NCBI RefSeq assembly: GCF_001632775.1 | Contig: NZ_CP015249.1 | Location: 62,001 to 126,000 of the forward strand | Source of the DNA: Dokdonella koreensis DS-123 | Lineage (GTDB): Bacteria > Pseudomonadota > Gammaproteobacteria > Xanthomonadales > Rhodanobacteraceae | Direction of reading: 5' to 3' | Length of the DNA: 64,000 nucleotides | Part shown: in pieces, positions 1-64,000 of the stretch | Layout of the letters: each line of letters begins with the position of its first letter | Position numbering within the stretch: the stretch's first letter is position 1 | Program-made: the position numbers and the translations under genes | Notes under the pieces: model-generated | The model's input: the letters and a program-made list of their open reading frames with translations, nothing else | Database searches by the model: none | What the model was told of the DNA's origin: nothing

Positions 1-830
1 GCGGGCTGAAGCCGTCGCTGGAGACCCGCGCGATCGCCGGCCTGTACTTCGCCGGCCAGATCAACGGTACCACCGGCTACGAGGAGGCCGCCGCGCAGGG
101 CCTGGTCGCCGGCCTCAATGCGGCGCGGGCCGCCCGCGACGAGGCGCCCTGGACGCCGCGCCGCGACGAGGCCTACATCGGCGTGCTGATCGACGACCTG
201 ACCACCAACGGCACGCTGGAACCGTACCGGATGTTCACCTCGCGCGCCGAGTACCGGCTGCAGTTGCGCGAGGACAATGCCGACCTGCGGCTGACCGCGG
301 TCGGCCATGGCCTGGGCTGCGTGCCCGAGTCACGCTATGCGGCCGTGTGCCGCAAGGTCGAGGCGATCGAGCACGAGCGCCAGCGGCTGGCCGCCATCCG
401 GGTCGCGCCGGCCGGCCGCCTGGCCCAGGCGCTGGAAGCCGCGCTCGGGGTCGCCCTCTCGCGTGAATCCACGGCGCTGGACCTGATCCGCCGGCCGGAG
501 CTCGACTATGCCGGGCTGACGGCGATACCGGGCATCGGTCCGGCGGTCGCCGATCCCCAGGTCGCCGAGCAGGTCGAGGTCGGCGTCAAGTACGCCGGGT
601 ACCTCGACCGGCAGCGCGAGGAGATCGAGCGCAATCGCCGGCACGAGGAAACGGCGATTCCCGACAGCTTCGACTACGATGCGGTGCGCGGCCTCTCGGC
701 CGAGGTCCTGGCCAAGCTCAAGCGCGGCCTGCCGGCGACGATCGGTCAGGCGCAGCGCATCAGCGGCGTCACGCCGGCGGCGATCTCCCTGCTGCTGGTC
801 CATCTCAAGCGCCACCGCCGCGTCGCCTGA
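1..830 (+). CDS. mnmG: MnmG/GidA, tRNA uridine-5-carboxymethylaminomethyl modification enzyme, C-terminal part
   Basis: The 5' end lies outside the window; the frame is open from base 3. The visible part reads [20 protein letters not shown] followed by the [13 protein letters not shown] segment, the signature of the FAD-binding second half of MnmG, then [16 protein letters not shown] and the helical C-terminal domain that contacts MnmE and tRNA. MnmG with MnmE installs the cmnm5 group at wobble U34 of several tRNAs in the cytoplasm. About 275 of an expected 630 or so residues are present. The reading frame ends cleanly with TGA. The next gene (tex) is 317 bp away behind a terminator-like hairpin, so it is probably a separate transcription unit. 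Confidence 0.95.
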
Positions 831-898
831 AGGCCCGCTCGGTCTCGGCGTACGCGTCCCGCGAGCGGGATTCCTGCACAGGCCCGCCCGCATCCATC

Positions 899-926
899 GC
901 GCGAAGCGCGGTCCGGCGCTTCGCGC
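899..926. terminator. Perfect 11-bp hairpin downstream of mnmG
   Basis: Arms at 899-909 and 916-926 (GCGCGAAGCGC and its exact complement) enclose a 6-nt loop, 69 bp after the mnmG stop. No T-run follows, so this is at most a weak or Rho-assisted 3' end structure. The rest of 831-1090 shows no gene. Confidence 0.4.
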
Positions 927-1079
927 CGCGCGGGCCGGTCGTCGGCACACCGAATCGGAACGCAGCAGGCCCGGCGTCCGGCAACCTGCAGACCGGCGCG
1001 GCCGGCCATCGGAGCCGGCCGCGTCGCGCCGAAACGCCGAGGCCGGTGCGGCAGCTGTCTCAAACTCCGTGACACGCTC

Positions 1080-1085
1080 TAGAAT
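1080..1085 (+). promoter_or_regulatory. Candidate -10 box (TAGAAT) for tex
   Basis: TAGAAT preceded by GACACGCTC. The same GACACGCTCTA string occurs at the rlmI promoter (6245-6255). No good -35 box is visible. A start near 1091 would place the following hairpin at the very 5' end of the tex mRNA. Confidence 0.4.
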
Positions 1086-1091
1086 CGCCCC

Positions 1092-1123
1092 GGCGGGCCG
1101 CTTCGGCGGCCCGCCGCTTTTTC
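1092..1123 (+). terminator. Intrinsic-terminator-like hairpin immediately upstream of tex
   Basis: Perfect 10-bp GC stem (1092-1101 / 1106-1115) closed by a TTCG tetraloop and followed by GCTTTTTC. It ends 25 bp before the tex ATG. It may end mnmG read-through, or act as a leader attenuator if transcription starts at the TAGAAT box just upstream. Confidence 0.7.
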
Positions 1124-1147
1124 AAGGTCACTCGGATCATCGGACGC

Positions 1148-3514
<2,367 letters not shown>

Positions 3515-3581
3515 CCGCGATGACGCCGGTCGCAGCGCCCGCCCCCGTGCCCGCCGGCACATCCGGTGCGGGCCGCTCGCC

Positions 3582-4097
3582 GTGACGGAGCTGGTCACCG
3601 CGCGCCTGTCGCTGCGCCGCCCCGGCGATGCGGACGCCGGCTTCGTCCACGAGCTGGTGAACCAGCCGTCGTGGCTGCGGCACATCGGCGACAAGCAGGT
3701 ACGCTCGCTCGACGATGCGCGCAGGTACATCGCCGAAGGCCCCCTGGCGACGTTCGCGCGCTTCGGCTTCGGCCTGTACTGCGTGGAGCGTCGCAGCGAC
3801 GGCCTGCCGCTAGGGCTCTGCGGCCTGGTCAAGCGCGACTACCTGCCGGAGCCGGACATCGGCTTCGCGTTTCTCGACCGGCACTGCGGTCAGGGCTACG
3901 CGGCCGAATCGGCCGTGGCAGTGCTCGGGCATGCGGCACATCCCTGCGGCCTGGCGCGCGTCGGCGCGATCGTGGCGCCGGCCAACCTGCGATCGATGCA
4001 CCTGCTCGAAAAGCTCGGTTTCGCGTTCGAGCGCTGGCTGGAGGTCCCGGATGGAACCGCCCCGCTCAGGTTCTACGGACGCGCGCTGGGCGGCTGA
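3582..4097 (+). CDS. GNAT family N-acetyltransferase (RimJ/RimL-like)
   Basis: 171 residues if started at the GTG at 3582, which gives VTELVTARLSLRRPGDADAG, the typical N-terminus of RimJ/RimL-type acetyltransferases. The GNAT core is visible: LGLCGLVKRDYLPEPDIGFAF (beta-4/5) followed by the acetyl-CoA loop region HCGQGYAAESAVAVL and the C-terminal ANLRSMHLLEKLGFAFE signature. The substrate cannot be predicted; family members acetylate protein N-termini or small molecules. The frame is open well upstream, but that part has no family similarity. It converges on the rhomboid gene with a 20-bp gap. Confidence 0.88.
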   Translation: MTELVTARLSLRRPGDADAGFVHELVNQPSWLRHIGDKQVRSLDDARRYIAEGPLATFARFGFGLYCVERRSDGLPLGLCGLVKRDYLPEPDIGFAFLDRHCGQGYAAESAVAVLGHAAHPCGLARVGAIVAPANLRSMHLLEKLGFAFERWLEVPDGTAPLRFYGRALGG

Positions 4098-4117
4098 CCG
4101 ACCGCGGCCCGCCGGGG

Positions 4118-4912
4118 CTATTCGGCCGGTTCCTCGTCGCGGGTGGGGCGAGAAGCGCGAGCGGTCGGGAACGCGATGATCTGCGCGCCGCCCGGCACGG
4201 CCGAGCGGCGCCAGAGCACCGGCACGTCGGCGGGGCGCGGCAGCTCCAGCTCCTCGTCCTGGGCCGGCGGTTCACCTTCGTCCTCCCAGCTGTAACGCTT
4301 GCGCGGCGGCTCCGGATCGCGCCGGCGCAAGGCGATGGCGGCCAGGATGCCGACGACGGCGCCGGCCATGTGCGACTCGAACGACACGTGCGCCTCGCGC
4401 GGCAGGATCGTCATCAGCATGCCGCCGTAGAGGAAGAACACGACCAGCGAGATCGCCACCGCCAGCTTGTCCCGCCGCAGCAGGCCGATCACGAACAGGA
4501 AGAACATCAGCCCGTGCGTGAGCCCGCTGGCGCCGATGTGGCTCGAATCGCGACCGAACAGCCAGACGCCGAGGCCCGACAGCAGCCAGATCGCCGGCAG
4601 CGCCCAGCGCGTCGCCAGCGGATAGGCGTACAGCGCCAGACAGGTCAGCAGGCCCAGCGGCAGCGTGTTGGACATCAGGTGCTCGAACGAGCCGTGCGCG
4701 AGCGGCGCCAGCGCGATGCCGATCAGGCCTTCGGCCTGCCGCGGCACCACGCCGAAATCACCGGGCGGCCAGCCGAGCAGCCAGCCGGCCAGCCAGACCA
4801 CCCAGATGCCGGCCGCCAGGATCAGGCTGCCGGCGATGGCGTAGCGCAGGCGGATACGGTCGTTGGCGGCCGATACGCGGTCGGGTTCCGGAAGCGCGGG
4901 CGCGATGTCCAT
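4118..4912 (-). CDS. Rhomboid family intramembrane serine protease
   Basis: About 264 residues with six predicted membrane segments. The catalytic dyad is present: the serine in the GASG motif of HIGASGLTHG and the histidine in SFESHMAGAVVG, about 52 residues apart as in rhomboids. The upstream HGSFEHLMSN motif is the oxyanion/first-loop signature. The C-terminus (about 70 residues) is a charged cytoplasmic tail rich in Pro, Glu and Arg. It cleaves membrane-anchored substrates within the bilayer; the substrate here is unknown. ATG 4912 is chosen; an in-frame GTG at 4933 would add seven residues. The gene lies 45 bp downstream of terC on the same strand and may be cotranscribed with it. Confidence 0.9.
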   Translation of the reverse strand: MDIAPALPEPDRVSAANDRIRLRYAIAGSLILAAGIWVVWLAGWLLGWPPGDFGVVPRQAEGLIGIALAPLAHGSFEHLMSNTLPLGLLTCLALYAYPLATRWALPAIWLLSGLGVWLFGRDSSHIGASGLTHGLMFFLFVIGLLRRDKLAVAISLVVFFLYGGMLMTILPREAHVSFESHMAGAVVGILAAIALRRRDPEPPRKRYSWEDEGEPPAQDEELELPRPADVPVLWRRSAVPGGAQIIAFPTARASRPTRDEEPAE

Positions 4913-4957
4913 CCGGATCACGTGGGGCCGCACCCGATCCAGGCAAGGGTGCCGCGA

Positions 4958-5917
4958 TCAGGCGCCCCGCTGCTCGCGCCGCCGGACCAGGTGGCTGGCC
5001 AGCATCGACGTGCCGATGCACAGCGCGACGACGATCAGCGAAAGGCCGACCGGCACCTTCCAGACGTCGACGATCAGCATCTTGATGCCGATGAAGACCA
5101 GCGTCGCGGCCAGGCCGTAGTTCAGCAGGTGGAAGCGGTCGGCCATGCCGGCCAGCAGGAAGAACAGGGCGCGCAGGCCGAGCACCGCGAACACGTTGGA
5201 GGTCAGCACGATGAACGGGTCTTCGGTGATCGCGAAGATCGCCGGGATCGAGTCCACGGCGAAGATGACGTCGGTCACCGCGATCAGCGCCATCACCACG
5301 AACATCGGCGTGAAGTAGCGCACGCCGTTGTCGACGATGCTGAGCGCCGTGCCGTGGTAGCGGTCGGTCAGGCGCAGGTGGCGCCGCATCCAGCGCATCA
5401 GCGGATTGCCCTCGAAGTCCGCCTCCTCGTTCGGCGCCCGCGCCATCTTGATGCCGGTGTAGACCAGGAAGATGCCGAACAGGTACAGGATCCAGTGGAA
5501 GCGCGCGATCAGCGCCGCGCCGATCAGGATCAGCAGCGCGCGCAGCACGATCGCGCCGAGGATGCCGACCATCAGCGCGCGCTGCTGCAGCTCGGGGCTG
5601 ACGCGAAACCGCGCGAAGATCAGCAGGAAGACGAAGATGTTGTCGATCGCCAGCGCCTTCTCGACCACGTAGCCGGTCAGGAACTCCAGCGCGATGTCGT
5701 TGGCGACGACGCGCCCGGCCTGCTGGTCCAGCCACCACCACAGGCCGAGGTTGAACAGCAGGGCCAGGCCGATCCAGCCGGCGCTCCAGATCGCGGCCTC
5801 GCGGAACGAGACCTTGTGGGCGCCGCTGGCCCTCAGTATCAGGAAGTCGACGGCCAGGGCGATCAGGACGATCGCGCCGAAGACCACCCAAAGTTCGACC
5901 GTACCGATCGTATGCAT
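4958..5917 (-). CDS. TerC family integral membrane protein (Alx-like, Mn2+ export/homeostasis)
   Basis: 319 residues starting MHTIGTVELWVVFGAIVLIA, with about nine hydrophobic segments. The TerC signature acidic residues lie in membrane helices: EKALAIDNIFVF (near residue 85) and VTDVIFAVDSIPAIFAIT (near 215), both expected metal-ligand regions. Alx/MeeF-type TerC proteins export Mn2+ and are typically controlled by a yybP-ykoY riboswitch, which is present upstream here (6005-6124). The longer open frame to 6001 runs back through the riboswitch terminator and is not coding. The start at 5917 gives the conserved N-terminus. A manganese role is strongly suggested by the riboswitch plus family, though not shown. 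Confidence 0.94.
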   Translation of the reverse strand: MHTIGTVELWVVFGAIVLIALAVDFLILRASGAHKVSFREAAIWSAGWIGLALLFNLGLWWWLDQQAGRVVANDIALEFLTGYVVEKALAIDNIFVFLLIFARFRVSPELQQRALMVGILGAIVLRALLILIGAALIARFHWILYLFGIFLVYTGIKMARAPNEEADFEGNPLMRWMRRHLRLTDRYHGTALSIVDNGVRYFTPMFVVMALIAVTDVIFAVDSIPAIFAITEDPFIVLTSNVFAVLGLRALFFLLAGMADRFHLLNYGLAATLVFIGIKMLIVDVWKVPVGLSLIVVALCIGTSMLASHLVRRREQRGA

Positions 5918-5942
5918 GAGAACTTCACTCCGGAATGCCGTA

Positions 5943-5996
5943 CCGAGAAAAAGACAGGCCCCGCGAGCGTCAGCGCGCGGGGCCTCGTTTTCTCGG
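5943..5996 (-). terminator. Terminator in the terC leader (expression platform)
   Basis: Read on the minus strand, a perfect 10-bp stem AGGCCCCGCG/CGCGGGGCCT (5976-5985 and 5956-5965) is followed by TGTCTTTTTCTC. Outer complementary flanks CCGAGAAAA and TTTTTCTCGG extend the stem. It lies between the aptamer and the terC ATG at 5917, so it can interrupt terC transcription. Confidence 0.85.
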
Positions 5997-6002
5997 GGCA
6001 CA

Positions 6003-6124
6003 CCTTCGCCGTCGTCACGGCGAAGGTCTCGCTCGCAGGTCCTTGACGGGCCTGCCCACCGGGCCGGGATCGGGACGATCCGTGATGACGACCGTGGCGG
6101 CGGGAGCTACTCCCCTTCGTTGCG
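6003..6124 (-). promoter_or_regulatory. yybP-ykoY manganese riboswitch with alternative hairpin, upstream of terC
   Basis: On the minus strand the leader contains the class signature GGGGAGTAGC (complement at 6106-6115), GTCGTCATCA, CCGGTGGGCAG and GCGAGACCTTCG. These are the conserved blocks of the yybP-ykoY (Mn2+) aptamer in the right order. P1 is formed by CGAAGG (6119-6114) with CCTTCG (6026-6021). The same 3' strand can instead form a perfect 9-bp hairpin (6018-6026 with 6003-6011), so P1 and this hairpin exclude each other. Family knowledge: Mn2+ stabilises the aptamer and turns on Mn exporters of the TerC/Alx and MntP types. Confidence 0.9.
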
Positions 6125-6130
6125 GGGCCG

Positions 6131-6136
6131 ACTGTA
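6131..6136 (-). promoter_or_regulatory. Candidate -10 box (TACAGT) for the terC leader
   Basis: TACAGT on the minus strand ends 7 bp before the predicted transcript start near 6124, just ahead of the riboswitch. The -35 region is not obvious. Between this box and the rlmI promoter lies a perfect 12-bp inverted repeat (6190-6201 / 6209-6220, 7-nt loop) of unknown role. Confidence 0.45.
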
Positions 6137-6189
6137 CACCATCCCCGGCCGGCCGTCGCCGTCCGGGATGGACGCCCCGGCTGAACGCC

Positions 6190-6220
6190 CCCCCGGCGCG
6201 GCGGATTACCGCGCCGGGGG
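6190..6220. repeat. Perfect 12-bp inverted repeat between divergent terC leader and rlmI
   Basis: Arms CCCCCGGCGCGG (6190-6201) and its exact complement (6209-6220) surround a 7-nt loop. There is no T-run on either strand. It sits between two divergent promoters, so it could be a barrier to antisense transcription or a protein site. Confidence 0.5.
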
Positions 6221-6253
6221 CCCCGGCACGCATCCAAAGTCCACGACACGCTC

Positions 6254-6259
6254 TATCAT
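6254..6259 (+). promoter_or_regulatory. Leaderless-type -10 box (TATCAT) for rlmI
   Basis: TATCAT ends exactly 6 nt before the rlmI ATG at 6266, so initiation 7 nt downstream of the box would start at the A of the ATG. No Shine-Dalgarno sequence precedes this ATG, which fits a leaderless mRNA. glnE shows identical spacing. Confidence 0.5.
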
Positions 6260-6265
6260 CTGTCG

Positions 6266-7450
6266 ATGAATTCGCATGCTTCCGGGCCGCTGCCCGTCAT
6301 TCAGCTCAAGACCGAACGCCGTTCCAACCATCCCTGGATCTTCCAGAAGATGGTCGAGAAGCCCGCCGTCAAGCCGCGACCGGGCACGGTCGTGGACATC
6401 GTCGACCGCGAAGGAAGCTTCGCCGGCCGTGGCTTCTACAACGGCCATTCGCGCATCGCCCTGCGGGTCCTGACCGCCGATCCGGACGAGGCCGTCGACG
6501 AGGCGTTCTTCGCGCGCAGGATCGCCCAGGCGGTCGCGCTGCGCCGCGAGGTGCTCAAGCTCGACACCGTCACCGATGCCTACCGGCTGATCCACTCCGA
6601 AGGCGACGGCCTGTCCGGACTGGTGGTGGACCGCTTCGCCAATACGCTGGTCATCGAGTATTTCTCCGCCGGCATGTTCAAGCAGCGCGACCTGATCCGT
6701 CGCTGCCTGCTGGAGCATTTCCCGGACGCCGACCTCTACTGGTTCGCCGAGGAGCACGTCCAGAAGCAGGAGAGCTTCGATTGCGCGATCCCGGCGGCGC
6801 CGCAGCCGACGGTGATCCACGAGTACGGCGTCAAGTTCCATGCCGCGCCGGGCACCAAGCACAAGACCGGCTTCTTCGCCGACCAGCGCGACAACCGCCG
6901 GCTGCTGGCCGATTTCTGCAACGGCAGCCGCGTGCTGGACCTGTGCTGCAACTCCGGCGGCTTCGCGATCTACGCCAAGGCGATCGGCCAGGCGGCCGAA
7001 GTCGTCGGTGTCGACCTGGACGAGGAGATCCTCGGCATCGCCGAGCAGAACGCCCGCTTGAACAAGGCGCGGGTCCGTTTCGTCCAGGCCGACATCTTCC
7101 CGTGGCTGCGCGACCTGGCGGTCGCCGGCCGCGAGCGGTTCGACGTGGTCGTGCTCGATCCGGCCAAGATGACCCGCGATCGCGAGCAGGTGATTCCGGC
7201 GCTCAAGAAGTACCTGGACATGAACAAGCTGGCGCTCGGCGCGGTCAAGCCCGGCGGCATCTTCGTGACCTGTTCGTGCACCGGCCTGGTCAGCGAGGAG
7301 CAGTTCCTCGACATGCTGCGGCGCGCGGCGTTCTACGCCAACCGGACGGTCCAGGTGCTCAAGGTCAGCGGTGCCGGTGCCGATCATCCGTTCCTCGCGC
7401 ACGTGCCGGAGAGCCGGTACCTCAAGGCGGTGTTCTGCCGTGTCGAATGA
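6266..7450 (+). CDS. rlmI: RlmI-like class I SAM-dependent 23S rRNA cytosine methyltransferase
   Basis: 394 residues, the family length. An N-terminal PUA domain (about 10-85, LKTERRSNHPWIFQKMVEK) is followed by a central EEHVQKQE linker motif typical of RlmI/RlmK. The Rossmann methyltransferase domain starts near 200 (TGFFADQRDNRRLL, then motif I VLDLCCNSGGFAIYA). Catalytic-type motif IV VVLDPAKM and the cysteine motif VTCSCTG follow. RlmI forms m5C1962 in 23S rRNA; the exact target here is inferred by similarity. No ribosome binding site is seen before ATG 6266, consistent with the leaderless promoter. The following chorismatase gene begins inside its last codons, so the two are likely cotranscribed. 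Confidence 0.9.
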   Translation: MNSHASGPLPVIQLKTERRSNHPWIFQKMVEKPAVKPRPGTVVDIVDREGSFAGRGFYNGHSRIALRVLTADPDEAVDEAFFARRIAQAVALRREVLKLDTVTDAYRLIHSEGDGLSGLVVDRFANTLVIEYFSAGMFKQRDLIRRCLLEHFPDADLYWFAEEHVQKQESFDCAIPAAPQPTVIHEYGVKFHAAPGTKHKTGFFADQRDNRRLLADFCNGSRVLDLCCNSGGFAIYAKAIGQAAEVVGVDLDEEILGIAEQNARLNKARVRFVQADIFPWLRDLAVAGRERFDVVVLDPAKMTRDREQVIPALKKYLDMNKLALGAVKPGGIFVTCSCTGLVSEEQFLDMLRRAAFYANRTVQVLKVSGAGADHPFLAHVPESRYLKAVFCRVE

Positions 7451-8459
7451 CCGGACCGCTCATCGCCCGGCGCTGGACGTCGTGGCCGGCGGTCCGTCAC
7501 ACCGTGCGGCGGTTGCCGACCGCCTGCCGGCGCTGCGCATCGCGCTCGAACAGGCCGACCCGTCCGGACTGCTGGCCCGCGACGACGTGCTCGCCGTCAT
7601 CGGCTTCGGACGAACCGGTCTTCCCGCCGATCCACGGTGCCTGCGCGTCGGCCTGGAACCGATCGGCCCGGCGCCGCTGGAGGTCTGGTACGGCCAGGGC
7701 CCGGTGAGGCACGGCGAGGATGCCGGCATCCGCTGGAGCCGCGACGAGGACTACACGTTCTTCGCGATCGAGGTGGCCGAGGAGCCTGGCTCCGCCCTCG
7801 GCGGTGCCGCCGAGCGGCTCTACCGCCGGCTCGGTACCTGGCTGGCGGCCCAGCCGCATCACCTGCTGCGGCTGTGGAACTACTTCGACGCGATCAACGA
7901 TGGCGACGGTGACGAGGAACGCTACCGCCAGTTCTGTACCGGGCGTGTCCTGGGCATGCAGGATCTGTTCGGTGCCGTCTATCCGGCGGCGACCGTGATC
8001 GGCCGCCGCGACGGCGAGCGCGTGCTGCAGGTCTACGGCCTGGCCGCGCGCCGGCCCGGCGAGGCGATCGAGAATCCGCGCCAGCTCAGCGCCTGGCGCT
8101 ACCCGCGCGACTACGGTCCGACCGCGCCGCGGTTCGCGCGCGCGATGCGCAGTCCCGGCGACCAGCTGCTGATCTCGGGAACGGCGGCGATCGTCGGGCA
8201 CGCGTCGCGCCACCGCGAGGACGTCGTGGCGCAGCTCGAGGAAACACTGGCCAACCTGGACAGCCTGTGCGCGGCCGTTTCATCCGGGCTGCGGCTGGGA
8301 TCGGGCAGCGTGCTCAAGGTCTACGTGCGCCGGCCGCAGGACGCCGCCGCGATCCTCCAACGCCTGCGCACCCACGTGCCGGGCGGTGCCGTGCTGGTGC
8401 TGGCCGGCGACGTCTGCCGGCGCGAGCTGCTGGTCGAGGTCGACGGCATTCACGGCTGA
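7440..8459 (+). CDS. xanB2: Chorismatase, XanB2/FkbO/Hyg5 family
   Basis: About 339 residues from GTG 7440, overlapping the rlmI stop by 11 bp. The sequence shows the chorismatase pattern: GFGRTGLPADP, LEVWYGQGPVRHG, FFAIEVAEEP, LLRLWNYFDAIN, then RYRQFCTGR and a C-terminal RidA-like half (DQLLISGTAAIVGHAS, VLKVYVRRPQD). These enzymes hydrolyse chorismate. In Xanthomonas, XanB2 yields 3- and 4-hydroxybenzoate feeding xanthomonadin pigment and ubiquinone, while FkbO-type members make dihydroxycyclohexadiene carboxylate. Which product is formed here cannot be told by eye. No aryl-polyene genes are nearby, so a ubiquinone (4-HBA) supply is plausible. The start is uncertain: there is no strong RBS and the open frame extends further upstream. 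Confidence 0.82.
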   Translation: MSNDRTAHRPALDVVAGGPSHRAAVADRLPALRIALEQADPSGLLARDDVLAVIGFGRTGLPADPRCLRVGLEPIGPAPLEVWYGQGPVRHGEDAGIRWSRDEDYTFFAIEVAEEPGSALGGAAERLYRRLGTWLAAQPHHLLRLWNYFDAINDGDGDEERYRQFCTGRVLGMQDLFGAVYPAATVIGRRDGERVLQVYGLAARRPGEAIENPRQLSAWRYPRDYGPTAPRFARAMRSPGDQLLISGTAAIVGHASRHREDVVAQLEETLANLDSLCAAVSSGLRLGSGSVLKVYVRRPQDAAAILQRLRTHVPGGAVLVLAGDVCRRELLVEVDGIHG

Positions 8460-10273
8460 GCCGCAGCGGCGGCGGCCGGCGCAGCCGCCGCTTCCTCCGC
8501 GGCCGCCTCCACGGCCGGCGGCTGCTCGCCGCGCTGGCGCAGCTGGCTGAGCGCCGCGAGGCCGGCATCGCCGGCCGGCACGAAGGCCGGTCCGAAAACG
8601 GTTTCCTGCCGCAGCTTCTCGGTCAGCGCGAACCACGGGTCGTCGATGCCGAGCAGGGCGAGCAGCCGCCCCGGCAGCATGAACGAGGCGCTGTCCTCGC
8701 GCGCCGCCTGCGGGGCCGCCGAATCCAGCAGCAGCCAGGGCACGGGCTGCTGGTGCGGCGGATGGCCGTCGACGAAGCCCAGCGTCTCGAACGTGATCGG
8801 CAGCCCCGGCAGGTGGTCGCCGTAGAACAGCAGCAGGGTGCGCCGCTCGCGCTGGCGCAAGGCATCGGCGAGCCAGCCCAGGGCGCGGTCGGCATTGCCC
8901 AGGTGATAGAGGAAGGTGCGCAGGCGCCCGGCACTGGCCGGCCGCAGCCGTGCCGGCACCTCGATCGCATCGCGGCGCCGCGGCTCGGCCAGCGGCTTGG
9001 ACGCATCGTAGGGACCGTGCAGCTCCATGCTGATCGCGACGATCAACTGCGGCGGCCCGCTGTCCGGCAGCCGCTCGACGATGCGTTCGGCCAGTGCCTG
9101 GTCGCTGACGAAGAAGCCGTCGCGCGGCGCGCCGGCGAAATCCGCCTCGCTCTCGAAGCGCTCGATGCCGAGGTTCTTCAGCGCCGCCGCGCGGTTCCAG
9201 AACGCCGGGTCATTGGGATGCAGCGCCAGGCTGCGATAGCCCTGGGCCGCCAGGACCGACACCAGGCCCGGCAGCCCGTTGCCGACCAGCTGGAAGTACG
9301 GGTACTCGTTCTGCGGGAAATGGCGCATCGCCAGGCCGGTCAGCACCTCGAACTCGGTGCGGATCGTGCCGCCGCCGAAAGCCGGCACCCACAGGTCGCC
9401 GTGGATCGCCTCGCGCGCGAGGCGCCGGTAGTGCGGCAGGTGCTCGCGCTGCTGCAGTCCTTGCAGGCGGCCCGGATCGAAGAACGATTCGCTCTGCACG
9501 ATGACGATGTCGGGCAATGCCGCCGGCGGCGGTCGCGGCGCGGTGCCGGCCGGCATCTGCGCCAGCAGTGCGGCTGCGGCGGCACGGTCGGGAGTCGGTA
9601 CCGGTTCGGAGTACTGCCAGCGGAAGCGCAGCAAGCCGGCCACGAGACCGATGTTCGAGACCGTTTCCCGCGGCGACCACGGCACGAAGGCGACCTTTTC
9701 CTGCGCGTAGAGCAGCCGCCACGGCTGCACGCCCGTCACCAGCGTGACGACCACCAGCCCGGCCGCCAGCAGCGGCAGCGACCGGCGGCGGCCGCCGCTG
9801 CCGCGCCAGGGACGCTCCCAGCGGGCGAGGCCGGCGGTGACGAGCATCACGCCCAGCCACGGTGCCCATGCGTCCACGCTCGCCGGCAGGTAGTGCCGGA
9901 GCAGTCCCGCGCTTGCCCGCGGTGTCGTGAGCATCATGAAATCCGCCGGCAGCAACGGCGTTTCCAGATGCTCGAGTTTCAGCGCGTTGATCCCGTACAG
10001 CAGGGCCAGCACGACGGCACCCAGCCATAGCGACAGCAAGGGACGCCGCGTCAGTGCCAGTACCAGCAGGCAGGCCGCCAGAACCGGCAGGGCGTTGAGG
10101 ACCGGCAGCAGCCATTCCGTTCCGGTATCGGCATCCTGGAACGCCGGGTCGAGGGCGACGACGATCAGCGACAGCAGCGCCAGTGCCAGCAACGAGCCGG
10201 CGATGCCGCCCACCAGACGTGAAGCCGAGCGCGCGCCACGGGCCTCGGAAACCGTTCCGTCACGAAGTCGCAT
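8450..10273 (-). CDS. LTA synthase-like sulfatase-fold phosphoglycerol transferase (copy 1)
   Basis: 607 residues. An N-terminal membrane domain with about five helices (residues 20-195) is followed by a periplasmic alkaline-phosphatase-superfamily domain starting IVIVQSESFFDPGR. The catalytic threonine is in GGGTIRTEFEVLTG. Other metal-site motifs are seen: SMELHGPYDA and LLLFYGDHLPGLP. In Firmicutes such enzymes polymerise glycerol phosphate. In Gram-negative bacteria they add phosphoglycerol or related groups to periplasmic glucans or lipids (OpgB-like). The C-terminal 30 residues are almost all Ala/Glu/Pro. Its 3' end overlaps the convergent xanB2-like gene by 10 bp. A clear paralogue lies directly upstream on the same strand. 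Confidence 0.88.
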   Translation of the reverse strand: MRLRDGTVSEARGARSASRLVGGIAGSLLALALLSLIVVALDPAFQDADTGTEWLLPVLNALPVLAACLLVLALTRRPLLSLWLGAVVLALLYGINALKLEHLETPLLPADFMMLTTPRASAGLLRHYLPASVDAWAPWLGVMLVTAGLARWERPWRGSGGRRRSLPLLAAGLVVVTLVTGVQPWRLLYAQEKVAFVPWSPRETVSNIGLVAGLLRFRWQYSEPVPTPDRAAAAALLAQMPAGTAPRPPPAALPDIVIVQSESFFDPGRLQGLQQREHLPHYRRLAREAIHGDLWVPAFGGGTIRTEFEVLTGLAMRHFPQNEYPYFQLVGNGLPGLVSVLAAQGYRSLALHPNDPAFWNRAAALKNLGIERFESEADFAGAPRDGFFVSDQALAERIVERLPDSGPPQLIVAISMELHGPYDASKPLAEPRRRDAIEVPARLRPASAGRLRTFLYHLGNADRALGWLADALRQRERRTLLLFYGDHLPGLPITFETLGFVDGHPPHQQPVPWLLLDSAAPQAAREDSASFMLPGRLLALLGIDDPWFALTEKLRQETVFGPAFVPAGDAGLAALSQLRQRGEQPPAVEAAAEEAAAAPAAAAAAQP

Positions 10274-10491
10274 CGCGCTGTGCTGGACCTCCCTGGCCGG
10301 CCCCCGCAGGCCGACGACTCATGGCGCCATCCACCGGGCGTGCCCGTCCGGACGACTGCGTGGCCGGTTTTCGCGTTCGGGCCGATAGGAAGCTGGCTCG
10401 GTCCCCCCGCGTTCCCCTAGGTCCGGCACGGTGGCACGGGCGCTGCCTGCGCCCGGATGCCCCAGATCGGGAAGTATGTTGCGACGCGACG

Positions 10492-10596
10492 TGGCAATTG
10501 TTGCCAAATCGTTAGAATCGGACGGGCAGCAACAAATTTGACTCGTGGGGAGGGAGAGCCCGCTGCGGTCGCTACGGCGCCGCAGCGGGCTTTTTT
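10492..10596 (+). ncRNA. Candidate small RNA unit: inverted repeat, -10 box and intrinsic terminator
   Basis: Within the 382-bp gap between the two minus-strand LTA-synthase-like genes, the plus strand holds an inverted repeat TGGCAA-TTG-TTGCCA (10492-10506) and a TAGAAT box (10513-10518). A strong terminator follows: a 12-bp perfect stem 10557-10568 / 10580-10591 running into TTTTTT. The T-run is on the plus strand only, so it cannot serve either flanking minus-strand gene. A transcript of about 70 nt starting near 10525 is inferred. No ORF is visible in it. It could instead simply block antisense transcription. Confidence 0.45.
10557..10596 (+). terminator. Strong plus-strand intrinsic terminator in the LTA-synthase gene gap
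   Basis: Perfect 12-bp stem AGCCCGCTGCGG / CCGCAGCGGGCT with an 11-nt loop, immediately followed by six Ts (10591-10596). No plus-strand gene lies upstream, which is why a small transcript is suspected. Confidence 0.85.
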
Positions 10597-10655
10597 CTGT
10601 CGGTGTGTTTCGCGCTGTGCGCGGTTTCGCAGCGAGCGCGAAACCGTGTCTTCGT

Positions 10656-12485
10656 TTACGGCGCCAGCGCCTGTTCGTCTTGCGCGGCCGGTTCGGCCGC
10701 CAGCGCCTCGTCGAGCAACGAGGGCAGTTCACCGCGCAATTGCAGACGCGCCAGTGCCAGCAGCCCGGCCTGTTCGGTGCCGTCGAGTTCGCGGTCGTCG
10801 AGGTCGATCTGCGAGCGCAGCGTGTCGATGACGGCGAAGTAGGGTTCGTCGTGGACGCCGGCGGCATCGAGCAGCAGCGAGGGCAGCAGCCAGCTGCGCG
10901 TGTTGAAGCGCTGCGGCCGCGTGCGCGCGCTGTCGTACAGCAGCCACGGCACGGTCTGCAGCTGCGCGTCGCGTTCGTCCTCGAAGCCGAGCTGGTGGTA
11001 CACCGGCGGCAGCGCCGGCAGGTGGTCGCCGTAGAACAGCACCAGGGTGCGGCGCTCGCGCTTCTTGAGCGCGCCGATCAGCCGGCCCAATTCGCGGTCG
11101 GCGTCCTCCAGCAGGTACAGGTAGTTGCCGAGCCAGTAGCGCCCGCCCTCGTCCAGGCGCTCGGGCATCGACAGCCGCGACAGCCGCTCGGCGTCCAGGC
11201 CCGGGCGCCAGTCGAACGGGCCGTGGTTCTCCATGCTGATCGCGAAGATGAAGTGGGGCTGCCCGCCCGTGTCGAGCTCGGCCAGGATGCGATCGGTCAG
11301 GGCCGCGTCGGACGTGAACAAGCCGACGACGTCCTCTTTCGAGAATGCGCCGATATCGAGGAAGCGGTCGAAGCCCAGCGCGGGATAGGCCTTGCTGCGG
11401 TTCCAGAACGCGGCGGAGTTGGGATGGATCGCGGTGGTGCGATAGCCCTGCCGTGAAAGCACCGAGGCCAGGTTCGGCAGGTCGTGGCGATGCAGCTCCA
11501 GCCACGGATACTGTAGGCCGCCGAGCGTATCGAGCGGCACGCCGGTCAGCACCTCGAACTCGGTGCGGATCGTGCCGCCGCCGAAGGTCGGCACCGTCAT
11601 CTCTCCGGCCTTGGCGCGCTTGCGCAGCCGGTGGTACTCGCGCAGGTACTGGCCGCTGGGAATGTCGCGCAGGCGCGCCGGGTCGAACAGCGATTCGCTC
11701 TGTACGACGACGATGTCCGGTGCCGGCTCGCCGGCGGCGGTGGCGGCCAGGCGCGCGCGCAATGCCGGTCCGTGATCGTGCAGCAGGGCCAGCGCCGCCT
11801 CGCGGTCCGCGCGCGGCACGTCGCCGCCGCCGAGCTCCCAGTGGTACATCAGCAGGGCGCCGATCAGGCCTACGTGCGTCGTGCTCTCGGCCAGTGCCCA
11901 GGGCTCGAACCCCAGGCGCCGGGCGTCGAAGACCCGCTTCCACGGGCCGCTGCCGGCGACCATCGTGACGGTGGCGACGACGGCGACGGCGCCCAGCGCC
12001 AGCCGGCGCCAGCCGGCCAGCCCCGGCAAGCCGGGCCGGTTCCACAGCAGCAACGTGAACAGGATGACGGCGGCCGCCGGCAGCAGGTGGCGCATCTCGA
12101 ACGAGACATAGTGGCCGAACAGCTCCAGCGCCGGACCCGGCTCGCTGAAGAAGCGCAGGTCCGCCGGCAGCAACGGCGTCTGCAGGTGCTCGATCTTCGC
12201 GGCGTTCGCCGCGTACAGCCCGGCGATCGCCAGCAGGGTCAGCCAGCAGGCCAGCAACAGGCGCCGGGTCAGCGCCCACAGCGCCAGCAGCAGGGCCACG
12301 GCCGGCAGCGTATTGAGTGCGAGCAACCCGAGATTGCCGCCGGCCGACGCGGCGCGCGCGGCAAAGGCGGGATCGAGCCGGTCGACCACGCCCATCAGCA
12401 GGCCGGCGCAAAGGACCAGCGCCAGCACCAGGCGCATGGGCGTGCGTCCGGCCGGCGACTGGCGGAGAGCGAGAAGGATGTTCAT
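10656..12485 (-). CDS. LTA synthase-like sulfatase-fold phosphoglycerol transferase (copy 2)
   Basis: 609 residues from ATG 12485 (MNILLALRQSPAGRTPMRLV). The architecture matches the downstream paralogue: five membrane helices, then IVVVQSESLFDPARL, catalytic threonine in GGGTIRTEFEVLTG, SMENHGPFDWRP and LVLFYGDHLPALP. The membrane loop with AAKIEHLQTPLLPADLRFF parallels NALKLEHLETPLLPADFMML in copy 1, so the two arose by duplication. It probably transfers phosphoglycerol-type groups in the periplasm; the acceptor is unknown. The 5' end is divergent from glnE, separated by 121 bp. The longer open frame to 12581 overlaps the glnE promoter and is not favoured. Confidence 0.88.
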   Translation of the reverse strand: MNILLALRQSPAGRTPMRLVLALVLCAGLLMGVVDRLDPAFAARAASAGGNLGLLALNTLPAVALLLALWALTRRLLLACWLTLLAIAGLYAANAAKIEHLQTPLLPADLRFFSEPGPALELFGHYVSFEMRHLLPAAAVILFTLLLWNRPGLPGLAGWRRLALGAVAVVATVTMVAGSGPWKRVFDARRLGFEPWALAESTTHVGLIGALLMYHWELGGGDVPRADREAALALLHDHGPALRARLAATAAGEPAPDIVVVQSESLFDPARLRDIPSGQYLREYHRLRKRAKAGEMTVPTFGGGTIRTEFEVLTGVPLDTLGGLQYPWLELHRHDLPNLASVLSRQGYRTTAIHPNSAAFWNRSKAYPALGFDRFLDIGAFSKEDVVGLFTSDAALTDRILAELDTGGQPHFIFAISMENHGPFDWRPGLDAERLSRLSMPERLDEGGRYWLGNYLYLLEDADRELGRLIGALKKRERRTLVLFYGDHLPALPPVYHQLGFEDERDAQLQTVPWLLYDSARTRPQRFNTRSWLLPSLLLDAAGVHDEPYFAVIDTLRSQIDLDDRELDGTEQAGLLALARLQLRGELPSLLDEALAAEPAAQDEQALAP

Positions 12486-12572
12486 GACAGGGCTGTGACA
12501 ATGCCATGAACCGATGAGTCGCGCATGAATCTTCCGGGTCGCGGGCGCCTGGCGCCTGCGGCGACACCGAAG

Positions 12573-12600
12573 TTCAAACATCGGCGCGATCCCCGATAAT
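12573..12600 (+). promoter_or_regulatory. Promoter for leaderless glnE (TTCAAA-N16-GATAAT)
   Basis: TTCAAA at 12573-12578 and GATAAT at 12595-12600 are 16 bp apart. The box ends 6 nt before the glnE ATG (12607), as at rlmI, and no Shine-Dalgarno sequence is present. The predicted transcript begins at the start codon. Confidence 0.55.
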
Positions 12601-12606
12601 CACCCG

Positions 12607-15495
12607 ATGCCCGCCTCCCCTCGACGGCCGCTCTGGCCCCGCGACCTCGCCAACCAGCTCGACCAGCGCCTGTCGCGCCTGGAGGCGGCCTGCCGCCAGG
12701 CACAGGTACCCTTCTACGACGACGCCGGTGTCGACACGCACCTGCGGAAGGTGCTGCTGGTCAGCGATTTCGCCTATGAAACGCTGCTGCGCTCGCCGAT
12801 CCTGCTCGGCCCGGAACTGGTGCGGCTGATGGGCGATCCGCGGCACGCCGATGCCCGCGCCGGCCTGCTCGCGACGATCGAGGATGAGGCCGAGCTGCGC
12901 GCCGAACTGCGCCGCTTCCGCAAACGCGAGGCGATCCGCCTGATCTGGCGCGACGTCAACGGGCTCGATCCGGTCGAGTCCACCCTGGCCGGCGCCAGCG
13001 TCCTGGCCGAGTGCTGCCTGGAGGCGGCGCTGCGCCATGCCGAGCGCCAGCTCGCGATGCGGCACGGCCAGGTCCGGTCCGCCGACGGTGCAGGCCAGCG
13101 CCTGGTCGTGTTCGGCCTCGGCAAGCTCGGCGGCAGCGAGCTCAATTTCTCGTCCGACATCGACCTGATCCTCGCCTATCCGGAGGGCGGCACCAGCGAC
13201 GGCGCGCGCCCGCTCGACGCGGAAACCTGGTTCACCCGCCTGGGCCAGCAGCTGGTCTCGCTGCTGGCCGAACATACCGTGGACGGCTACGTCTACCGGG
13301 TCGACCTGCGCCTGCGCCCGTTCGGCAGCGTCGGGCGCGTCGCGCTGTCGTTCGCGGCGATGGAGCAGTACTACCAGCGCGAGGGCCGCGACTGGGAGCG
13401 CTACGCCTGGATCAAGGCGCGTCCCGTCGCCGGCGACCTGGCCGCTGGCAACCGGCTGATCGAGGCGCTGCGGCCGTTCGTGTTCCGCCGCTACTTCGAC
13501 TACACCGCCTTCGCCGGCCTGCGCGAGATGAAGGCGCTGATCGATGCGGAAGTCACGCGCAAGGATCTGGCCGCCAATCTGAAACTCGGGCCGGGCGGGA
13601 TCCGCGAGGTCGAATTCGTCGTGCAGCTCATGCAGCTGATCCGCGGCGGCCGCGAGCCGGCGCTGCGCGCGCGCGGGTTGCTGCCGGCGCTGTCGGCCTG
13701 CGAGCAGCTCGGCGTGATACCGGCGCAGCGCGCGCGCCGCCTGCGCGAGGCCTACCGGTTCCTGCGCCAGGTCGAGAATCGCGTGCAGATGTTCGCCGAC
13801 CAGCAGGTCCACGACGTGCCGGACGAGGAGGCGCCGCGCCGGCGCCTGGCGCTGGGCCTGGGCTACCCGGACTGGCCCGCGCTCAAGGCGGCGATCGATC
13901 ACCAGCGCGGCGTGGTGACCGAGGAGTTCGATGCGGTCATGGCGCCGGCGCGGCAGGCACGCGAACAGCGTCCGCTCGCCGGCTGGACCCGCCTGTGGCA
14001 GGACTTCGCCGAGCACGGCGTGCAGGCGGCCGTGCTGGCCGAGGCCGGCTTCGACCCGCCGCAGGATCCGGCCGGCGCGCTGGAGGCGTTGCTGGCCAGC
14101 CCCGCCCTGCGCTCGGCTTCGGCGCGCGCGCGCGCGCGTCTGGATCGCGTCGTGCCGGCCCTGCTCGCGGCCGCGATCGAGACACCGGCGCCTTCGGCCT
14201 GCCTGGTGCGCCTGCTGGGCCTGGTGCACGCCGTGGCACGCCGCTCGGCCTATCTGGCCCTGCTCGACGAGCAGCCCGCCGCGCTCAAGCGGCTGACCAG
14301 CGTCTTCGCCACCAGCGCCTTCCTCGCCGAGCGCGTGATCGCCCATCCCCTGCTGCTCGACGAGCTGTTCGACGACCGGCACGAAGCGCCGGTGCCCGAT
14401 CGCGACTCGGTCGAGGCCGATATCCGCCGCCGGCTGGCGGCGATGCCCGACGCCGACGCCGAGGCGGAAATCGAGGTGGTCCAGGAGCAGCGCCTGGCGG
14501 CGGCATTCCGCATCGGCCTGGATTTCCTGGCCGGCCGCATCGACGCGGTGGCGGCCGCACGCGCCCTGGCCGCGGTGGCCGAGGCCGTGCTGGCGACCGT
14601 GCTGCGCCTGGCCGAGCGTGACCTGGCGGTGAACCATGGACGCCTGCCGGACCGGACCGAGGAAAGCTCGGGCCTGGTCATCCTCGGCTACGGCAGCCTC
14701 GGCGGTCGCGAACTCGGTTTCGGCTCCGACCTGGACCTGGTCTTCCTGTACGACGCCGCGCTGGCGCAGGCCGAGTCACTCGGTCCCCGTCCGCTGGACG
14801 GCGCCCGCTACTACGCACGGCTGGCGCAGCGCGTCGTGCATTTCCTGACCACGCTGACGCGGTCGGGCCGCCTGTACGAAGTCGACGTCCGCCTGCGCCC
14901 GGACGGCGGCAAGGGCCTGCTGGTCACCAGCCTGGACGCGTACGTCGCCTATCAGCGCGAGCGTGCCTGGACCTGGGAGCACCAGGCGCTGGTGCGCGCG
15001 CGCGCGGTGGCGGGCGACGTCGCCCTCGGCCGCCGTTTCGGCGAGCACCGCAACGAGCTGCTCGCCGCGCCGGTCGACGTCCAGCGGCTGCACGACCAGA
15101 TCGTCGACATGCGCGCACGCTGGCGCAGCGAGCGTGACCGCTCGGATGCGGAGCGGTTCGACCTCAAGCAGGGATACGGCGGACTGGTCGATCTGGAGTT
15201 CCTGCTGCAGGGCCTGGTCCTGCAGCACGGCGCCGCCCACCCGGCCCTGCTCACGGCCAGCAACAGTGCCGACCTGATCCGGGTCGCGGCCGAGGTCGGC
15301 TGCCTTTCCGCGACGCAGGCCGAGCACCTGGGTGCGGCGCATGCCGAGCTGCTGGCGCGCGCGCTGTCGTGCACGCTAGACGCGCGCTCGCGCGTGGTCC
15401 GGCGCGATCCGCAGATCGAACAGCATGCCGGCCAGGTCAGCGCCGTGGCCGGCCAGCTCGGTTTCCGGTTCGAGGCGAGCGGCCGCGGCGCCTAG
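12607..15495 (+). CDS. glnE: Bifunctional glutamine synthetase adenylyltransferase/deadenylyltransferase
   Basis: 962 residues, a normal GlnE length. The N-terminal nucleotidyltransferase domain contains FGLGKLGGSELNFSSDIDLI near residue 180 and the following VDLRLRPFGSVG motif. The C-terminal one contains GYGSLGGRELGFGSDLDLVF near residue 695 and VDVRLRPDGGKG. Between them lies the helical regulatory region that binds P-II. GlnE adds AMP to glutamine synthetase or removes it under control of P-II proteins; a P-II gene is present at about 34 kb. The second domain has Ser where the usual GKLGG lysine stands. ATG 12607 directly follows the -10 box, so this is the likely leaderless start. Confidence 0.96.
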   Translation: MPASPRRPLWPRDLANQLDQRLSRLEAACRQAQVPFYDDAGVDTHLRKVLLVSDFAYETLLRSPILLGPELVRLMGDPRHADARAGLLATIEDEAELRAELRRFRKREAIRLIWRDVNGLDPVESTLAGASVLAECCLEAALRHAERQLAMRHGQVRSADGAGQRLVVFGLGKLGGSELNFSSDIDLILAYPEGGTSDGARPLDAETWFTRLGQQLVSLLAEHTVDGYVYRVDLRLRPFGSVGRVALSFAAMEQYYQREGRDWERYAWIKARPVAGDLAAGNRLIEALRPFVFRRYFDYTAFAGLREMKALIDAEVTRKDLAANLKLGPGGIREVEFVVQLMQLIRGGREPALRARGLLPALSACEQLGVIPAQRARRLREAYRFLRQVENRVQMFADQQVHDVPDEEAPRRRLALGLGYPDWPALKAAIDHQRGVVTEEFDAVMAPARQAREQRPLAGWTRLWQDFAEHGVQAAVLAEAGFDPPQDPAGALEALLASPALRSASARARARLDRVVPALLAAAIETPAPSACLVRLLGLVHAVARRSAYLALLDEQPAALKRLTSVFATSAFLAERVIAHPLLLDELFDDRHEAPVPDRDSVEADIRRRLAAMPDADAEAEIEVVQEQRLAAAFRIGLDFLAGRIDAVAAARALAAVAEAVLATVLRLAERDLAVNHGRLPDRTEESSGLVILGYGSLGGRELGFGSDLDLVFLYDAALAQAESLGPRPLDGARYYARLAQRVVHFLTTLTRSGRLYEVDVRLRPDGGKGLLVTSLDAYVAYQRERAWTWEHQALVRARAVAGDVALGRRFGEHRNELLAAPVDVQRLHDQIVDMRARWRSERDRSDAERFDLKQGYGGLVDLEFLLQGLVLQHGAAHPALLTASNSADLIRVAAEVGCLSATQAEHLGAAHAELLARALSCTLDARSRVVRRDPQIEQHAGQVSAVAGQLGFRFEASGRGA

Positions 15496-15635
15496 CGGAC
15501 CGTCGAAAAACAGGCCGCGTGCGCGGCCCGGGATGGATCGCTCGCGGGCCGGCAGCGCAGGCCGTTGATCTGCGCGACAGATGTGGCCTTGCCGCGACCG
15601 CGCGCATCTGGAATCGGCAGGACCGCCGTTTCCCG
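15495..15635. repeat. Dispersed intergenic repeat, copy A
   Basis: It follows the glnE stop directly and is clearly homologous to 20443-20595. Shared blocks in order: a hairpin with a CGAAAAAC-type loop, GGGATGGATCGC followed by CGCGGG, GTTGATC, TTGCCGCGACCG, and a terminal hairpin around GGCAGGACCGCC. The end coordinates are approximate. No coding potential was recognised. Confidence 0.7.
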
Positions 15636-15656
15636 ACAACCGGCCGGTCGTGCGCG

Positions 15657-16289
15657 CTAGTAGTCCGCGAGGGCGTGGCGGATACCGGCCACGACGGCAC
15701 GTTCCGGCGTCGTCTCGTGGCGGTTCAACGGCAGCCCGAGGAGCAGGCGGATCGCGTGGTCGTAGGCATCGCCGTGCACGTGCTGCTCGATCTGCCCGGC
15801 GTACTCGGTCACGACCAGCAGGCCGAGCTGGCGCAGCGTCGGCGTCGGCGCGGCCACGGCGGCCTGCAGCGCGGTGATCGCTTCGTTGCGTGCCTGCAGC
15901 GAGCGGATGGGGTAGTGGATCGGTGCCCACGGCCACCAGGCCGGCCGGCGCGTGCGGTGCAGGTGGTCGCGCCGGACCATGCCGTCGAGCACCTCGCGGG
16001 CGAGCGGGGCCATGCGCGTGGCCAGAAGGTCGATGGCGGCCGAGACACGCAGGCCGTGGCTGGGCGTGCCGAGCACGCGCAGCGCCTGGGCCAGCAAGGG
16101 GTGGCTGATCGGCAGGGTCGCCCGCAGCGCGATGTGATCGGCGTCGTAGCGAAGCCGCTGCTGCTCGGCCAGGTCCAGCAGCAGTGCGCCCGCTGCCAGC
16201 ACGTCCGGATCGATGTGGCTGCGGACCGGTGCCAGGACGCCGCTGGCCGGATCCAGCACCAGCAGCATCGATTGTTCGGCGATCAGCAC
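15657..16289 (-). CDS. GPP34 (Golgi phosphoprotein 3-like) family protein
   Basis: About 210 residues. The sequence resembles bacterial GPP34 proteins: an N-terminal leucine-rich helix (LIAEQSMLLVLDPASGVL), then LAAGALLLDLAEQQRLRYDAD, the central VLDGMVRRDHLHRTR region, a second half with HYPIRSLQARNEAITAL, and TLRQLGLLVVTEYAG with a final RIRHAL-like helix. Eukaryotic GOLPH3 binds phosphatidylinositol-4-phosphate; the bacterial function is unknown. GTG 16289 is chosen because AAGGA lies 8 nt upstream. The open frame runs on to 16430, where it would overlap the serine-hydrolase gene, but that extension has no family similarity. The gene is 115 bp downstream of the serine hydrolase on the same strand and converges on glnE. 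Confidence 0.7.
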   Translation of the reverse strand: MLIAEQSMLLVLDPASGVLAPVRSHIDPDVLAAGALLLDLAEQQRLRYDADHIALRATLPISHPLLAQALRVLGTPSHGLRVSAAIDLLATRMAPLAREVLDGMVRRDHLHRTRRPAWWPWAPIHYPIRSLQARNEAITALQAAVAAPTPTLRQLGLLVVTEYAGQIEQHVHGDAYDHAIRLLLGLPLNRHETTPERAVVAGIRHALADY

Positions 16290-16404
16290 GATGGTCGTCC
16301 TTGCGGCTCCGGGCGCGGATGGTCCCTGCCCGGTAGGATCATCACGCAGCGGCGCGGCGCCGTACAGCCCGCCGGTGTCGAAAAATGCCTCGTCGCGCGG
16401 CCGC

Positions 16405-17739
16405 TCAGTTCGCGCGGCGGGCCGGGACACCGGCGATCGCCGCCGGCGGCACCTCGATGCCGGCCCAGTCCACGGCCGGAAGACCGAGGTAGCGGTCCAT
16501 GACCATCGGCAGCAGGCCCGACGGCAGCGGGCTTTCGCTGTTCCAGAGCATCACGATGCCGAACCGGTACTTGGGCAGGAAGCCGACCACGCCGCGGTAG
16601 CCCTGGACGGCGCCGGCGTGAAAGACCATCGTCTCGCCCGCGTAGTCGAACACCCGCCAGCCCAGCCCGTAGTGCGCGGCCAGCAGCCGTCCGCGCCGCC
16701 ACGGCGTCGTGGTCTGCTCGTGGTCGGTGGCGATCTGGGGGGTGTGCAACAGGTCCAGGATCGGCAGCGGCAGCACGCCGGGCCGCCCGCCCATCTGCGC
16801 GATCAGCCAGGCCTCCATGTCGCGGATGCTGGCGTTGACGCCCGCGGCCGGGGCGATCCGGTAGTAGGTCTCCTTCGGCTGGAACGACCGGAAGCCGGTG
16901 CCCGCGCGGCGGTGCGGGCGCGCCCAGGCGGCGGAGCTCTCCAGGCCGTCGCGGCCGTAGGTGGCCGTGTCCATGCCCAGCGGGTGGAACAGCCGCTTCT
17001 CGACCTGGTGGTAGAAGAAATCGCCGGTTGCCGCGTAGGTGACGTCGCCGATCAGGCTGAAGCTGATGTTCTGGTAGCCGTAGCAGGCGCCGACCGGACA
17101 GACCAGTGGCACGTCCCTGAGCCGCTCGACCAGCAGCGGGTACGGCTCGTCGGCTTCGAGAAGGCGGTCGTAGGTATTGCTGGGCAGGCCGACCCGCTGG
17201 CTCAGGATGTCGCGCACGGTCAGCTGCTGGCCGCCCTCGATGTCGGCCAGCGTGAACGTGGGCAGCAGGTCGGTGATCCGCGTTTCCCAGCGCAGGCGGT
17301 TCTCGCCGACGATCAGGGCCGCCAGCGCGCTGGCGAAGCCCTTGGACAACGAGGCCAGCCGGAACACCGTGGTCGCGGTGACGGGCGTGCGCGTATCCCA
17401 GTCGGCGTAGCCGGCGACGCGCTCGAGGACGACCGCGTCGTCCTTGACGATGGCGACCGCAAGGCCGGCCACCTGGCCCGAGCCTTCGATCGCATCGATC
17501 CAGCGGTTCGCGTCGCCGACGACACCTTCCGCATCGGCCGCGACCGCCTGCGGATCGACGCGCGGAATCGGCACCGGCACGGCCAGCACCGGCGGTGCGG
17601 CGCGCGTGGCGGCCTTCTTCTTGCGTGCTGCCGCAGCATCGGTCGTCGCCGTCGCCGCGGCCAGCAGAACCAGAAAAAACGCGAACAGAGTACGGGTGGT
17701 ACGGCTCAACGAGACCCTCCGGGAGGTCGACGGCCTCAT
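16405..17739 (-). CDS. Serine hydrolase of the beta-lactamase/class C PBP family
   Basis: About 444 residues. An N-terminal signal sequence (RTLFAFFLVLLAAATATTDAAAA) indicates export. The catalytic SxxK motif is FRLASLSKGFAS, the YxN motif is CYGYQNISF, and the third-motif position reads FHAGAVQGYRG (HAG in place of KTG), as in esterase/D-aminopeptidase-type members. This family includes beta-lactamases, DD-peptidases and esterases; the substrate is unknown. The ATG at 17739 has no good RBS. A TTG at 17709, 6 nt behind GGAGG, would start the protein right at the signal peptide and is a serious alternative. It is divergent from lemA. Confidence 0.85.
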   Translation of the reverse strand: MRPSTSRRVSLSRTTRTLFAFFLVLLAAATATTDAAAARKKKAATRAAPPVLAVPVPIPRVDPQAVAADAEGVVGDANRWIDAIEGSGQVAGLAVAIVKDDAVVLERVAGYADWDTRTPVTATTVFRLASLSKGFASALAALIVGENRLRWETRITDLLPTFTLADIEGGQQLTVRDILSQRVGLPSNTYDRLLEADEPYPLLVERLRDVPLVCPVGACYGYQNISFSLIGDVTYAATGDFFYHQVEKRLFHPLGMDTATYGRDGLESSAAWARPHRRAGTGFRSFQPKETYYRIAPAAGVNASIRDMEAWLIAQMGGRPGVLPLPILDLLHTPQIATDHEQTTTPWRRGRLLAAHYGLGWRVFDYAGETMVFHAGAVQGYRGVVGFLPKYRFGIVMLWNSESPLPSGLLPMVMDRYLGLPAVDWAGIEVPPAAIAGVPARRAN

Positions 17740-17810
17740 GCTATTCTGCGTGCGGCGCCGGTTCAACCTCGGCCGGCGACTCAGCCATTCATGCATGAGG
17801 ATGTGATCCG

Positions 17811-18398
17811 ATGGGTTTGATCATTTTTCTGGTCATCATCGCGGCCCTCGCGTTCTGGGCAGTCGGTCTCTACAACGGCCTGATCACCGCCCGCAACGGC
17901 TACAAGAACGCCTTCGCCCAGATCGACGTGCAGCTGACGCGGCGCTACGACCTGATCCCGAACCTGGTCGAGACCGCCAAGGGCTACATGAAGCACGAGC
18001 GCGAGACGCTCGAGGCGGTCATCCAGGCACGCAATGCGGCAATGTCCGGCCTGTCCGCCGCCAAGGCCAACCCGGGCGACGCGGCGGCGATGCAGCAGCT
18101 GGCCCAGTCCGAAGGCGCGCTCGGCGCGACGCTCGGCCGGTTGTTCGCCCTGGCCGAGGCGTATCCGGACCTCAAGGCCAACCAGAACATGATGCAGCTC
18201 TCCGAGGAGCTGACCTCGACCGAGAACAAGGTGGCCTTCGCGCGCCAGGCGTTCAACGACGCGGTGATGAACTACAACAACCGGCGCGAAGTCTTCCCGA
18301 ATTCGATCGTCGCCGGCATGTTCAATTTCCAGGCCGCCGAGCTGCTGCAGATCGAGGCGCCGGAGAAGCGCGAGGCAGTGAAGGTGTCGTTCACCTGA
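17811..18398 (+). CDS. lemA: LemA family membrane-anchored protein
   Basis: 195 residues with one N-terminal transmembrane helix (GLIIFLVIIAALAFWAVGLYN) followed by the LemA core: ARNGYKNAFAQIDVQLTRRYDLIPNLVETAKGY, the central LSEELTSTENKVAFARQAFNDAVMNYN motif and the PNSIVAGMFNF end. LemA proteins are cytoplasmic/periplasmic helical bundles commonly encoded next to HtpX-type metalloproteases, as here (72 bp downstream). Their precise role is unknown; a part in envelope quality control is inferred from that pairing. A TATTCT box with upstream TGC at 17738-17745 is a candidate promoter. Confidence 0.95.
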   Translation: MGLIIFLVIIAALAFWAVGLYNGLITARNGYKNAFAQIDVQLTRRYDLIPNLVETAKGYMKHERETLEAVIQARNAAMSGLSAAKANPGDAAAMQQLAQSEGALGATLGRLFALAEAYPDLKANQNMMQLSEELTSTENKVAFARQAFNDAVMNYNNRREVFPNSIVAGMFNFQAAELLQIEAPEKREAVKVSFT

Positions 18399-18469
18399 TC
18401 CGCTAGTGCCGGCGGGCAGGACCTGACCGAAAGGCCGTTCCGCCCGCCGATTCCCAGGGACAGCGCCCG

Positions 18470-20425
18470 ATGGATTTCTTCGCCCACCAGACCCAGGCGC
18501 GCAGGCAGTCGCGCCGGATGATCGCGCTTTTCGTGCTGGCGGTGATCGCGATCGTCGCACTGATCGACGCGGTCTTCCTGGCCGCCTTCGGCCGCGACCT
18601 GGGCGTGGGGTCGCCGGCCGGCAACGGCATCGCGGGCGTCGCCGTGGTCTCGTTGGTCGTCGTCGGTGCGATCGCCGCCGGCTCGATGTACCGGATCGCC
18701 ACGTTGCGCGGCGGTGGCGGTGCGGTGGCCCGCCAGCTCGGCGCGGTGCCGGTTCCGGAGAACACCCCCGATTTCGCCTACCGGCGGCTGCGCAACGTCG
18801 TCGAGGAGATCGCGATCGCCTCGGGCGTGCCGGTGCCCGAGGTCTACGTGCTGGAGGAGGATGCGGGCATCAACGCGTTCGCCGCCGGCTATGCGCCGAC
18901 CGACGCGGCGATCACGGTCACGCGTGGCGCGCTCGACAAGCTGGACCGCGACGAGCTGCAGGGTGTCATCGCGCACGAGTTCAGCCACGTGCTGAACGGC
19001 GACATGCGCCTCAACATCCGCCTCATCGGAGTCGTCTTCGGCATCCTGGTCATGGCCACGATCGGCCGCAAGATCATCGAGGTGACCGGCCGCGGCCGTG
19101 GCCGCAGCAGCGGTGGCATCGTGCTCTTCGGCGCCGCGCTGTTCGCCGCCGGATACATCGGCGTGCTGTTCGGCCGCATGATCAAGGCCTCGATCTCGCG
19201 CCATCGCGAGTACCTGGCGGATGCATCTGCCGTGCAGTTCACGCGCCAGACGGACGGCATCGCCGGTGCCCTCAAGAAGATCGGCGGCCTGGCCGAGGGC
19301 TCGCGGCTGTCCGGCGATGACCGCGAAGAGGTCGCCCACATGCTGTTCGGCGACGGCGTGGGCTATTCGGCGTTGTTCGCGACGCATCCGCCGCTGATCG
19401 GCCGGATCAAGCGCCTGCAGCCGGCGTTCGACCCGTCGGAGCTGGCGGCGATCGCCGCTGCCTGGTCCCATCCGGTGCGCGTCGGCGACGTCGAGGCCGC
19501 GCAAGTCTCGATCGCGGGGTTCGCGCCGGCCGAGGTGGCGTCGCGGCTGGCCTCGGCGCACCCGGCCGGCGCGGCGGCGCGTCTGCCGTCGGTCGAGGTC
19601 GCCGTCCAGGTGGATCCCGAGCGGGTATCGCGGCAGGTCGGCAACCCGGGCACCGACGACCAGCGCGCGGCAGCCGCGATCCACAGGGCGATTCCCGATC
19701 CGTTGCGCGAGGCGGCCTATCGCCAGGAGCGCGCGATGGCGGTGATCTTCGCGCTGCTGCTGGGCCAGGAAAGCGCCGTACGCGCTCGCCAGCTGCAGAC
19801 GATCGAGCAGCGCTTCGACCGCGGCACGCGTGCCGACGTCCAGGCATTGGCGATCGGTGTCGCTGCCTTGCACCCGGTCCAGCACCTGCCGCTGGCTGCG
19901 CTGGCGTTCCCCGCGCTGCGCCGCCGCCCGCGTCCGCAGCTGCAGGTGTTCCTGGCGGTGTTGCAGGAGCTGATCGCCGCCGACGGGCAGGTTTCGCTGG
20001 CCGAGTACTGCCTGGCGCGCCTGATCCGCGTACAGGTGATCGAGGCGCTCGATCCCTCGGCCACGCATATCGCCGGCCGGCTCAAGCTCCCGCAGGTGGC
20101 CGCTGAACTCGCCGACGTGTTCGCGACGCTCGCGCAGAAGGGGCATGCCGATCCGGTGGTCGCGCTGCGCGCCTATCGACTCGGGCTGCACGAGGCGCTG
20201 CCGGCCTCGACCGCGCCCTACGCTCCGCCGGCCGACTGGGGTGCGGCGCTGGACCAGGCGCTGCCGCGCCTGGACCGGCTGGCACCGGCCGGCAAGGAAC
20301 TGGTCGTGCGCGGCCTGACCGCCGCGATCAGCGAGGATGGCGTCATGAGCGTGGCCGAAGCGGAGCTGTTGCGGACGATCTGCGCGTCCCTGCACTGCCC
20401 GTTGCCGCCGATTCTGCAGCGGTAA
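18470..20425 (+). CDS. M48 family membrane zinc metalloprotease (HtpX-like) with extended C-terminus
   Basis: 651 residues, about twice the length of HtpX. Two N-terminal membrane helices (19-40, 55-73) precede the protease domain with zinc motif HEFSH at 169-173 and the distal ligand region SRHREYLADASAVQF near 245. Two more hydrophobic segments lie between them. The last 300 residues (from about 340) form an Ala/Leu-rich domain of unrecognised function that resembles TerB/DUF-type helical regions (LIAADGQVSLAEYCLARL, GLTAAISEDGVMSVAEAELLRTI). Such M48-TerB-like fusions occur downstream of lemA in proteobacteria. It probably degrades misfolded membrane proteins. Confidence 0.9.
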   Translation: MDFFAHQTQARRQSRRMIALFVLAVIAIVALIDAVFLAAFGRDLGVGSPAGNGIAGVAVVSLVVVGAIAAGSMYRIATLRGGGGAVARQLGAVPVPENTPDFAYRRLRNVVEEIAIASGVPVPEVYVLEEDAGINAFAAGYAPTDAAITVTRGALDKLDRDELQGVIAHEFSHVLNGDMRLNIRLIGVVFGILVMATIGRKIIEVTGRGRGRSSGGIVLFGAALFAAGYIGVLFGRMIKASISRHREYLADASAVQFTRQTDGIAGALKKIGGLAEGSRLSGDDREEVAHMLFGDGVGYSALFATHPPLIGRIKRLQPAFDPSELAAIAAAWSHPVRVGDVEAAQVSIAGFAPAEVASRLASAHPAGAAARLPSVEVAVQVDPERVSRQVGNPGTDDQRAAAAIHRAIPDPLREAAYRQERAMAVIFALLLGQESAVRARQLQTIEQRFDRGTRADVQALAIGVAALHPVQHLPLAALAFPALRRRPRPQLQVFLAVLQELIAADGQVSLAEYCLARLIRVQVIEALDPSATHIAGRLKLPQVAAELADVFATLAQKGHADPVVALRAYRLGLHEALPASTAPYAPPADWGAALDQALPRLDRLAPAGKELVVRGLTAAISEDGVMSVAEAELLRTICASLHCPLPPILQR

Positions 20426-20442
20426 CGTCCGCGGCGATCCCG

Positions 20443-20595
20443 TGCGCAAGCGGGCTGTCGAGAAACAGCCTGCTTGCGCGATCCAGGGATGGATCGCCCG
20501 CGGGTCAAAGGCTTGAGCGGTTGATCCGCGGAACACGTGGCGCGGCTTCGCCGCGACCGTGCGGGGTGAGGAAGGGCAGGACTGCCCTTCCTCGC
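20443..20595. repeat. Dispersed intergenic repeat, copy B
   Basis: Begins with a 15-nt-arm hairpin (20444-20458 / 20465-20479, one mismatch, CGAGAA loop). It continues with GGGATGGATCGC, CGCGGG, GTTGATC and TTCGCCGCGACCG, and ends in a perfect 11-bp hairpin (20568-20578 / 20583-20593, loop GGAC). It is homologous to copy A after glnE. It lies between the convergent M48 protease and pilU genes, so the final hairpin could serve as a two-way transcript end. Confidence 0.75.
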
Positions 20596-20602
20596 CAATC
20601 GG

Positions 20603-21709
20603 CTAGAACACGCCGGTATCGAATGCCTCTTCGGCGATCGGCGTATCACCGCCTTCGGCAAGGCGGATCTTGAGCGCCAGGCCGTCGCGCGAGTCGGCCT
20701 TGTTGAGCGCTTCTTCCAGGTCGATCTTGCCTTCCTTGTAGAGCGCGTAGAGCGCCTGGTCGAAGGTCTGCATGCCTTCCTGGAGGCTGCGGTCCATCGC
20801 TTCCTTGATCTCGTGGACCTGGCCGCGCCGCATGAGGTCACGGATCATCGGGGTATTGATCAGCACCTCGGCGGCCGGCAGCCGGCGGCCGTCCTTGCCC
20901 ATGACCAGGCGCTGGCTGATGACCGCCTTGAGGTTGAGCGACAGGTTCATCAGGATGTTCTTGTGCGCCGACTCCGGGAAGAAATTGAGGATGCGCTCGA
21001 GGGTCTGGTCGGCGTTGTTCGAGTGCAGCGTCGCCAGGCACAGATGGCCGGTCTCGGAGAACGCGATCGCCGCTTCCATCGTCAGCGCGTCGCGGATCTC
21101 GCCGATCATGATGACGTCCGGCGCTTCGCGCATCGCGTTCTTGAGCGCCTCGTGGAAGCCGTGGGTGTCCAGGCCCACCTCGCGCTGGTTGACGATCGAC
21201 TTCTTGTGCCGGTGCAGGTACTCGATCGGGTCCTCGACGGTCAGCACGTGCCCGGAGATGTTGGAGTTGCGGTAGTCGATCATCGAGGCCAGCGTGGTCG
21301 ACTTGCCCGAGCCGGTGGCGCCGACGACGAGGATCAGCCCGCGCGGCTCCATGATCAGGTCCTTGAAGATCTGCGGCAGGCGCAGTTCCTCGATGGACGG
21401 GATCTCGCTCTTGATGGCGCGGATGACCATGCCGACTTCGCCGCGCTGCTTGAACACGTTGATGCGGAAGCGGCCGGCGTCCTTGACCGCGATGGCCATG
21501 TTGAGCTCCAGGTCGCGCTCGAACTGCGGTACCTGGCCTTCGTCCATCAGCGAATAGGCGATCTTCTTGACCATGCCGTTGGGCAGGCCGGTGTTGCCGA
21601 GCGGATACAGCTTGCCTTCCACCTTGATGTGCACGGGCGCGCCGGTCGTCAGGAACATGTCCGACGCCCCCTTTTCGGTCATCAATTTCAGGAAGTAGCC
21701 GATATCCAT
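20603..21709 (-). CDS. pilU: PilT/PilU family type IV pilus retraction ATPase
   Basis: 368 residues from ATG 21709 (MDIGYFLKLMTEKGASDMFL). The sequence shows PilU-type features: Walker A GATGSGKST at 130-138, Asp box VLTVEDPIEYLH, Walker B APDVIMIGEIRD, and the His box GHLCLATLHSNNADQT. The C-terminus is longer and more acidic than in PilT (EGGDTPIAEEAFDTGVF), which favours PilU. PilU cooperates with PilT in pilus retraction and twitching motility at the inner membrane. The pilT gene is not in the window. The N-terminal extension of the open frame to 21748 lacks family similarity. Confidence 0.9.
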   Translation of the reverse strand: MDIGYFLKLMTEKGASDMFLTTGAPVHIKVEGKLYPLGNTGLPNGMVKKIAYSLMDEGQVPQFERDLELNMAIAVKDAGRFRINVFKQRGEVGMVIRAIKSEIPSIEELRLPQIFKDLIMEPRGLILVVGATGSGKSTTLASMIDYRNSNISGHVLTVEDPIEYLHRHKKSIVNQREVGLDTHGFHEALKNAMREAPDVIMIGEIRDALTMEAAIAFSETGHLCLATLHSNNADQTLERILNFFPESAHKNILMNLSLNLKAVISQRLVMGKDGRRLPAAEVLINTPMIRDLMRRGQVHEIKEAMDRSLQEGMQTFDQALYALYKEGKIDLEEALNKADSRDGLALKIRLAEGGDTPIAEEAFDTGVF

Positions 21710-21809
21710 CGCACGATTCCCCCAAGCCGCCGGCGGCGCGGTTGCCAAAGCCGTGCCGAGCTTCCCACAATAGCCAGCCTCAGCCCGCTCCGCACGTTAG
21801 AAGATGTTT

Positions 21810-22196
21810 ATGACATCAGCGCTCCGAAAAATCCATGCGTGGATCGCCCTTTTGGGCATCTGCCTGCTGGCTGCCTGCAGCCCCACCCGGCCGCCGGGCG
21901 ACCTGTTCGCGGGCGCCAACCGCAACCTGGCCGCGGCCCGGCAAGCCGGCGCGCAGACGTATGCGCCGCTGGAGCTGCGCTTCGCGGAGGAGCGCCTGGC
22001 CCAGGCGCAGGCGGCCAACGCCCGCGAAGACTATCCGGTGGCGGTGCGCCTGGCGCGCGAATCGGAAGCCAACGGCGAGCTGGCCACCGTCAAGGCGCGC
22101 CTGGGGAAGGCGCGCGAGACCGCCGATACCCTGCGCCAGCAGAACGCGGCGCTGCAGCGCGACCTGGACACGCGCGGCGGGGAGGTGCGGCGATGA
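21810..22196 (+). CDS. DUF4398 lipoprotein
   Basis: About 128 residues. A lipoprotein signal is visible (ALLGICLLAAC, lipidated Cys23), followed by a helical DUF4398 region: ANRNLAAARQAGAQTYAPLELRFAEERLAQA, then a coiled-coil-like stretch of alternating charged helices. ATG 21810 has AGAAG 6 nt upstream; the ATG at 21804 is two codons earlier. The stop overlaps the start of the following OmpA-like gene (ATGA), so the two are translationally coupled. The function is unknown; paired DUF4398/OmpA lipoproteins are probably envelope structural proteins. Confidence 0.8.
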   Translation: MTSALRKIHAWIALLGICLLAACSPTRPPGDLFAGANRNLAAARQAGAQTYAPLELRFAEERLAQAQAANAREDYPVAVRLARESEANGELATVKARLGKARETADTLRQQNAALQRDLDTRGGEVRR

Positions 22197-23185
22197 GCCC
22201 GGCGTTCCGATGGACCTGGACCGTGGCGCTGTCGGGCCTGATCCTCGCCGGCTGCCAGACCACCTCGCCCCAGCGCGACATCGATCTGCAACGCCTGGAG
22301 CGCAGCCTCGATCAACTGGCCGGCGACGCCCGCCTCGGGAGCCTGGCACCGGCCGAGATCGCGCGTACGCGCGCGGCCTTGTCCGCGTTGCGCGAGTCGC
22401 GCCTCGGTGGCGAGGAAGGCACGCACCAGGTCTACGTGGCCGAACGGCTGCTCGACATCGCCTGGGCCACTGCCCAGGCGCAGGAACTGGAGAACGAGAG
22501 CGAACGCCTGCAGCGCGAGCACGACCGCCTGCAGCTACAGGTCGCGCGGCTCGATGCGGCGATGGCGCGCGCCGAACTCGAACGGCAGCGCCTGGCATCG
22601 CAGATCCAGGCCGAGGAAGCCGCGCGGCTGGCGCAGGAAGCCGAGGCGGCGCGGCTGCAGGGCGACGAGGCCAACCTGGCGGCCGAGTCGGCTCGCGCCG
22701 AAGCGGCGCAGGCGCGGCGTATCGCCGACGCACAGTCCCAGGCGGCCGCCCTGGCCAAGCAGGAAGCGGCATTGGCGGCATCGGCCGCCGAATCGCTGCG
22801 CGCGCGCCTGGGCTCGCTGCAGGCGACCCGCGGCGCCCAGGGCATGCAGATGACGCTGGACGATGTCGCGTTCGCTCCCGGGCAGGCTGCACTCAAGCCG
22901 GAGGCACGCGCCGGCCTCGGCAAGGTGGTCGACTTCGTCAACGCCGATGCGGGCCGGCCGATCCGCATCCTCGGCCACAGCGATTCGACCGGCAACGCCA
23001 ATGCCAACCAGGTCCTTTCGCAGCGGCGGGCCGAGGCGGTGCGCGATGCGCTGGTGGCGGCCGGGGTCGACGCCGGGCGGATCACGGCGGTCGGTGCCGG
23101 TTCGGCGCAGCCGGTGGCCGGCAACGACACGCCGCAGGGACGCGCCCGCAATCGCCGCGTCGAGGTCATCCTCGAAGAGCGCTGA
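22193..23185 (+). CDS. OmpA-family peptidoglycan-associated lipoprotein with DUF4398-like coiled coil
   Basis: 330 residues. Signal peptide with lipobox LILAGC (Cys21). Residues about 30-215 are a long Ala/Glu/Arg/Gln-rich coiled coil. The OmpA domain at the C-terminus starts near QMTLDDVAFAPGQAAL and carries the peptidoglycan-binding signature: RILGHSDSTGNANANQVLSQRRAEAVRDAL and then GNDTPQGRARNRRVEVIL. It likely tethers the outer membrane to the cell wall. The start is set by ATG 22193 with GGGGAGG about 7 nt upstream, overlapping the previous stop. Confidence 0.9.
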   Translation: MSPAFRWTWTVALSGLILAGCQTTSPQRDIDLQRLERSLDQLAGDARLGSLAPAEIARTRAALSALRESRLGGEEGTHQVYVAERLLDIAWATAQAQELENESERLQREHDRLQLQVARLDAAMARAELERQRLASQIQAEEAARLAQEAEAARLQGDEANLAAESARAEAAQARRIADAQSQAAALAKQEAALAASAAESLRARLGSLQATRGAQGMQMTLDDVAFAPGQAALKPEARAGLGKVVDFVNADAGRPIRILGHSDSTGNANANQVLSQRRAEAVRDALVAAGVDAGRITAVGAGSAQPVAGNDTPQGRARNRRVEVILEER

Positions 23186-23251
23186 CCGGGCGGTCCCGGG
23201 CCTGCCGCCACCGTCCGAGCCGGGGGCTGGGGGGCGCGTGCGTTTCCTCGA

Positions 23252-23661
23252 AATTCGTTAAAAAAAGGTTTGTAAATCACCGATGAGGAAGGCGGCCGAT
23301 GGCGGTTGCGCCGGGTCCTGTCGAAGAGTAGTTTCGATCTCCCATGCGGGGATGGAAATTCCAGGTCCGCATGGGTCAAGCCCATGCCGACGAACGCAGA
23401 CATGCCAGCGGAGAGGGTCGCCTCGGTGGGCGAGCACCGGCCCGTGCGTCCGGGTGTTCCTGGCAGTGACATCCTTCTGCGCGCTTCCTCCGGGTCCGTC
23501 CCGCGTCCTTCGGCCTGGCGGCCTGCCCATGGCAGGCTCATTGACCTGCACCACCCGCCGACCTGTGGCGTGGCGCCCAGCTCCGCGCCACGCCACCGGG
23601 TCCGCGACCCCGGCCCGTGGAATCGCCGGAAGCCTTCCGGCGTTCCCCTTCGAGGAGAGAT
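23252..23661 (+). ncRNA. Hairpin-rich candidate leader RNA upstream of the DUF465 gene
   Basis: The 480-bp gap 23186-23665 has no convincing gene. It opens with an AT-rich island (23252-23278, TTCGTTAAAAAAAGG then TTTGTAAATC) unlike its GC-rich surroundings, plausibly a promoter. Four strong hairpins follow: 23341-23375 (9-bp perfect stem, plus inner TGGAA-A-TTCCA), 23521-23537 (7 bp, loop CAT), 23565-23596 (12-bp perfect stem, 8-nt loop) and 23625-23641 (8-bp arms). None has a T-run, so they are not ordinary terminators. The type of RNA is unknown, and the plus-strand assignment is inferred from the downstream gene. Confidence 0.35.
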
Positions 23662-23665
23662 GCTG

Positions 23666-23893
23666 ATGTTCGAAGAGAATGAGAAAGACGTCGAATCGCT
23701 GATGCAGTCCAACAGCGAGTTCCGCACGCTCTACTACAAGCACAGGGAGCTGGACAGCAAGGTGCACAACGCCGAGATCGGCGTCCTGCCGCTGGACGAC
23801 GTTACCCTGCACAATCTCAAGAAGGAAAAGCTCTGGGCCAAGGAAAAGCTCCTGCAGATGTGGGAAGCGCAAAGCCCGTCGCGGTCGGCCTGA
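23666..23893 (+). CDS. DUF465 (YdcH-like) small helical protein
   Basis: 75 residues. The DUF465 signature is clear: SNSEFRTLYYKHRELDSKVHNAE, then LDDVTLHNLKKEKLWAKEKLLQM, predicted as two antiparallel helices. YdcH-like proteins are widespread and uncharacterised. ATG 23666 has GGAGA about 7 nt upstream; the in-frame ATG at 23660 is too close to that site. It is preceded by the unusual structured leader and followed at 105 bp by the cystathionine beta-synthase gene on the same strand. Confidence 0.85.
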   Translation: MFEENEKDVESLMQSNSEFRTLYYKHRELDSKVHNAEIGVLPLDDVTLHNLKKEKLWAKEKLLQMWEAQSPSRSA

Positions 23894-23950
23894 CCGTTCC
23901 CGAATCCCGCGCGCGCCGCCCCGTGCACATCGGGGCGGTGTCGCCTCGGG

Positions 23951-23956
23951 TATGAT
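23951..23956 (+). promoter_or_regulatory. Candidate -10 box (TATGAT) for the cystathionine beta-synthase gene
   Basis: TATGAT about 43 bp before the ATG at 23999, in the short gap after the DUF465 gene. The preceding hairpin (GGGGCGG region near 23930) may end the upstream transcript. No clear -35 box. Confidence 0.35.
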
Positions 23957-23998
23957 CCCGGCGCGTCGACCCCCTGGCGGGTGTTTCCGGGAATCCGA

Positions 23999-25369
23999 AT
24001 GACGATCCACCACAGCGTTCTGGAGCTGATCGGCCGCACGCCGGTCGTCAAGACGCAACGCCTCGATACCGGCCGTTGCGACCTCTTCCTCAAGTTGGAA
24101 AGCGCCAATCCCGGCGGTTCGATCAAGGACCGTATCGGGCTCAGCATGATCGAGGCCGCCGAGAAGGCCGGGCGCATCCGGCCCGGCGACACCCTGGTCG
24201 AGGGCACGGCCGGCAACACCGGCATCGGTCTGGCCCTGGTCGCCCAGCAGAAGGGCTACAAGCTGATCCTGGTGGTGCCGGACAAGATGAGCCGCGAGAA
24301 GATCTTCAATCTTCGCGCGATGGGTGCGGACGTGATGCTGACCCGCTCGGACGTCGCCAAGGGACACCCGGACTACTACCAGGACCTGGCCGAGCGCGTC
24401 GCGCGCGAGACCCCCGGCGCGTACTTCATCAACCAGTTCGGCAACCCGGACAACCCGCTCGCGCACGAGCAGACCACCGGACCGGAGATCTACGAGCAGT
24501 TGGAAGGCCGCGTCGACGCGATCGTGTTCGGCTGCGGCTCGTCGGGAACGATGACCGGCCTTTCGCGCTATTTCGCCCGGGTTTCGCCGGCCACGGAGTT
24601 CATCCTGGCCGATCCGGTCGGATCGATCCTGGCCCAGTACATCAACGAGGGCACCCTGTCGACCAAGTCCGCGAGCTGGATGGTCGAGGGGATCGGCGAG
24701 GACTTCCTGCCGTCGATCAGCGATTTCAGCCGCGTCACCAAGGCCTATGCGGTCGCCGACAAGGACAGCTTCCTGACCGCGCGTGAGCTGCTGGCGAAGG
24801 AAGGCATCCTCGGCGGCTCCTCGACCGGCACGCTGGTGGCCGCTGCGTTGCGCTATTGCCGCGAGCAGACCACGCCCAAGCGGGTCGTGACGCTGGTGTG
24901 CGATACCGGCAACAAGTACCTGTCCAAGATGTACAACGACTACTGGATGCTCGACAACGGTTTCATCGAGCGTCCCAACCACGGCAACCTGCGCGACCTG
25001 ATCCTGCGCCCCTATGCCCAGCGCGATACCGTCGTGGTCAGTCCCGGCGATCTGCTGATCGTCGCCTACAACCGCATGAAGCTCTACGACGTCTCGCAGT
25101 TGCCGGTGATGGACGGCGACCGCATCGTCGGTATCCTCGACGAATCGGACGTGCTGATGCACGTGCTCGACGATGAGGGCCGGTTCCGAGATCCGGTATC
25201 GACGGCGATGGTCAGCAAGCTGCAGGTGCTCGACGTGCACGAGCCGATCCGGGCGCTGGTGCCGGTGTTCGGTGCCGGGCACGTCGCCATCGTCGTGGAG
25301 GGCGAGCGCTTCCTGGGCCTCATCACGCGTATCGACCTGCTCAATTTCCTGCGGCGGCGTGCCGGCTGA
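23999..25369 (+). CDS. Pyridoxal-phosphate cystathionine beta-synthase with tandem CBS domains
   Basis: 456 residues. The PLP fold-type II core (about 1-320) contains the Schiff-base lysine in NPGGSIKDRIGLSM (Lys43), the phosphate-contact and substrate loop EGTAGNTGIG, and the GGSSTGT loop. Two CBS domains (about 335-395 and 400-456) close the protein, with LPVMDGDRIVGILDESDVL and HVAIVVEGERFLGLITRIDLL. The full-length CBS arrangement favours cystathionine beta-synthase (homocysteine + serine) over cysteine synthase; regulation by an adenosyl ligand is possible. The ATG at 23999 gives MTIHHSVLELIGRTPVV. No gamma-lyase gene is adjacent. Confidence 0.9.
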   Translation: MTIHHSVLELIGRTPVVKTQRLDTGRCDLFLKLESANPGGSIKDRIGLSMIEAAEKAGRIRPGDTLVEGTAGNTGIGLALVAQQKGYKLILVVPDKMSREKIFNLRAMGADVMLTRSDVAKGHPDYYQDLAERVARETPGAYFINQFGNPDNPLAHEQTTGPEIYEQLEGRVDAIVFGCGSSGTMTGLSRYFARVSPATEFILADPVGSILAQYINEGTLSTKSASWMVEGIGEDFLPSISDFSRVTKAYAVADKDSFLTARELLAKEGILGGSSTGTLVAAALRYCREQTTPKRVVTLVCDTGNKYLSKMYNDYWMLDNGFIERPNHGNLRDLILRPYAQRDTVVVSPGDLLIVAYNRMKLYDVSQLPVMDGDRIVGILDESDVLMHVLDDEGRFRDPVSTAMVSKLQVLDVHEPIRALVPVFGAGHVAIVVEGERFLGLITRIDLLNFLRRRAG

Positions 25370-25548
25370 ACGCTCGGCCGCCGGTGTTCGGGCGGATCGG
25401 GGGTGCGCACCCGCCGGGCCGTTCTCTAGGAGGCCTCGCGGCACATCCGGAGCGGATCGGAAATGATAGGTTTCTCGCCGCCGATGCGTCCGGATAGTTC
25501 TCCGGTGCCACAGCCAGACACACCCCCGCCTTTTTCAGGAGAGAACCC

Positions 25549-26562
25549 ATGTTCGACAAGCTCGTCGACCGCCTGGTCCGCTCGGGAAACAAGACTGACG
25601 TGATGAAGGAAGGAGTATCGCGGGAAGCCGTCGAATGGGCTTACCGCCTCCTGTTGGGGCGGGATCCCGAAAGCGAGGCGGTCATCGCGCTGCAGATGGA
25701 GGGCAACCAGAACCTGGCCCAGCTGCGCAACAACTTCCTGGGCAGCCCCGAATTCGCGCCGACCTTGCCGCCGGGGGTGCGCATCCAGTTGCACGGCGGA
25801 GAGCCTCCGAGCGTGATCGAGAGCGACGGCAGCCCCGAGCTGCTGGCGCGGTTGTTCGAGCACGTGCACCGTTCCTGGCATCAGTTCGGCGAAGAGCAGC
25901 CGTTCTGGTCGGTGCTGACCGCGCCCGAGTACCGCGACCAGCCCCAGGACGCCGCGATCGACCGGTTCTTCGCCAGTGGGAAGGCCGAGATCGAGCGCTT
26001 CCAGAAGACGCTGGCGCGCATCGGCCTCGGCTTGGACGGCCGGCGGACGTGCCTGGAGTACGGCTGTGGCCTGGGCCGCGTGACGCGCCACCTCGCCCCC
26101 CACTTCGAACGGACGACCGGTGTCGATATCTCCGCTGCGCATCTGGCCAAGGCCAAGGCGCTCGCCGAAGCGAAGGGCATCGGCGGCATCGACTGGCTCC
26201 ACCTGCGATCGCTCGACCAGCTGGCCGATCTGCCGGAGGTCGATGTCATCTACTCGCTGATCGTGCTGCAGCACAATCCGCCGCCGGTCATCGAGCGCAT
26301 CATCAAGACGTTCGCACGGATCCTGCGGCCGGGCGGGATCGCCTACTTCCAGGTGCCGACCTATCGAGTGGGCTACGACTTCCGCCTGGCCGAGTACCTG
26401 CGCAATCCGCTCAAGCCGGGCATGGAGATGCACGTGTACCCGCAGGACCGCATTTTCCGCATCTTCGCGCAGGCCGGCGCAGTGCCGGTATCGATCGTGG
26501 AGGACGGTTGCACCGGCATCCCGCGCGAGCGCTCCAATACGTTCGTTTTCAAGAAGGACTAG
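25549..26562 (+). CDS. SAM-dependent methyltransferase with N-terminal DUF4214-like segment
   Basis: 337 residues. The N-terminus has VEWAYRLLLGRDPESEAV followed by NLAQLRNNFLGSPEF, resembling the DUF4214 repeat seen in glycan-related enzymes. The class I methyltransferase domain begins near residue 160: motif I LEYGCGLGRVTRHLA, motif II region TTGVDISAAHLAKAK, motif IV DVIYSLIVLQHNPPP and the post-motif RPGGIAYFQVPTY. The substrate is unknown; similar proteins act in cell-surface or capsule biosynthesis, which is inference. The start codon follows a good AGGAGAG site. A weak hairpin after the gene (26591-26598 / 26608-26615) may end transcription. Confidence 0.85.
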   Translation: MFDKLVDRLVRSGNKTDVMKEGVSREAVEWAYRLLLGRDPESEAVIALQMEGNQNLAQLRNNFLGSPEFAPTLPPGVRIQLHGGEPPSVIESDGSPELLARLFEHVHRSWHQFGEEQPFWSVLTAPEYRDQPQDAAIDRFFASGKAEIERFQKTLARIGLGLDGRRTCLEYGCGLGRVTRHLAPHFERTTGVDISAAHLAKAKALAEAKGIGGIDWLHLRSLDQLADLPEVDVIYSLIVLQHNPPPVIERIIKTFARILRPGGIAYFQVPTYRVGYDFRLAEYLRNPLKPGMEMHVYPQDRIFRIFAQAGAVPVSIVEDGCTGIPRERSNTFVFKKD

Positions 26563-26590
26563 GGCAGGTCATCCCTTCGCGGATGCGTGC

Positions 26591-26615
26591 GGACACCGGC
26601 GAAGCGTCGGTGTCC
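26591..26615 (+). terminator. Possible terminator after the methyltransferase gene
   Basis: Inverted repeat GGACACCG / CGGTGTCC with a 9-nt loop that can itself pair, followed by TTGCATTCC. The T-run is weak, so termination is uncertain. Confidence 0.4.
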
Positions 26616-26764
26616 TTGCATTCCACCTGTTGCATGACCGTGCCCCCGTTGACCGTCCGGCGCGGGCAGGGTGTCAAAGGTCCGGGGCCGGTCGGCAGCC
26701 GGTTTGCAGGGAAGCGACCGGCCGGCCGGGCTGGCCGGTGCCGATCGGCGGCCGGGCAACGTAT

Positions 26765-27445
26765 TCAGGTCGGGCGCGGCTCGTTTTCCAGCTCGTGTGC
26801 GATCACGTCGCGCTCGAGCGCCAAGTGGCTGGCCAGCAGCGCGACCTGGGTCCGGTTGGACACGCCGAGCTTGCGCATGATCGCGGTCATGTGCGCCTTC
26901 ACGGTGGCCTCCGAGACGCCCAGGTCGTAGGCGATCTGCTTGTTGAGCAGGCCTTCGGCGATCATCGTCAGCACGCGGAACTGCTGCGGCGTCAGCTCCG
27001 CGACGCGCGCGGCGGCCTCCGCTTCCCCGGGCGGCAATGACTTCTCGGGGCCGACGCTGCCCGGCGGCAGCCAGACGTCGCCGTCCAGCACGCTCTGAAC
27101 CGCGCCGACGATCGTGTCGACCGATACGGACTTGGGGATGTAGCCCGAGGCGCCATGCGCGACCGCGCGCGCCATCACCGAGGTTTCCTCGTGGGCCGAA
27201 ACGACGATGATCGGCAGCCCCGGGTACTGGCCGCGCAGGTGCGCCAGCGTCGAGAAGCCGCTGGCACCCGGCATGTGCAGGTCCAGCAGCAGCAAGTCGG
27301 CGTCGGGGTACTGGTCGATCAGCGCCTGCAGGGCCGGCACGCTGTCGGCCTCGCGAAGGATCGCGTCGGGTAGCGCCTTCAGTACCGCGCGCTTGAGCGC
27401 ATCGCGGAACAGCGGGTGGTCGTCGGCGATCAGGACTTCGCGCAT
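26765..27445 (-). CDS. NarL/LuxR-type response regulator
   Basis: 226 residues. The receiver domain (1-120) has the acidic pair DD near position 8, phospho-acceptor Asp55 (LLLLDLHMPG), the conserved Ser/Thr at VSAHEE and the lysine at YIPKSVS. The LuxR-type helix-turn-helix follows at about 150-215 (LTPQQFRVLTMIAEGLLNKQIAYDLGVSEATVKAHMTAIMRKLGV). No histidine kinase is adjacent. The gene lies 129 bp downstream of acs on the same strand. Related regulators near acs control acetate use in other proteobacteria, so a role in acetate metabolism is reasonable but inferred. Confidence 0.92.
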   Translation of the reverse strand: MREVLIADDHPLFRDALKRAVLKALPDAILREADSVPALQALIDQYPDADLLLLDLHMPGASGFSTLAHLRGQYPGLPIIVVSAHEETSVMARAVAHGASGYIPKSVSVDTIVGAVQSVLDGDVWLPPGSVGPEKSLPPGEAEAAARVAELTPQQFRVLTMIAEGLLNKQIAYDLGVSEATVKAHMTAIMRKLGVSNRTQVALLASHLALERDVIAHELENEPRPT

Positions 27446-27574
27446 GACGTGGCCGTGGCAGGGAGTGAGGGCGCCAGGAGGCCGGATGGCCGCTGCGGAG
27501 TCGTCGCGTTCGCAAGCGCCGGCGACGGGCGGGTCGTCGCGATCGCGAAGCCGGCGGTTTTCACGGCGGGCGGC

Positions 27575-29515
<1,941 letters not shown>

Positions 29516-29603
29516 GGCGGCCTCCCAGGTCGGATCGGGCGATAGGGTACTGAGCCGCGAATGGTGCCACGCCGCTCGGAGGCCCGGTCCGATCGTACGA
29601 CTT

Positions 29604-29621
29604 TGGTCGCAGATTCGACCA
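29604..29621. promoter_or_regulatory. Inverted repeat between acs and the porin gene
   Basis: TGGTCG-CAGATT-CGACCA, perfect 6-bp arms with a 6-bp spacer, centrally placed in the 176-bp divergent region. It is a good candidate operator controlling acs and/or the porin-MFS pair. The cognate regulator is unknown. Confidence 0.45.
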
Positions 29622-29691
29622 TAGGCGAATAGGCCCCGCCGGTTTCCCCTGCGCATGCTGGCCCGACAACACACCATCGGGAGGGGATGTC

Positions 29692-31056
29692 ATGTATGTA
29701 CGCAGCGGAACCTCGTTGCGCAGGACCGCGCTGGCGCTCGCCTGCGCGCTGGGCTTGCCCGGCCTGGCAGCGGCCGACGAAGCACGTGAAGCGGCCCTGG
29801 AGGCGCGCGTCAGCCAGCTCGAGCAGCAGCTGACCGAGGTCCTGACCGAGCTCAGATCCCAACGGGCCGCTGCCGCCGCGGCGCCGGCCCCTGCCGCGGC
29901 AGCGGTGGTTCCGGCGGGCAAACAGCCGATCCAGGTCGTTTCGATCACGCCCGGCTCGCCGGCGGGCACCACGTTCCGCTACGGGGGCTTCATCAAGGCG
30001 GACTTCATGGCGACCAAGGCGCACGACGGGCAGCTGGCCGACGGCGCCGTCGGCCGTGCGCTCTACGTGCCCAGCCAGACGCCGGTCGGCGGATCGGCTT
30101 CGGACATCGACTACGATGCCCACGCCAAGTTCTCGCGCTTCGGCCTCGGTGTCGACACGGTCAGCGAGAACGGCGACAAGGGCGGCGCCTTCGTCGAGAT
30201 GGACTTCTTCGGCAACGCGCTCGGCAACCAGAACGCGACGAACACCTACGGCGTGACGCTGCGCCATGCCTACGCCTACTGGAACAAGTGGCTGGCCGGC
30301 CAGACCTGGTCCAACTTCATGGACGTCGGCGCGCTGCCCGAGGCGGTCGACTTCATCGGCCCGACCGACGGCGTGATCTTCGTGCGCCAGGCGCAGGTCC
30401 GCTACACCACCGGCGGCTTCTCGGTCGCGCTGGAGAATCCGGAAACCCTGATCATCCCGAACGGCGGCGGCGCCACGGTGGCGTCCGACCGCGGCGCCTT
30501 CCCGGATCTCACGCTGCGCTACGGCTGGAAGGGCGACTGGGGCACGTTCGGCATCGGTGGCCTGATCCGCGACCTGTCGGTCGACCGTCCCGCGGCCGGC
30601 AGCGTAGCCGCAGCCGACGACCGCTCGGTCGGCGGCGCCGTGACGGTCGGCGGCAAGTGGAACCTCGGCAAGAACGACGATCTGCGCTACCAGCTGACCG
30701 CCGGCAACGGCTTCAGCCGCTACATCGGTCTGGGCATCACCGGCGATACGGCGATCGACACCGACGGCAATCTCGATTCGATCGGCGGCCTGGCCGGCTT
30801 CGTCGCCTGGCGTCATGCGTTCTCGCCGAAGACGCGGTTCAACCTGATCTACGCGCGCAGCCAGTACGACAACCCGGTCGCGCTGACCGGCGGCAACGCG
30901 ACGGAGATGGTGCAGAGCATCCGCGCCAACGTGTTCTATTCGCCGTTGCCCAAGGTCGACGTCGGTGCCGAGCTGATGGTCGGCGAGCGCGAGCTCGAGA
31001 ACGGAACGGACGGCAGGCTCACGCGCCTGCAGTTCACCACGAAGTATTCATTCTGA
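29692..31056 (+). CDS. DcaP-like outer-membrane porin
   Basis: 454 residues. Signal peptide (LRRTALALACALGLPGLAAADE), then a coiled-coil periplasmic segment (REAALEARVSQLEQQLTEVLTELRSQ) and an Ala/Pro-rich linker, as in DcaP-type trimeric porins. The beta-barrel from about 95 onward has many alternating aromatic segments and ends with FTTKYSF, a proper C-terminal phenylalanine for BAM insertion. DcaP-like porins import dicarboxylates and similar organic acids. A GGGAGGG site precedes ATG 29692. The gene is 19 bp from the MFS transporter, so the two are a transcription unit. Confidence 0.88.
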   Translation: MYVRSGTSLRRTALALACALGLPGLAAADEAREAALEARVSQLEQQLTEVLTELRSQRAAAAAAPAPAAAAVVPAGKQPIQVVSITPGSPAGTTFRYGGFIKADFMATKAHDGQLADGAVGRALYVPSQTPVGGSASDIDYDAHAKFSRFGLGVDTVSENGDKGGAFVEMDFFGNALGNQNATNTYGVTLRHAYAYWNKWLAGQTWSNFMDVGALPEAVDFIGPTDGVIFVRQAQVRYTTGGFSVALENPETLIIPNGGGATVASDRGAFPDLTLRYGWKGDWGTFGIGGLIRDLSVDRPAAGSVAAADDRSVGGAVTVGGKWNLGKNDDLRYQLTAGNGFSRYIGLGITGDTAIDTDGNLDSIGGLAGFVAWRHAFSPKTRFNLIYARSQYDNPVALTGGNATEMVQSIRANVFYSPLPKVDVGAELMVGERELENGTDGRLTRLQFTTKYSF

Positions 31057-31075
31057 CGACAGGGGAGAACACACG

Positions 31076-32740
31076 ATGGCATCCGTTCCAGCATCGGGCG
31101 CAGCGCTCACCCAGAGCCACAGGCGCGTCATTCTCGCCTCCAGCCTCGGCACGATCTTCGAGTGGTACGACTTCTACCTGTACGGCTCGCTGGCCGCGAT
31201 CATCGCCGCGCACTTCTTCACGTCCCTGCCCTCGGGCAGCGCGTTCGTGATGGCGCTGCTGACGTTCGCCGCCGGCTTCGCCGTGCGTCCATTCGGCGCG
31301 ATCGTGTTCGGTCGCCTCGGCGACATGATCGGACGCAAGTACACGTTCCTGGTGACGATCGTGATCATGGGCATCTCGACGTTCCTGGTCGGCATCCTGC
31401 CGACCTACGCGTCGATCGGCATCGCCGCGCCGATCCTGCTGGTGGTGTTGAGATGCCTGCAAGGCCTGGCGCTCGGCGGCGAGTACGGCGGCGCGGCCAC
31501 CTACGTCGCCGAGCATGCACCGAACGGCAAGCGCGGCCTGTACACCAGCTTCATTCAGACCACCGCCACCATCGGCCTGTTCCTGTCGCTGCTGGTGATC
31601 CTCGGCTGCCGCACGATGCTCGGCGAGGACGCGTTCAAGGAGTGGGGCTGGCGGGTGCCGTTCCTGATCTCGTTCGTGCTGCTGCTGGTCTCGATCTGGA
31701 TCCGCATGAAGTTGAACGAGTCACCGGTCTTCCAGCAGATGAAGGCCGAGGGCAAGCACTCCAAGGCACCGCTGACCGAAAGCTTCGCGAACTGGAAGAA
31801 CGGCAGGATCGTGCTGCTGGCCCTGCTCGGCGCCACCGCGGGCCAGGCGGTGGTCTGGTACGCGGGCCAGTTCTACGCGCTGTTCTTCCTGACGCAGACG
31901 CTGAAGGTCGACGCGGTCACGGCCAATCTGTTCATCGCCGCGGCACTGGCGATCGCGACCGGCGGTTTCATCTTCTTCGGCTGGCTGTCGGACAAGATCG
32001 GCCGCAAGCCGATCATCATGGCCGGCTGCCTGCTGGCGGCGATCACCTACTTCCCGATCTTCAAGGGGCTGACGCATTACGCCAACCCGGCGCTGGAAGC
32101 GGCCGCCAAGAACTCGCCGGCGGTGGTGGTGGCCGATCCGAAGGACTGCGCGTTCCAGTTCGTGCCCGGCGAGCTCAAGGGCCACGTCAAGTTCAACAGC
32201 TCCTGTGACTTGGTCAAGAACCTGCTGAACGGCCGTAGCGTGACCTACACCAACGAACAGGCACCTGCCGGCACCCTGGCCAGCGTCCGCATCGGCAGCA
32301 CGACCATCCAGGGCGTCGACGTCAGCAGTCTCTCGCCGGAAGATGCCAAGGCCGCGCAGGCGAAGCTGACCGCCGATCTCACGGCCGCCATCAACGCCGC
32401 CGGCTATCCGGCCAAGGCCGACAATGCCCAGATGAACAAGCCGATGGTGTTGCTGCTGCTGGTGCTCCTGGTGCTCTACGTGACGATGGTCTACGGACCG
32501 ATCGCGGCCTGGCTGGTCGAGCTGTTCCCGACACGGATCCGCTACACCTCGATGTCGCTGCCGTATCACATCGGCAACGGCTGGTTCGGCGGTTTCCTGC
32601 CGACGACCGCGTTCGCTCTGGTGCTGCTGACCGGCAACATCTACTCGGGCCTGTGGTATCCGATCGTGGTGGCGGTCTTCACCTTCATCGTCGGCACGCT
32701 GTTCCTGCACGATACGAAGGACGTGGACATCAACCAGTAG
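31076..32740 (+). CDS. MHS-type MFS transporter with a large periplasmic or cytoplasmic insertion
   Basis: 554 residues, about 120 longer than typical metabolite:H+ symporters. The family N-terminus is clear: SLGTIFEWYDFYLYGSLAAI and RPFGAIVFGRLGDMIGRKYTF. The conserved RCLQGLALGGEYGGAATYVAEHAP motif follows. The extra segment (about residues 331-455) contains two cysteines (DPKDCAFQF and NSSCDLVK), lies between hydrophobic helices, and interrupts the second half after the GRKPIIMAGCLLAA motif. The last helices and PTRIRYTSMSLPYHIGNGWFGG are normal. It probably imports an organic acid by proton symport. It is coupled to the porin and opposite acs. Confidence 0.9.
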   Translation: MASVPASGAALTQSHRRVILASSLGTIFEWYDFYLYGSLAAIIAAHFFTSLPSGSAFVMALLTFAAGFAVRPFGAIVFGRLGDMIGRKYTFLVTIVIMGISTFLVGILPTYASIGIAAPILLVVLRCLQGLALGGEYGGAATYVAEHAPNGKRGLYTSFIQTTATIGLFLSLLVILGCRTMLGEDAFKEWGWRVPFLISFVLLLVSIWIRMKLNESPVFQQMKAEGKHSKAPLTESFANWKNGRIVLLALLGATAGQAVVWYAGQFYALFFLTQTLKVDAVTANLFIAAALAIATGGFIFFGWLSDKIGRKPIIMAGCLLAAITYFPIFKGLTHYANPALEAAAKNSPAVVVADPKDCAFQFVPGELKGHVKFNSSCDLVKNLLNGRSVTYTNEQAPAGTLASVRIGSTTIQGVDVSSLSPEDAKAAQAKLTADLTAAINAAGYPAKADNAQMNKPMVLLLLVLLVLYVTMVYGPIAAWLVELFPTRIRYTSMSLPYHIGNGWFGGFLPTTAFALVLLTGNIYSGLWYPIVVAVFTFIVGTLFLHDTKDVDINQ

Positions 32741-32783
32741 CAACCGGGCGCCCCACCGCCGGCCGCCGCCGGCGGTACCCGAC

Positions 32784-32816
32784 GGCCTCTCCCCGGTTGG
32801 GGAGGGGCCGTTTCCT
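32784..32816 (+). terminator. Terminator after the MFS transporter
   Basis: Stem GGCCTCTCCCC (32784-32794) with GGGGAGGGGCC (32799-32809), loop GGTT, followed by GTTTCCTTT. It lies 44 bp after the transporter stop, before the convergent aldo/keto reductase gene. Confidence 0.75.
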
Positions 32817-32872
32817 TTGCGGGAGGTGCCGGGCGCGCCCGGAGGTCGCCCGCGACAGCGCCGTGGCGAGCT

Positions 32873-33883
32873 TCAGGATCCGCGCCGCCGCCAGCGCGCC
32901 ATCAGGCGGGCACCGAGCCCCGCCCGCACCGCCTTGCCGATCCGGCGCATCGTTTCGCGATCCAGCCGCGGGACCAGCGCGACGGCCTGCAGGTTCTGTT
33001 CGAGCTGCTCGCGGTGACGGGCGCCCAGGATCACGGTGGAAACGGCCGGATGCATCAGGCACCACGCGATCGCCAGGTGTGCCAGCGCGACCCCCAGGTC
33101 CGCTGCGATGGCGTCCAGCTGACGGATCGCGCGTTGCCGCTGCTCGTCCGCGACGCGTTCCCGCAGCCACGGGTTGCCGGCTGCGGCGGCCCGTGATCCG
33201 GTCGGGATGCCGTCCCGGTACTTGCCGCTCAGCAGGCCGGACGCCAGCGGCGACCAGATCGTGGTGCCGAGCCCCAGCTCGCGCGCCAGCGGCGCGTACT
33301 CGGTTTCGAAACGCCGCCGGTGCAGCAGGTTGTACTGCGGCTGCTCCATGCGGGGTGCCTGCAGGTGATGCAGGCGAGCGATCCGATGGGCTTCGCGAAT
33401 CGCCTCGGCCGGCCATTCGCTGGTGCCCCAATAGAGCACCTTGCCCTGCCGGATCAGGGTGTCCATCGCGAACACGGTTTCTTCCAGCGGCGTATCCGGA
33501 TCGGGGCGATGACAGAAGTACAGGTCCAGATGGTCCACGCGCAGCCGCTGCAGCGCCTGGTTGCAGGCTTCCACGACGTGCTTGTGCGAAAGACCCTGCT
33601 GCGTCGGTGCCGGATCGGGGACCGCGCCGAACCGGACCTTGCTCGAGACGCACCAGGCATCGCGCGGATGGCGCAGATCGGCCAGCACGTCGCCCAGCAG
33701 CCGCTCGGCATCGCCGTGTGCGTAGTTCTCGGCGCCGTCGAAGAAATTGACGCCGTTGTCGAGCGCAGCGGCGACCAGCTCGCGTGCCGCGCGCCGGTCG
33801 ACCGTCTCGCCGAAGGTCAGCCAGGTGCCCAGCGACAGGGCCGACAGCTTGAGGCCGGAGTCTCCCAGGCGGCGATAGATCAC
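32873..33883 (-). CDS. Aldo/keto reductase, Kv-beta/YghZ-like
   Basis: 336 residues. The catalytic tetrad is present: Asp49 and Tyr54 (FFDGAENYAHG), Lys82 (VSSKVRFG) and His125 (LYFCHRPDPD). The cofactor-binding C-terminus (HPAVSTVILGARHREQLEQNL) binds NADPH. The sequence resembles voltage-gated potassium channel beta-subunit-like reductases (MIYRRLGDSGLKLSALSLGTWLTFGE). It reduces aldehydes or ketones; the substrate is unknown. It lies 40 bp downstream of the P-II gene on the same strand and may share its transcript. Confidence 0.9.
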   Translation of the reverse strand: MIYRRLGDSGLKLSALSLGTWLTFGETVDRRAARELVAAALDNGVNFFDGAENYAHGDAERLLGDVLADLRHPRDAWCVSSKVRFGAVPDPAPTQQGLSHKHVVEACNQALQRLRVDHLDLYFCHRPDPDTPLEETVFAMDTLIRQGKVLYWGTSEWPAEAIREAHRIARLHHLQAPRMEQPQYNLLHRRRFETEYAPLARELGLGTTIWSPLASGLLSGKYRDGIPTGSRAAAAGNPWLRERVADEQRQRAIRQLDAIAADLGVALAHLAIAWCLMHPAVSTVILGARHREQLEQNLQAVALVPRLDRETMRRIGKAVRAGLGARLMARWRRRGS

Positions 33884-33923
33884 CGGCTTTCCCTCCGGCC
33901 GGGCAAGACCCGGTACCGCGCGG

Positions 33924-34324
<401 letters not shown>

Positions 34325-34360
34325 CCGGATGGTCGCCAGGCGCCGCATCGGCGGTCCGCT

Positions 34361-34382
34361 CGTGTAAGAAATTTCCTACACG
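34361..34382. promoter_or_regulatory. Near-perfect 22-bp palindrome between glnK and ubiK
   Basis: Arms CGTGTAAGAAA and TTTCCTACACG, with one mismatch in 11 pairs. It lies about 40 bp upstream of the glnK -10 box and about 250 bp upstream of ubiK. It is AT-rich against a GC-rich background, so it is a strong operator candidate. The rest of the 367-bp gap (34263-34629) holds no gene I recognise. Confidence 0.55.
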
Positions 34383-34629
34383 ATCTTCCGAATCCAGCCG
34401 ATGGCACCGCTCGGGAGAGCGCCTAGACTTATTTCCAGCACGGAACGCCGCGCTGGCCAAAGGGACCGGAAGCGCGGGGGCAAGGACGCATTGCAGGATG
34501 CATGCAGGGACGCCGCGCCTGCCGGTTCAGGGAACGAGCCGGCAGGCGCATACTTGCGTCTCCTTAAAACAGACCGGCCGCCCCAAGGGCACCGAGCCGG
34601 CAGCTGACGAATTCAAGCGGGGTGTATCC

Positions 34630-34902
34630 ATGACGGTAATCGGCTCCATCGACGAACTCGCCGCGCGCCTGGCCGACCTGATGCCTTCGGGCGTGCGCCA
34701 GGCTCGCGAAGATCTCACATCCAACGTCCGCAGCATCCTGGTGAGCGGTCTGCGCCAGCTCGATCTGGTCACGCGCGAGGAGTTCGACGTCCAGCGCTGC
34801 GTACTGCTGCGGACCCGCGAGAAGCTCGAGGAACTCGAGCGCCAGATTGGTGCGCTGGAAGCGGCGCTCGTGCTGCCGGGGCGCGGCCCGGCCACCCACT
34901 GA
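34630..34902 (+). CDS. ubiK: UbiK-type ubiquinone biosynthesis accessory factor
   Basis: 90 residues. The BMFP/YqiC-type core is visible: LAARLADLMPSGVRQAREDL, then SGLRQLDLVTREEFDVQRCVLLRTREKLEELERQIGALEA, a long helix with coiled-coil character. UbiK helps the ubiquinone hydroxylation complex and binds lipid. ATG 34630 starts the family region; the open frame further upstream is not conserved. It is divergent from glnK and 167 bp upstream of comM. The order ubiK-comM is common in gammaproteobacteria. Confidence 0.9.
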   Translation: MTVIGSIDELAARLADLMPSGVRQAREDLTSNVRSILVSGLRQLDLVTREEFDVQRCVLLRTREKLEELERQIGALEAALVLPGRGPATH

Positions 34903-35069
34903 CGAGAGACCGGTCCGCGGCCGCCGCATAGCGGCCGGGCCGCGGTCCACCCTGCATTCTTGGGCTCCGGCGTGCCGGAGCCCGCCGGTCGGCGTTTCCC
35001 GGGAAGCCCGCCATCCCGCTACGCTCACCCCAGTCGGGGTGGCGGGCCCTTTTTGCAGGATGCAGTCCG

Positions 35070-36572
35070 ATGAGCCTTGCCCGCGTCTACAGCCGCGCCC
35101 AGGATGGCGTCGCGGCTCCCCTGGTGACCTGCGAGGTGCATCTTTCGGGCGGCCTGCCGGGCACCTCGATCGTCGGCCTGCCGGAAACGGCGGTGAAGGA
35201 AGCGCGCGACCGCGTCCGTGCGGCGATCCTGACGGCCCGGTTCGACTATCCCGCCCGCCGGATCACCGTCAACCTCGCGCCGGCCGACCTTCCCAAGGAT
35301 GGCGGGCGGTTCGACCTACCGATCGCGCTCGGCATCCTCGCGGCCAACGGCAACCTGCCGGCGGCGGCGCTGGCGGAGCACGAGTTCGTCGGCGAACTGG
35401 CGCTTTCCGGCGAGCTGCGGCCGATCCGGGGCGTCCTGCCGGCGGTGCTGCGTGCCGCCCGCAGCGGCCGGCGCGTGATTGTCCCGCGCGGCAACGCGGC
35501 CGAGGCCGCGCTGGTCGGCGCGGCGGACGTGCGTGCGGCGGACACCCTGCTCGACGTCTGCGCGCACCTGGCCGGCCGTGCGGAGCTGCCGGTGGCGGTC
35601 GCGTCGGACGGTTCCGGCGAAGCTCCCGAGGACGAGCCCGACCTCGCCGACGTCCGTGGGCAGCCGCAGGCGCGCAGGGCATTGGAGCTGGCCGCGGCCG
35701 GTATGCACAACCTGCTGCTGGTCGGCCCTCCCGGTACCGGAAAGACGCTGCTGGCCAGCCGGCTTCCCGGCATTCTTCCGCCGCTCGAGGAGGACGAGGC
35801 GATCGAGCTGGCCGCGATCCGGTCCGTTGCCGGCCTGGGAGGGGACCTGCACGGCTGGAAGCGGCGTGCGTTCCGCAGTCCGCACCACACGGCTTCTGCC
35901 GTCGCCCTCGTCGGTGGCGGATCGATACCGCGTCCCGGCGAGGTCTCCCTGGCCCATCACGGCGTGCTCTTCCTCGACGAGCTGCCGGAGTTCGACCGCC
36001 ACGTGCTCGAAGTGCTGCGCGAGCCGTTGGAATCGGGTCGCATCGTCATCTCGCGCGCCGCGCGCCAGGCCGAGTTCCCGGCCCGCTTCCAACTGGTCGC
36101 GGCGATGAACCCGTGTCCCTGCGGCTACGCCGGCGATCCGTCGGGCCGGTGCCGCTGCGCATCGGAACAGGTCGCGCGCTATCGGTCGCGCGTGTCCGGG
36201 CCGCTGCTGGACCGGATCGACCTGAAGCTGGAGATGCCGCGGGTTCCGCTGGCCGAGCTGCGCGCGGAGAATGCCGGCGAATCCAGCGCCTCGGTCAAGG
36301 CGCGCGTCTGCGCGGCGCGCATGCGCCAGCTCAGGCGTGCCGGCAAGCCCAATGCCTGGCTGGGCAACCGGGAAGCCGAGCGCGACTGCGCCTTGCGCTC
36401 GAGCGAGAGACATCTGTTCGACCGGGCGGTCGAGCGGCTCGGCCTTTCGGCGCGCGCCTATCACCGTGTATTGCGCCTGGCGCGCACGATCGCCGACCTC
36501 GCCGACAGCGACCGCATCGAGGCGCCGCATCTGTCCGAGGCGATCCAGTACCGGCGCCTGGACCTGCACTGA
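35070..36572 (+). CDS. comM: ComM/YifB-type AAA+ Mg-chelatase-like ATPase
   Basis: 500 residues. The N-terminal Lon-type S5 domain (MSLARVYSRAQDGVAAP, FDLPIALGILAANG) precedes the Mg-chelatase AAA+ domain: Walker A GPPGTGKT at 219-226, the sensor-type segment HHTASAVALVGGGS, and Walker B GVLFLDELPEF. The zinc-like motif NPCPCGYAGDPSGRCRC is also present. The C-terminal Mg-chelatase region ends in the conserved LARTIADLADSDRIEAPHLSEAIQYR. ComM drives branch migration during natural transformation. It is a complete gene with no disruption, following ubiK. Confidence 0.95.
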   Translation: MSLARVYSRAQDGVAAPLVTCEVHLSGGLPGTSIVGLPETAVKEARDRVRAAILTARFDYPARRITVNLAPADLPKDGGRFDLPIALGILAANGNLPAAALAEHEFVGELALSGELRPIRGVLPAVLRAARSGRRVIVPRGNAAEAALVGAADVRAADTLLDVCAHLAGRAELPVAVASDGSGEAPEDEPDLADVRGQPQARRALELAAAGMHNLLLVGPPGTGKTLLASRLPGILPPLEEDEAIELAAIRSVAGLGGDLHGWKRRAFRSPHHTASAVALVGGGSIPRPGEVSLAHHGVLFLDELPEFDRHVLEVLREPLESGRIVISRAARQAEFPARFQLVAAMNPCPCGYAGDPSGRCRCASEQVARYRSRVSGPLLDRIDLKLEMPRVPLAELRAENAGESSASVKARVCAARMRQLRRAGKPNAWLGNREAERDCALRSSERHLFDRAVERLGLSARAYHRVLRLARTIADLADSDRIEAPHLSEAIQYRRLDLH

Positions 36573-36617
36573 CAGTGCGGCGTGCGCGGCCGGCGGGGGA
36601 TGCCCGCGGCCGGCTCA

Positions 36618-37778
36618 TCAGGCCGGCCATACCGCATGCAGCGGATCGAACTCGATCTCCTCGCGGGTATCGGCTCGATGGCCGAAGCCGCCGACGCCAA
36701 TGACGCCCTGCGTCATCGGGTCGAGACCGAAGGCCGCCTCGATGTCGACCTCGTTGACGGCCGCCGTGAAGAACGCCGCCAGGCCGCGTTCGGTCGCCGC
36801 GAGATAGAGCGTCTGGGACAGGTGGCCGACATCGAGGATCGTCGCCCGATACGCCTTGGCGTGCTGGCGGTACTTCCAGAAATTGCGCTCGAAGCGGCTC
36901 GCATAGATCACCAGGACAGGCGCCTCCAGGAAGTAGCGCTGCACGGCGACGAAGCGCAGCGCCAGTGCGTCGGCCTCGGCGGCTTCCAGCTGGCGCAGCG
37001 GCTCCAGCGCGTGGGCCACGGCGTGGTAGTGATACAGGCCGGGCGCGACGCCGTCGACCCGACGGACCAGCAGGTAGGCCTCGGTCGGGTGCAATCCGCC
37101 GGCCGACGGCGAGCCCTTCTTGAGCACCGGAACACCGGTGACGGTCGCTTCGGCGCGTGCGCCGAAGACCAGGCCCAGGACCGAGGCCAGGTCGTCGGGC
37201 GCCAGCGGGCGGACCGGATCGAAGTTCCGGCAGGTCACGCGCCGGGCCATCAGCGCAGCCAGCGGCGAGGCGGGCGTGCCGGGAAGCGCGATCCGTGCCT
37301 CGGGCGGGCCGCGCTCGACCGAGGTGGCAGGAGGCGGGCCCAGGTGCGCCAGGGGTTCGCCCTCGACGAGCTCCTGGAAGCGGCCGCGTTCGCGCTCGCT
37401 GTCGATGTCGCGCCAGCGCAGATGACGATGCGCGACAGCCGACAGGCCTTCCCAATGCGTCGTGCGGACGCTGTCGTCGGCGTTGGCCGTCGCCGTGTGC
37501 TCGGCGACCAGCAGGCCCTTGGCTTCCAGTGACTGCAGGGTCTGGGTGGGGTGTTCGTATTCGAGCTGCGAGCGATCGGTCCAGGCATGAGCCGATACCT
37601 TGCCCAGGACGGCGATCTCGTCGAGGTCCACGCGGACCTCGGCGTCCAGGTGCGCCGCCAATGCCACCCACTCGAAGGTCGAGGCGAGGCGCGGTGTTTC
37701 CCTCAGCATCAGCTCCAGGTCGATCGTGAACCGCTCACGGGGCTGGATGACGACACAGTGACAACGGCGCAGGCGCAT
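36618..37778 (-). CDS. SagB-related peptide maturation dehydrogenase of an NHLP-type RiPP system
   Basis: About 386 residues. The C-terminal two-thirds is a SagB/ThcOx-like nitroreductase-fold FMN dehydrogenase (LMARRVTCRNFDPVRPLAPDDL, KKGSPSAGGLHPTEAYLLVRR, YRATILDVGHLSQTLYLAATERGLAAFFTAAVN). The N-terminal part (MRLRRCHCVVIQPRERFTID) lacks a recognised fold and has Cys6 and Cys8. It matches the annotated 'putative peptide maturation dehydrogenase' family (TIGR04511 from memory). ATG 37778 is chosen because GGA precedes it by 6 nt. It likely oxidises azoline-like or other precursor residues, but no YcaO cyclodehydratase is nearby. It diverges from the precursor gene and starts about 170 bp from it. 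A TACAAT box is visible at about 37813 (minus). Confidence 0.85.
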   Translation of the reverse strand: MRLRRCHCVVIQPRERFTIDLELMLRETPRLASTFEWVALAAHLDAEVRVDLDEIAVLGKVSAHAWTDRSQLEYEHPTQTLQSLEAKGLLVAEHTATANADDSVRTTHWEGLSAVAHRHLRWRDIDSERERGRFQELVEGEPLAHLGPPPATSVERGPPEARIALPGTPASPLAALMARRVTCRNFDPVRPLAPDDLASVLGLVFGARAEATVTGVPVLKKGSPSAGGLHPTEAYLLVRRVDGVAPGLYHYHAVAHALEPLRQLEAAEADALALRFVAVQRYFLEAPVLVIYASRFERNFWKYRQHAKAYRATILDVGHLSQTLYLAATERGLAAFFTAAVNEVDIEAAFGLDPMTQGVIGVGGFGHRADTREEIEFDPLHAVWPA

Positions 37779-37892
37779 GGACATTCCGATCGGAACAAAA
37801 CCGGGATTGTAGGATGCCGGGTGCGATCCGGGCCCGGCCGCCGGTGCCGCCGCGCGGATCGGGTGATGACGCCGATGAGGTTCGACCGGCAA

Positions 37893-37921
37893 TGGCAAGC
37901 ACGAAGTTCTGAAGGTAAACT
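37893..37921 (+). promoter_or_regulatory. Candidate promoter of the RiPP precursor gene
   Basis: TGGCAA (37893-37898), 17-bp spacer, TAAACT (37916-37921), 24 bp before the ATG at 37946. A divergent TACAAT box near 37813 could serve the dehydrogenase. Match quality is modest. Confidence 0.4.
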
Positions 37922-37945
37922 GAGAACCTCGTCAGGGGAGTTGTC

Positions 37946-38227
37946 ATGGGTGAATGCGAATTGACGGCCGCGCAGGCCGAGGCTCTGCTCAAGCGCGTCG
38001 CGACCGACGATACGTTCCGGGCCCTGTTTCAGGCGGCGCCGGCCAAGGCCTTGAGCGTTCTTGGCATTCCGGACGACATCATCATCAACCTGCCCGCTGC
38101 GTGCCTGATTCCCAAGACGCTCGCGTCCAAGGCCACGCTGGACGATCTGCTGAAGAAGTACCGGGAAGTGACCGTCAACGCGGCGATGGGCATGAACGTG
38201 CCCTGGATCAAGATGGAGCAGTGCTGA
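37946..38227 (+). CDS. NHLP-related RiPP precursor peptide
   Basis: 93 residues. The leader-like half resembles nitrile-hydratase-leader peptides: ELTAAQAEALLKRVATDDTF, ALFQAAPAKALSVLGIPDDI, then NLPAACLIPKTLASKATLDDLL. Cysteines are at 4, 53 and 93 (the last residue). No classic GG cleavage site is visible, so the leader/core boundary is unknown; the C-terminal 20 residues (KYREVTVNAAMGMNVPWIKM then EQC) are a plausible core. It fits the 'putative modified peptide' family (TIGR04509 from memory). A good RBS (AGGGGAG, 6 nt) and a candidate promoter precede it. It is flanked by the dehydrogenase (divergent) and the cyclase-TPR gene (convergent). Confidence 0.88.
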   Translation: MGECELTAAQAEALLKRVATDDTFRALFQAAPAKALSVLGIPDDIIINLPAACLIPKTLASKATLDDLLKKYREVTVNAAMGMNVPWIKMEQC

Positions 38228-38287
38228 CGGGCGAGGCCTGCCGGTCCGATCCGGGCTTCTGACGGGTCGGAGCGTCAACCGGCGGCG

Positions 38288-40957
38288 TCATCGAGCCGGC
38301 GAGGTGGGACGCTCGGCGAGCTTCACCGCGGCCAGCCGTTCCTTGAATGCAGGCACCGCCTCGATACCCGGCCACAGGCCCAGGAACCTGTCGTAGAACT
38401 GCCGGGCATCCTCGGCCTTCCCCTTCACCGACGACAGGCGTGCCGATTCCAGCACGGCCAGGTCGGAAAAAAGCACGTTGACCGGTATCAGGACCAGCTG
38501 GCCGAACTGTTCGGCGTAGGCGCGCCCGCGATGGTCGCCCAGCCATTTGGCCTGGGCCAGCGCGGCGTCGATGTCACCCTGTTCGGCGTAGGCCCGCATC
38601 ATCACCTGGTGGCTGAAGTAGAACTCGTGGCCGTCGAAGTACGGCTTGAGCATCGCGATCGCCTCGCCGGGCTTGCCTTGCGCGCGGGCGATCTCCGCCT
38701 CGACGACGGTCAGCAGGCTTGCCAGAAACGGATGATCGCCTTTGCGGCTGAATGCCGCGGCGCCGGCCAGGAACCGCTGCGCGAGCGCCACGTCGTTCTG
38801 AGTCGCCGCGAGATACGCCCCCATCAGCCGATGGAACTGCAGGTCCACGGGACGGATCTGTGCCGCGTCGAGTTCCTTGACGTAGGACGACAGCCGCGCG
38901 ACGACCGCATCGCGTGAGTCGGTCTGCGCCCTGACGATGTTTTCTATGGTCTGGAAATCGAAGTAGAACGATCCCTTGATGGCCCGGGTTTCCGCTTTCG
39001 CGTGCCCGAGGATTTCGAGTGCCTGCTGCCATCGGCCGCGGTCGATCGTCAGCGCGGTCCGCGCGAACCAGACCTCGGCATCGCTGGTGGGCAATCCGGT
39101 CGCGGCGCCTTTCGCGAGAATCTGGTCGGCCTGGTCGAACTTTCGCTGCGCGGCGTAGAGGTAGGCGTAGAAGATGTTCTGCGTCGCGTAGTCGTTGGCC
39201 GCCGCTTCGCGGAAGCGGCGCTCGGCATCGTCGAAGCGCTCCTGGCCGAGGTAGAGCGTCGCCAGGAGGTAGTCCGCCATCGCGCGCCGCGGGTTGGTCG
39301 ATACCGCGATCTTCTCGATGGCACGGATGGCGTCGTCGAAGCGATTGGCGGCCTGCCACGAAAAATAGCCCAGGCCGCCGCTGGCAGGGATCGAATCGGG
39401 GTAGAGCTGCTCCATTAGGCGCCACTTCTCCAGGGCGACCCGCGGCGTACCGTTGTTGCTCAGCCAGGCCTGTGCGTACAGCGCGTCGCGCGTCGACAGC
39501 CGGTCGACCATGTTCACGGCGTGCTCGAGTTCCTTGGCGATCTCGGCCGGGTCGCCGGCTCCGGTCAGCAGCAGGGTCCGGCCCAGGCCGACCCGCGCCA
39601 GCGCGAAGTCGGGGTCGAGCGCGACGGCCTGGCGAAACAGCGGAATGGCCTCTTTCCGGTTTCCCTTGCTGTCCTCGGTGACGGCCAGCGTATAGGCGCG
39701 CAGCGCGTCGAGGTTCGAGGTGGTCACCTTCTCGAGCGGCTTGCTGTCGGTGGAGATCACCGCGACCGCTTCGCCCAGGCGTTCGCGCAGCTGGCGATTG
39801 ACCTTGTCCATCGACGGCAGCACCGAATCGGCACCCAGGCCGTCGGATGATTCGGAATACACGGTGGTCTGCGTCTTCGGGTCGATCACCTCGGCGGTGA
39901 CGCGCACGCGGCCGCCGATCTCGGCGATGCTCGGCAGGATCAGGGCCCGGGCGCCGTCGCGCAGGGCCACCTCCGAGCCGATCGCGCGATCGATCGACGT
40001 GCCGTTCGGGTCGCGCTTCATGCGCGCGATCGTGTCGCGGACCTTCAGGTCGGAGAGGATGTTGACGTAGCGCGACTGCTCCAGGCCGATCCGGAACGCC
40101 ATTTGCAGCGAGTCGTCGAAGATCGACTGGTCGGTGTGGTTCTGGAAGTCGCCGACGACGACCCAGTCGCGGCTGGCGAACGCGATGGCCGGCGGCGACC
40201 GGAGCATCGTGTAGACCGGCACGATGATCGCGGCCGCGATCAGCAGCGCTTCGAGCACCAGCACCGAGGGCCGCCGCCAGAACGGTACTTCGCGATAGGC
40301 CTTGCCCGACCACGGCGGGGTCTGGAACGGCGCCAGCCCTTCCTCGCCGACCTCGAACACCGGCACCGGCTCGGGCACGCCCTTGAAGCGGTAGCGGCCG
40401 TGGGCGCGCCAGCGGATCTTGTCGACCGCCTCGGTCAGTTCGCCCTGCGCGCGGTGGGCCAGGGCCCAGGTGATGCCCGACAGCAGGATCTGGCCGGGGC
40501 GCGCCAGCGAAGCCAGCCGCGAGGTGATCGGCTTGGCCAGGCCTTCGATGTCGACCGGCTTGGCGCCCTTGGCGATTTCCTCCTCGGCATTGTCCCAGAG
40601 CAGCACGTCGCCGACGTGGATGCCCACGCGTGCCTTCAGATTGCTGCTTTCCTGCAGATTGAACTGGTGCAGCGTGCGCTGATAGTCGAGCGCGAAGGCG
40701 ACGGCCTGGATCGGCCGGTCGAACATCAGCAAGAACCCGTCGGTCTTGTCGATCTCGTGGCCGTCGTGGACCTGCAGCAACGCGCGCGTGAAACGGTCGT
40801 GGCGGCGGATCAGCTGCGTGGAGGCCAGGTCGCCGAGGTTGTGCACCAGGGCGGTCGAATCGACCAGGTCGCACAGGACGAGCGTGCGTAGCAGCGGCCT
40901 GGCGCGATCGGGTGACGCAGATCCTGCGGCGGGCAAAGACTGGGCGATGGCTTCCAT
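38288..40957 (-). CDS. Cyclase-domain/TPR membrane protein of the RiPP system
   Basis: 889 residues. The N-terminal class III nucleotide-cyclase-like domain (about 20-200) has metal Asp30 (LCDLVDST) and Asp73 (KTDGFLLMF), with Arg147 in GLAKPITSRL. One transmembrane helix follows (about 233-253, VLVLEALLIAAAIIVPVYTML). A TolB-like domain begins WVVVGDFQNHTDQSIFDDSL. The C-terminal 500 residues are TPR-type repeats. It matches the 'putative peptide modification system cyclase' family (TIGR04510 from memory). The usual transition-state asparagine position (VNxAxR) reads KPITSR, so catalysis is doubtful. It converges on the precursor gene with a 60-bp gap. The adjacent cNMP-binding GGDEF gene is on the same strand. 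Confidence 0.88.
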   Translation of the reverse strand: MEAIAQSLPAAGSASPDRARPLLRTLVLCDLVDSTALVHNLGDLASTQLIRRHDRFTRALLQVHDGHEIDKTDGFLLMFDRPIQAVAFALDYQRTLHQFNLQESSNLKARVGIHVGDVLLWDNAEEEIAKGAKPVDIEGLAKPITSRLASLARPGQILLSGITWALAHRAQGELTEAVDKIRWRAHGRYRFKGVPEPVPVFEVGEEGLAPFQTPPWSGKAYREVPFWRRPSVLVLEALLIAAAIIVPVYTMLRSPPAIAFASRDWVVVGDFQNHTDQSIFDDSLQMAFRIGLEQSRYVNILSDLKVRDTIARMKRDPNGTSIDRAIGSEVALRDGARALILPSIAEIGGRVRVTAEVIDPKTQTTVYSESSDGLGADSVLPSMDKVNRQLRERLGEAVAVISTDSKPLEKVTTSNLDALRAYTLAVTEDSKGNRKEAIPLFRQAVALDPDFALARVGLGRTLLLTGAGDPAEIAKELEHAVNMVDRLSTRDALYAQAWLSNNGTPRVALEKWRLMEQLYPDSIPASGGLGYFSWQAANRFDDAIRAIEKIAVSTNPRRAMADYLLATLYLGQERFDDAERRFREAAANDYATQNIFYAYLYAAQRKFDQADQILAKGAATGLPTSDAEVWFARTALTIDRGRWQQALEILGHAKAETRAIKGSFYFDFQTIENIVRAQTDSRDAVVARLSSYVKELDAAQIRPVDLQFHRLMGAYLAATQNDVALAQRFLAGAAAFSRKGDHPFLASLLTVVEAEIARAQGKPGEAIAMLKPYFDGHEFYFSHQVMMRAYAEQGDIDAALAQAKWLGDHRGRAYAEQFGQLVLIPVNVLFSDLAVLESARLSSVKGKAEDARQFYDRFLGLWPGIEAVPAFKERLAAVKLAERPTSPAR

Positions 40958-41160
40958 GAAGCAGCGACACTCCCTGGCTACACGCGGGGCTCAGGAACCC
41001 CGCACCTCATTGACCGGCGTATGGCCGATCGATCTAGGTACGCATCCGGCGCCATGCACGGCTGCGCTTGTTCCCGAAACCGGTTCTATCGGATCGGTTT
41101 CGCTTCGACGATTCCAGTGGTCGAAAGTCCCTCAACTTCCGACGATAACCGGCCACCGCA

Positions 41161-42240
41161 TTAGCAGAATGCCGGAGAATCGCCGCCGGCGTCCATATGC
41201 TTTACGTTTATACCATCGCCGCCCTCGCCTTTTACCGCGTAGAGCGCGGTATCGGCATAGCTGTACCAGGCAGTCCAGGTAGCCTCCAGGGGGCAGAGGC
41301 CGCCGCCGATGCTGACGGCGATCTGCAGCGTATCGGCACCGGCCGGGAAGCGCAGCGCGCGGATCGCCCCGGCGATCTGGTCGGCGCGTGCCTGGAGCTC
41401 GTCCAGGGACGTGATTTGGGCCAGGAAGGCGAATTCGTCGCCACCCAGGCGGCAGGGCATGTCGCAGGCCGCCGCGGCGTCGCGCAGGGCGTCGGCGATG
41501 GCCTTCAGCACGGCATCGCCGACCAGGTGGCCGCAGCGGTCGTTGATCTGCTTGAAGTGGTCGACGTCGATCAGCAGCAGGCCGAGTGTCGTGTCGTGGA
41601 TGCGCCGCTGCTGCAGCTGCTCCAGGTAGAGATAGAGACCGCGGCGATTGCACAGGCCGGTCAGCTCGTCGGTCTGGACCAGCCGCTGTGCGGTCGTCAG
41701 CTGGGTCTGGGCCTGTCGCAGCGAATCGAGCGTGACCATCAGGTCCTCGTTCCTGCGGCGCAGGTTGGCGATCAGCTGCTGCTCGCTGGCGACCAGGTAC
41801 GAAAACGAGCGCTGCATGAAGCGCGCCAGCAGGCGCGGCTCGCTGTCGAGCAGGTCGGAGAAGGCGTCGTGGCTGACCACCCACAGCGTGGTCGGCTGCG
41901 CTGCGATCGCGTTGGCGACACGGGCATGGTTGCCGATGAAGAGCGCCAGCTCGCCGAAGAATTCACCCGGACCGATCAGCTTGTCGACGACGCTGTCGCC
42001 GAACTGCAGGCGCACCTGGCCGGCCTGCACGATGAACATGCTGCGGCCTTGCTCGCCCCGGTGGAAGATCAGGTCGTCGGCGAGTGCTTCGCGGCGGGCG
42101 CCGACACGTGCGAAGAGCTCGATCTCCGCGGTGGACAGCTGGCGGGGGTGCGTCGCGTTCGAGGCAGACGGATGCCTGGCCGCAGCCGGAGCGGCATTCG
42201 CTTCCGAGACGGACGACGGCGCTGACGACACGATGACCAC
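41161..42240 (-). CDS. Cyclic-nucleotide-binding domain fused to GGDEF diguanylate cyclase
   Basis: 359 residues. A cNMP-binding domain (about 37-150) shows the phosphate-binding cassette GEFFGELALFIGNHARVANAIA with Arg107. After a short coiled coil (IANLRRRNEDLMVTLDSLRQAQTQL), the GGDEF domain (about 185-350) has the intact active motif GGDEF at 266-270. The inhibitory RxxD site before it is missing (AACD). It would make cyclic-di-GMP in response to cAMP or cGMP binding. GTG 42240 is used; GTG 42231 with GGGGTGG 5 nt upstream is an alternative. It is immediately upstream of the cyclase-TPR gene on the same strand, 203 bp apart. Confidence 0.88.
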   Translation of the reverse strand: MVIVSSAPSSVSEANAAPAAARHPSASNATHPRQLSTAEIELFARVGARREALADDLIFHRGEQGRSMFIVQAGQVRLQFGDSVVDKLIGPGEFFGELALFIGNHARVANAIAAQPTTLWVVSHDAFSDLLDSEPRLLARFMQRSFSYLVASEQQLIANLRRRNEDLMVTLDSLRQAQTQLTTAQRLVQTDELTGLCNRRGLYLYLEQLQQRRIHDTTLGLLLIDVDHFKQINDRCGHLVGDAVLKAIADALRDAAAACDMPCRLGGDEFAFLAQITSLDELQARADQIAGAIRALRFPAGADTLQIAVSIGGGLCPLEATWTAWYSYADTALYAVKGEGGDGINVKHMDAGGDSPAFC

Positions 42241-42417
42241 CCCGCGTGGTTCGTACCAAACCGCGAATCATAGCGTACTGGATAAGGGCCGCCAGTGCAG
42301 CAGGGCCGCCGCGCGCGTCTTGCGCGAGGACCGGCCGTGGAACCGGCCGGCCCGGACGTGTCGCGGCCCGGCCGCCGGCGCCGGCAGGGCCGGCGCCGGG
42401 TTCGTGACGGCGCTGGC

Positions 42418-43722
<1,305 letters not shown>

Positions 43723-43863
43723 CGAAGGGACTCCTGATTGGCAAAACCCGTCTCCAGCGGAGGCGGGGCAAGGGGGAGCGATCGGCCTGTGCCGGCGGGA
43801 GACGCTCGCTCTGTGCGCTTCCCGTGGTTGCCCGCCGGGGGCGGGGGTGTGCTGGCGCCCGCG

Positions 43864-45462
43864 TCAGGGCAGGCGCTCGTACGCCGGAACGGTCAGGAAA
43901 TCGGCCAGCGTGCGGGCCCGCGTCAGCGCGTCGAGCATCGCGATCGCCTCCCGCACGCGGTCCTGGCCGGGCAGGCCGGCCTTCGGAAGGCGGTCTTCGG
44001 TGCCCGTCAGCACGGCCTGGAACAAGGCGAAATCGATCGGCGTGCTGTCCTCGAGCGACAGGCCGCTGTGATGCAGCCATTGCCACAACTGGGCACGGCT
44101 GATCTCGGCGGTGGCCGCGTCTTCCATCAGGTGATGGATCGGAACGCAGCCCAGGCCGTCCAGCCAGGCCGCCAGGTAGCGCACGCAGACGTCCACGTTG
44201 GCCTGGAAGCCGGCACGCGTGATCGTGCCCGCCGGCGCGGTGATCAGGTCGTCGCGGGTGACGCGAACGTCCTCACGCCGCACGTCGAGCTGGTTGGGAC
44301 CGGGCATCGCCGCGTCGAACTCGGCGACCGCCACCGCAAGCAAACCCGGATGGGCCACCCAGGTTCCGTCGTGCCCGGCACCGGCTTCGCGCTTCTTGTC
44401 GGCGCGCACGCGTGCCATCGCCGCTTCGTTGGCCTCCGGATCGTCGGCGATCGGGATCTGCGCGGCCATGCCGCCCATCGCGAACGCGCCGCGCCGGTGG
44501 CAGGTCCTGACCAGCAGCTCCGAATAGGCCTTCAGGAACGGCACGGTCATGCCGACCTGGCCACGCTCGGGCAGGATGCGGTCGCGGTGGGCACGGAACG
44601 TCTTGATGTACGAGAAGATGTAGTCCCAGCGCCCGCAGTTCAGGCCGGTGATCCGGCTCTTCAGCGCGTGCAGGATCTCGTCCATCTCGAAGACCGCCGG
44701 CAGCGTCTCGATCAGGACGGTGACCTTCATCGTGCCCGGCGGCAGGCCGAGCGCGTGCTCGGTATGGGCGAGCACCTCCTCCCAAAGGGCGGCCTCGTGG
44801 TGGCTCTGCAGCTTGGGCAGGTAGAAGTACGGGCCGCGGTCGCGCGCGTGCAGTGCCGCCGCGTTGTGGAACGCGAACAGTCCGAAGTCGAACAGGGACC
44901 CGGACATCGCCTGCCCGTCGACCTGCACGTGCTTCTCGTCCAGGTGCCAGCCGCGCGGCCGGACCATCAGGACGGCGGTCTGCGGCTTGAGCGCGTAGGC
45001 CTTGCCCTCGGCCGTGACCAGGCTGATCGTTCCGGCCACCGCGTCGGCGAGATTGGCCTGGCCCTCGATCAGGTTGTCCCAGGTGGGCGCGGTGGAATCC
45101 TCGAAGTCGGCCATGAACACCTTCGCGCCGGAATTGAGCGCGTTGATGATCATCTTGCGGTCGACCGGCCCGGTGATCTCGGTGCGCCGGTCGGCCAGTG
45201 CCGCGGGAATCGGTGCCACCGTCCAGTCCGCTTCGCGCAGCGCGCGCGTCTGCGGCAGGAAATCGGGCAGCTCGCCGGCGTCGAACCGCGCCTGCCGCTG
45301 GTCACGGGCGTCGAGCAGCGCCCGGCGGCGGCCGTCGAAGCGCCGGTGCAGGTCCTGCAGCAGGTCCAGGGCGGCCGGCGTCAGCACGCGCTCGTGGCCG
45401 GGCTTGATCGCGCCGGTGATCGTCGGCGACGGGCCCGGGTGACCGTTCAGCATCGCAACCAT
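43864..45462 (-). CDS. aceB: Malate synthase A
   Basis: 532 residues, the length of malate synthase A. Hallmarks: FMADFEDSTAPTWDNLIEGQANL, MVRPRGWHL, the TVLIETLPAVFEMDEILHALKSRITGLNCGRWDYIFSYIK catalytic segment split over the barrel, and HDGTWVAHPGL. It condenses glyoxylate with acetyl-CoA to malate. ATG 45462 has GGAG at 6 nt; ATG 45453 is three codons later. It diverges from a LysR regulator across an AT-rich 119-bp region, and aceA follows, giving an aceBA unit. Confidence 0.98.
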   Translation of the reverse strand: MVAMLNGHPGPSPTITGAIKPGHERVLTPAALDLLQDLHRRFDGRRRALLDARDQRQARFDAGELPDFLPQTRALREADWTVAPIPAALADRRTEITGPVDRKMIINALNSGAKVFMADFEDSTAPTWDNLIEGQANLADAVAGTISLVTAEGKAYALKPQTAVLMVRPRGWHLDEKHVQVDGQAMSGSLFDFGLFAFHNAAALHARDRGPYFYLPKLQSHHEAALWEEVLAHTEHALGLPPGTMKVTVLIETLPAVFEMDEILHALKSRITGLNCGRWDYIFSYIKTFRAHRDRILPERGQVGMTVPFLKAYSELLVRTCHRRGAFAMGGMAAQIPIADDPEANEAAMARVRADKKREAGAGHDGTWVAHPGLLAVAVAEFDAAMPGPNQLDVRREDVRVTRDDLITAPAGTITRAGFQANVDVCVRYLAAWLDGLGCVPIHHLMEDAATAEISRAQLWQWLHHSGLSLEDSTPIDFALFQAVLTGTEDRLPKAGLPGQDRVREAIAMLDALTRARTLADFLTVPAYERLP

Positions 45463-45545
45463 TGCCTACTCCGCGTCTTTCGAGCGCCTACCGTATGTCG
45501 CGTTGCGCCAATTTTACAAAGCAAATATTTAAATGGATGGTATTA

Positions 45546-45558
45546 ACTTTGATAAAGT
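45546..45558. promoter_or_regulatory. Inverted repeat in the aceB-lysR divergent region
   Basis: ACTTT-GAT-AAAGT, 5-bp perfect arms, inside a strongly AT-rich stretch (45515-45560) of an otherwise GC-rich segment. It is a candidate LysR operator and/or promoter for the divergent aceBA and lysR units. Confidence 0.4.
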
Positions 45559-45581
45559 CGACTGCAACGTATTGATTGAAT

Positions 45582-46598
45582 ATGGCGATGGCCACGCGAA
45601 CCCCAGCCAAACGAACATCGCACGCCTCCCCGGGCACGGCCGCGGGCGCCGCGCCGCGCTTCTACTACAAAGGCAACAGGATCAAGCAGTTGAGGGCGTT
45701 CTGCACGATCGCCAAGCTGGGTACGCTGTCACGCGCGGCCGAGGCGCTGTTCCTGTCGCAGCCGGCGGTCAGCCTGCAGCTGGCGGCGCTGGAGCAAGAG
45801 CTGGGCGTGGTCCTGGTCGAGCGTCGCCGCCGCCGTGTCGCCCTCAGCCGCGAAGGACAGCTGCTCTATGAGCTGGCCCAGCCGCTGATCGACGGGTTCG
45901 ATGCGCTCGACGGCGAGTTCCGCTCGCGCATGCAGGGCCTGGCGGGTGGAGAGCTCAACATCGCGGCGGGCGCCTCGACGATCCAGTACCTGCTGCCGCC
46001 GATGGTGGCGCGCTACCGCGAGGTGCAGCCCTCGGTGCGGCTGCATCTGCACAACGTCACCGGTCGCGACGGCCTGGCCCTGCTGCGTTCGGACCAGGTC
46101 GATTTCGCGGTGGGGTCGATGCTCGAAGTGCCGGTGGACCTCAGCTACGAGCCGATCTACCACTTCGATCCGCTGTTGATCCTGCCGCTCGACCATCCGC
46201 TGGCGGCGCGGACCGACATCCACCTGGAAGACCTGTCGCCGTACGGGCTGATCCTGCCGCCGAAGCGACTGACGACCTATCGCCTCGTGGACCTGATCTT
46301 CCAGCAGCGCAAGGTGCCGTTCCACGTCGCGATCGAGGTGGGCGGCTGGGAGGTCATCAAGGAGTACGTCGCGATGGGCCTGGGTATCTCGATCGTCACG
46401 GGCATCTGCGTGACCGATGCCGATCGCGCGCGGCTCGCGGTACGCAACCTGCGGCAGTACTTCCCGCAGCGCAGCTACGGGGTGGTGATTCGCAAGGGGC
46501 GCTACCTGACGGCCGAGGCACGGGCGTTCGTGGACCTGATCCGGCCGGGCCTGTTCATGCGTCGCGACTACTTCGAGCCGGGACATTCGGAGCGCTGA
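45582..46598 (+). CDS. LysR-family regulator divergent from aceBA
   Basis: 338 residues from ATG 45582. The N-terminal helix-turn-helix reads LRAFCTIAKLGTLSRAAEALFLSQPAVSLQLAALEQELGVVLVER, followed by the LysR effector-binding domain. A longer, Ala/Pro-rich N-terminal stretch precedes the HTH. It is divergent from the glyoxylate-shunt genes, so regulation of aceBA is likely; the effector is unknown. Its 3' end overlaps the convergent DUF4126 gene by 44 bp. A TTG start at 45576 is less likely. Confidence 0.92.
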   Translation: MAMATRTPAKRTSHASPGTAAGAAPRFYYKGNRIKQLRAFCTIAKLGTLSRAAEALFLSQPAVSLQLAALEQELGVVLVERRRRRVALSREGQLLYELAQPLIDGFDALDGEFRSRMQGLAGGELNIAAGASTIQYLLPPMVARYREVQPSVRLHLHNVTGRDGLALLRSDQVDFAVGSMLEVPVDLSYEPIYHFDPLLILPLDHPLAARTDIHLEDLSPYGLILPPKRLTTYRLVDLIFQQRKVPFHVAIEVGGWEVIKEYVAMGLGISIVTGICVTDADRARLAVRNLRQYFPQRSYGVVIRKGRYLTAEARAFVDLIRPGLFMRRDYFEPGHSER

Positions 46599-47184
46599 CC
46601 GGATCGCCCCGCAGCCGTCGCAGCACCCGCCCGACGAAGCGCCAGATCTTCGGCAACAGCCAGGCCACCAGCGCCAGGAACGCGACCAGCAGGACCAGGA
46701 ACACCAGCGGGTGCGCGATCGCCAGGTACAGGCCGCCGAGCACTAGACCGTCCTCGCCGAGGCTGGCGCCCCAGTTGCTGAAGGGTTCCGGCGAGGTGTT
46801 GATCGCGGCGCGGCCGCCGCTCTTGAACAGGTGCGTGCCGCTGGTGACCGCGCCGCCGAGCAATGCCGCGGCGACCTGCGCCGCGGGCCCGGCGTCGCCC
46901 ATCGCGCCCCAGGCCAGGAATGCGCCGGCCGGGATGCGCACGAAGGTGTGCAGGGCATCCCAGAGCGAATCGAACGCCGGAACCTTGTCGGCCAGGAACT
47001 CGCCGAACAGCATCACGCCGGAGGCCGCCAGCACCCAGTCGTGCTCGAGCACCGCAAGGTGCTGCGGCAGGTCGAGGTAGCCGAAACGGCCGAGCAGCCC
47101 GACCACGAAGACGGCGGCGTAGAGCCGGAACCCGCTGGCCCAGGCGAGACCCGCGGCCAGTGCGATCTGCGACAGCGATTCCAT
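46555..47184 (-). CDS. DUF4126 membrane protein
   Basis: 209 residues, starting MESLSQIALAAGLAWASGFRLYAAVFVVGLLGRFG. Several membrane helices are visible, with the DUF4126 signature FGEFLADKVPAFDSLWDALHTFVRIPAGAFLAWGAMG and GGAVTSGTHLFKSGGRAAINTSPEPFSNW. The function is unknown. It overlaps the convergent lysR gene by 44 bp. The much longer open frame upstream is not conserved. Confidence 0.85.
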   Translation of the reverse strand: MESLSQIALAAGLAWASGFRLYAAVFVVGLLGRFGYLDLPQHLAVLEHDWVLAASGVMLFGEFLADKVPAFDSLWDALHTFVRIPAGAFLAWGAMGDAGPAAQVAAALLGGAVTSGTHLFKSGGRAAINTSPEPFSNWGASLGEDGLVLGGLYLAIAHPLVFLVLLVAFLALVAWLLPKIWRFVGRVLRRLRGDPVSAPNVPARSSRDA

Positions 47185-47338
47185 GACGGTCTCCGGTCCG
47201 GCCGTGGGGCGGCGGCCGTGCGCCCAGGGTAGCGTGCCGGTTTGCGGCGGCAAACAGCCGACCGGCGGGGCAATGCGCGAACGACTTTCTGGTAGCGTTG
47301 CGTCGCCGGCCGCAGGCCGGGTCCTCGGGGTGTGCGTG

Positions 47339-47620
47339 ATGGTTCGCTGGATCATGATCGGCCTGGCCGTGCTCGGCCTTGCCCTGTCGTTGACGACACG
47401 CAGCCCGGGGCTGCTCGGCCTCGGCCTGTTGTGCACGGCGATCGGGCTGTTCGGCGTGGTCTTTTCGCTGGCTGCCGAGCGGGTGGCTTCGCGCAGCCGT
47501 CCCGATTCGGCCATGCTCGGTCCCGAGGCGCTGGCTGCGATCCGCGAACGCGCGCGCGCGCAGCGCGCCGCCGGTCCGGCCCGTCCTCCGTCCTCCTCCG
47601 ATTCACGCCAGGGCCACTGA
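47339..47620 (+). CDS. Small membrane protein of unknown function
   Basis: 93 residues with two N-terminal transmembrane helices (MIGLAVLGLALSLTTRSPG and LGLLCTAIGLFGVVFSLAAE), then a basic, Ala/Pro-rich cytoplasmic tail. I do not recognise the family. Codon use looks normal for this genome. It is divergent from the DUF4126 gene; a GTG start two codons earlier (47333) is possible. Confidence 0.6.
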   Translation: MVRWIMIGLAVLGLALSLTTRSPGLLGLGLLCTAIGLFGVVFSLAAERVASRSRPDSAMLGPEALAAIRERARAQRAAGPARPPSSSDSRQGH

Positions 47621-47728
47621 CGAGGCGGCGGCTCCGGCGCGCTGCCGCACTGCGCCATGCTCGAAGCCGGAGCTGGGCGCAGAATGGGCCGCGTCGCAAA
47701 CCGCGACACTGCGGAGAGGGGATCCATC

Positions 47729-47983
47729 GTGGCTATTGAAACAATCCTGGTCTGGCTGATCGTGGGTGCCGTTGCAGGCTGGTTGGCCGGACTGATCGTG
47801 AAGGGGCATGGTTTCGGCCTGGTCGGCAACATCGTGGTCGGCATCGTCGGTGCCTTTCTCGCCGGCTGGTTGCTGCCGCAGGTAGGCCTGGCCATCGGTG
47901 GCGGCATCGTCGCCGCGATCATCAATGCACTGATCGGTGCGGTGATCCTGCTATTCATCATCGGGCTGATCAAACGAGCCTGA
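47729..47983 (+). CDS. GlsB/YeaQ/YmgE family stress-response membrane protein
   Basis: 84 residues from GTG 47729 with a GAGAGGGG site upstream. Three hydrophobic helices with glycine-rich turns (WLIVGAVAGWLAGLIVKGHGFGLVGNIVVGIVGAFLAGWLLP) match the transglycosylase-associated/YeaQ family. The biochemical role is unknown; such genes are usually stress-induced. Confidence 0.88.
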   Translation: MAIETILVWLIVGAVAGWLAGLIVKGHGFGLVGNIVVGIVGAFLAGWLLPQVGLAIGGGIVAAIINALIGAVILLFIIGLIKRA

Positions 47984-48193
47984 CAGCCGTTCGTCTGCGC
48001 CGCGCAGCCAGTCGCTGCGCGGCGCCTCGCCTTGCCGGGGCGCGTTCCGTCCCGGGTCTGATACGCTAAGGAACGTGCGGTGCCCCTGTGCGCCGCTGGC
48101 GATCGACCCGTCCAGCGGCAGCCAGCCGGGATCGGATCTTCCTTCGGTATCGGGTCTGCGCCCGAGCCGGTGTTTGCCCTGCATCGGCGTCTC

Positions 48194-49105
48194 ATGAGCT
48201 CGCGCGACAACGACCCCAGCACCACCCAACGACGCACGATCCGCCCGCAGCGCGAGCTGGGTGTCGAACACGGACAAGCCTGCCTGATCGTCCTTCAGGG
48301 CCAGCGGCTCGGCCAGCGCATCGACCTGGGACGCAGTCCGCTGGTGATCGGCCGCGCGCCGGACGCGGACCTGCAGCTGCTGGAGCACAGCATCTCCCGC
48401 CAGCACAGCCGGATCTGGCTGGAGCCGTCCGGTTACCGGATCAAGGACCTGGATTCGACCAACAAGACCTTCCTCAACGACCAGCCGATCATCGAGGCGG
48501 AACTGAAGGACGGCGACCACATCACGATCGGCAGCTGGGTGTTCAAGTTCATGGACGCCTCCTCGCTGGAGATGCGCTACCACGAGGAGCTGTACCTGCT
48601 GGCGACGCTCGATCCATTGACCGAGCTGTACAACCGGCGGCAGTTCCTCGAGCTGCTCGAGAAGGAATTGGCGCGCTCGGCCAGCCACAGCCGTCCGCTG
48701 GCCCTGCTGATCATCGACCTGGACAACTTCAAGGAGGTCAATGACCGGTACGGCCATCCGGCCGGCGACATCGTGCTGCGCCGCGTGGCGTCGATCCTGC
48801 GCGATCAGGCGCCGCAGGAGCTGATCGTGTCGCGGATCGGTGGCGAGGAGTTCGCGATCATCGTGCCGGAGCAGCCGATCGAGCACGCCGTCGCCTTCGC
48901 CGAAGGCGTGCGGGCCGCGGTCGCCGCGCTGGACCTGCATGCCGATACCGGACCGCCGGTACCGCCCGGCATCACGATCAGCATCGGGGTGGCCAGCCGC
49001 GACGCGGAGACGTCCACCGTCAGCAAGCTGTTGCGTGCAGCCGACGAGCAGCTCTACCGGGCCAAGCAGGCGGGGCGCAACAAGGTGTGCTCGCCACTGC
49101 GCTAG
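48194..49105 (+). CDS. FHA domain-GGDEF diguanylate cyclase
   Basis: 303 residues. The FHA domain (about 28-120) has the phosphothreonine-binding set GRAPDADLQLLEHSISRQHSRI, with Gly53, Arg54, Ser69, Arg70 and His72. The GGDEF domain (130-303) has active motif GGEEF at 216-220 and LDPLTELYNRR. The RxxD inhibitory site is absent. It would make cyclic-di-GMP under the control of a phosphopeptide or partner protein, plausibly phosphorylated by the Ser/Thr kinase at about 57-60 kb, which is only a suggestion. ATG 48194 gives MSSRDNDPST. Confidence 0.9.
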   Translation: MSSRDNDPSTTQRRTIRPQRELGVEHGQACLIVLQGQRLGQRIDLGRSPLVIGRAPDADLQLLEHSISRQHSRIWLEPSGYRIKDLDSTNKTFLNDQPIIEAELKDGDHITIGSWVFKFMDASSLEMRYHEELYLLATLDPLTELYNRRQFLELLEKELARSASHSRPLALLIIDLDNFKEVNDRYGHPAGDIVLRRVASILRDQAPQELIVSRIGGEEFAIIVPEQPIEHAVAFAEGVRAAVAALDLHADTGPPVPPGITISIGVASRDAETSTVSKLLRAADEQLYRAKQAGRNKVCSPLR

Positions 49106-49412
49106 GCCGGCCGTTCGTCCCGGGGGCGCGTCGCTGCGATCCCGAAGCGTTCTTCGGCAGGTTGGTACACCGGCTGCGACCCGTTCAGGCCTCCTTCGGC
49201 GCGGCAGGGGGATAACCTTCCCGCGGCGAAATCGCAGATCCGGTCCGTTTTCGCGGTGCTGGTATCATTGACGCATTGCAGCACCTCCCCGTGTCCTTTT
49301 CGAGCAGCGCCGATGGGGCTTTTTTTCGCGTCCCGCAAAGCGCGCCGACCCCGTTTCGTTCTACGATACGTTTCGTTGATTGACTTGCCGACTTAATCTG
49401 GAGGATGTACTC
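49106..49412. other. Gap between the FHA-GGDEF gene and the YbaY-type lipoprotein gene
   Basis: 307 bp with no recognised gene. It contains a weak terminator-like feature near 49304-49327 (AGCGCC-GATG-GGGCT, one mismatch, then TTTTTTT) and an AT-rich tail before the lipoprotein gene, where a TACGAT box (49362-49367) is a possible -10. Confidence 0.4.
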
Positions 49413-50243
49413 ATGCGGAAGCTCCTCGCCCCGACGCTGTTGGGGTTGATCGTGCTGGGCGGTTGCCAGTCCGGCGAACAGAACGCGGGCGCGCCGCCAG
49501 CCGGAACGGCGCCTGCGTCCGGCGCGCCGCCGGTGCAGCAGGCCACCGCGATCAGCGGTACGGTGACGCTGCGCGATCAGATCCCGCTGAGCGCCGAGGC
49601 CAAGCTGACCACGCGGCTGGTCGATCTGGCCCAGCCCGAGGTCGCGCTGGCCGAGAAGGTCCAGGCGGTGGGCGGAGTACAGCCGTTCCAGTTCGTGCTC
49701 GATTTCGACCCCGGCAAGATCGATCCCAAGCGGACCTATGTCGTCGAGGCGATCCTGGTCGACGGCGAGCGCCGCTTCCTTCCGGCCCTCAACTCGCCGG
49801 TGCTGACCGGCGGGAACGGCGTGACGACCCAGGTCGTGCTCAATGCCGAGGCGACGCCCGGCGAGAAGCTGAAGGAAGAGATCGGAAAGATCCGCACCAA
49901 TTCCGGCGGCATGCGGCGCATCGAGGGCTCGTATCTCAACGATCAGGTCTCGGTGGCCTGGGACGCGTTCGTCGAGGACGGCCACGTGCGTTTTGCGCGC
50001 GTGATCACCGATCGTGGCGAGGCCGGCCGTTCGACCGTGCAGTACGCGTTCAAGGACGATCGGCCGCTCGGCGTCATCAGCGGCTCGACGCGCCTGGGCT
50101 GGGACGAGGGCGGCACCGCCATCCTCAACGAGGACGGCAAGGGCGGTCGCCTCGATGACGGCGCCGTGAAGGCCTTCCAGGAAGAAGCGGTCAAGGCGCT
50201 CAAGATGGCGCAGGAAAAGGTGCCGGCGCCCAAGCGGCGCTGA
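49413..50243 (+). CDS. YbaY-type lipoprotein
   Basis: 276 residues. Signal peptide with lipobox VLGGC (Cys18), then an Ala/Pro/Gly linker and a YbaY-type beta-sandwich: ISGTVTLRDQIPLSAEAKLTTRLVDLAQPEVALAEK, FQFVLDFDPGKIDPKRTYVVEAIL. The C-terminal domain (about 150-276) is unrecognised. The function is unknown. A perfect intrinsic terminator follows the stop. ATG 49413 sits behind TGGAGGA. Confidence 0.82.
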   Translation: MRKLLAPTLLGLIVLGGCQSGEQNAGAPPAGTAPASGAPPVQQATAISGTVTLRDQIPLSAEAKLTTRLVDLAQPEVALAEKVQAVGGVQPFQFVLDFDPGKIDPKRTYVVEAILVDGERRFLPALNSPVLTGGNGVTTQVVLNAEATPGEKLKEEIGKIRTNSGGMRRIEGSYLNDQVSVAWDAFVEDGHVRFARVITDRGEAGRSTVQYAFKDDRPLGVISGSTRLGWDEGGTAILNEDGKGGRLDDGAVKAFQEEAVKALKMAQEKVPAPKRR

Positions 50244-50271
50244 GCCGCCTGCTTCAGCTCGAAGACGAAGA

Positions 50272-50299
50272 AAAGGCCGGGTGCATTCCCGGCCTTTTT
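50272..50299 (+). terminator. Intrinsic terminator after the YbaY-type lipoprotein gene
   Basis: Stem AAAGGCCGGG / CCCGGCCTTT, loop TGCATT, followed by a T-run, 28 bp after the stop. Confidence 0.9.
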
Positions 50300-50365
50300 C
50301 GTTCACGGGGTTCGACTCGATCGCGTGAAGATGCCGTGGCCGGTGTCGGAAACGCCGTCGCGGCG

Positions 50366-54739
<4,374 letters not shown>

Positions 54740-54847
54740 GGCAGGTACCTGCGGTTGGTCGTCGGAAACTCAAGCAGCCCCGGGGTGTAGCCGGCTGCCG
54801 TCTCCGGGCGTGAGACGGCGTGAACCGCGCCGGCCCGGCGGGCGCAT

Positions 54848-55231
54848 TCAGTCCCGTGCGGCGCGGACCTGCCCGGCGCGTGCCCGGGCGGCATGGATCG
54901 CCGCCCGGCTGGTTTCCGCCCAGCGGATCAGATGCCCCAGTGGCTCCAGCAGCGAATCGCCCAGCGGCGTCAGCGTGTAGTCGACGCGCGGCGGAATCGT
55001 CGGGAAGACCGTGCGCGTCAGCAGGCCGTCGGTCTCCAGCGTGCGCAGCGTCTTGGCCAGCATGCGCTGCGAGATGTCGGGAATCGCGCGCCGCAGTTCG
55101 GTGAAGCGGCGCGTGCCGGTCGACAGCGCGTTCAGGACCAGCACCGTCCAGCGGTCGCCGATGCGGTCGAGCACGTCACGCACCGGACAGGCCGGGTCGA
55201 TGACGGCATCGCGGATCAGGCGCAGGCTCAT
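54848..55231 (-). CDS. HxlR-family winged-helix regulator
   Basis: 127 residues from ATG 55231. The HxlR core is [79 protein letters not shown], with the wing present. It is divergent from a QorB-like gene, matching the ytfH-qorB (ytfG) pattern of E. coli and related genera, so it probably represses the divergent gene in response to a reactive quinone or electrophile. The frame upstream to 55339 is not conserved. Confidence 0.92.
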
Positions 55232-55261
55232 GGCGGCTCTCCAGGGGTGGCAGGGCGGGCG

Positions 55262-55279
55262 GGTTACCGGGCCGTAACC
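55262..55279. promoter_or_regulatory. Inverted repeat GGTTAC-N6-GTAACC in the hxlR-qorB gap
   Basis: Perfect 6-bp arms, spacer CGGGCC, lying upstream of the hxlR start (55231). Candidate HxlR operator, autoregulatory. A second repeat lies just beyond at 55286-55306. Confidence 0.5.
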
Positions 55280-55285
55280 GAGGCA

Positions 55286-55306
55286 CTTCAAAAACCCTTC
55301 TTGAAG
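55286..55306. promoter_or_regulatory. Inverted repeat CTTCAA-N9-TTGAAG overlapping the qorB promoter
   Basis: Perfect 6-bp arms. The right arm TTGAAG (55301-55306) also fits as a -35 box with TATCTT 16 bp downstream (55323-55328). A repressor bound here would block the promoter of the QorB-like gene. Confidence 0.5.
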
Positions 55307-55380
55307 CATTCGTGCCGAATCGTATCTTGCTCTCGCCAAGTAACCAACATCCGTTCCGACCCTTACTTCAGGAGACGCTC

Positions 55381-56235
55381 ATGATCGTCATCACTGCCGC
55401 CGGCGGCCGCCTCGGCCGCGCCGTCGCTGCCGCACTCGAGCAGCGCATCGCTCCGGCCGGCGTGCGCCTCGCCGCCCGCGCACCCGAAAAGCTGGCCGAC
55501 CTCGAAGCGCGCGGGTTCCAGATCGCGCGCGCCGACTACGACGATCCGGACACGCTCGCCGCCGCCCTGGCCGGTGCGGACAGCCTCGTGCTGATCTCCA
55601 GCATGGGCGTGGACGCCGACCGGCTGCGCCACCATCGCAACGCGATCGAGGCAGCCGAACGCGCCGGCGTACGTCGCATCGTCTATACCAGCGCAACGCA
55701 TCCGACCCTGGACAGCCGGTTCGAGTGGGCCGGTGCCCACCGGGAGACCGAGGCGGCGCTGAAGGCCTCACGCCTGGCGTGGACGGTCCTGCGCGACAAC
55801 GCCTACGCCGCCAACAATGCCGCGCTCTATGCGCAGGCCCGCAGTACCGGCGTGCTGGCCCTGCCGGGGCCGGATGCCAAGGTCGCCTACGTCACCCACG
55901 AGGACGTCGCGGCGGCCCTGGCCGGCGTGCTGACCACCGCCGGCCACGAGGGCCGGACCTACGAGATCACCGGACCGGAAGCACTCGACGGCCACCAGGT
56001 CGCGGCGCTGCTGGCGCAGGTCTACCGGCGCGACGTGCGCGCGGTCGACGTGCCGCTGGCCGATTTCGCCGACGGCCTGCGCGCTGCCGGCCTGCCGGAG
56101 TTCGTCGTCACCGGCGTCACCAGCTTCCATGCGGCCCTGGCGGCGGGGGAATACGCCGCCGTCTCCGACGACGTGGCCCGCCTCGCCGGCCGGCCGGCGA
56201 CGCCGCTCGCGGACTACCTGGCCCGGCTGGCCTGA
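55381..56235 (+). CDS. NmrA/SDR-type NAD(P)-binding protein, QorB-like
   Basis: 284 residues from ATG 55381 with CAGGAGA upstream. The Rossmann start MIVITAAGGRLGRAVAAALEQ and the NmrA-type segments (LAGADSLVLISSMGVDADRLRHHRNAIEAAERAGVRRIVYTSA, then ATFILRDNAYAANNAALY-like) match QorB, an NADPH-dependent quinone reductase or sensor. Divergence from the HxlR regulator supports a quinone-responsive unit. The substrate is not shown. Confidence 0.88.
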   Translation: MIVITAAGGRLGRAVAAALEQRIAPAGVRLAARAPEKLADLEARGFQIARADYDDPDTLAAALAGADSLVLISSMGVDADRLRHHRNAIEAAERAGVRRIVYTSATHPTLDSRFEWAGAHRETEAALKASRLAWTVLRDNAYAANNAALYAQARSTGVLALPGPDAKVAYVTHEDVAAALAGVLTTAGHEGRTYEITGPEALDGHQVAALLAQVYRRDVRAVDVPLADFADGLRAAGLPEFVVTGVTSFHAALAAGEYAAVSDDVARLAGRPATPLADYLARLA

Positions 56236-56242
56236 GGCGCCG

Positions 56243-56932
56243 TCAGACCGTGGTGCCGACCAGCCGGCCGATCGCGGCCGTGGCGATCATCGCCAGTGCG
56301 CCCCAGCCGAGCACGCGCAGTGCCCCGGTCAGCGCGGAGGCGCCGCCGGCGCGGGCGGCGATCGCACCGAGGCCCGCCAGCGAGACCAGCGAGGCGCCGG
56401 CCACCACCGGCGCGATCCAGTCCGCGGGCGCCAGCACGGCCGCCGCGATCGGCATCGCCGCACCGACCGAGAACGTCAGGGCCGAGGTGACGGCCGCCTG
56501 CACCGGCCGCGCTTTCAGCGTGCCGGACAGGCCGAGTTCGTCGCGGGCGTGGGCGGCCAGGGCGTCGTGGGCGCTGAGCTGGTCGGCGACCTGCAGGGCC
56601 AGTGCGCGATCGAGACCACGGCTGACGTAGATGTCGGCCAGTTCCTCGCGTTCGCCCTGCGCATTGGTCGCCAGGGCGCGGCGCTCCAGTTCCAGGTCGG
56701 CGCGCTCGGTGTCGGCTTGCGAGCTGACCGAGACGTACTCGCCGGCCGCCATCGACATCGCGCCGGCGACCAGGCCGGCGACACCGGCCAGCAGCACGTT
56801 GCCGGCGCTCGCCTCGGCGCTGGCCACGCCGATCACCAGGCCGGCGGTCGACAGGATGCCGTCGTTGGCGCCGAGGACCGCCGCGCGCAGCCAGCCGATG
56901 CGCTGGCTGTGATGATGGATGGCACTGGGCAT
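56243..56932 (-). CDS. VIT/CCC1 family divalent metal transporter
   Basis: 229 residues with about five membrane helices. The VIT signature is AAVLGANDGILSTAGLVIGVASAEAS and GLVAGAMSMAAGEYVSVSSQADTERADLE, which contains the conserved acidic and methionine metal ligands. Members move Fe2+ or Mn2+ out of the cytoplasm. It lies 50 bp downstream of the divergent kinase gene end and converges with the QorB-like gene. Confidence 0.88.
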   Translation of the reverse strand: MPSAIHHHSQRIGWLRAAVLGANDGILSTAGLVIGVASAEASAGNVLLAGVAGLVAGAMSMAAGEYVSVSSQADTERADLELERRALATNAQGEREELADIYVSRGLDRALALQVADQLSAHDALAAHARDELGLSGTLKARPVQAAVTSALTFSVGAAMPIAAAVLAPADWIAPVVAGASLVSLAGLGAIAARAGGASALTGALRVLGWGALAMIATAAIGRLVGTTV

Positions 56933-56982
56933 GACGGACTCGATACGGTGAGGCAGGCAGTCTGCCAGCGCGGCGGCTGCCG

Positions 56983-59885
<2,903 letters not shown>

Positions 59886-59889
<4 letters not shown>

Positions 59890-60449
59890 GCGTCGTCCTG
59901 CAGTGCCTGGTGCAGGAACGCCCGTGCCTTGCGCCAGTCGCGCACGACGCTGCGGGCGGTGATGCCGAGCACGTCGCCTGCCTCCTCGACCGACAAGCCG
60001 CCGAAGAAGCGCAGCTCGACGACCCGGGCCAGGCGCGGATCGAGCTCGGCCAGCTCGTTCAGCGCGCCGTCCAGCGATACCAGGCCGGCGGCGACCTCCT
60101 CGACCGGCAGCTCCTGGGCCTGCCAGTCGAGCACCGGTTGGCCGCCGCCGCGCTTGTGCGCCGTCTTGCGACGCGCATGATCGACCAGGATGTGCCGCAT
60201 CGCGGTGGCGGCGTAGCCGAGGAAGCGCGAGCGGTCGGCGAAGGACAGGCCGCGTTGCTGGACCATGCCGAGCCAGGTTTCGTGGACCAGCGCGGTCGTG
60301 CTCAGCGTATGGGCTCCCTCGCCGGCCAGCTGGCGGTGGGCCAGCCGCCTCAGCCGCTCGTAGACCTGTGGCAGCAGGGCATCGAACGCCTGCCGTTCGC
60401 CGGTACCTGCGCGAGCCAGCAGTGCGGTGATGTCGGCGGTATCGGACAT
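59886..60449 (-). CDS. ECF-family sigma factor paired with a Ser/Thr kinase
   Basis: 187 residues from ATG 60449. Sigma2 region LLPQVYERLRRLAHRQLAGEGAHTLSTTALVHETWLGMVQQRG, followed by RFLGYAATAMRHILVDHARRKTAHKRGGG, then sigma4 region LDPRLARVVELRFFGGLSVEEAGDVLGITARSVVRDWRKARAFL. It belongs to the SigJ-like ECF group often encoded beside a Ser/Thr kinase. The stop overlaps the kinase start by 4 bp. A TACGAT box (60459-60464, minus) ends 9 nt before the ATG. Confidence 0.93.
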
Positions 60450-60537
60450 GGCTGCGCTATCGTAGCGCCTTCGGCCAGCGGGTTTCCGGTCGCGGCTTGG
60501 CGGTCGCCCGGTGCTCGCGTTCACACGGAGAACCGGA

Positions 60538-61167
60538 ATGCGATCACAGTGGTACTTCGACTTCGTCTCGCCGTTCTCGTACCTGCAGCTGCCGAAGATC
60601 GTCGCCCTGCGCGACCGCCTGGCCGTTACGCCGGTGCCGATCCTGTTCGGCGCGGTGCTCAGGCATCACGGCCAGCTCGGGCCCGCGGAGATCCCCGGCA
60701 AGCGCGCCTTCACCTACCGCATCGCGCAGTGGCAGGCCGAGCGCGACGGCGTGCCGCTGCGCTTCCCGCCCGCCCATCCGTTCAATCCGGTGGCGGCGCT
60801 GCGGCTGGCGATCGCTGCCGGTTCGGGTTGGGAGGCGATCGAGGCGGTCTTCGAGCATCTGTGGCGCGAGGGCCGGAGCGGTGACAGCGCGGCGACCCTG
60901 GCCGATCCCGCGCTGCGGCTCGGCATCGCCGATCCGGCGGCAGCCGTGGCCGATCCCGCCGTCAAGGACGCCCTGCGCGCCAACACCGAGGCGGCGATCG
61001 CCGCCGGCGTCTTCGGGGTGCCGACGCTGGCGGCCGGCGGGCTGCTGTTCTGGGGCAACGACGCCACGCCGATGATCGTCGACTGGCTGGACGATCCGGC
61101 GCGCTTCGCGCACGGGGACTACGCGCGCCTCGCCGACCTGCCGGTCGGCATCGAGCGCGCGCGCTAG
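60538..61167 (+). CDS. DsbA-fold 2-hydroxychromene-2-carboxylate isomerase-like protein
   Basis: 209 residues. The HCCA isomerase pattern is visible: MRSQWYFDFVSPFSYLQLPKI, RHHGQLGPAEIPGKRAFTYRIAQWQAERDGVPLRFP, and AGVFGVPTLAAGGLLFWGNDATPMIVDWL. There is no CxxC motif, consistent with this kappa-class GST-related family. The usual pathway is naphthalene catabolism, but no related genes are nearby, so the substrate is unknown. ATG 60538 is chosen. Confidence 0.88.
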   Translation: MRSQWYFDFVSPFSYLQLPKIVALRDRLAVTPVPILFGAVLRHHGQLGPAEIPGKRAFTYRIAQWQAERDGVPLRFPPAHPFNPVAALRLAIAAGSGWEAIEAVFEHLWREGRSGDSAATLADPALRLGIADPAAAVADPAVKDALRANTEAAIAAGVFGVPTLAAGGLLFWGNDATPMIVDWLDDPARFAHGDYARLADLPVGIERAR

Positions 61168-61215
61168 GCGACCTTCCGTGCGGCCATCGCGTGACCGGCT
61201 ACCCGGCCGGCCGCG

Positions 61216-61884
61216 CTAGCGCTTCTTCGCCGGAGCATCCGGCGCGATCGCCGTGCAGGTGCAGCTGTCCAGCAGGCAGGCCGCCGCCTTGGTGATCGAG
61301 GTGATCGGGCCGCTGTTGTCCGGGAAGGTCAGGCGCGTGTAGAAGCCGCCTTCGAGCAGCAGCATCAGCGCGTCGCCGAGCGTATCCGGCTCGCGCGCGC
61401 CGGCCTCGGCCGCCAACTGGCGCAGCCGGCGCCGGATCTCGGACTTGTAGTTGTGGACGATGTCGCACAAGCGCTCGTTGTCCTGGGGAATCTCCACCGC
61501 CGCATTGCCGAGCGCGCAGCCGCGCGCCGTATTGCAGCCCGCCGCGGCCTTGGCCTTGATCCGCGCCAGGTCCACCGTGGATTCGATCAGGGCCTCGATC
61601 TGGCGGCGCGGATTGCCGGCATGGGGCGCGACGATCTCGTCCCACCACTGCCAGTACTCGCGCTGCTGGCCGCACAGGTACTCGGCCACCAGGTCGTCCT
61701 TGGATGGGAAGCTCCGATAGAAGCTCATCTTGTTGGTACCGGCTTCGCTGGCGATCGCATCCACGCCCACGGCGCGGATGCCATGGCGATAGAACAGCTC
61801 GCTGGCCGTCTCGAAGATGCGGTCGCGGACGCGCGGCTTGTCCGACGCGGCCTTCTCGACCACTTCGGACCGGGTCTTGTTCAT
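61216..61884 (-). CDS. TetR-family regulator of the adjacent RND efflux operon
   Basis: 222 residues. The N-terminal HTH reads DRIFETASELFYRHGIRAVGVDAIASEAGTNKMSFYRSFPSKDDLVAEYL. The C-terminal ligand domain has an unusual run of cysteines near its end (CLLDSCTCTAIAPD) and others in the middle (GCNTARGCALGNAA). It is divergent from the efflux adaptor gene, and the intergenic region holds two matching operators. This is the standard TetR repressor arrangement. Confidence 0.93.
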   Translation of the reverse strand: MNKTRSEVVEKAASDKPRVRDRIFETASELFYRHGIRAVGVDAIASEAGTNKMSFYRSFPSKDDLVAEYLCGQQREYWQWWDEIVAPHAGNPRRQIEALIESTVDLARIKAKAAAGCNTARGCALGNAAVEIPQDNERLCDIVHNYKSEIRRRLRQLAAEAGAREPDTLGDALMLLLEGGFYTRLTFPDNSGPITSITKAAACLLDSCTCTAIAPDAPAKKR

Positions 61885-61899
61885 GACGCAAAACTCCTC

Positions 61900-61928
61900 T
61901 TGACAGGTGAGTTACCGGTCAGTAACAC
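61900..61928 (+). promoter_or_regulatory. Promoter of the RND efflux operon
   Basis: TTGACA at 61900-61905 is a perfect -35 box, 17 bp before TAACAC (61923-61928). The first TetR operator (61911-61926) lies between the two boxes, so a bound repressor would block RNA polymerase. Confidence 0.55.
61911..61926. promoter_or_regulatory. TetR operator 1 (GTTAC-N6-GTAAC)
   Basis: Perfect inverted repeat with spacer CGGTCA, inside the efflux promoter. The second copy starts 27 bp downstream. Confidence 0.75.
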
Positions 61929-61937
61929 TATCACAAT

Positions 61938-61953
61938 GTTACTTACCGGTAAC
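61938..61953. promoter_or_regulatory. TetR operator 2 (GTTAC-N6-GTAAC)
   Basis: Perfect inverted repeat with spacer TTACCG, giving also the self-complementary TTACCGGTAA. Centre-to-centre distance to operator 1 is 27 bp, about 2.6 helical turns. Confidence 0.75.
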
Positions 61954-62085
61954 GCACTACCGGCACGATCGGGGACCGAAGGGTTCCGGTCAAGCGGCAG
62001 CGCAGCACGCCGGTTCCATCTTCAGTTTCCGCCGGGCCGCAGGGCGATCCGGCGTAGTCCCGTTCCGAGCTCGAGGAATTCTGCC

Positions 62086-63300
62086 ATGTCCGCCTTCCGC
62101 TATAGCGTTCTGATTCTGGGCCTTGCCGCGCTGATCGGCGGCTGCAGCCGTGGCGCTGCCGATACCGCCGCCGCGGCCGCCCCGCCGCCGACGGAGGTGA
62201 CCGTGGCGGCCGTGGTGGCCAAGCCGTTGCGCGACTGGGAGGAATTCACCGGCCGCCTGGAGGCGGTCGACAGCGTCGAGATCCGGCCGCGGGTGAGCGG
62301 TTTCATCGATTCGGTGCAGTTCGCCGAAGGCTCGCGCGTCAAGAAGGGGCAGCTGCTGTTCCGCATCGACCCGCGCCCGTTCCAGGCCGAGGTGAACCGC
62401 CTGGCCGCGGCGCTCAAGCAGGCGCGCTCGCAGGCCCAGCTCGCGACCTCCAACCACGAGCGCGGCCAGCGCCTGGTCGCCCAGCACATGATCTCGCGGC
62501 AGGAATTCGACCAGCTCGCGACGCTGGCCAGCACCAGCGCCGACGGCATCGGCGCCGCAGCGGCGGCACTGGAAGCGGCCCGGCTCAATCTGGAGTTCAC
62601 CGAGGTGCGCTCGCCGATCGACGGCCGCGTCTCGCGCGCGCTGATCACGGCCGGCAACCTCGCCTCGAACGCGAGCGTGCTGACCACCGTCGTCTCCGAC
62701 AATCCGGTCTATGCCTACTTCGACGCCGACGAGCAGACCTACCTGCGCTTCTCGCGCACGGCGACGCGCGAAGCGGACGGCCGCCACGCGGCCAGCCCGG
62801 TGTTCATGGGGCTGATCGACGAACAGGGCTATCCGCACGAAGGCCGCCTGGACTTCATCGACAACCAGGTCGACACCCAGAGCGGCACCATCCGCGGCCG
62901 CGCGGTGTTCGACAACGCCGACGGCCGCTTCACGCCGGGCCTGTTCACGCGCATCAAGCTGGTCGGCAGCGAGAGCCGCGACACGATCCTGGTCGACGAC
63001 CGGGCCGTGGGCATCGACCTCGGCAAGAAGTTCGTGCTGGCGCTCAAGCCCGACAACACGCTGGAGTACCGCTTCGTCGAGCTCGGCGCCGCGATCGACG
63101 GCCTGCGCGTGGTCAAGCAGGGACTCAGCCAGGGCGACGTCATCGTCGTCAACGGCCTGCAGCACGTGCGTCCCGGCGTGACGGTGAAGCCGACCACGGT
63201 GACGATGGACGCGAACCGCACCGGCGTTGCGCAGGTGACGGCCGGCGAGAGCCCGCTGCTCGCGAGCCGGGCGGCGCCGACCGAGCACGCCCAGCGCTGA
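62086..63300 (+). CDS. RND efflux periplasmic adaptor (MexE/AcrA type)
   Basis: 404 residues. Signal peptide with lipobox LIGGC (Cys20). The adaptor pattern follows: VDSVEIRPRVSGFIDSVQFAEGSRVKKGQLLFRIDPRPFQAEVNRL lipoyl half, an alpha-hairpin, the second lipoyl half (EFTEVRSPIDGRVSRALITAGNL) and the beta-barrel with VFDNADGRFTPGLFTRIKLVG. It joins the inner-membrane pump to an outer-membrane factor; no outer-membrane gene is in the window. ATG 62086 is 8 nt behind GAGGAA. Operon with the following RND gene. Confidence 0.95.
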   Translation: MSAFRYSVLILGLAALIGGCSRGAADTAAAAAPPPTEVTVAAVVAKPLRDWEEFTGRLEAVDSVEIRPRVSGFIDSVQFAEGSRVKKGQLLFRIDPRPFQAEVNRLAAALKQARSQAQLATSNHERGQRLVAQHMISRQEFDQLATLASTSADGIGAAAAALEAARLNLEFTEVRSPIDGRVSRALITAGNLASNASVLTTVVSDNPVYAYFDADEQTYLRFSRTATREADGRHAASPVFMGLIDEQGYPHEGRLDFIDNQVDTQSGTIRGRAVFDNADGRFTPGLFTRIKLVGSESRDTILVDDRAVGIDLGKKFVLALKPDNTLEYRFVELGAAIDGLRVVKQGLSQGDVIVVNGLQHVRPGVTVKPTTVTMDANRTGVAQVTAGESPLLASRAAPTEHAQR

Positions 63301-63374
63301 TCGCGCGCCAACGAACGACCGGACGAACGGATAGGCCCAAACGCGGATGCCCCGGGCATCCCGAAGGACACGCA

Positions 63375-64000
63375 ATGAATTTTTCCCAGTTCTTCATCAC
63401 GCGCCCGGTGTTCGCCGGCGTGCTGTCGGCACTGATCCTGCTTGCCGGCCTGATCGCGATCCCGTCGCTGCCGATCTCCGAGTACCCGGAAGTCGTGCCG
63501 CCGACGGTGGTCGTGCGCACCACCTATCCCGGCGCCAACCCGCAGGTCATCGCCGATACCGTGGCCGGGCCGCTGGAACAGGCGATCACCGGCGTGGAAG
63601 GCATGCTCTACCAGTTCTCGCAGGCGACCAGCGACGGCGTCATGACGCTGACCGTCACCTTCAAGCTCGGCACCGACGTCGACAAGGCGCAGGTGCTGGT
63701 GCAGAACCGGGTCGCGCAGGCCACGCCCAAGCTGCCGCAGGACGTCCAGCGCATCGGCGTCACCGTCAACAAGTCCACGCCCGACATCACCATGGGCGTG
63801 TTCCTGACCTCGCCGGACGGACGCTACGACCTCAACTACCTCGCCAACTACATGGTGCTGCACGTCAAGGACGAGCTGGCCAAGATCGACGGCGTCGGCG
63901 ACGTGCAGCAGTTCGGCGGCGGCAACTACTCGATGCGCGTATGGCTCGACCCGGAGAAGGTCGCCGCGCGCGGCCTGACGGCCACCGACATCGCCAACGC
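63375..64000 (+). CDS. RND efflux permease (MexF/AcrB-type), N-terminal part
   Basis: The first 208 residues are visible; the gene runs off the window. MNFSQFFITRPVFAGVLSAL is the first transmembrane helix region, followed by ISEYPEVVPPTVVVRTTYPGANPQVIADTVAGPLEQAITGVE. The frame continues with MTLTVTFKLGTDVDKAQVLVQNRVAQATPKLPQDVQ. This is closest in pattern to MexF/BpeF-type members. It is 74 bp downstream of the adaptor gene and under the TetR-controlled promoter. Confidence 0.93.
   Translation, partial: MNFSQFFITRPVFAGVLSALILLAGLIAIPSLPISEYPEVVPPTVVVRTTYPGANPQVIADTVAGPLEQAITGVEGMLYQFSQATSDGVMTLTVTFKLGTDVDKAQVLVQNRVAQATPKLPQDVQRIGVTVNKSTPDITMGVFLTSPDGRYDLNYLANYMVLHVKDELAKIDGVGDVQQFGGGNYSMRVWLDPEKVAARGLTATDIAN

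What the first reader, a model, noticed from the sequence alone, without database searches (positions are those of the whole stretch)
36618..40957. NHLP-related RiPP cassette: SagB-like dehydrogenase, 93-aa precursor, cyclase-TPR protein
Three genes form a compact unit around a short peptide with NHLP-like leader features (Cys4, Cys53, Cys93) and no visible double-Gly site. The dehydrogenase is FMN-type without a neighbouring YcaO protein, and the third gene is a large membrane cyclase-TPR protein not used in known RiPP maturation. I recall matching TIGRFAM families (TIGR04509, 04510, 04511) that are named but, to my knowledge, lack a described product. This is the best candidate for an undescribed system in the window.
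Basis: partly seen in the sequence, partly recalled or inferred. Interest (0 to 1): 0.85.

Follow-up and report, generated by a model that had tools for sequence, protein, structure and literature searches.

The report
Peptide cassette beside cGMP signalling genes
A small leader-type peptide and a flavin dehydrogenase that probably modifies it are inherited together with a membrane guanylate cyclase and, usually, its cGMP-controlled partner, which suggests that the peptide is part of a bacterial second-messenger signalling circuit rather than an ordinary antibiotic cluster.

Summary
The 93-aa ORF, the dehydrogenase and the cyclase-TPR protein match TIGR04509, TIGR04511 and TIGR04510 well above the curated cut-offs. 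The same 42 of 200 sampled genomes of the order have all three over cut-off; no genome has only one or two.

The interpretation needs correcting. The third gene is not a maturation enzyme but the counterpart of Xanthomonas campestris XC_0250, a proven guanylate cyclase.

Across 115 loci, 107 of 109 cyclase matches have a convergent peptide gene beside them, and 122 of 122 dehydrogenases a peptide within 1.2 kb. The pair also occurs without the cyclase: in four actinobacterial loci, and in 12 of 12 Oxalobacteraceae loci beside a hybrid sensor kinase.

Best reading: a peptide-plus-maturase module supplies a ligand or regulator of a sensor that controls cGMP and c-di-GMP. Shown: linkage, shared presence and absence, conserved sites. 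Inferred: modification, export, binding. No YcaO or C39 peptidase was found in the genome, so azole chemistry and double-Gly export are unlikely.

The parts
36618..37784 (-). SagB-like FMN dehydrogenase (putative peptide maturase), TIGR04511
   Evidence: 448 bits against cut-off 240; also SagB family TIGR03605 117 bits against 78.4. K-Y-R and R-x-T-x-R invariant in the 30 sequences aligned (window and 29 relatives).
37785..37945 (.). Divergent region between dehydrogenase and peptide genes; AGGGGAG, the likely ribosome-binding site of the peptide, at 37934-37940
   Evidence: Sequence; divergent p-d gap in 99 loci, median 141 bp between the HMM-matched ends, AGGGGA in 40 of 99.
37946..38227 (+). 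93-aa NHLP-related leader-type peptide, TIGR04509
   Evidence: 56.9 bits against cut-off 34, positions 2-63 of 87 matched; purifying selection in relatives.
38288..40957 (-). Membrane class III cyclase with C-terminal TPR region, TIGR04510 (counterpart of XC_0250)
   Evidence: 884 bits against cut-off 400; Pfam Guanylate_cyc residues 26-184, TPRs.
40358..40897 (-). Cytoplasmic cyclase domain (limits approximate)
   Evidence: D30, D73, A152 each 100% conserved in 107 aligned domains, D43 98%.
40202..40267 (-). Single transmembrane segment (residues 231-252), N-terminus inside by the positive-inside rule
   Evidence: Most hydrophobic 19-residue stretch of the window protein (mean 2.4); net charge before the segment exceeds that after it in 107 of 107 aligned proteins. 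No topology predictor was run.
38291..40195 (-). Predicted periplasmic sensor region with TPRs
   Evidence: Topology; TPR matches. Mean pairwise identity 35% in this region against 57% in the catalytic part (65 units).
   Evidence: Pfam cNMP_binding and GGDEF; best PDB match 5h5o; F73, E90, H98, E146 equivalents present in 79 of 79 proteins examined.

Best explanation
The locus is a peptide-driven second-messenger module. (1) The 93-aa precursor is made in the cytoplasm; its N-terminal NHLP-like part serves as the leader. (2) The SagB-like FMN enzyme oxidises the precursor. Because no YcaO is available and the tail has no conserved Cys, Ser or Thr, the likeliest reaction is a direct dehydrogenation (for example C-alpha/C-beta desaturation of a hydrophobic tail residue) rather than azole formation. 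(3) The modified peptide, or its C-terminal fragment, acts on the TPR sensor region of the membrane guanylate cyclase, most likely in the periplasm. (4) The cyclase sets the cGMP level, which through the linked cNMP-GGDEF protein sets c-di-GMP and hence the biofilm or lifestyle programme. Shown here: the gene set, its shared presence and absence, conserved catalytic and cGMP-contacting residues, a membrane topology that fits the sequences, and a different sensor partner in another lineage. Taken from the literature on the Xanthomonas counterparts: the cyclase makes cGMP, which activates the diguanylate cyclase. Inferred: that the dehydrogenase acts on the peptide, the chemistry, export, and that the peptide is the ligand.
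For: All three families occur over cut-off in exactly the same 42 of 200 genomes. The cNMP-GGDEF orthologue (both domains matched, E <= 1.1e-46) is in 41 of those 42 and in 3 of the other 158; the 42nd, G091, has a decayed cyclase domain: 14 of 33 otherwise conserved columns kept, while each other protein keeps at least 93.9%; it retains the rest of the profile, five peptides and the dehydrogenase. 107 of 109 cyclase matches have a convergent peptide next to them; the two exceptions are the G091 protein and a second G096 protein (L089) without the cyclase domain. Five loci show, within the stretches read, two cyclase-peptide pairs and one dehydrogenase, with different tails kept at each position. 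Peptide plus dehydrogenase occur with another kind of sensor, a propeller-type hybrid kinase, in 12 of 12 Oxalobacteraceae loci; two of the four kinases scanned by Pfam carry a GGDEF domain. In G106 and G111 cyclase, peptide and dehydrogenase are absent together, and the cNMP-GGDEF match lies 226 and 93 bp from the YifB match. Peptide-tail divergence follows dehydrogenase divergence after controls (partial r 0.25, 0 of 500 permutations as high). XC_0250/XC_0249 biochemistry: PMC3770947.
Against: Peptide-tail divergence does not follow that of the periplasmic region once the other genes are controlled for (partial r 0.057, 54 of 500 permutations as high), so a ligand-receptor match is not seen in that test. 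No exporter or leader peptidase recurs widely beside the cassette in the sampled regions, no Peptidase_C39 was found in the genome, and the peptide has no signal sequence that I can see, so how it would reach the periplasm is unexplained. Four actinobacterial loci have peptide plus dehydrogenase with neither cyclase nor propeller kinase beside them. That the Oxalobacteraceae kinases are membrane proteins with an outside propeller is recalled from the domain type; a hydropathy scan of one (L178) showed no clear membrane segment (best window 1.56). An et al. report that the XC_0250 cyclase domain alone is active in vitro and restores biofilm formation, so the TPR region is not strictly needed for output. 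Two genomes keep the cNMP-GGDEF gene without the cassette, and in G014, G024 and G073 it lies away from the cassette. X. campestris itself was not among the named loci read, so the presence of the peptide beside XC_0250 there is inferred from X. cucurbitae (L173) and Xanthomonas-like genomes.
Confidence: 0.46

Rival explanations
1. Cytoplasmic regulator: the peptide is never exported. Peptide and flavoenzyme form a redox-sensitive complex that acts on the cytoplasmic side of the cyclase or kinase, so the flavin state rather than a secreted ligand is the signal.
For: No C39 peptidase found, no widely recurrent exporter beside the cassette, no visible signal sequence; the peptide tail covaries with the dehydrogenase, not with the periplasmic region; leader and middle helix are conserved, as in a protein-binding module.
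Against: The cytoplasmic domains of cyclase and hybrid kinase are unrelated by Pfam, and the parts kept in G091 and in the second G096 protein are those outside the cyclase domain. Tails differ between paralogous pairs.
Confidence: 0.23
2. Ordinary RiPP natural product: the dehydrogenase matures an antimicrobial or other secreted peptide and the cGMP/c-di-GMP module only controls when it is made.
For: Leader type and SagB-like enzyme are RiPP hallmarks (recalled). Peptide plus dehydrogenase exist without the cyclase in Streptomyces and Kribbella, with five peptides in Kribbella; a major-facilitator transporter lies beside the dehydrogenase in two of the four actinobacterial loci, L170 and L179. 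Tails are variable.
Against: Tails have no conserved Cys, Ser or Thr to modify in the usual ways; apart from the cNMP-GGDEF gene and chromosomal neighbours no further gene cluster recurs in most of the 43 sampled regions; one-to-one pairing of cyclase and peptide, including duplicated pairs, is not expected for a mere regulator of a product.
Confidence: 0.21
3. Genome hitchhiking: the peptide-dehydrogenase pair only happens to sit beside an ancestral signalling gene near the glyoxylate-shunt genes.
For: Most sampled regions share the position beside isocitrate lyase (cluster 2 in 34 of 43 regions).
Against: The cassette keeps its structure in regions where no isocitrate lyase gene is seen in the stretch read (G002, G012, G014, G024, G033, G059, G073), is absent as a block in two relatives, duplicates as cyclase-peptide pairs, and is complete or absent, over cut-off, in 200 of 200 genomes.
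Confidence: 0.05

Closest known systems
XC_0250/XC_0249 cGMP to c-di-GMP pathway of Xanthomonas campestris (An et al. 2013, PMC3770947; parts 1 and 2 of 4 and passages read)
   Same: Membrane class III cyclase with TPRs next to a cNMP-GGDEF protein; F73, E90, H98, E146 equivalents in 79 of 79 relatives; D41, D71, A150, L157 equivalents present in the window cyclase (D43, D73, A152, L159).
   Different: The paper's main text does not mention a peptide, XC_0251 or XC_0252; no input signal is named in the parts read. Window residues differ at the L73, A161 and N145 equivalents (F, T, S).
NCBIfam TIGR04509/TIGR04510/TIGR04511 set
   Same: All three window proteins exceed the cut-offs.
   Different: The family name calls the cyclase a part of a peptide modification system; the evidence here makes it a signalling protein and adds the cNMP-GGDEF gene.
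Thiazole/oxazole-modified microcin (streptolysin S type) pathways with SagB
   Same: SagB-family FMN dehydrogenase with the K-Y motif (role of the motif recalled).
   Different: No YcaO cyclodehydratase found in the genome; tails lack conserved Cys, Ser, Thr.
NHLP/Nif11 leader RiPPs exported by C39-peptidase ABC transporters (recalled)
   Same: Leader weakly similar to nitrile hydratase alpha (E 0.01) and to the Os1348 NHLP clan (21 bits, below its cut-off of 40).
   Different: No double-Gly site seen in the window peptide, no C39 peptidase found in the genome.
Cyclodipeptide oxidases, FMN-dependent C-C oxidation (PMC11760959; abstract and section list read)
   Same: Flavin-dependent dehydrogenation of peptide substrates without azoline formation: a precedent for the chemistry proposed.
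   Different: Acts on cyclic dipeptides as a filament of two small subunits; no leader peptide (recalled).
RRNPP peptide-pheromone receptors of Gram-positive bacteria (recalled)
   Same: TPR region as proposed peptide-binding part; peptide gene beside its receptor gene.
   Different: Those are cytoplasmic regulators; here a membrane cyclase in Gram-negatives with a leader-type, probably modified peptide.

Membership tests
TIGR04509 (NHLP-related RiPP peptide) | Score above curated cut-off 34 | tested here: met
   56.9 bits, E 1.7e-15; match covers positions 2-63 of 87, the tail is divergent.
TIGR04511 (putative peptide maturation dehydrogenase) | Score above curated cut-off 240, with conserved flavoenzyme motifs kept | tested here: met
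   448 bits; R-x-T-x-R, K-Y-R and T-x-A-x-N positions invariant in the 30 sequences aligned.
TIGR04510 (peptide modification system cyclase) | Score above curated cut-off 400 | tested here: met
   884 bits.
XC_0250/XC_0249-type cGMP to c-di-GMP pathway | Cyclase-TPR membrane protein linked to a cNMP-GGDEF protein | tested here: met
   Window 38288-40957 and 41161-42240; same-strand pair in 80 of 115 loci, 98 of which have a cyclase match; X. cucurbitae counterpart is 91.5% identical to 5h5o.
XC_0250/XC_0249-type cGMP to c-di-GMP pathway | cGMP-contact residues F73, E90, H98, N145, E146 | tested here: inconclusive
   Four of five present in the window and in 79 of 79 proteins; the N145 equivalent is Ser in the window (N 39, S 36, G 4).
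XC_0250/XC_0249-type cGMP to c-di-GMP pathway | cGMP synthesis and cGMP-activated diguanylate cyclase activity | not testable with these tools
   Needs biochemistry; shown for the Xanthomonas proteins only (PMC3770947).
Azol(in)e RiPPs (TOMM/LAP) | YcaO cyclodehydratase | tested here: not met
   No PF02624 match in the whole genome; the same search finds it in 5 of 14 control genomes.
Double-Gly leader RiPPs exported by C39-peptidase transporters | C39 peptidase transporter | tested here: not met
   No PF03412 match in the whole genome; found in 8 of 14 control genomes.
RiPP (general) | Ribosomal precursor shown to be enzymatically modified | not testable with these tools
   Only gene linkage and covariation with the dehydrogenase.

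The most novel reading that the evidence does not exclude
A family of enzymatically modified bacterial peptides that act as cognate ligands of membrane guanylate cyclases: the missing input of the cGMP to c-di-GMP pathway known from Xanthomonas. The peptide-plus-maturase module is portable and has been re-plugged into sensor kinases in Oxalobacteraceae and moved without its receptor into Actinomycetes.
Probability: 0.36. Interest if true: 0.9.

Novelty: new variant of a known kind. Interest (0 to 1): 0.72.

Why it matters
The cGMP to c-di-GMP pathway of Xanthomonas has a described output; no input signal was named in the parts of the paper that I read. This survey ties a specific, genetically tractable candidate input, a leader-type peptide with its own flavoenzyme, to that pathway in about a fifth of the sampled genomes of the order (42 of 200). 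If the peptide is the ligand, it would be a peptide-hormone-like guanylate cyclase system in bacteria and would give SagB-like enzymes without YcaO a substrate class.

Tried and rejected
Azole chemistry was rejected: no YcaO found in the genome. Of 150 distinct peptide translations (start choice may count some peptides twice), 117 have no Cys and 17 no Cys, Ser or Thr in their last 15 residues.

A ligand-receptor covariation test (65 single-copy units) supported peptide-dehydrogenase but not peptide-periplasmic-region coupling for the tail; kept as evidence against. For the leader the partial correlations were 0.213 with the dehydrogenase and 0.147 with the periplasmic region, without permutation tests.

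A conserved operator in the divergent gap was sought; the ribosome-binding-site word stood out most, the dyads found were rare (at most 4 of 99 gaps), and no CRP-like site was found.

A recurrent exporter or protease was sought by clustering ORFs of 80 aa or more in the 43 sampled regions: an S9 peptidase cluster recurs in 5 and an ABC-transporter cluster in 3 (one representative of each checked by Pfam), which I regard as neighbourhood noise. The neighbours of the 72 further named loci were not clustered. Two other neighbour clusters were at first labelled by guess; Pfam confirmed malate synthase but not the supposed LysR regulator, so that label is dropped.

Structure prediction was planned for the peptide and the periplasmic region but was switched off. 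PDB profile searches by sequence gave generic TPR proteins and weak matches, best nitrile hydratase alpha (E 0.01).

A sample of 349 genomes across the phylum found TIGR04511 over cut-off only in 6, all of the order; the Oxalobacteraceae and actinobacterial members came only from the named collection.


Full report
WHAT IS THERE. The three ORFs exist at the stated coordinates and match TIGR04511, TIGR04509 and TIGR04510 far above cut-off. The peptide gene lies between the other two on the opposite strand, so it diverges from the dehydrogenase and converges on the cyclase. A fourth gene, 41161-42240, on the same strand as and upstream of the cyclase, encodes a cyclic-nucleotide-binding domain plus GGDEF. 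Beyond it lie isocitrate lyase and malate synthase; a YifB-type ATPase gene lies on the dehydrogenase side.

CO-OCCURRENCE. In 200 genomes sampled from the order (own genome included), each of the three families exceeds its cut-off in 42 genomes, and the three sets are identical (compared). Weaker matches exist elsewhere: TIGR04511 in 10 further genomes and TIGR04510 in 148, all below cut-off; many of the latter match only part of the TPR region. An orthologue of the fourth protein, matched over both domains at E <= 1.1e-46, is in 41 of the 42 and in 3 of the other 158 (G030 at 35% identity, G106, G111). In G014, G024 and G073 it lies away from the cassette. In G106 and G111 the fourth gene still lies between isocitrate lyase and YifB, 226 and 93 bp from the YifB match, with no cyclase, peptide or dehydrogenase match there. 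So the three genes seem to come and go as one block; the direction of change was not tested.

A WIDER SET. I collected 43 regions from the 42 genomes and 78 named loci found by dehydrogenase similarity only (330 stretches confirmed, best 80 kept, 78 distinct). Six named loci duplicate sampled ones, leaving 115 distinct loci. HMMs of the four families, built from the sampled regions, were run on all. 122 of 122 dehydrogenase matches (over 200 bits) have a peptide within 1.2 kb. 107 of 109 cyclase matches (90 bits or more) are followed by a convergent peptide, median gap between the HMM-matched ends 50 bp. The two exceptions are telling: a second protein in G096 that has a hydrophobic anchor and a TPR region but no cyclase domain, and the G091 protein, whose cyclase domain is decayed (14 of 33 conserved columns kept; each other protein keeps at least 93.9%; Pfam finds no domain in it at 1e-5, but TIGR04510 positions 126-813 match with 538 bits). 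G091 is also the one cassette genome without the fourth protein. It keeps five peptides and the dehydrogenase. Five loci read cyclase-peptide-cyclase-peptide-dehydrogenase; what lies beyond their left ends was not seen. In these, peptides at the same position in different genomes are 55% identical on average against 36% for the two in one genome, and cyclases 61% against 55%. Five loci have the dehydrogenase turned round so that it precedes the peptide on the same strand.

OTHER LINEAGES. Twelve Oxalobacteraceae loci (Massilia, Duganella, Rugamonas) carry peptide plus dehydrogenase but no cyclase match. In all twelve a hybrid sensor kinase related to that of L158 lies beside the peptide on the same strand; these genera are close kin, so this may be one or two founding events. 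Four of these kinases were scanned: all have Reg_prop, Y_Y_Y, HisKA, HATPase_c, receiver and Hpt domains, and two also have GGDEF. Four actinobacterial loci (three Streptomyces, one Kribbella with five peptides) have peptide plus dehydrogenase without cyclase or such a kinase. Eight of their other neighbours were scanned (one, seven): they include an MFS transporter beside the dehydrogenase in Kribbella and in S. xanthophaeus, and a HisKA_3 kinase two genes from the peptides in Kribbella. In the dehydrogenase tree (quick method, midpoint root, with a warning on long branches near the outgroup) the actinobacterial rows nest in a Lysobacter group (SH-aLRT 97), and the Oxalobacteraceae rows group with L152 and L164, two cyclase-bearing loci (99). 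The simplest reading is that the pair moved out of the order, losing or replacing its sensor.

THE CYCLASE. An et al. 2013 (PMC3770947; parts 1 and 2 of 4 of the text read, plus term searches) showed that XC_0250, a cyclase-TPR protein of 886 aa, makes cGMP, and that the linked XC_0249 binds cGMP and then makes more c-di-GMP; both affect biofilm and virulence. Their residues D41, D71, L73, A150 and A161 fall at the same numbers in the X. cucurbitae protein of L173 (L157 is Ile there); the window protein has D43, D73, F75, A152, L159, T163 at +2. X. cucurbitae has the whole g-c-p-d set. By my own reading of class III motifs (recalled), D30 and D73 are the metal-binding pair; both are invariant in 107 domains. 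The PDB chain 5h5o carries all five cGMP-contact residues of XC_0249 at a constant offset of 22, so I take it to be that domain; the paper's own code is 4KG1, and the link between the two entries was not verified. F73, E90, H98 and E146 equivalents are present in 79 of 79 proteins; N145 is Asn in 39, Ser in 36 (window included), Gly in 4. One transmembrane segment with a positive N-terminal flank in 107 of 107 puts the TPR region outside. That region is less conserved (35% mean identity) than the catalytic part (57%), as expected of a sensor.

THE PEPTIDE AND ENZYME. Peptides share a leader-like N-terminal part (LL..LA.DD.FR..F..DP.AAL...G), a middle helix (LA.K......AR..L), then a variable tail, often with a Pro or Val before hydrophobic residues (77 of the 106 distinct named-locus peptides were given). 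Among 150 distinct translations 117 have no Cys in the last 15 residues and 17 no Cys, Ser or Thr. No YcaO was found in the genome. The enzyme keeps the SagB-type K-Y motif and flavin-site residues in the 30 sequences aligned (roles recalled). With no azoline to oxidise, direct dehydrogenation is the natural guess; FMN cyclodipeptide oxidases are a precedent (PMC11760959, abstract and section list read). Tail divergence follows dehydrogenase divergence after controls (partial r 0.25, 0 of 500 permutations as high), but not divergence of the periplasmic region (0.057, 54 of 500). The latter does not support a tight ligand-receptor fit.

HOW IT PROBABLY WORKS. See Best explanation. The strongest part is that the peptide module belongs to the signalling module. 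The weakest are export and binding: no C39 peptidase found in the genome, no widely recurrent exporter. A cytoplasmic mode of action is the main rival. On rechecking I lowered the main odds slightly (0.48 to 0.46; novel case 0.38 to 0.36), because the membrane nature of the Oxalobacteraceae kinases rests on recall and a transporter stands beside the pair in two actinobacterial loci.

NOVELTY. The families are named and half of the pathway is published. In the open-access library, searches for the family numbers and names and for XC_0250-XC_0252, and broader ones (listings seen), showed me no paper that describes the peptide's product or links it to the cGMP pathway; one paper (PMC8939145, passages read) uses 'peptide maturation dehydrogenase' for SagB beside ATP-grasp enzymes. 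Passages of PMC6637768 and PMC8846402 were also seen and name no such link. Subscription papers and supplements were not searched. The link between a RiPP-like peptide module and guanylate cyclase signalling, and the sensor swap, appear new.

Noticed in passing
L111 (G091), 524764-526598 of contig C2: Five near-identical tandem peptide genes beside the dehydrogenase and a cyclase protein with a decayed catalytic domain; no cNMP-GGDEF orthologue found in the genome.
   Followed up: partly
L170 (Kribbella antibiotica) 4573-6347: Five different peptide genes in a row with distinct tails beside one dehydrogenase: a natural combinatorial set for substrate-scope tests. A HisKA_3 kinase lies two genes away and an MFS transporter beside the dehydrogenase.
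   Followed up: partly
L144 (Aquimonas voraii): Three dehydrogenases and five peptides in one 14-kb stretch, with two cyclase matches (one cut by the locus end).
   Followed up: no
L089 (G096) 9458-11272: Stand-alone anchored TPR protein related to the sensor half of the cyclase, directly after the dehydrogenase.
   Followed up: partly
L157 (Rehaibacterium terrae) 6507-7682: Dehydrogenase reads as two adjacent pieces, possibly a frameshift or sequencing error; left as is.
   Followed up: no
L085, L087, L097, L101, L109 and L091, L098, L106: A prolyl-oligopeptidase (S9) cluster recurs near the cassette in five regions and an ABC-transporter cluster in three; possible processing or export partners, or chance.
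   Followed up: partly
window 45729-46586 (-): An ORF whose cluster recurs in 32 of 43 sampled regions beside malate synthase but has no Pfam match at 1e-5; possibly the wrong frame of a conserved gene.
   Followed up: partly
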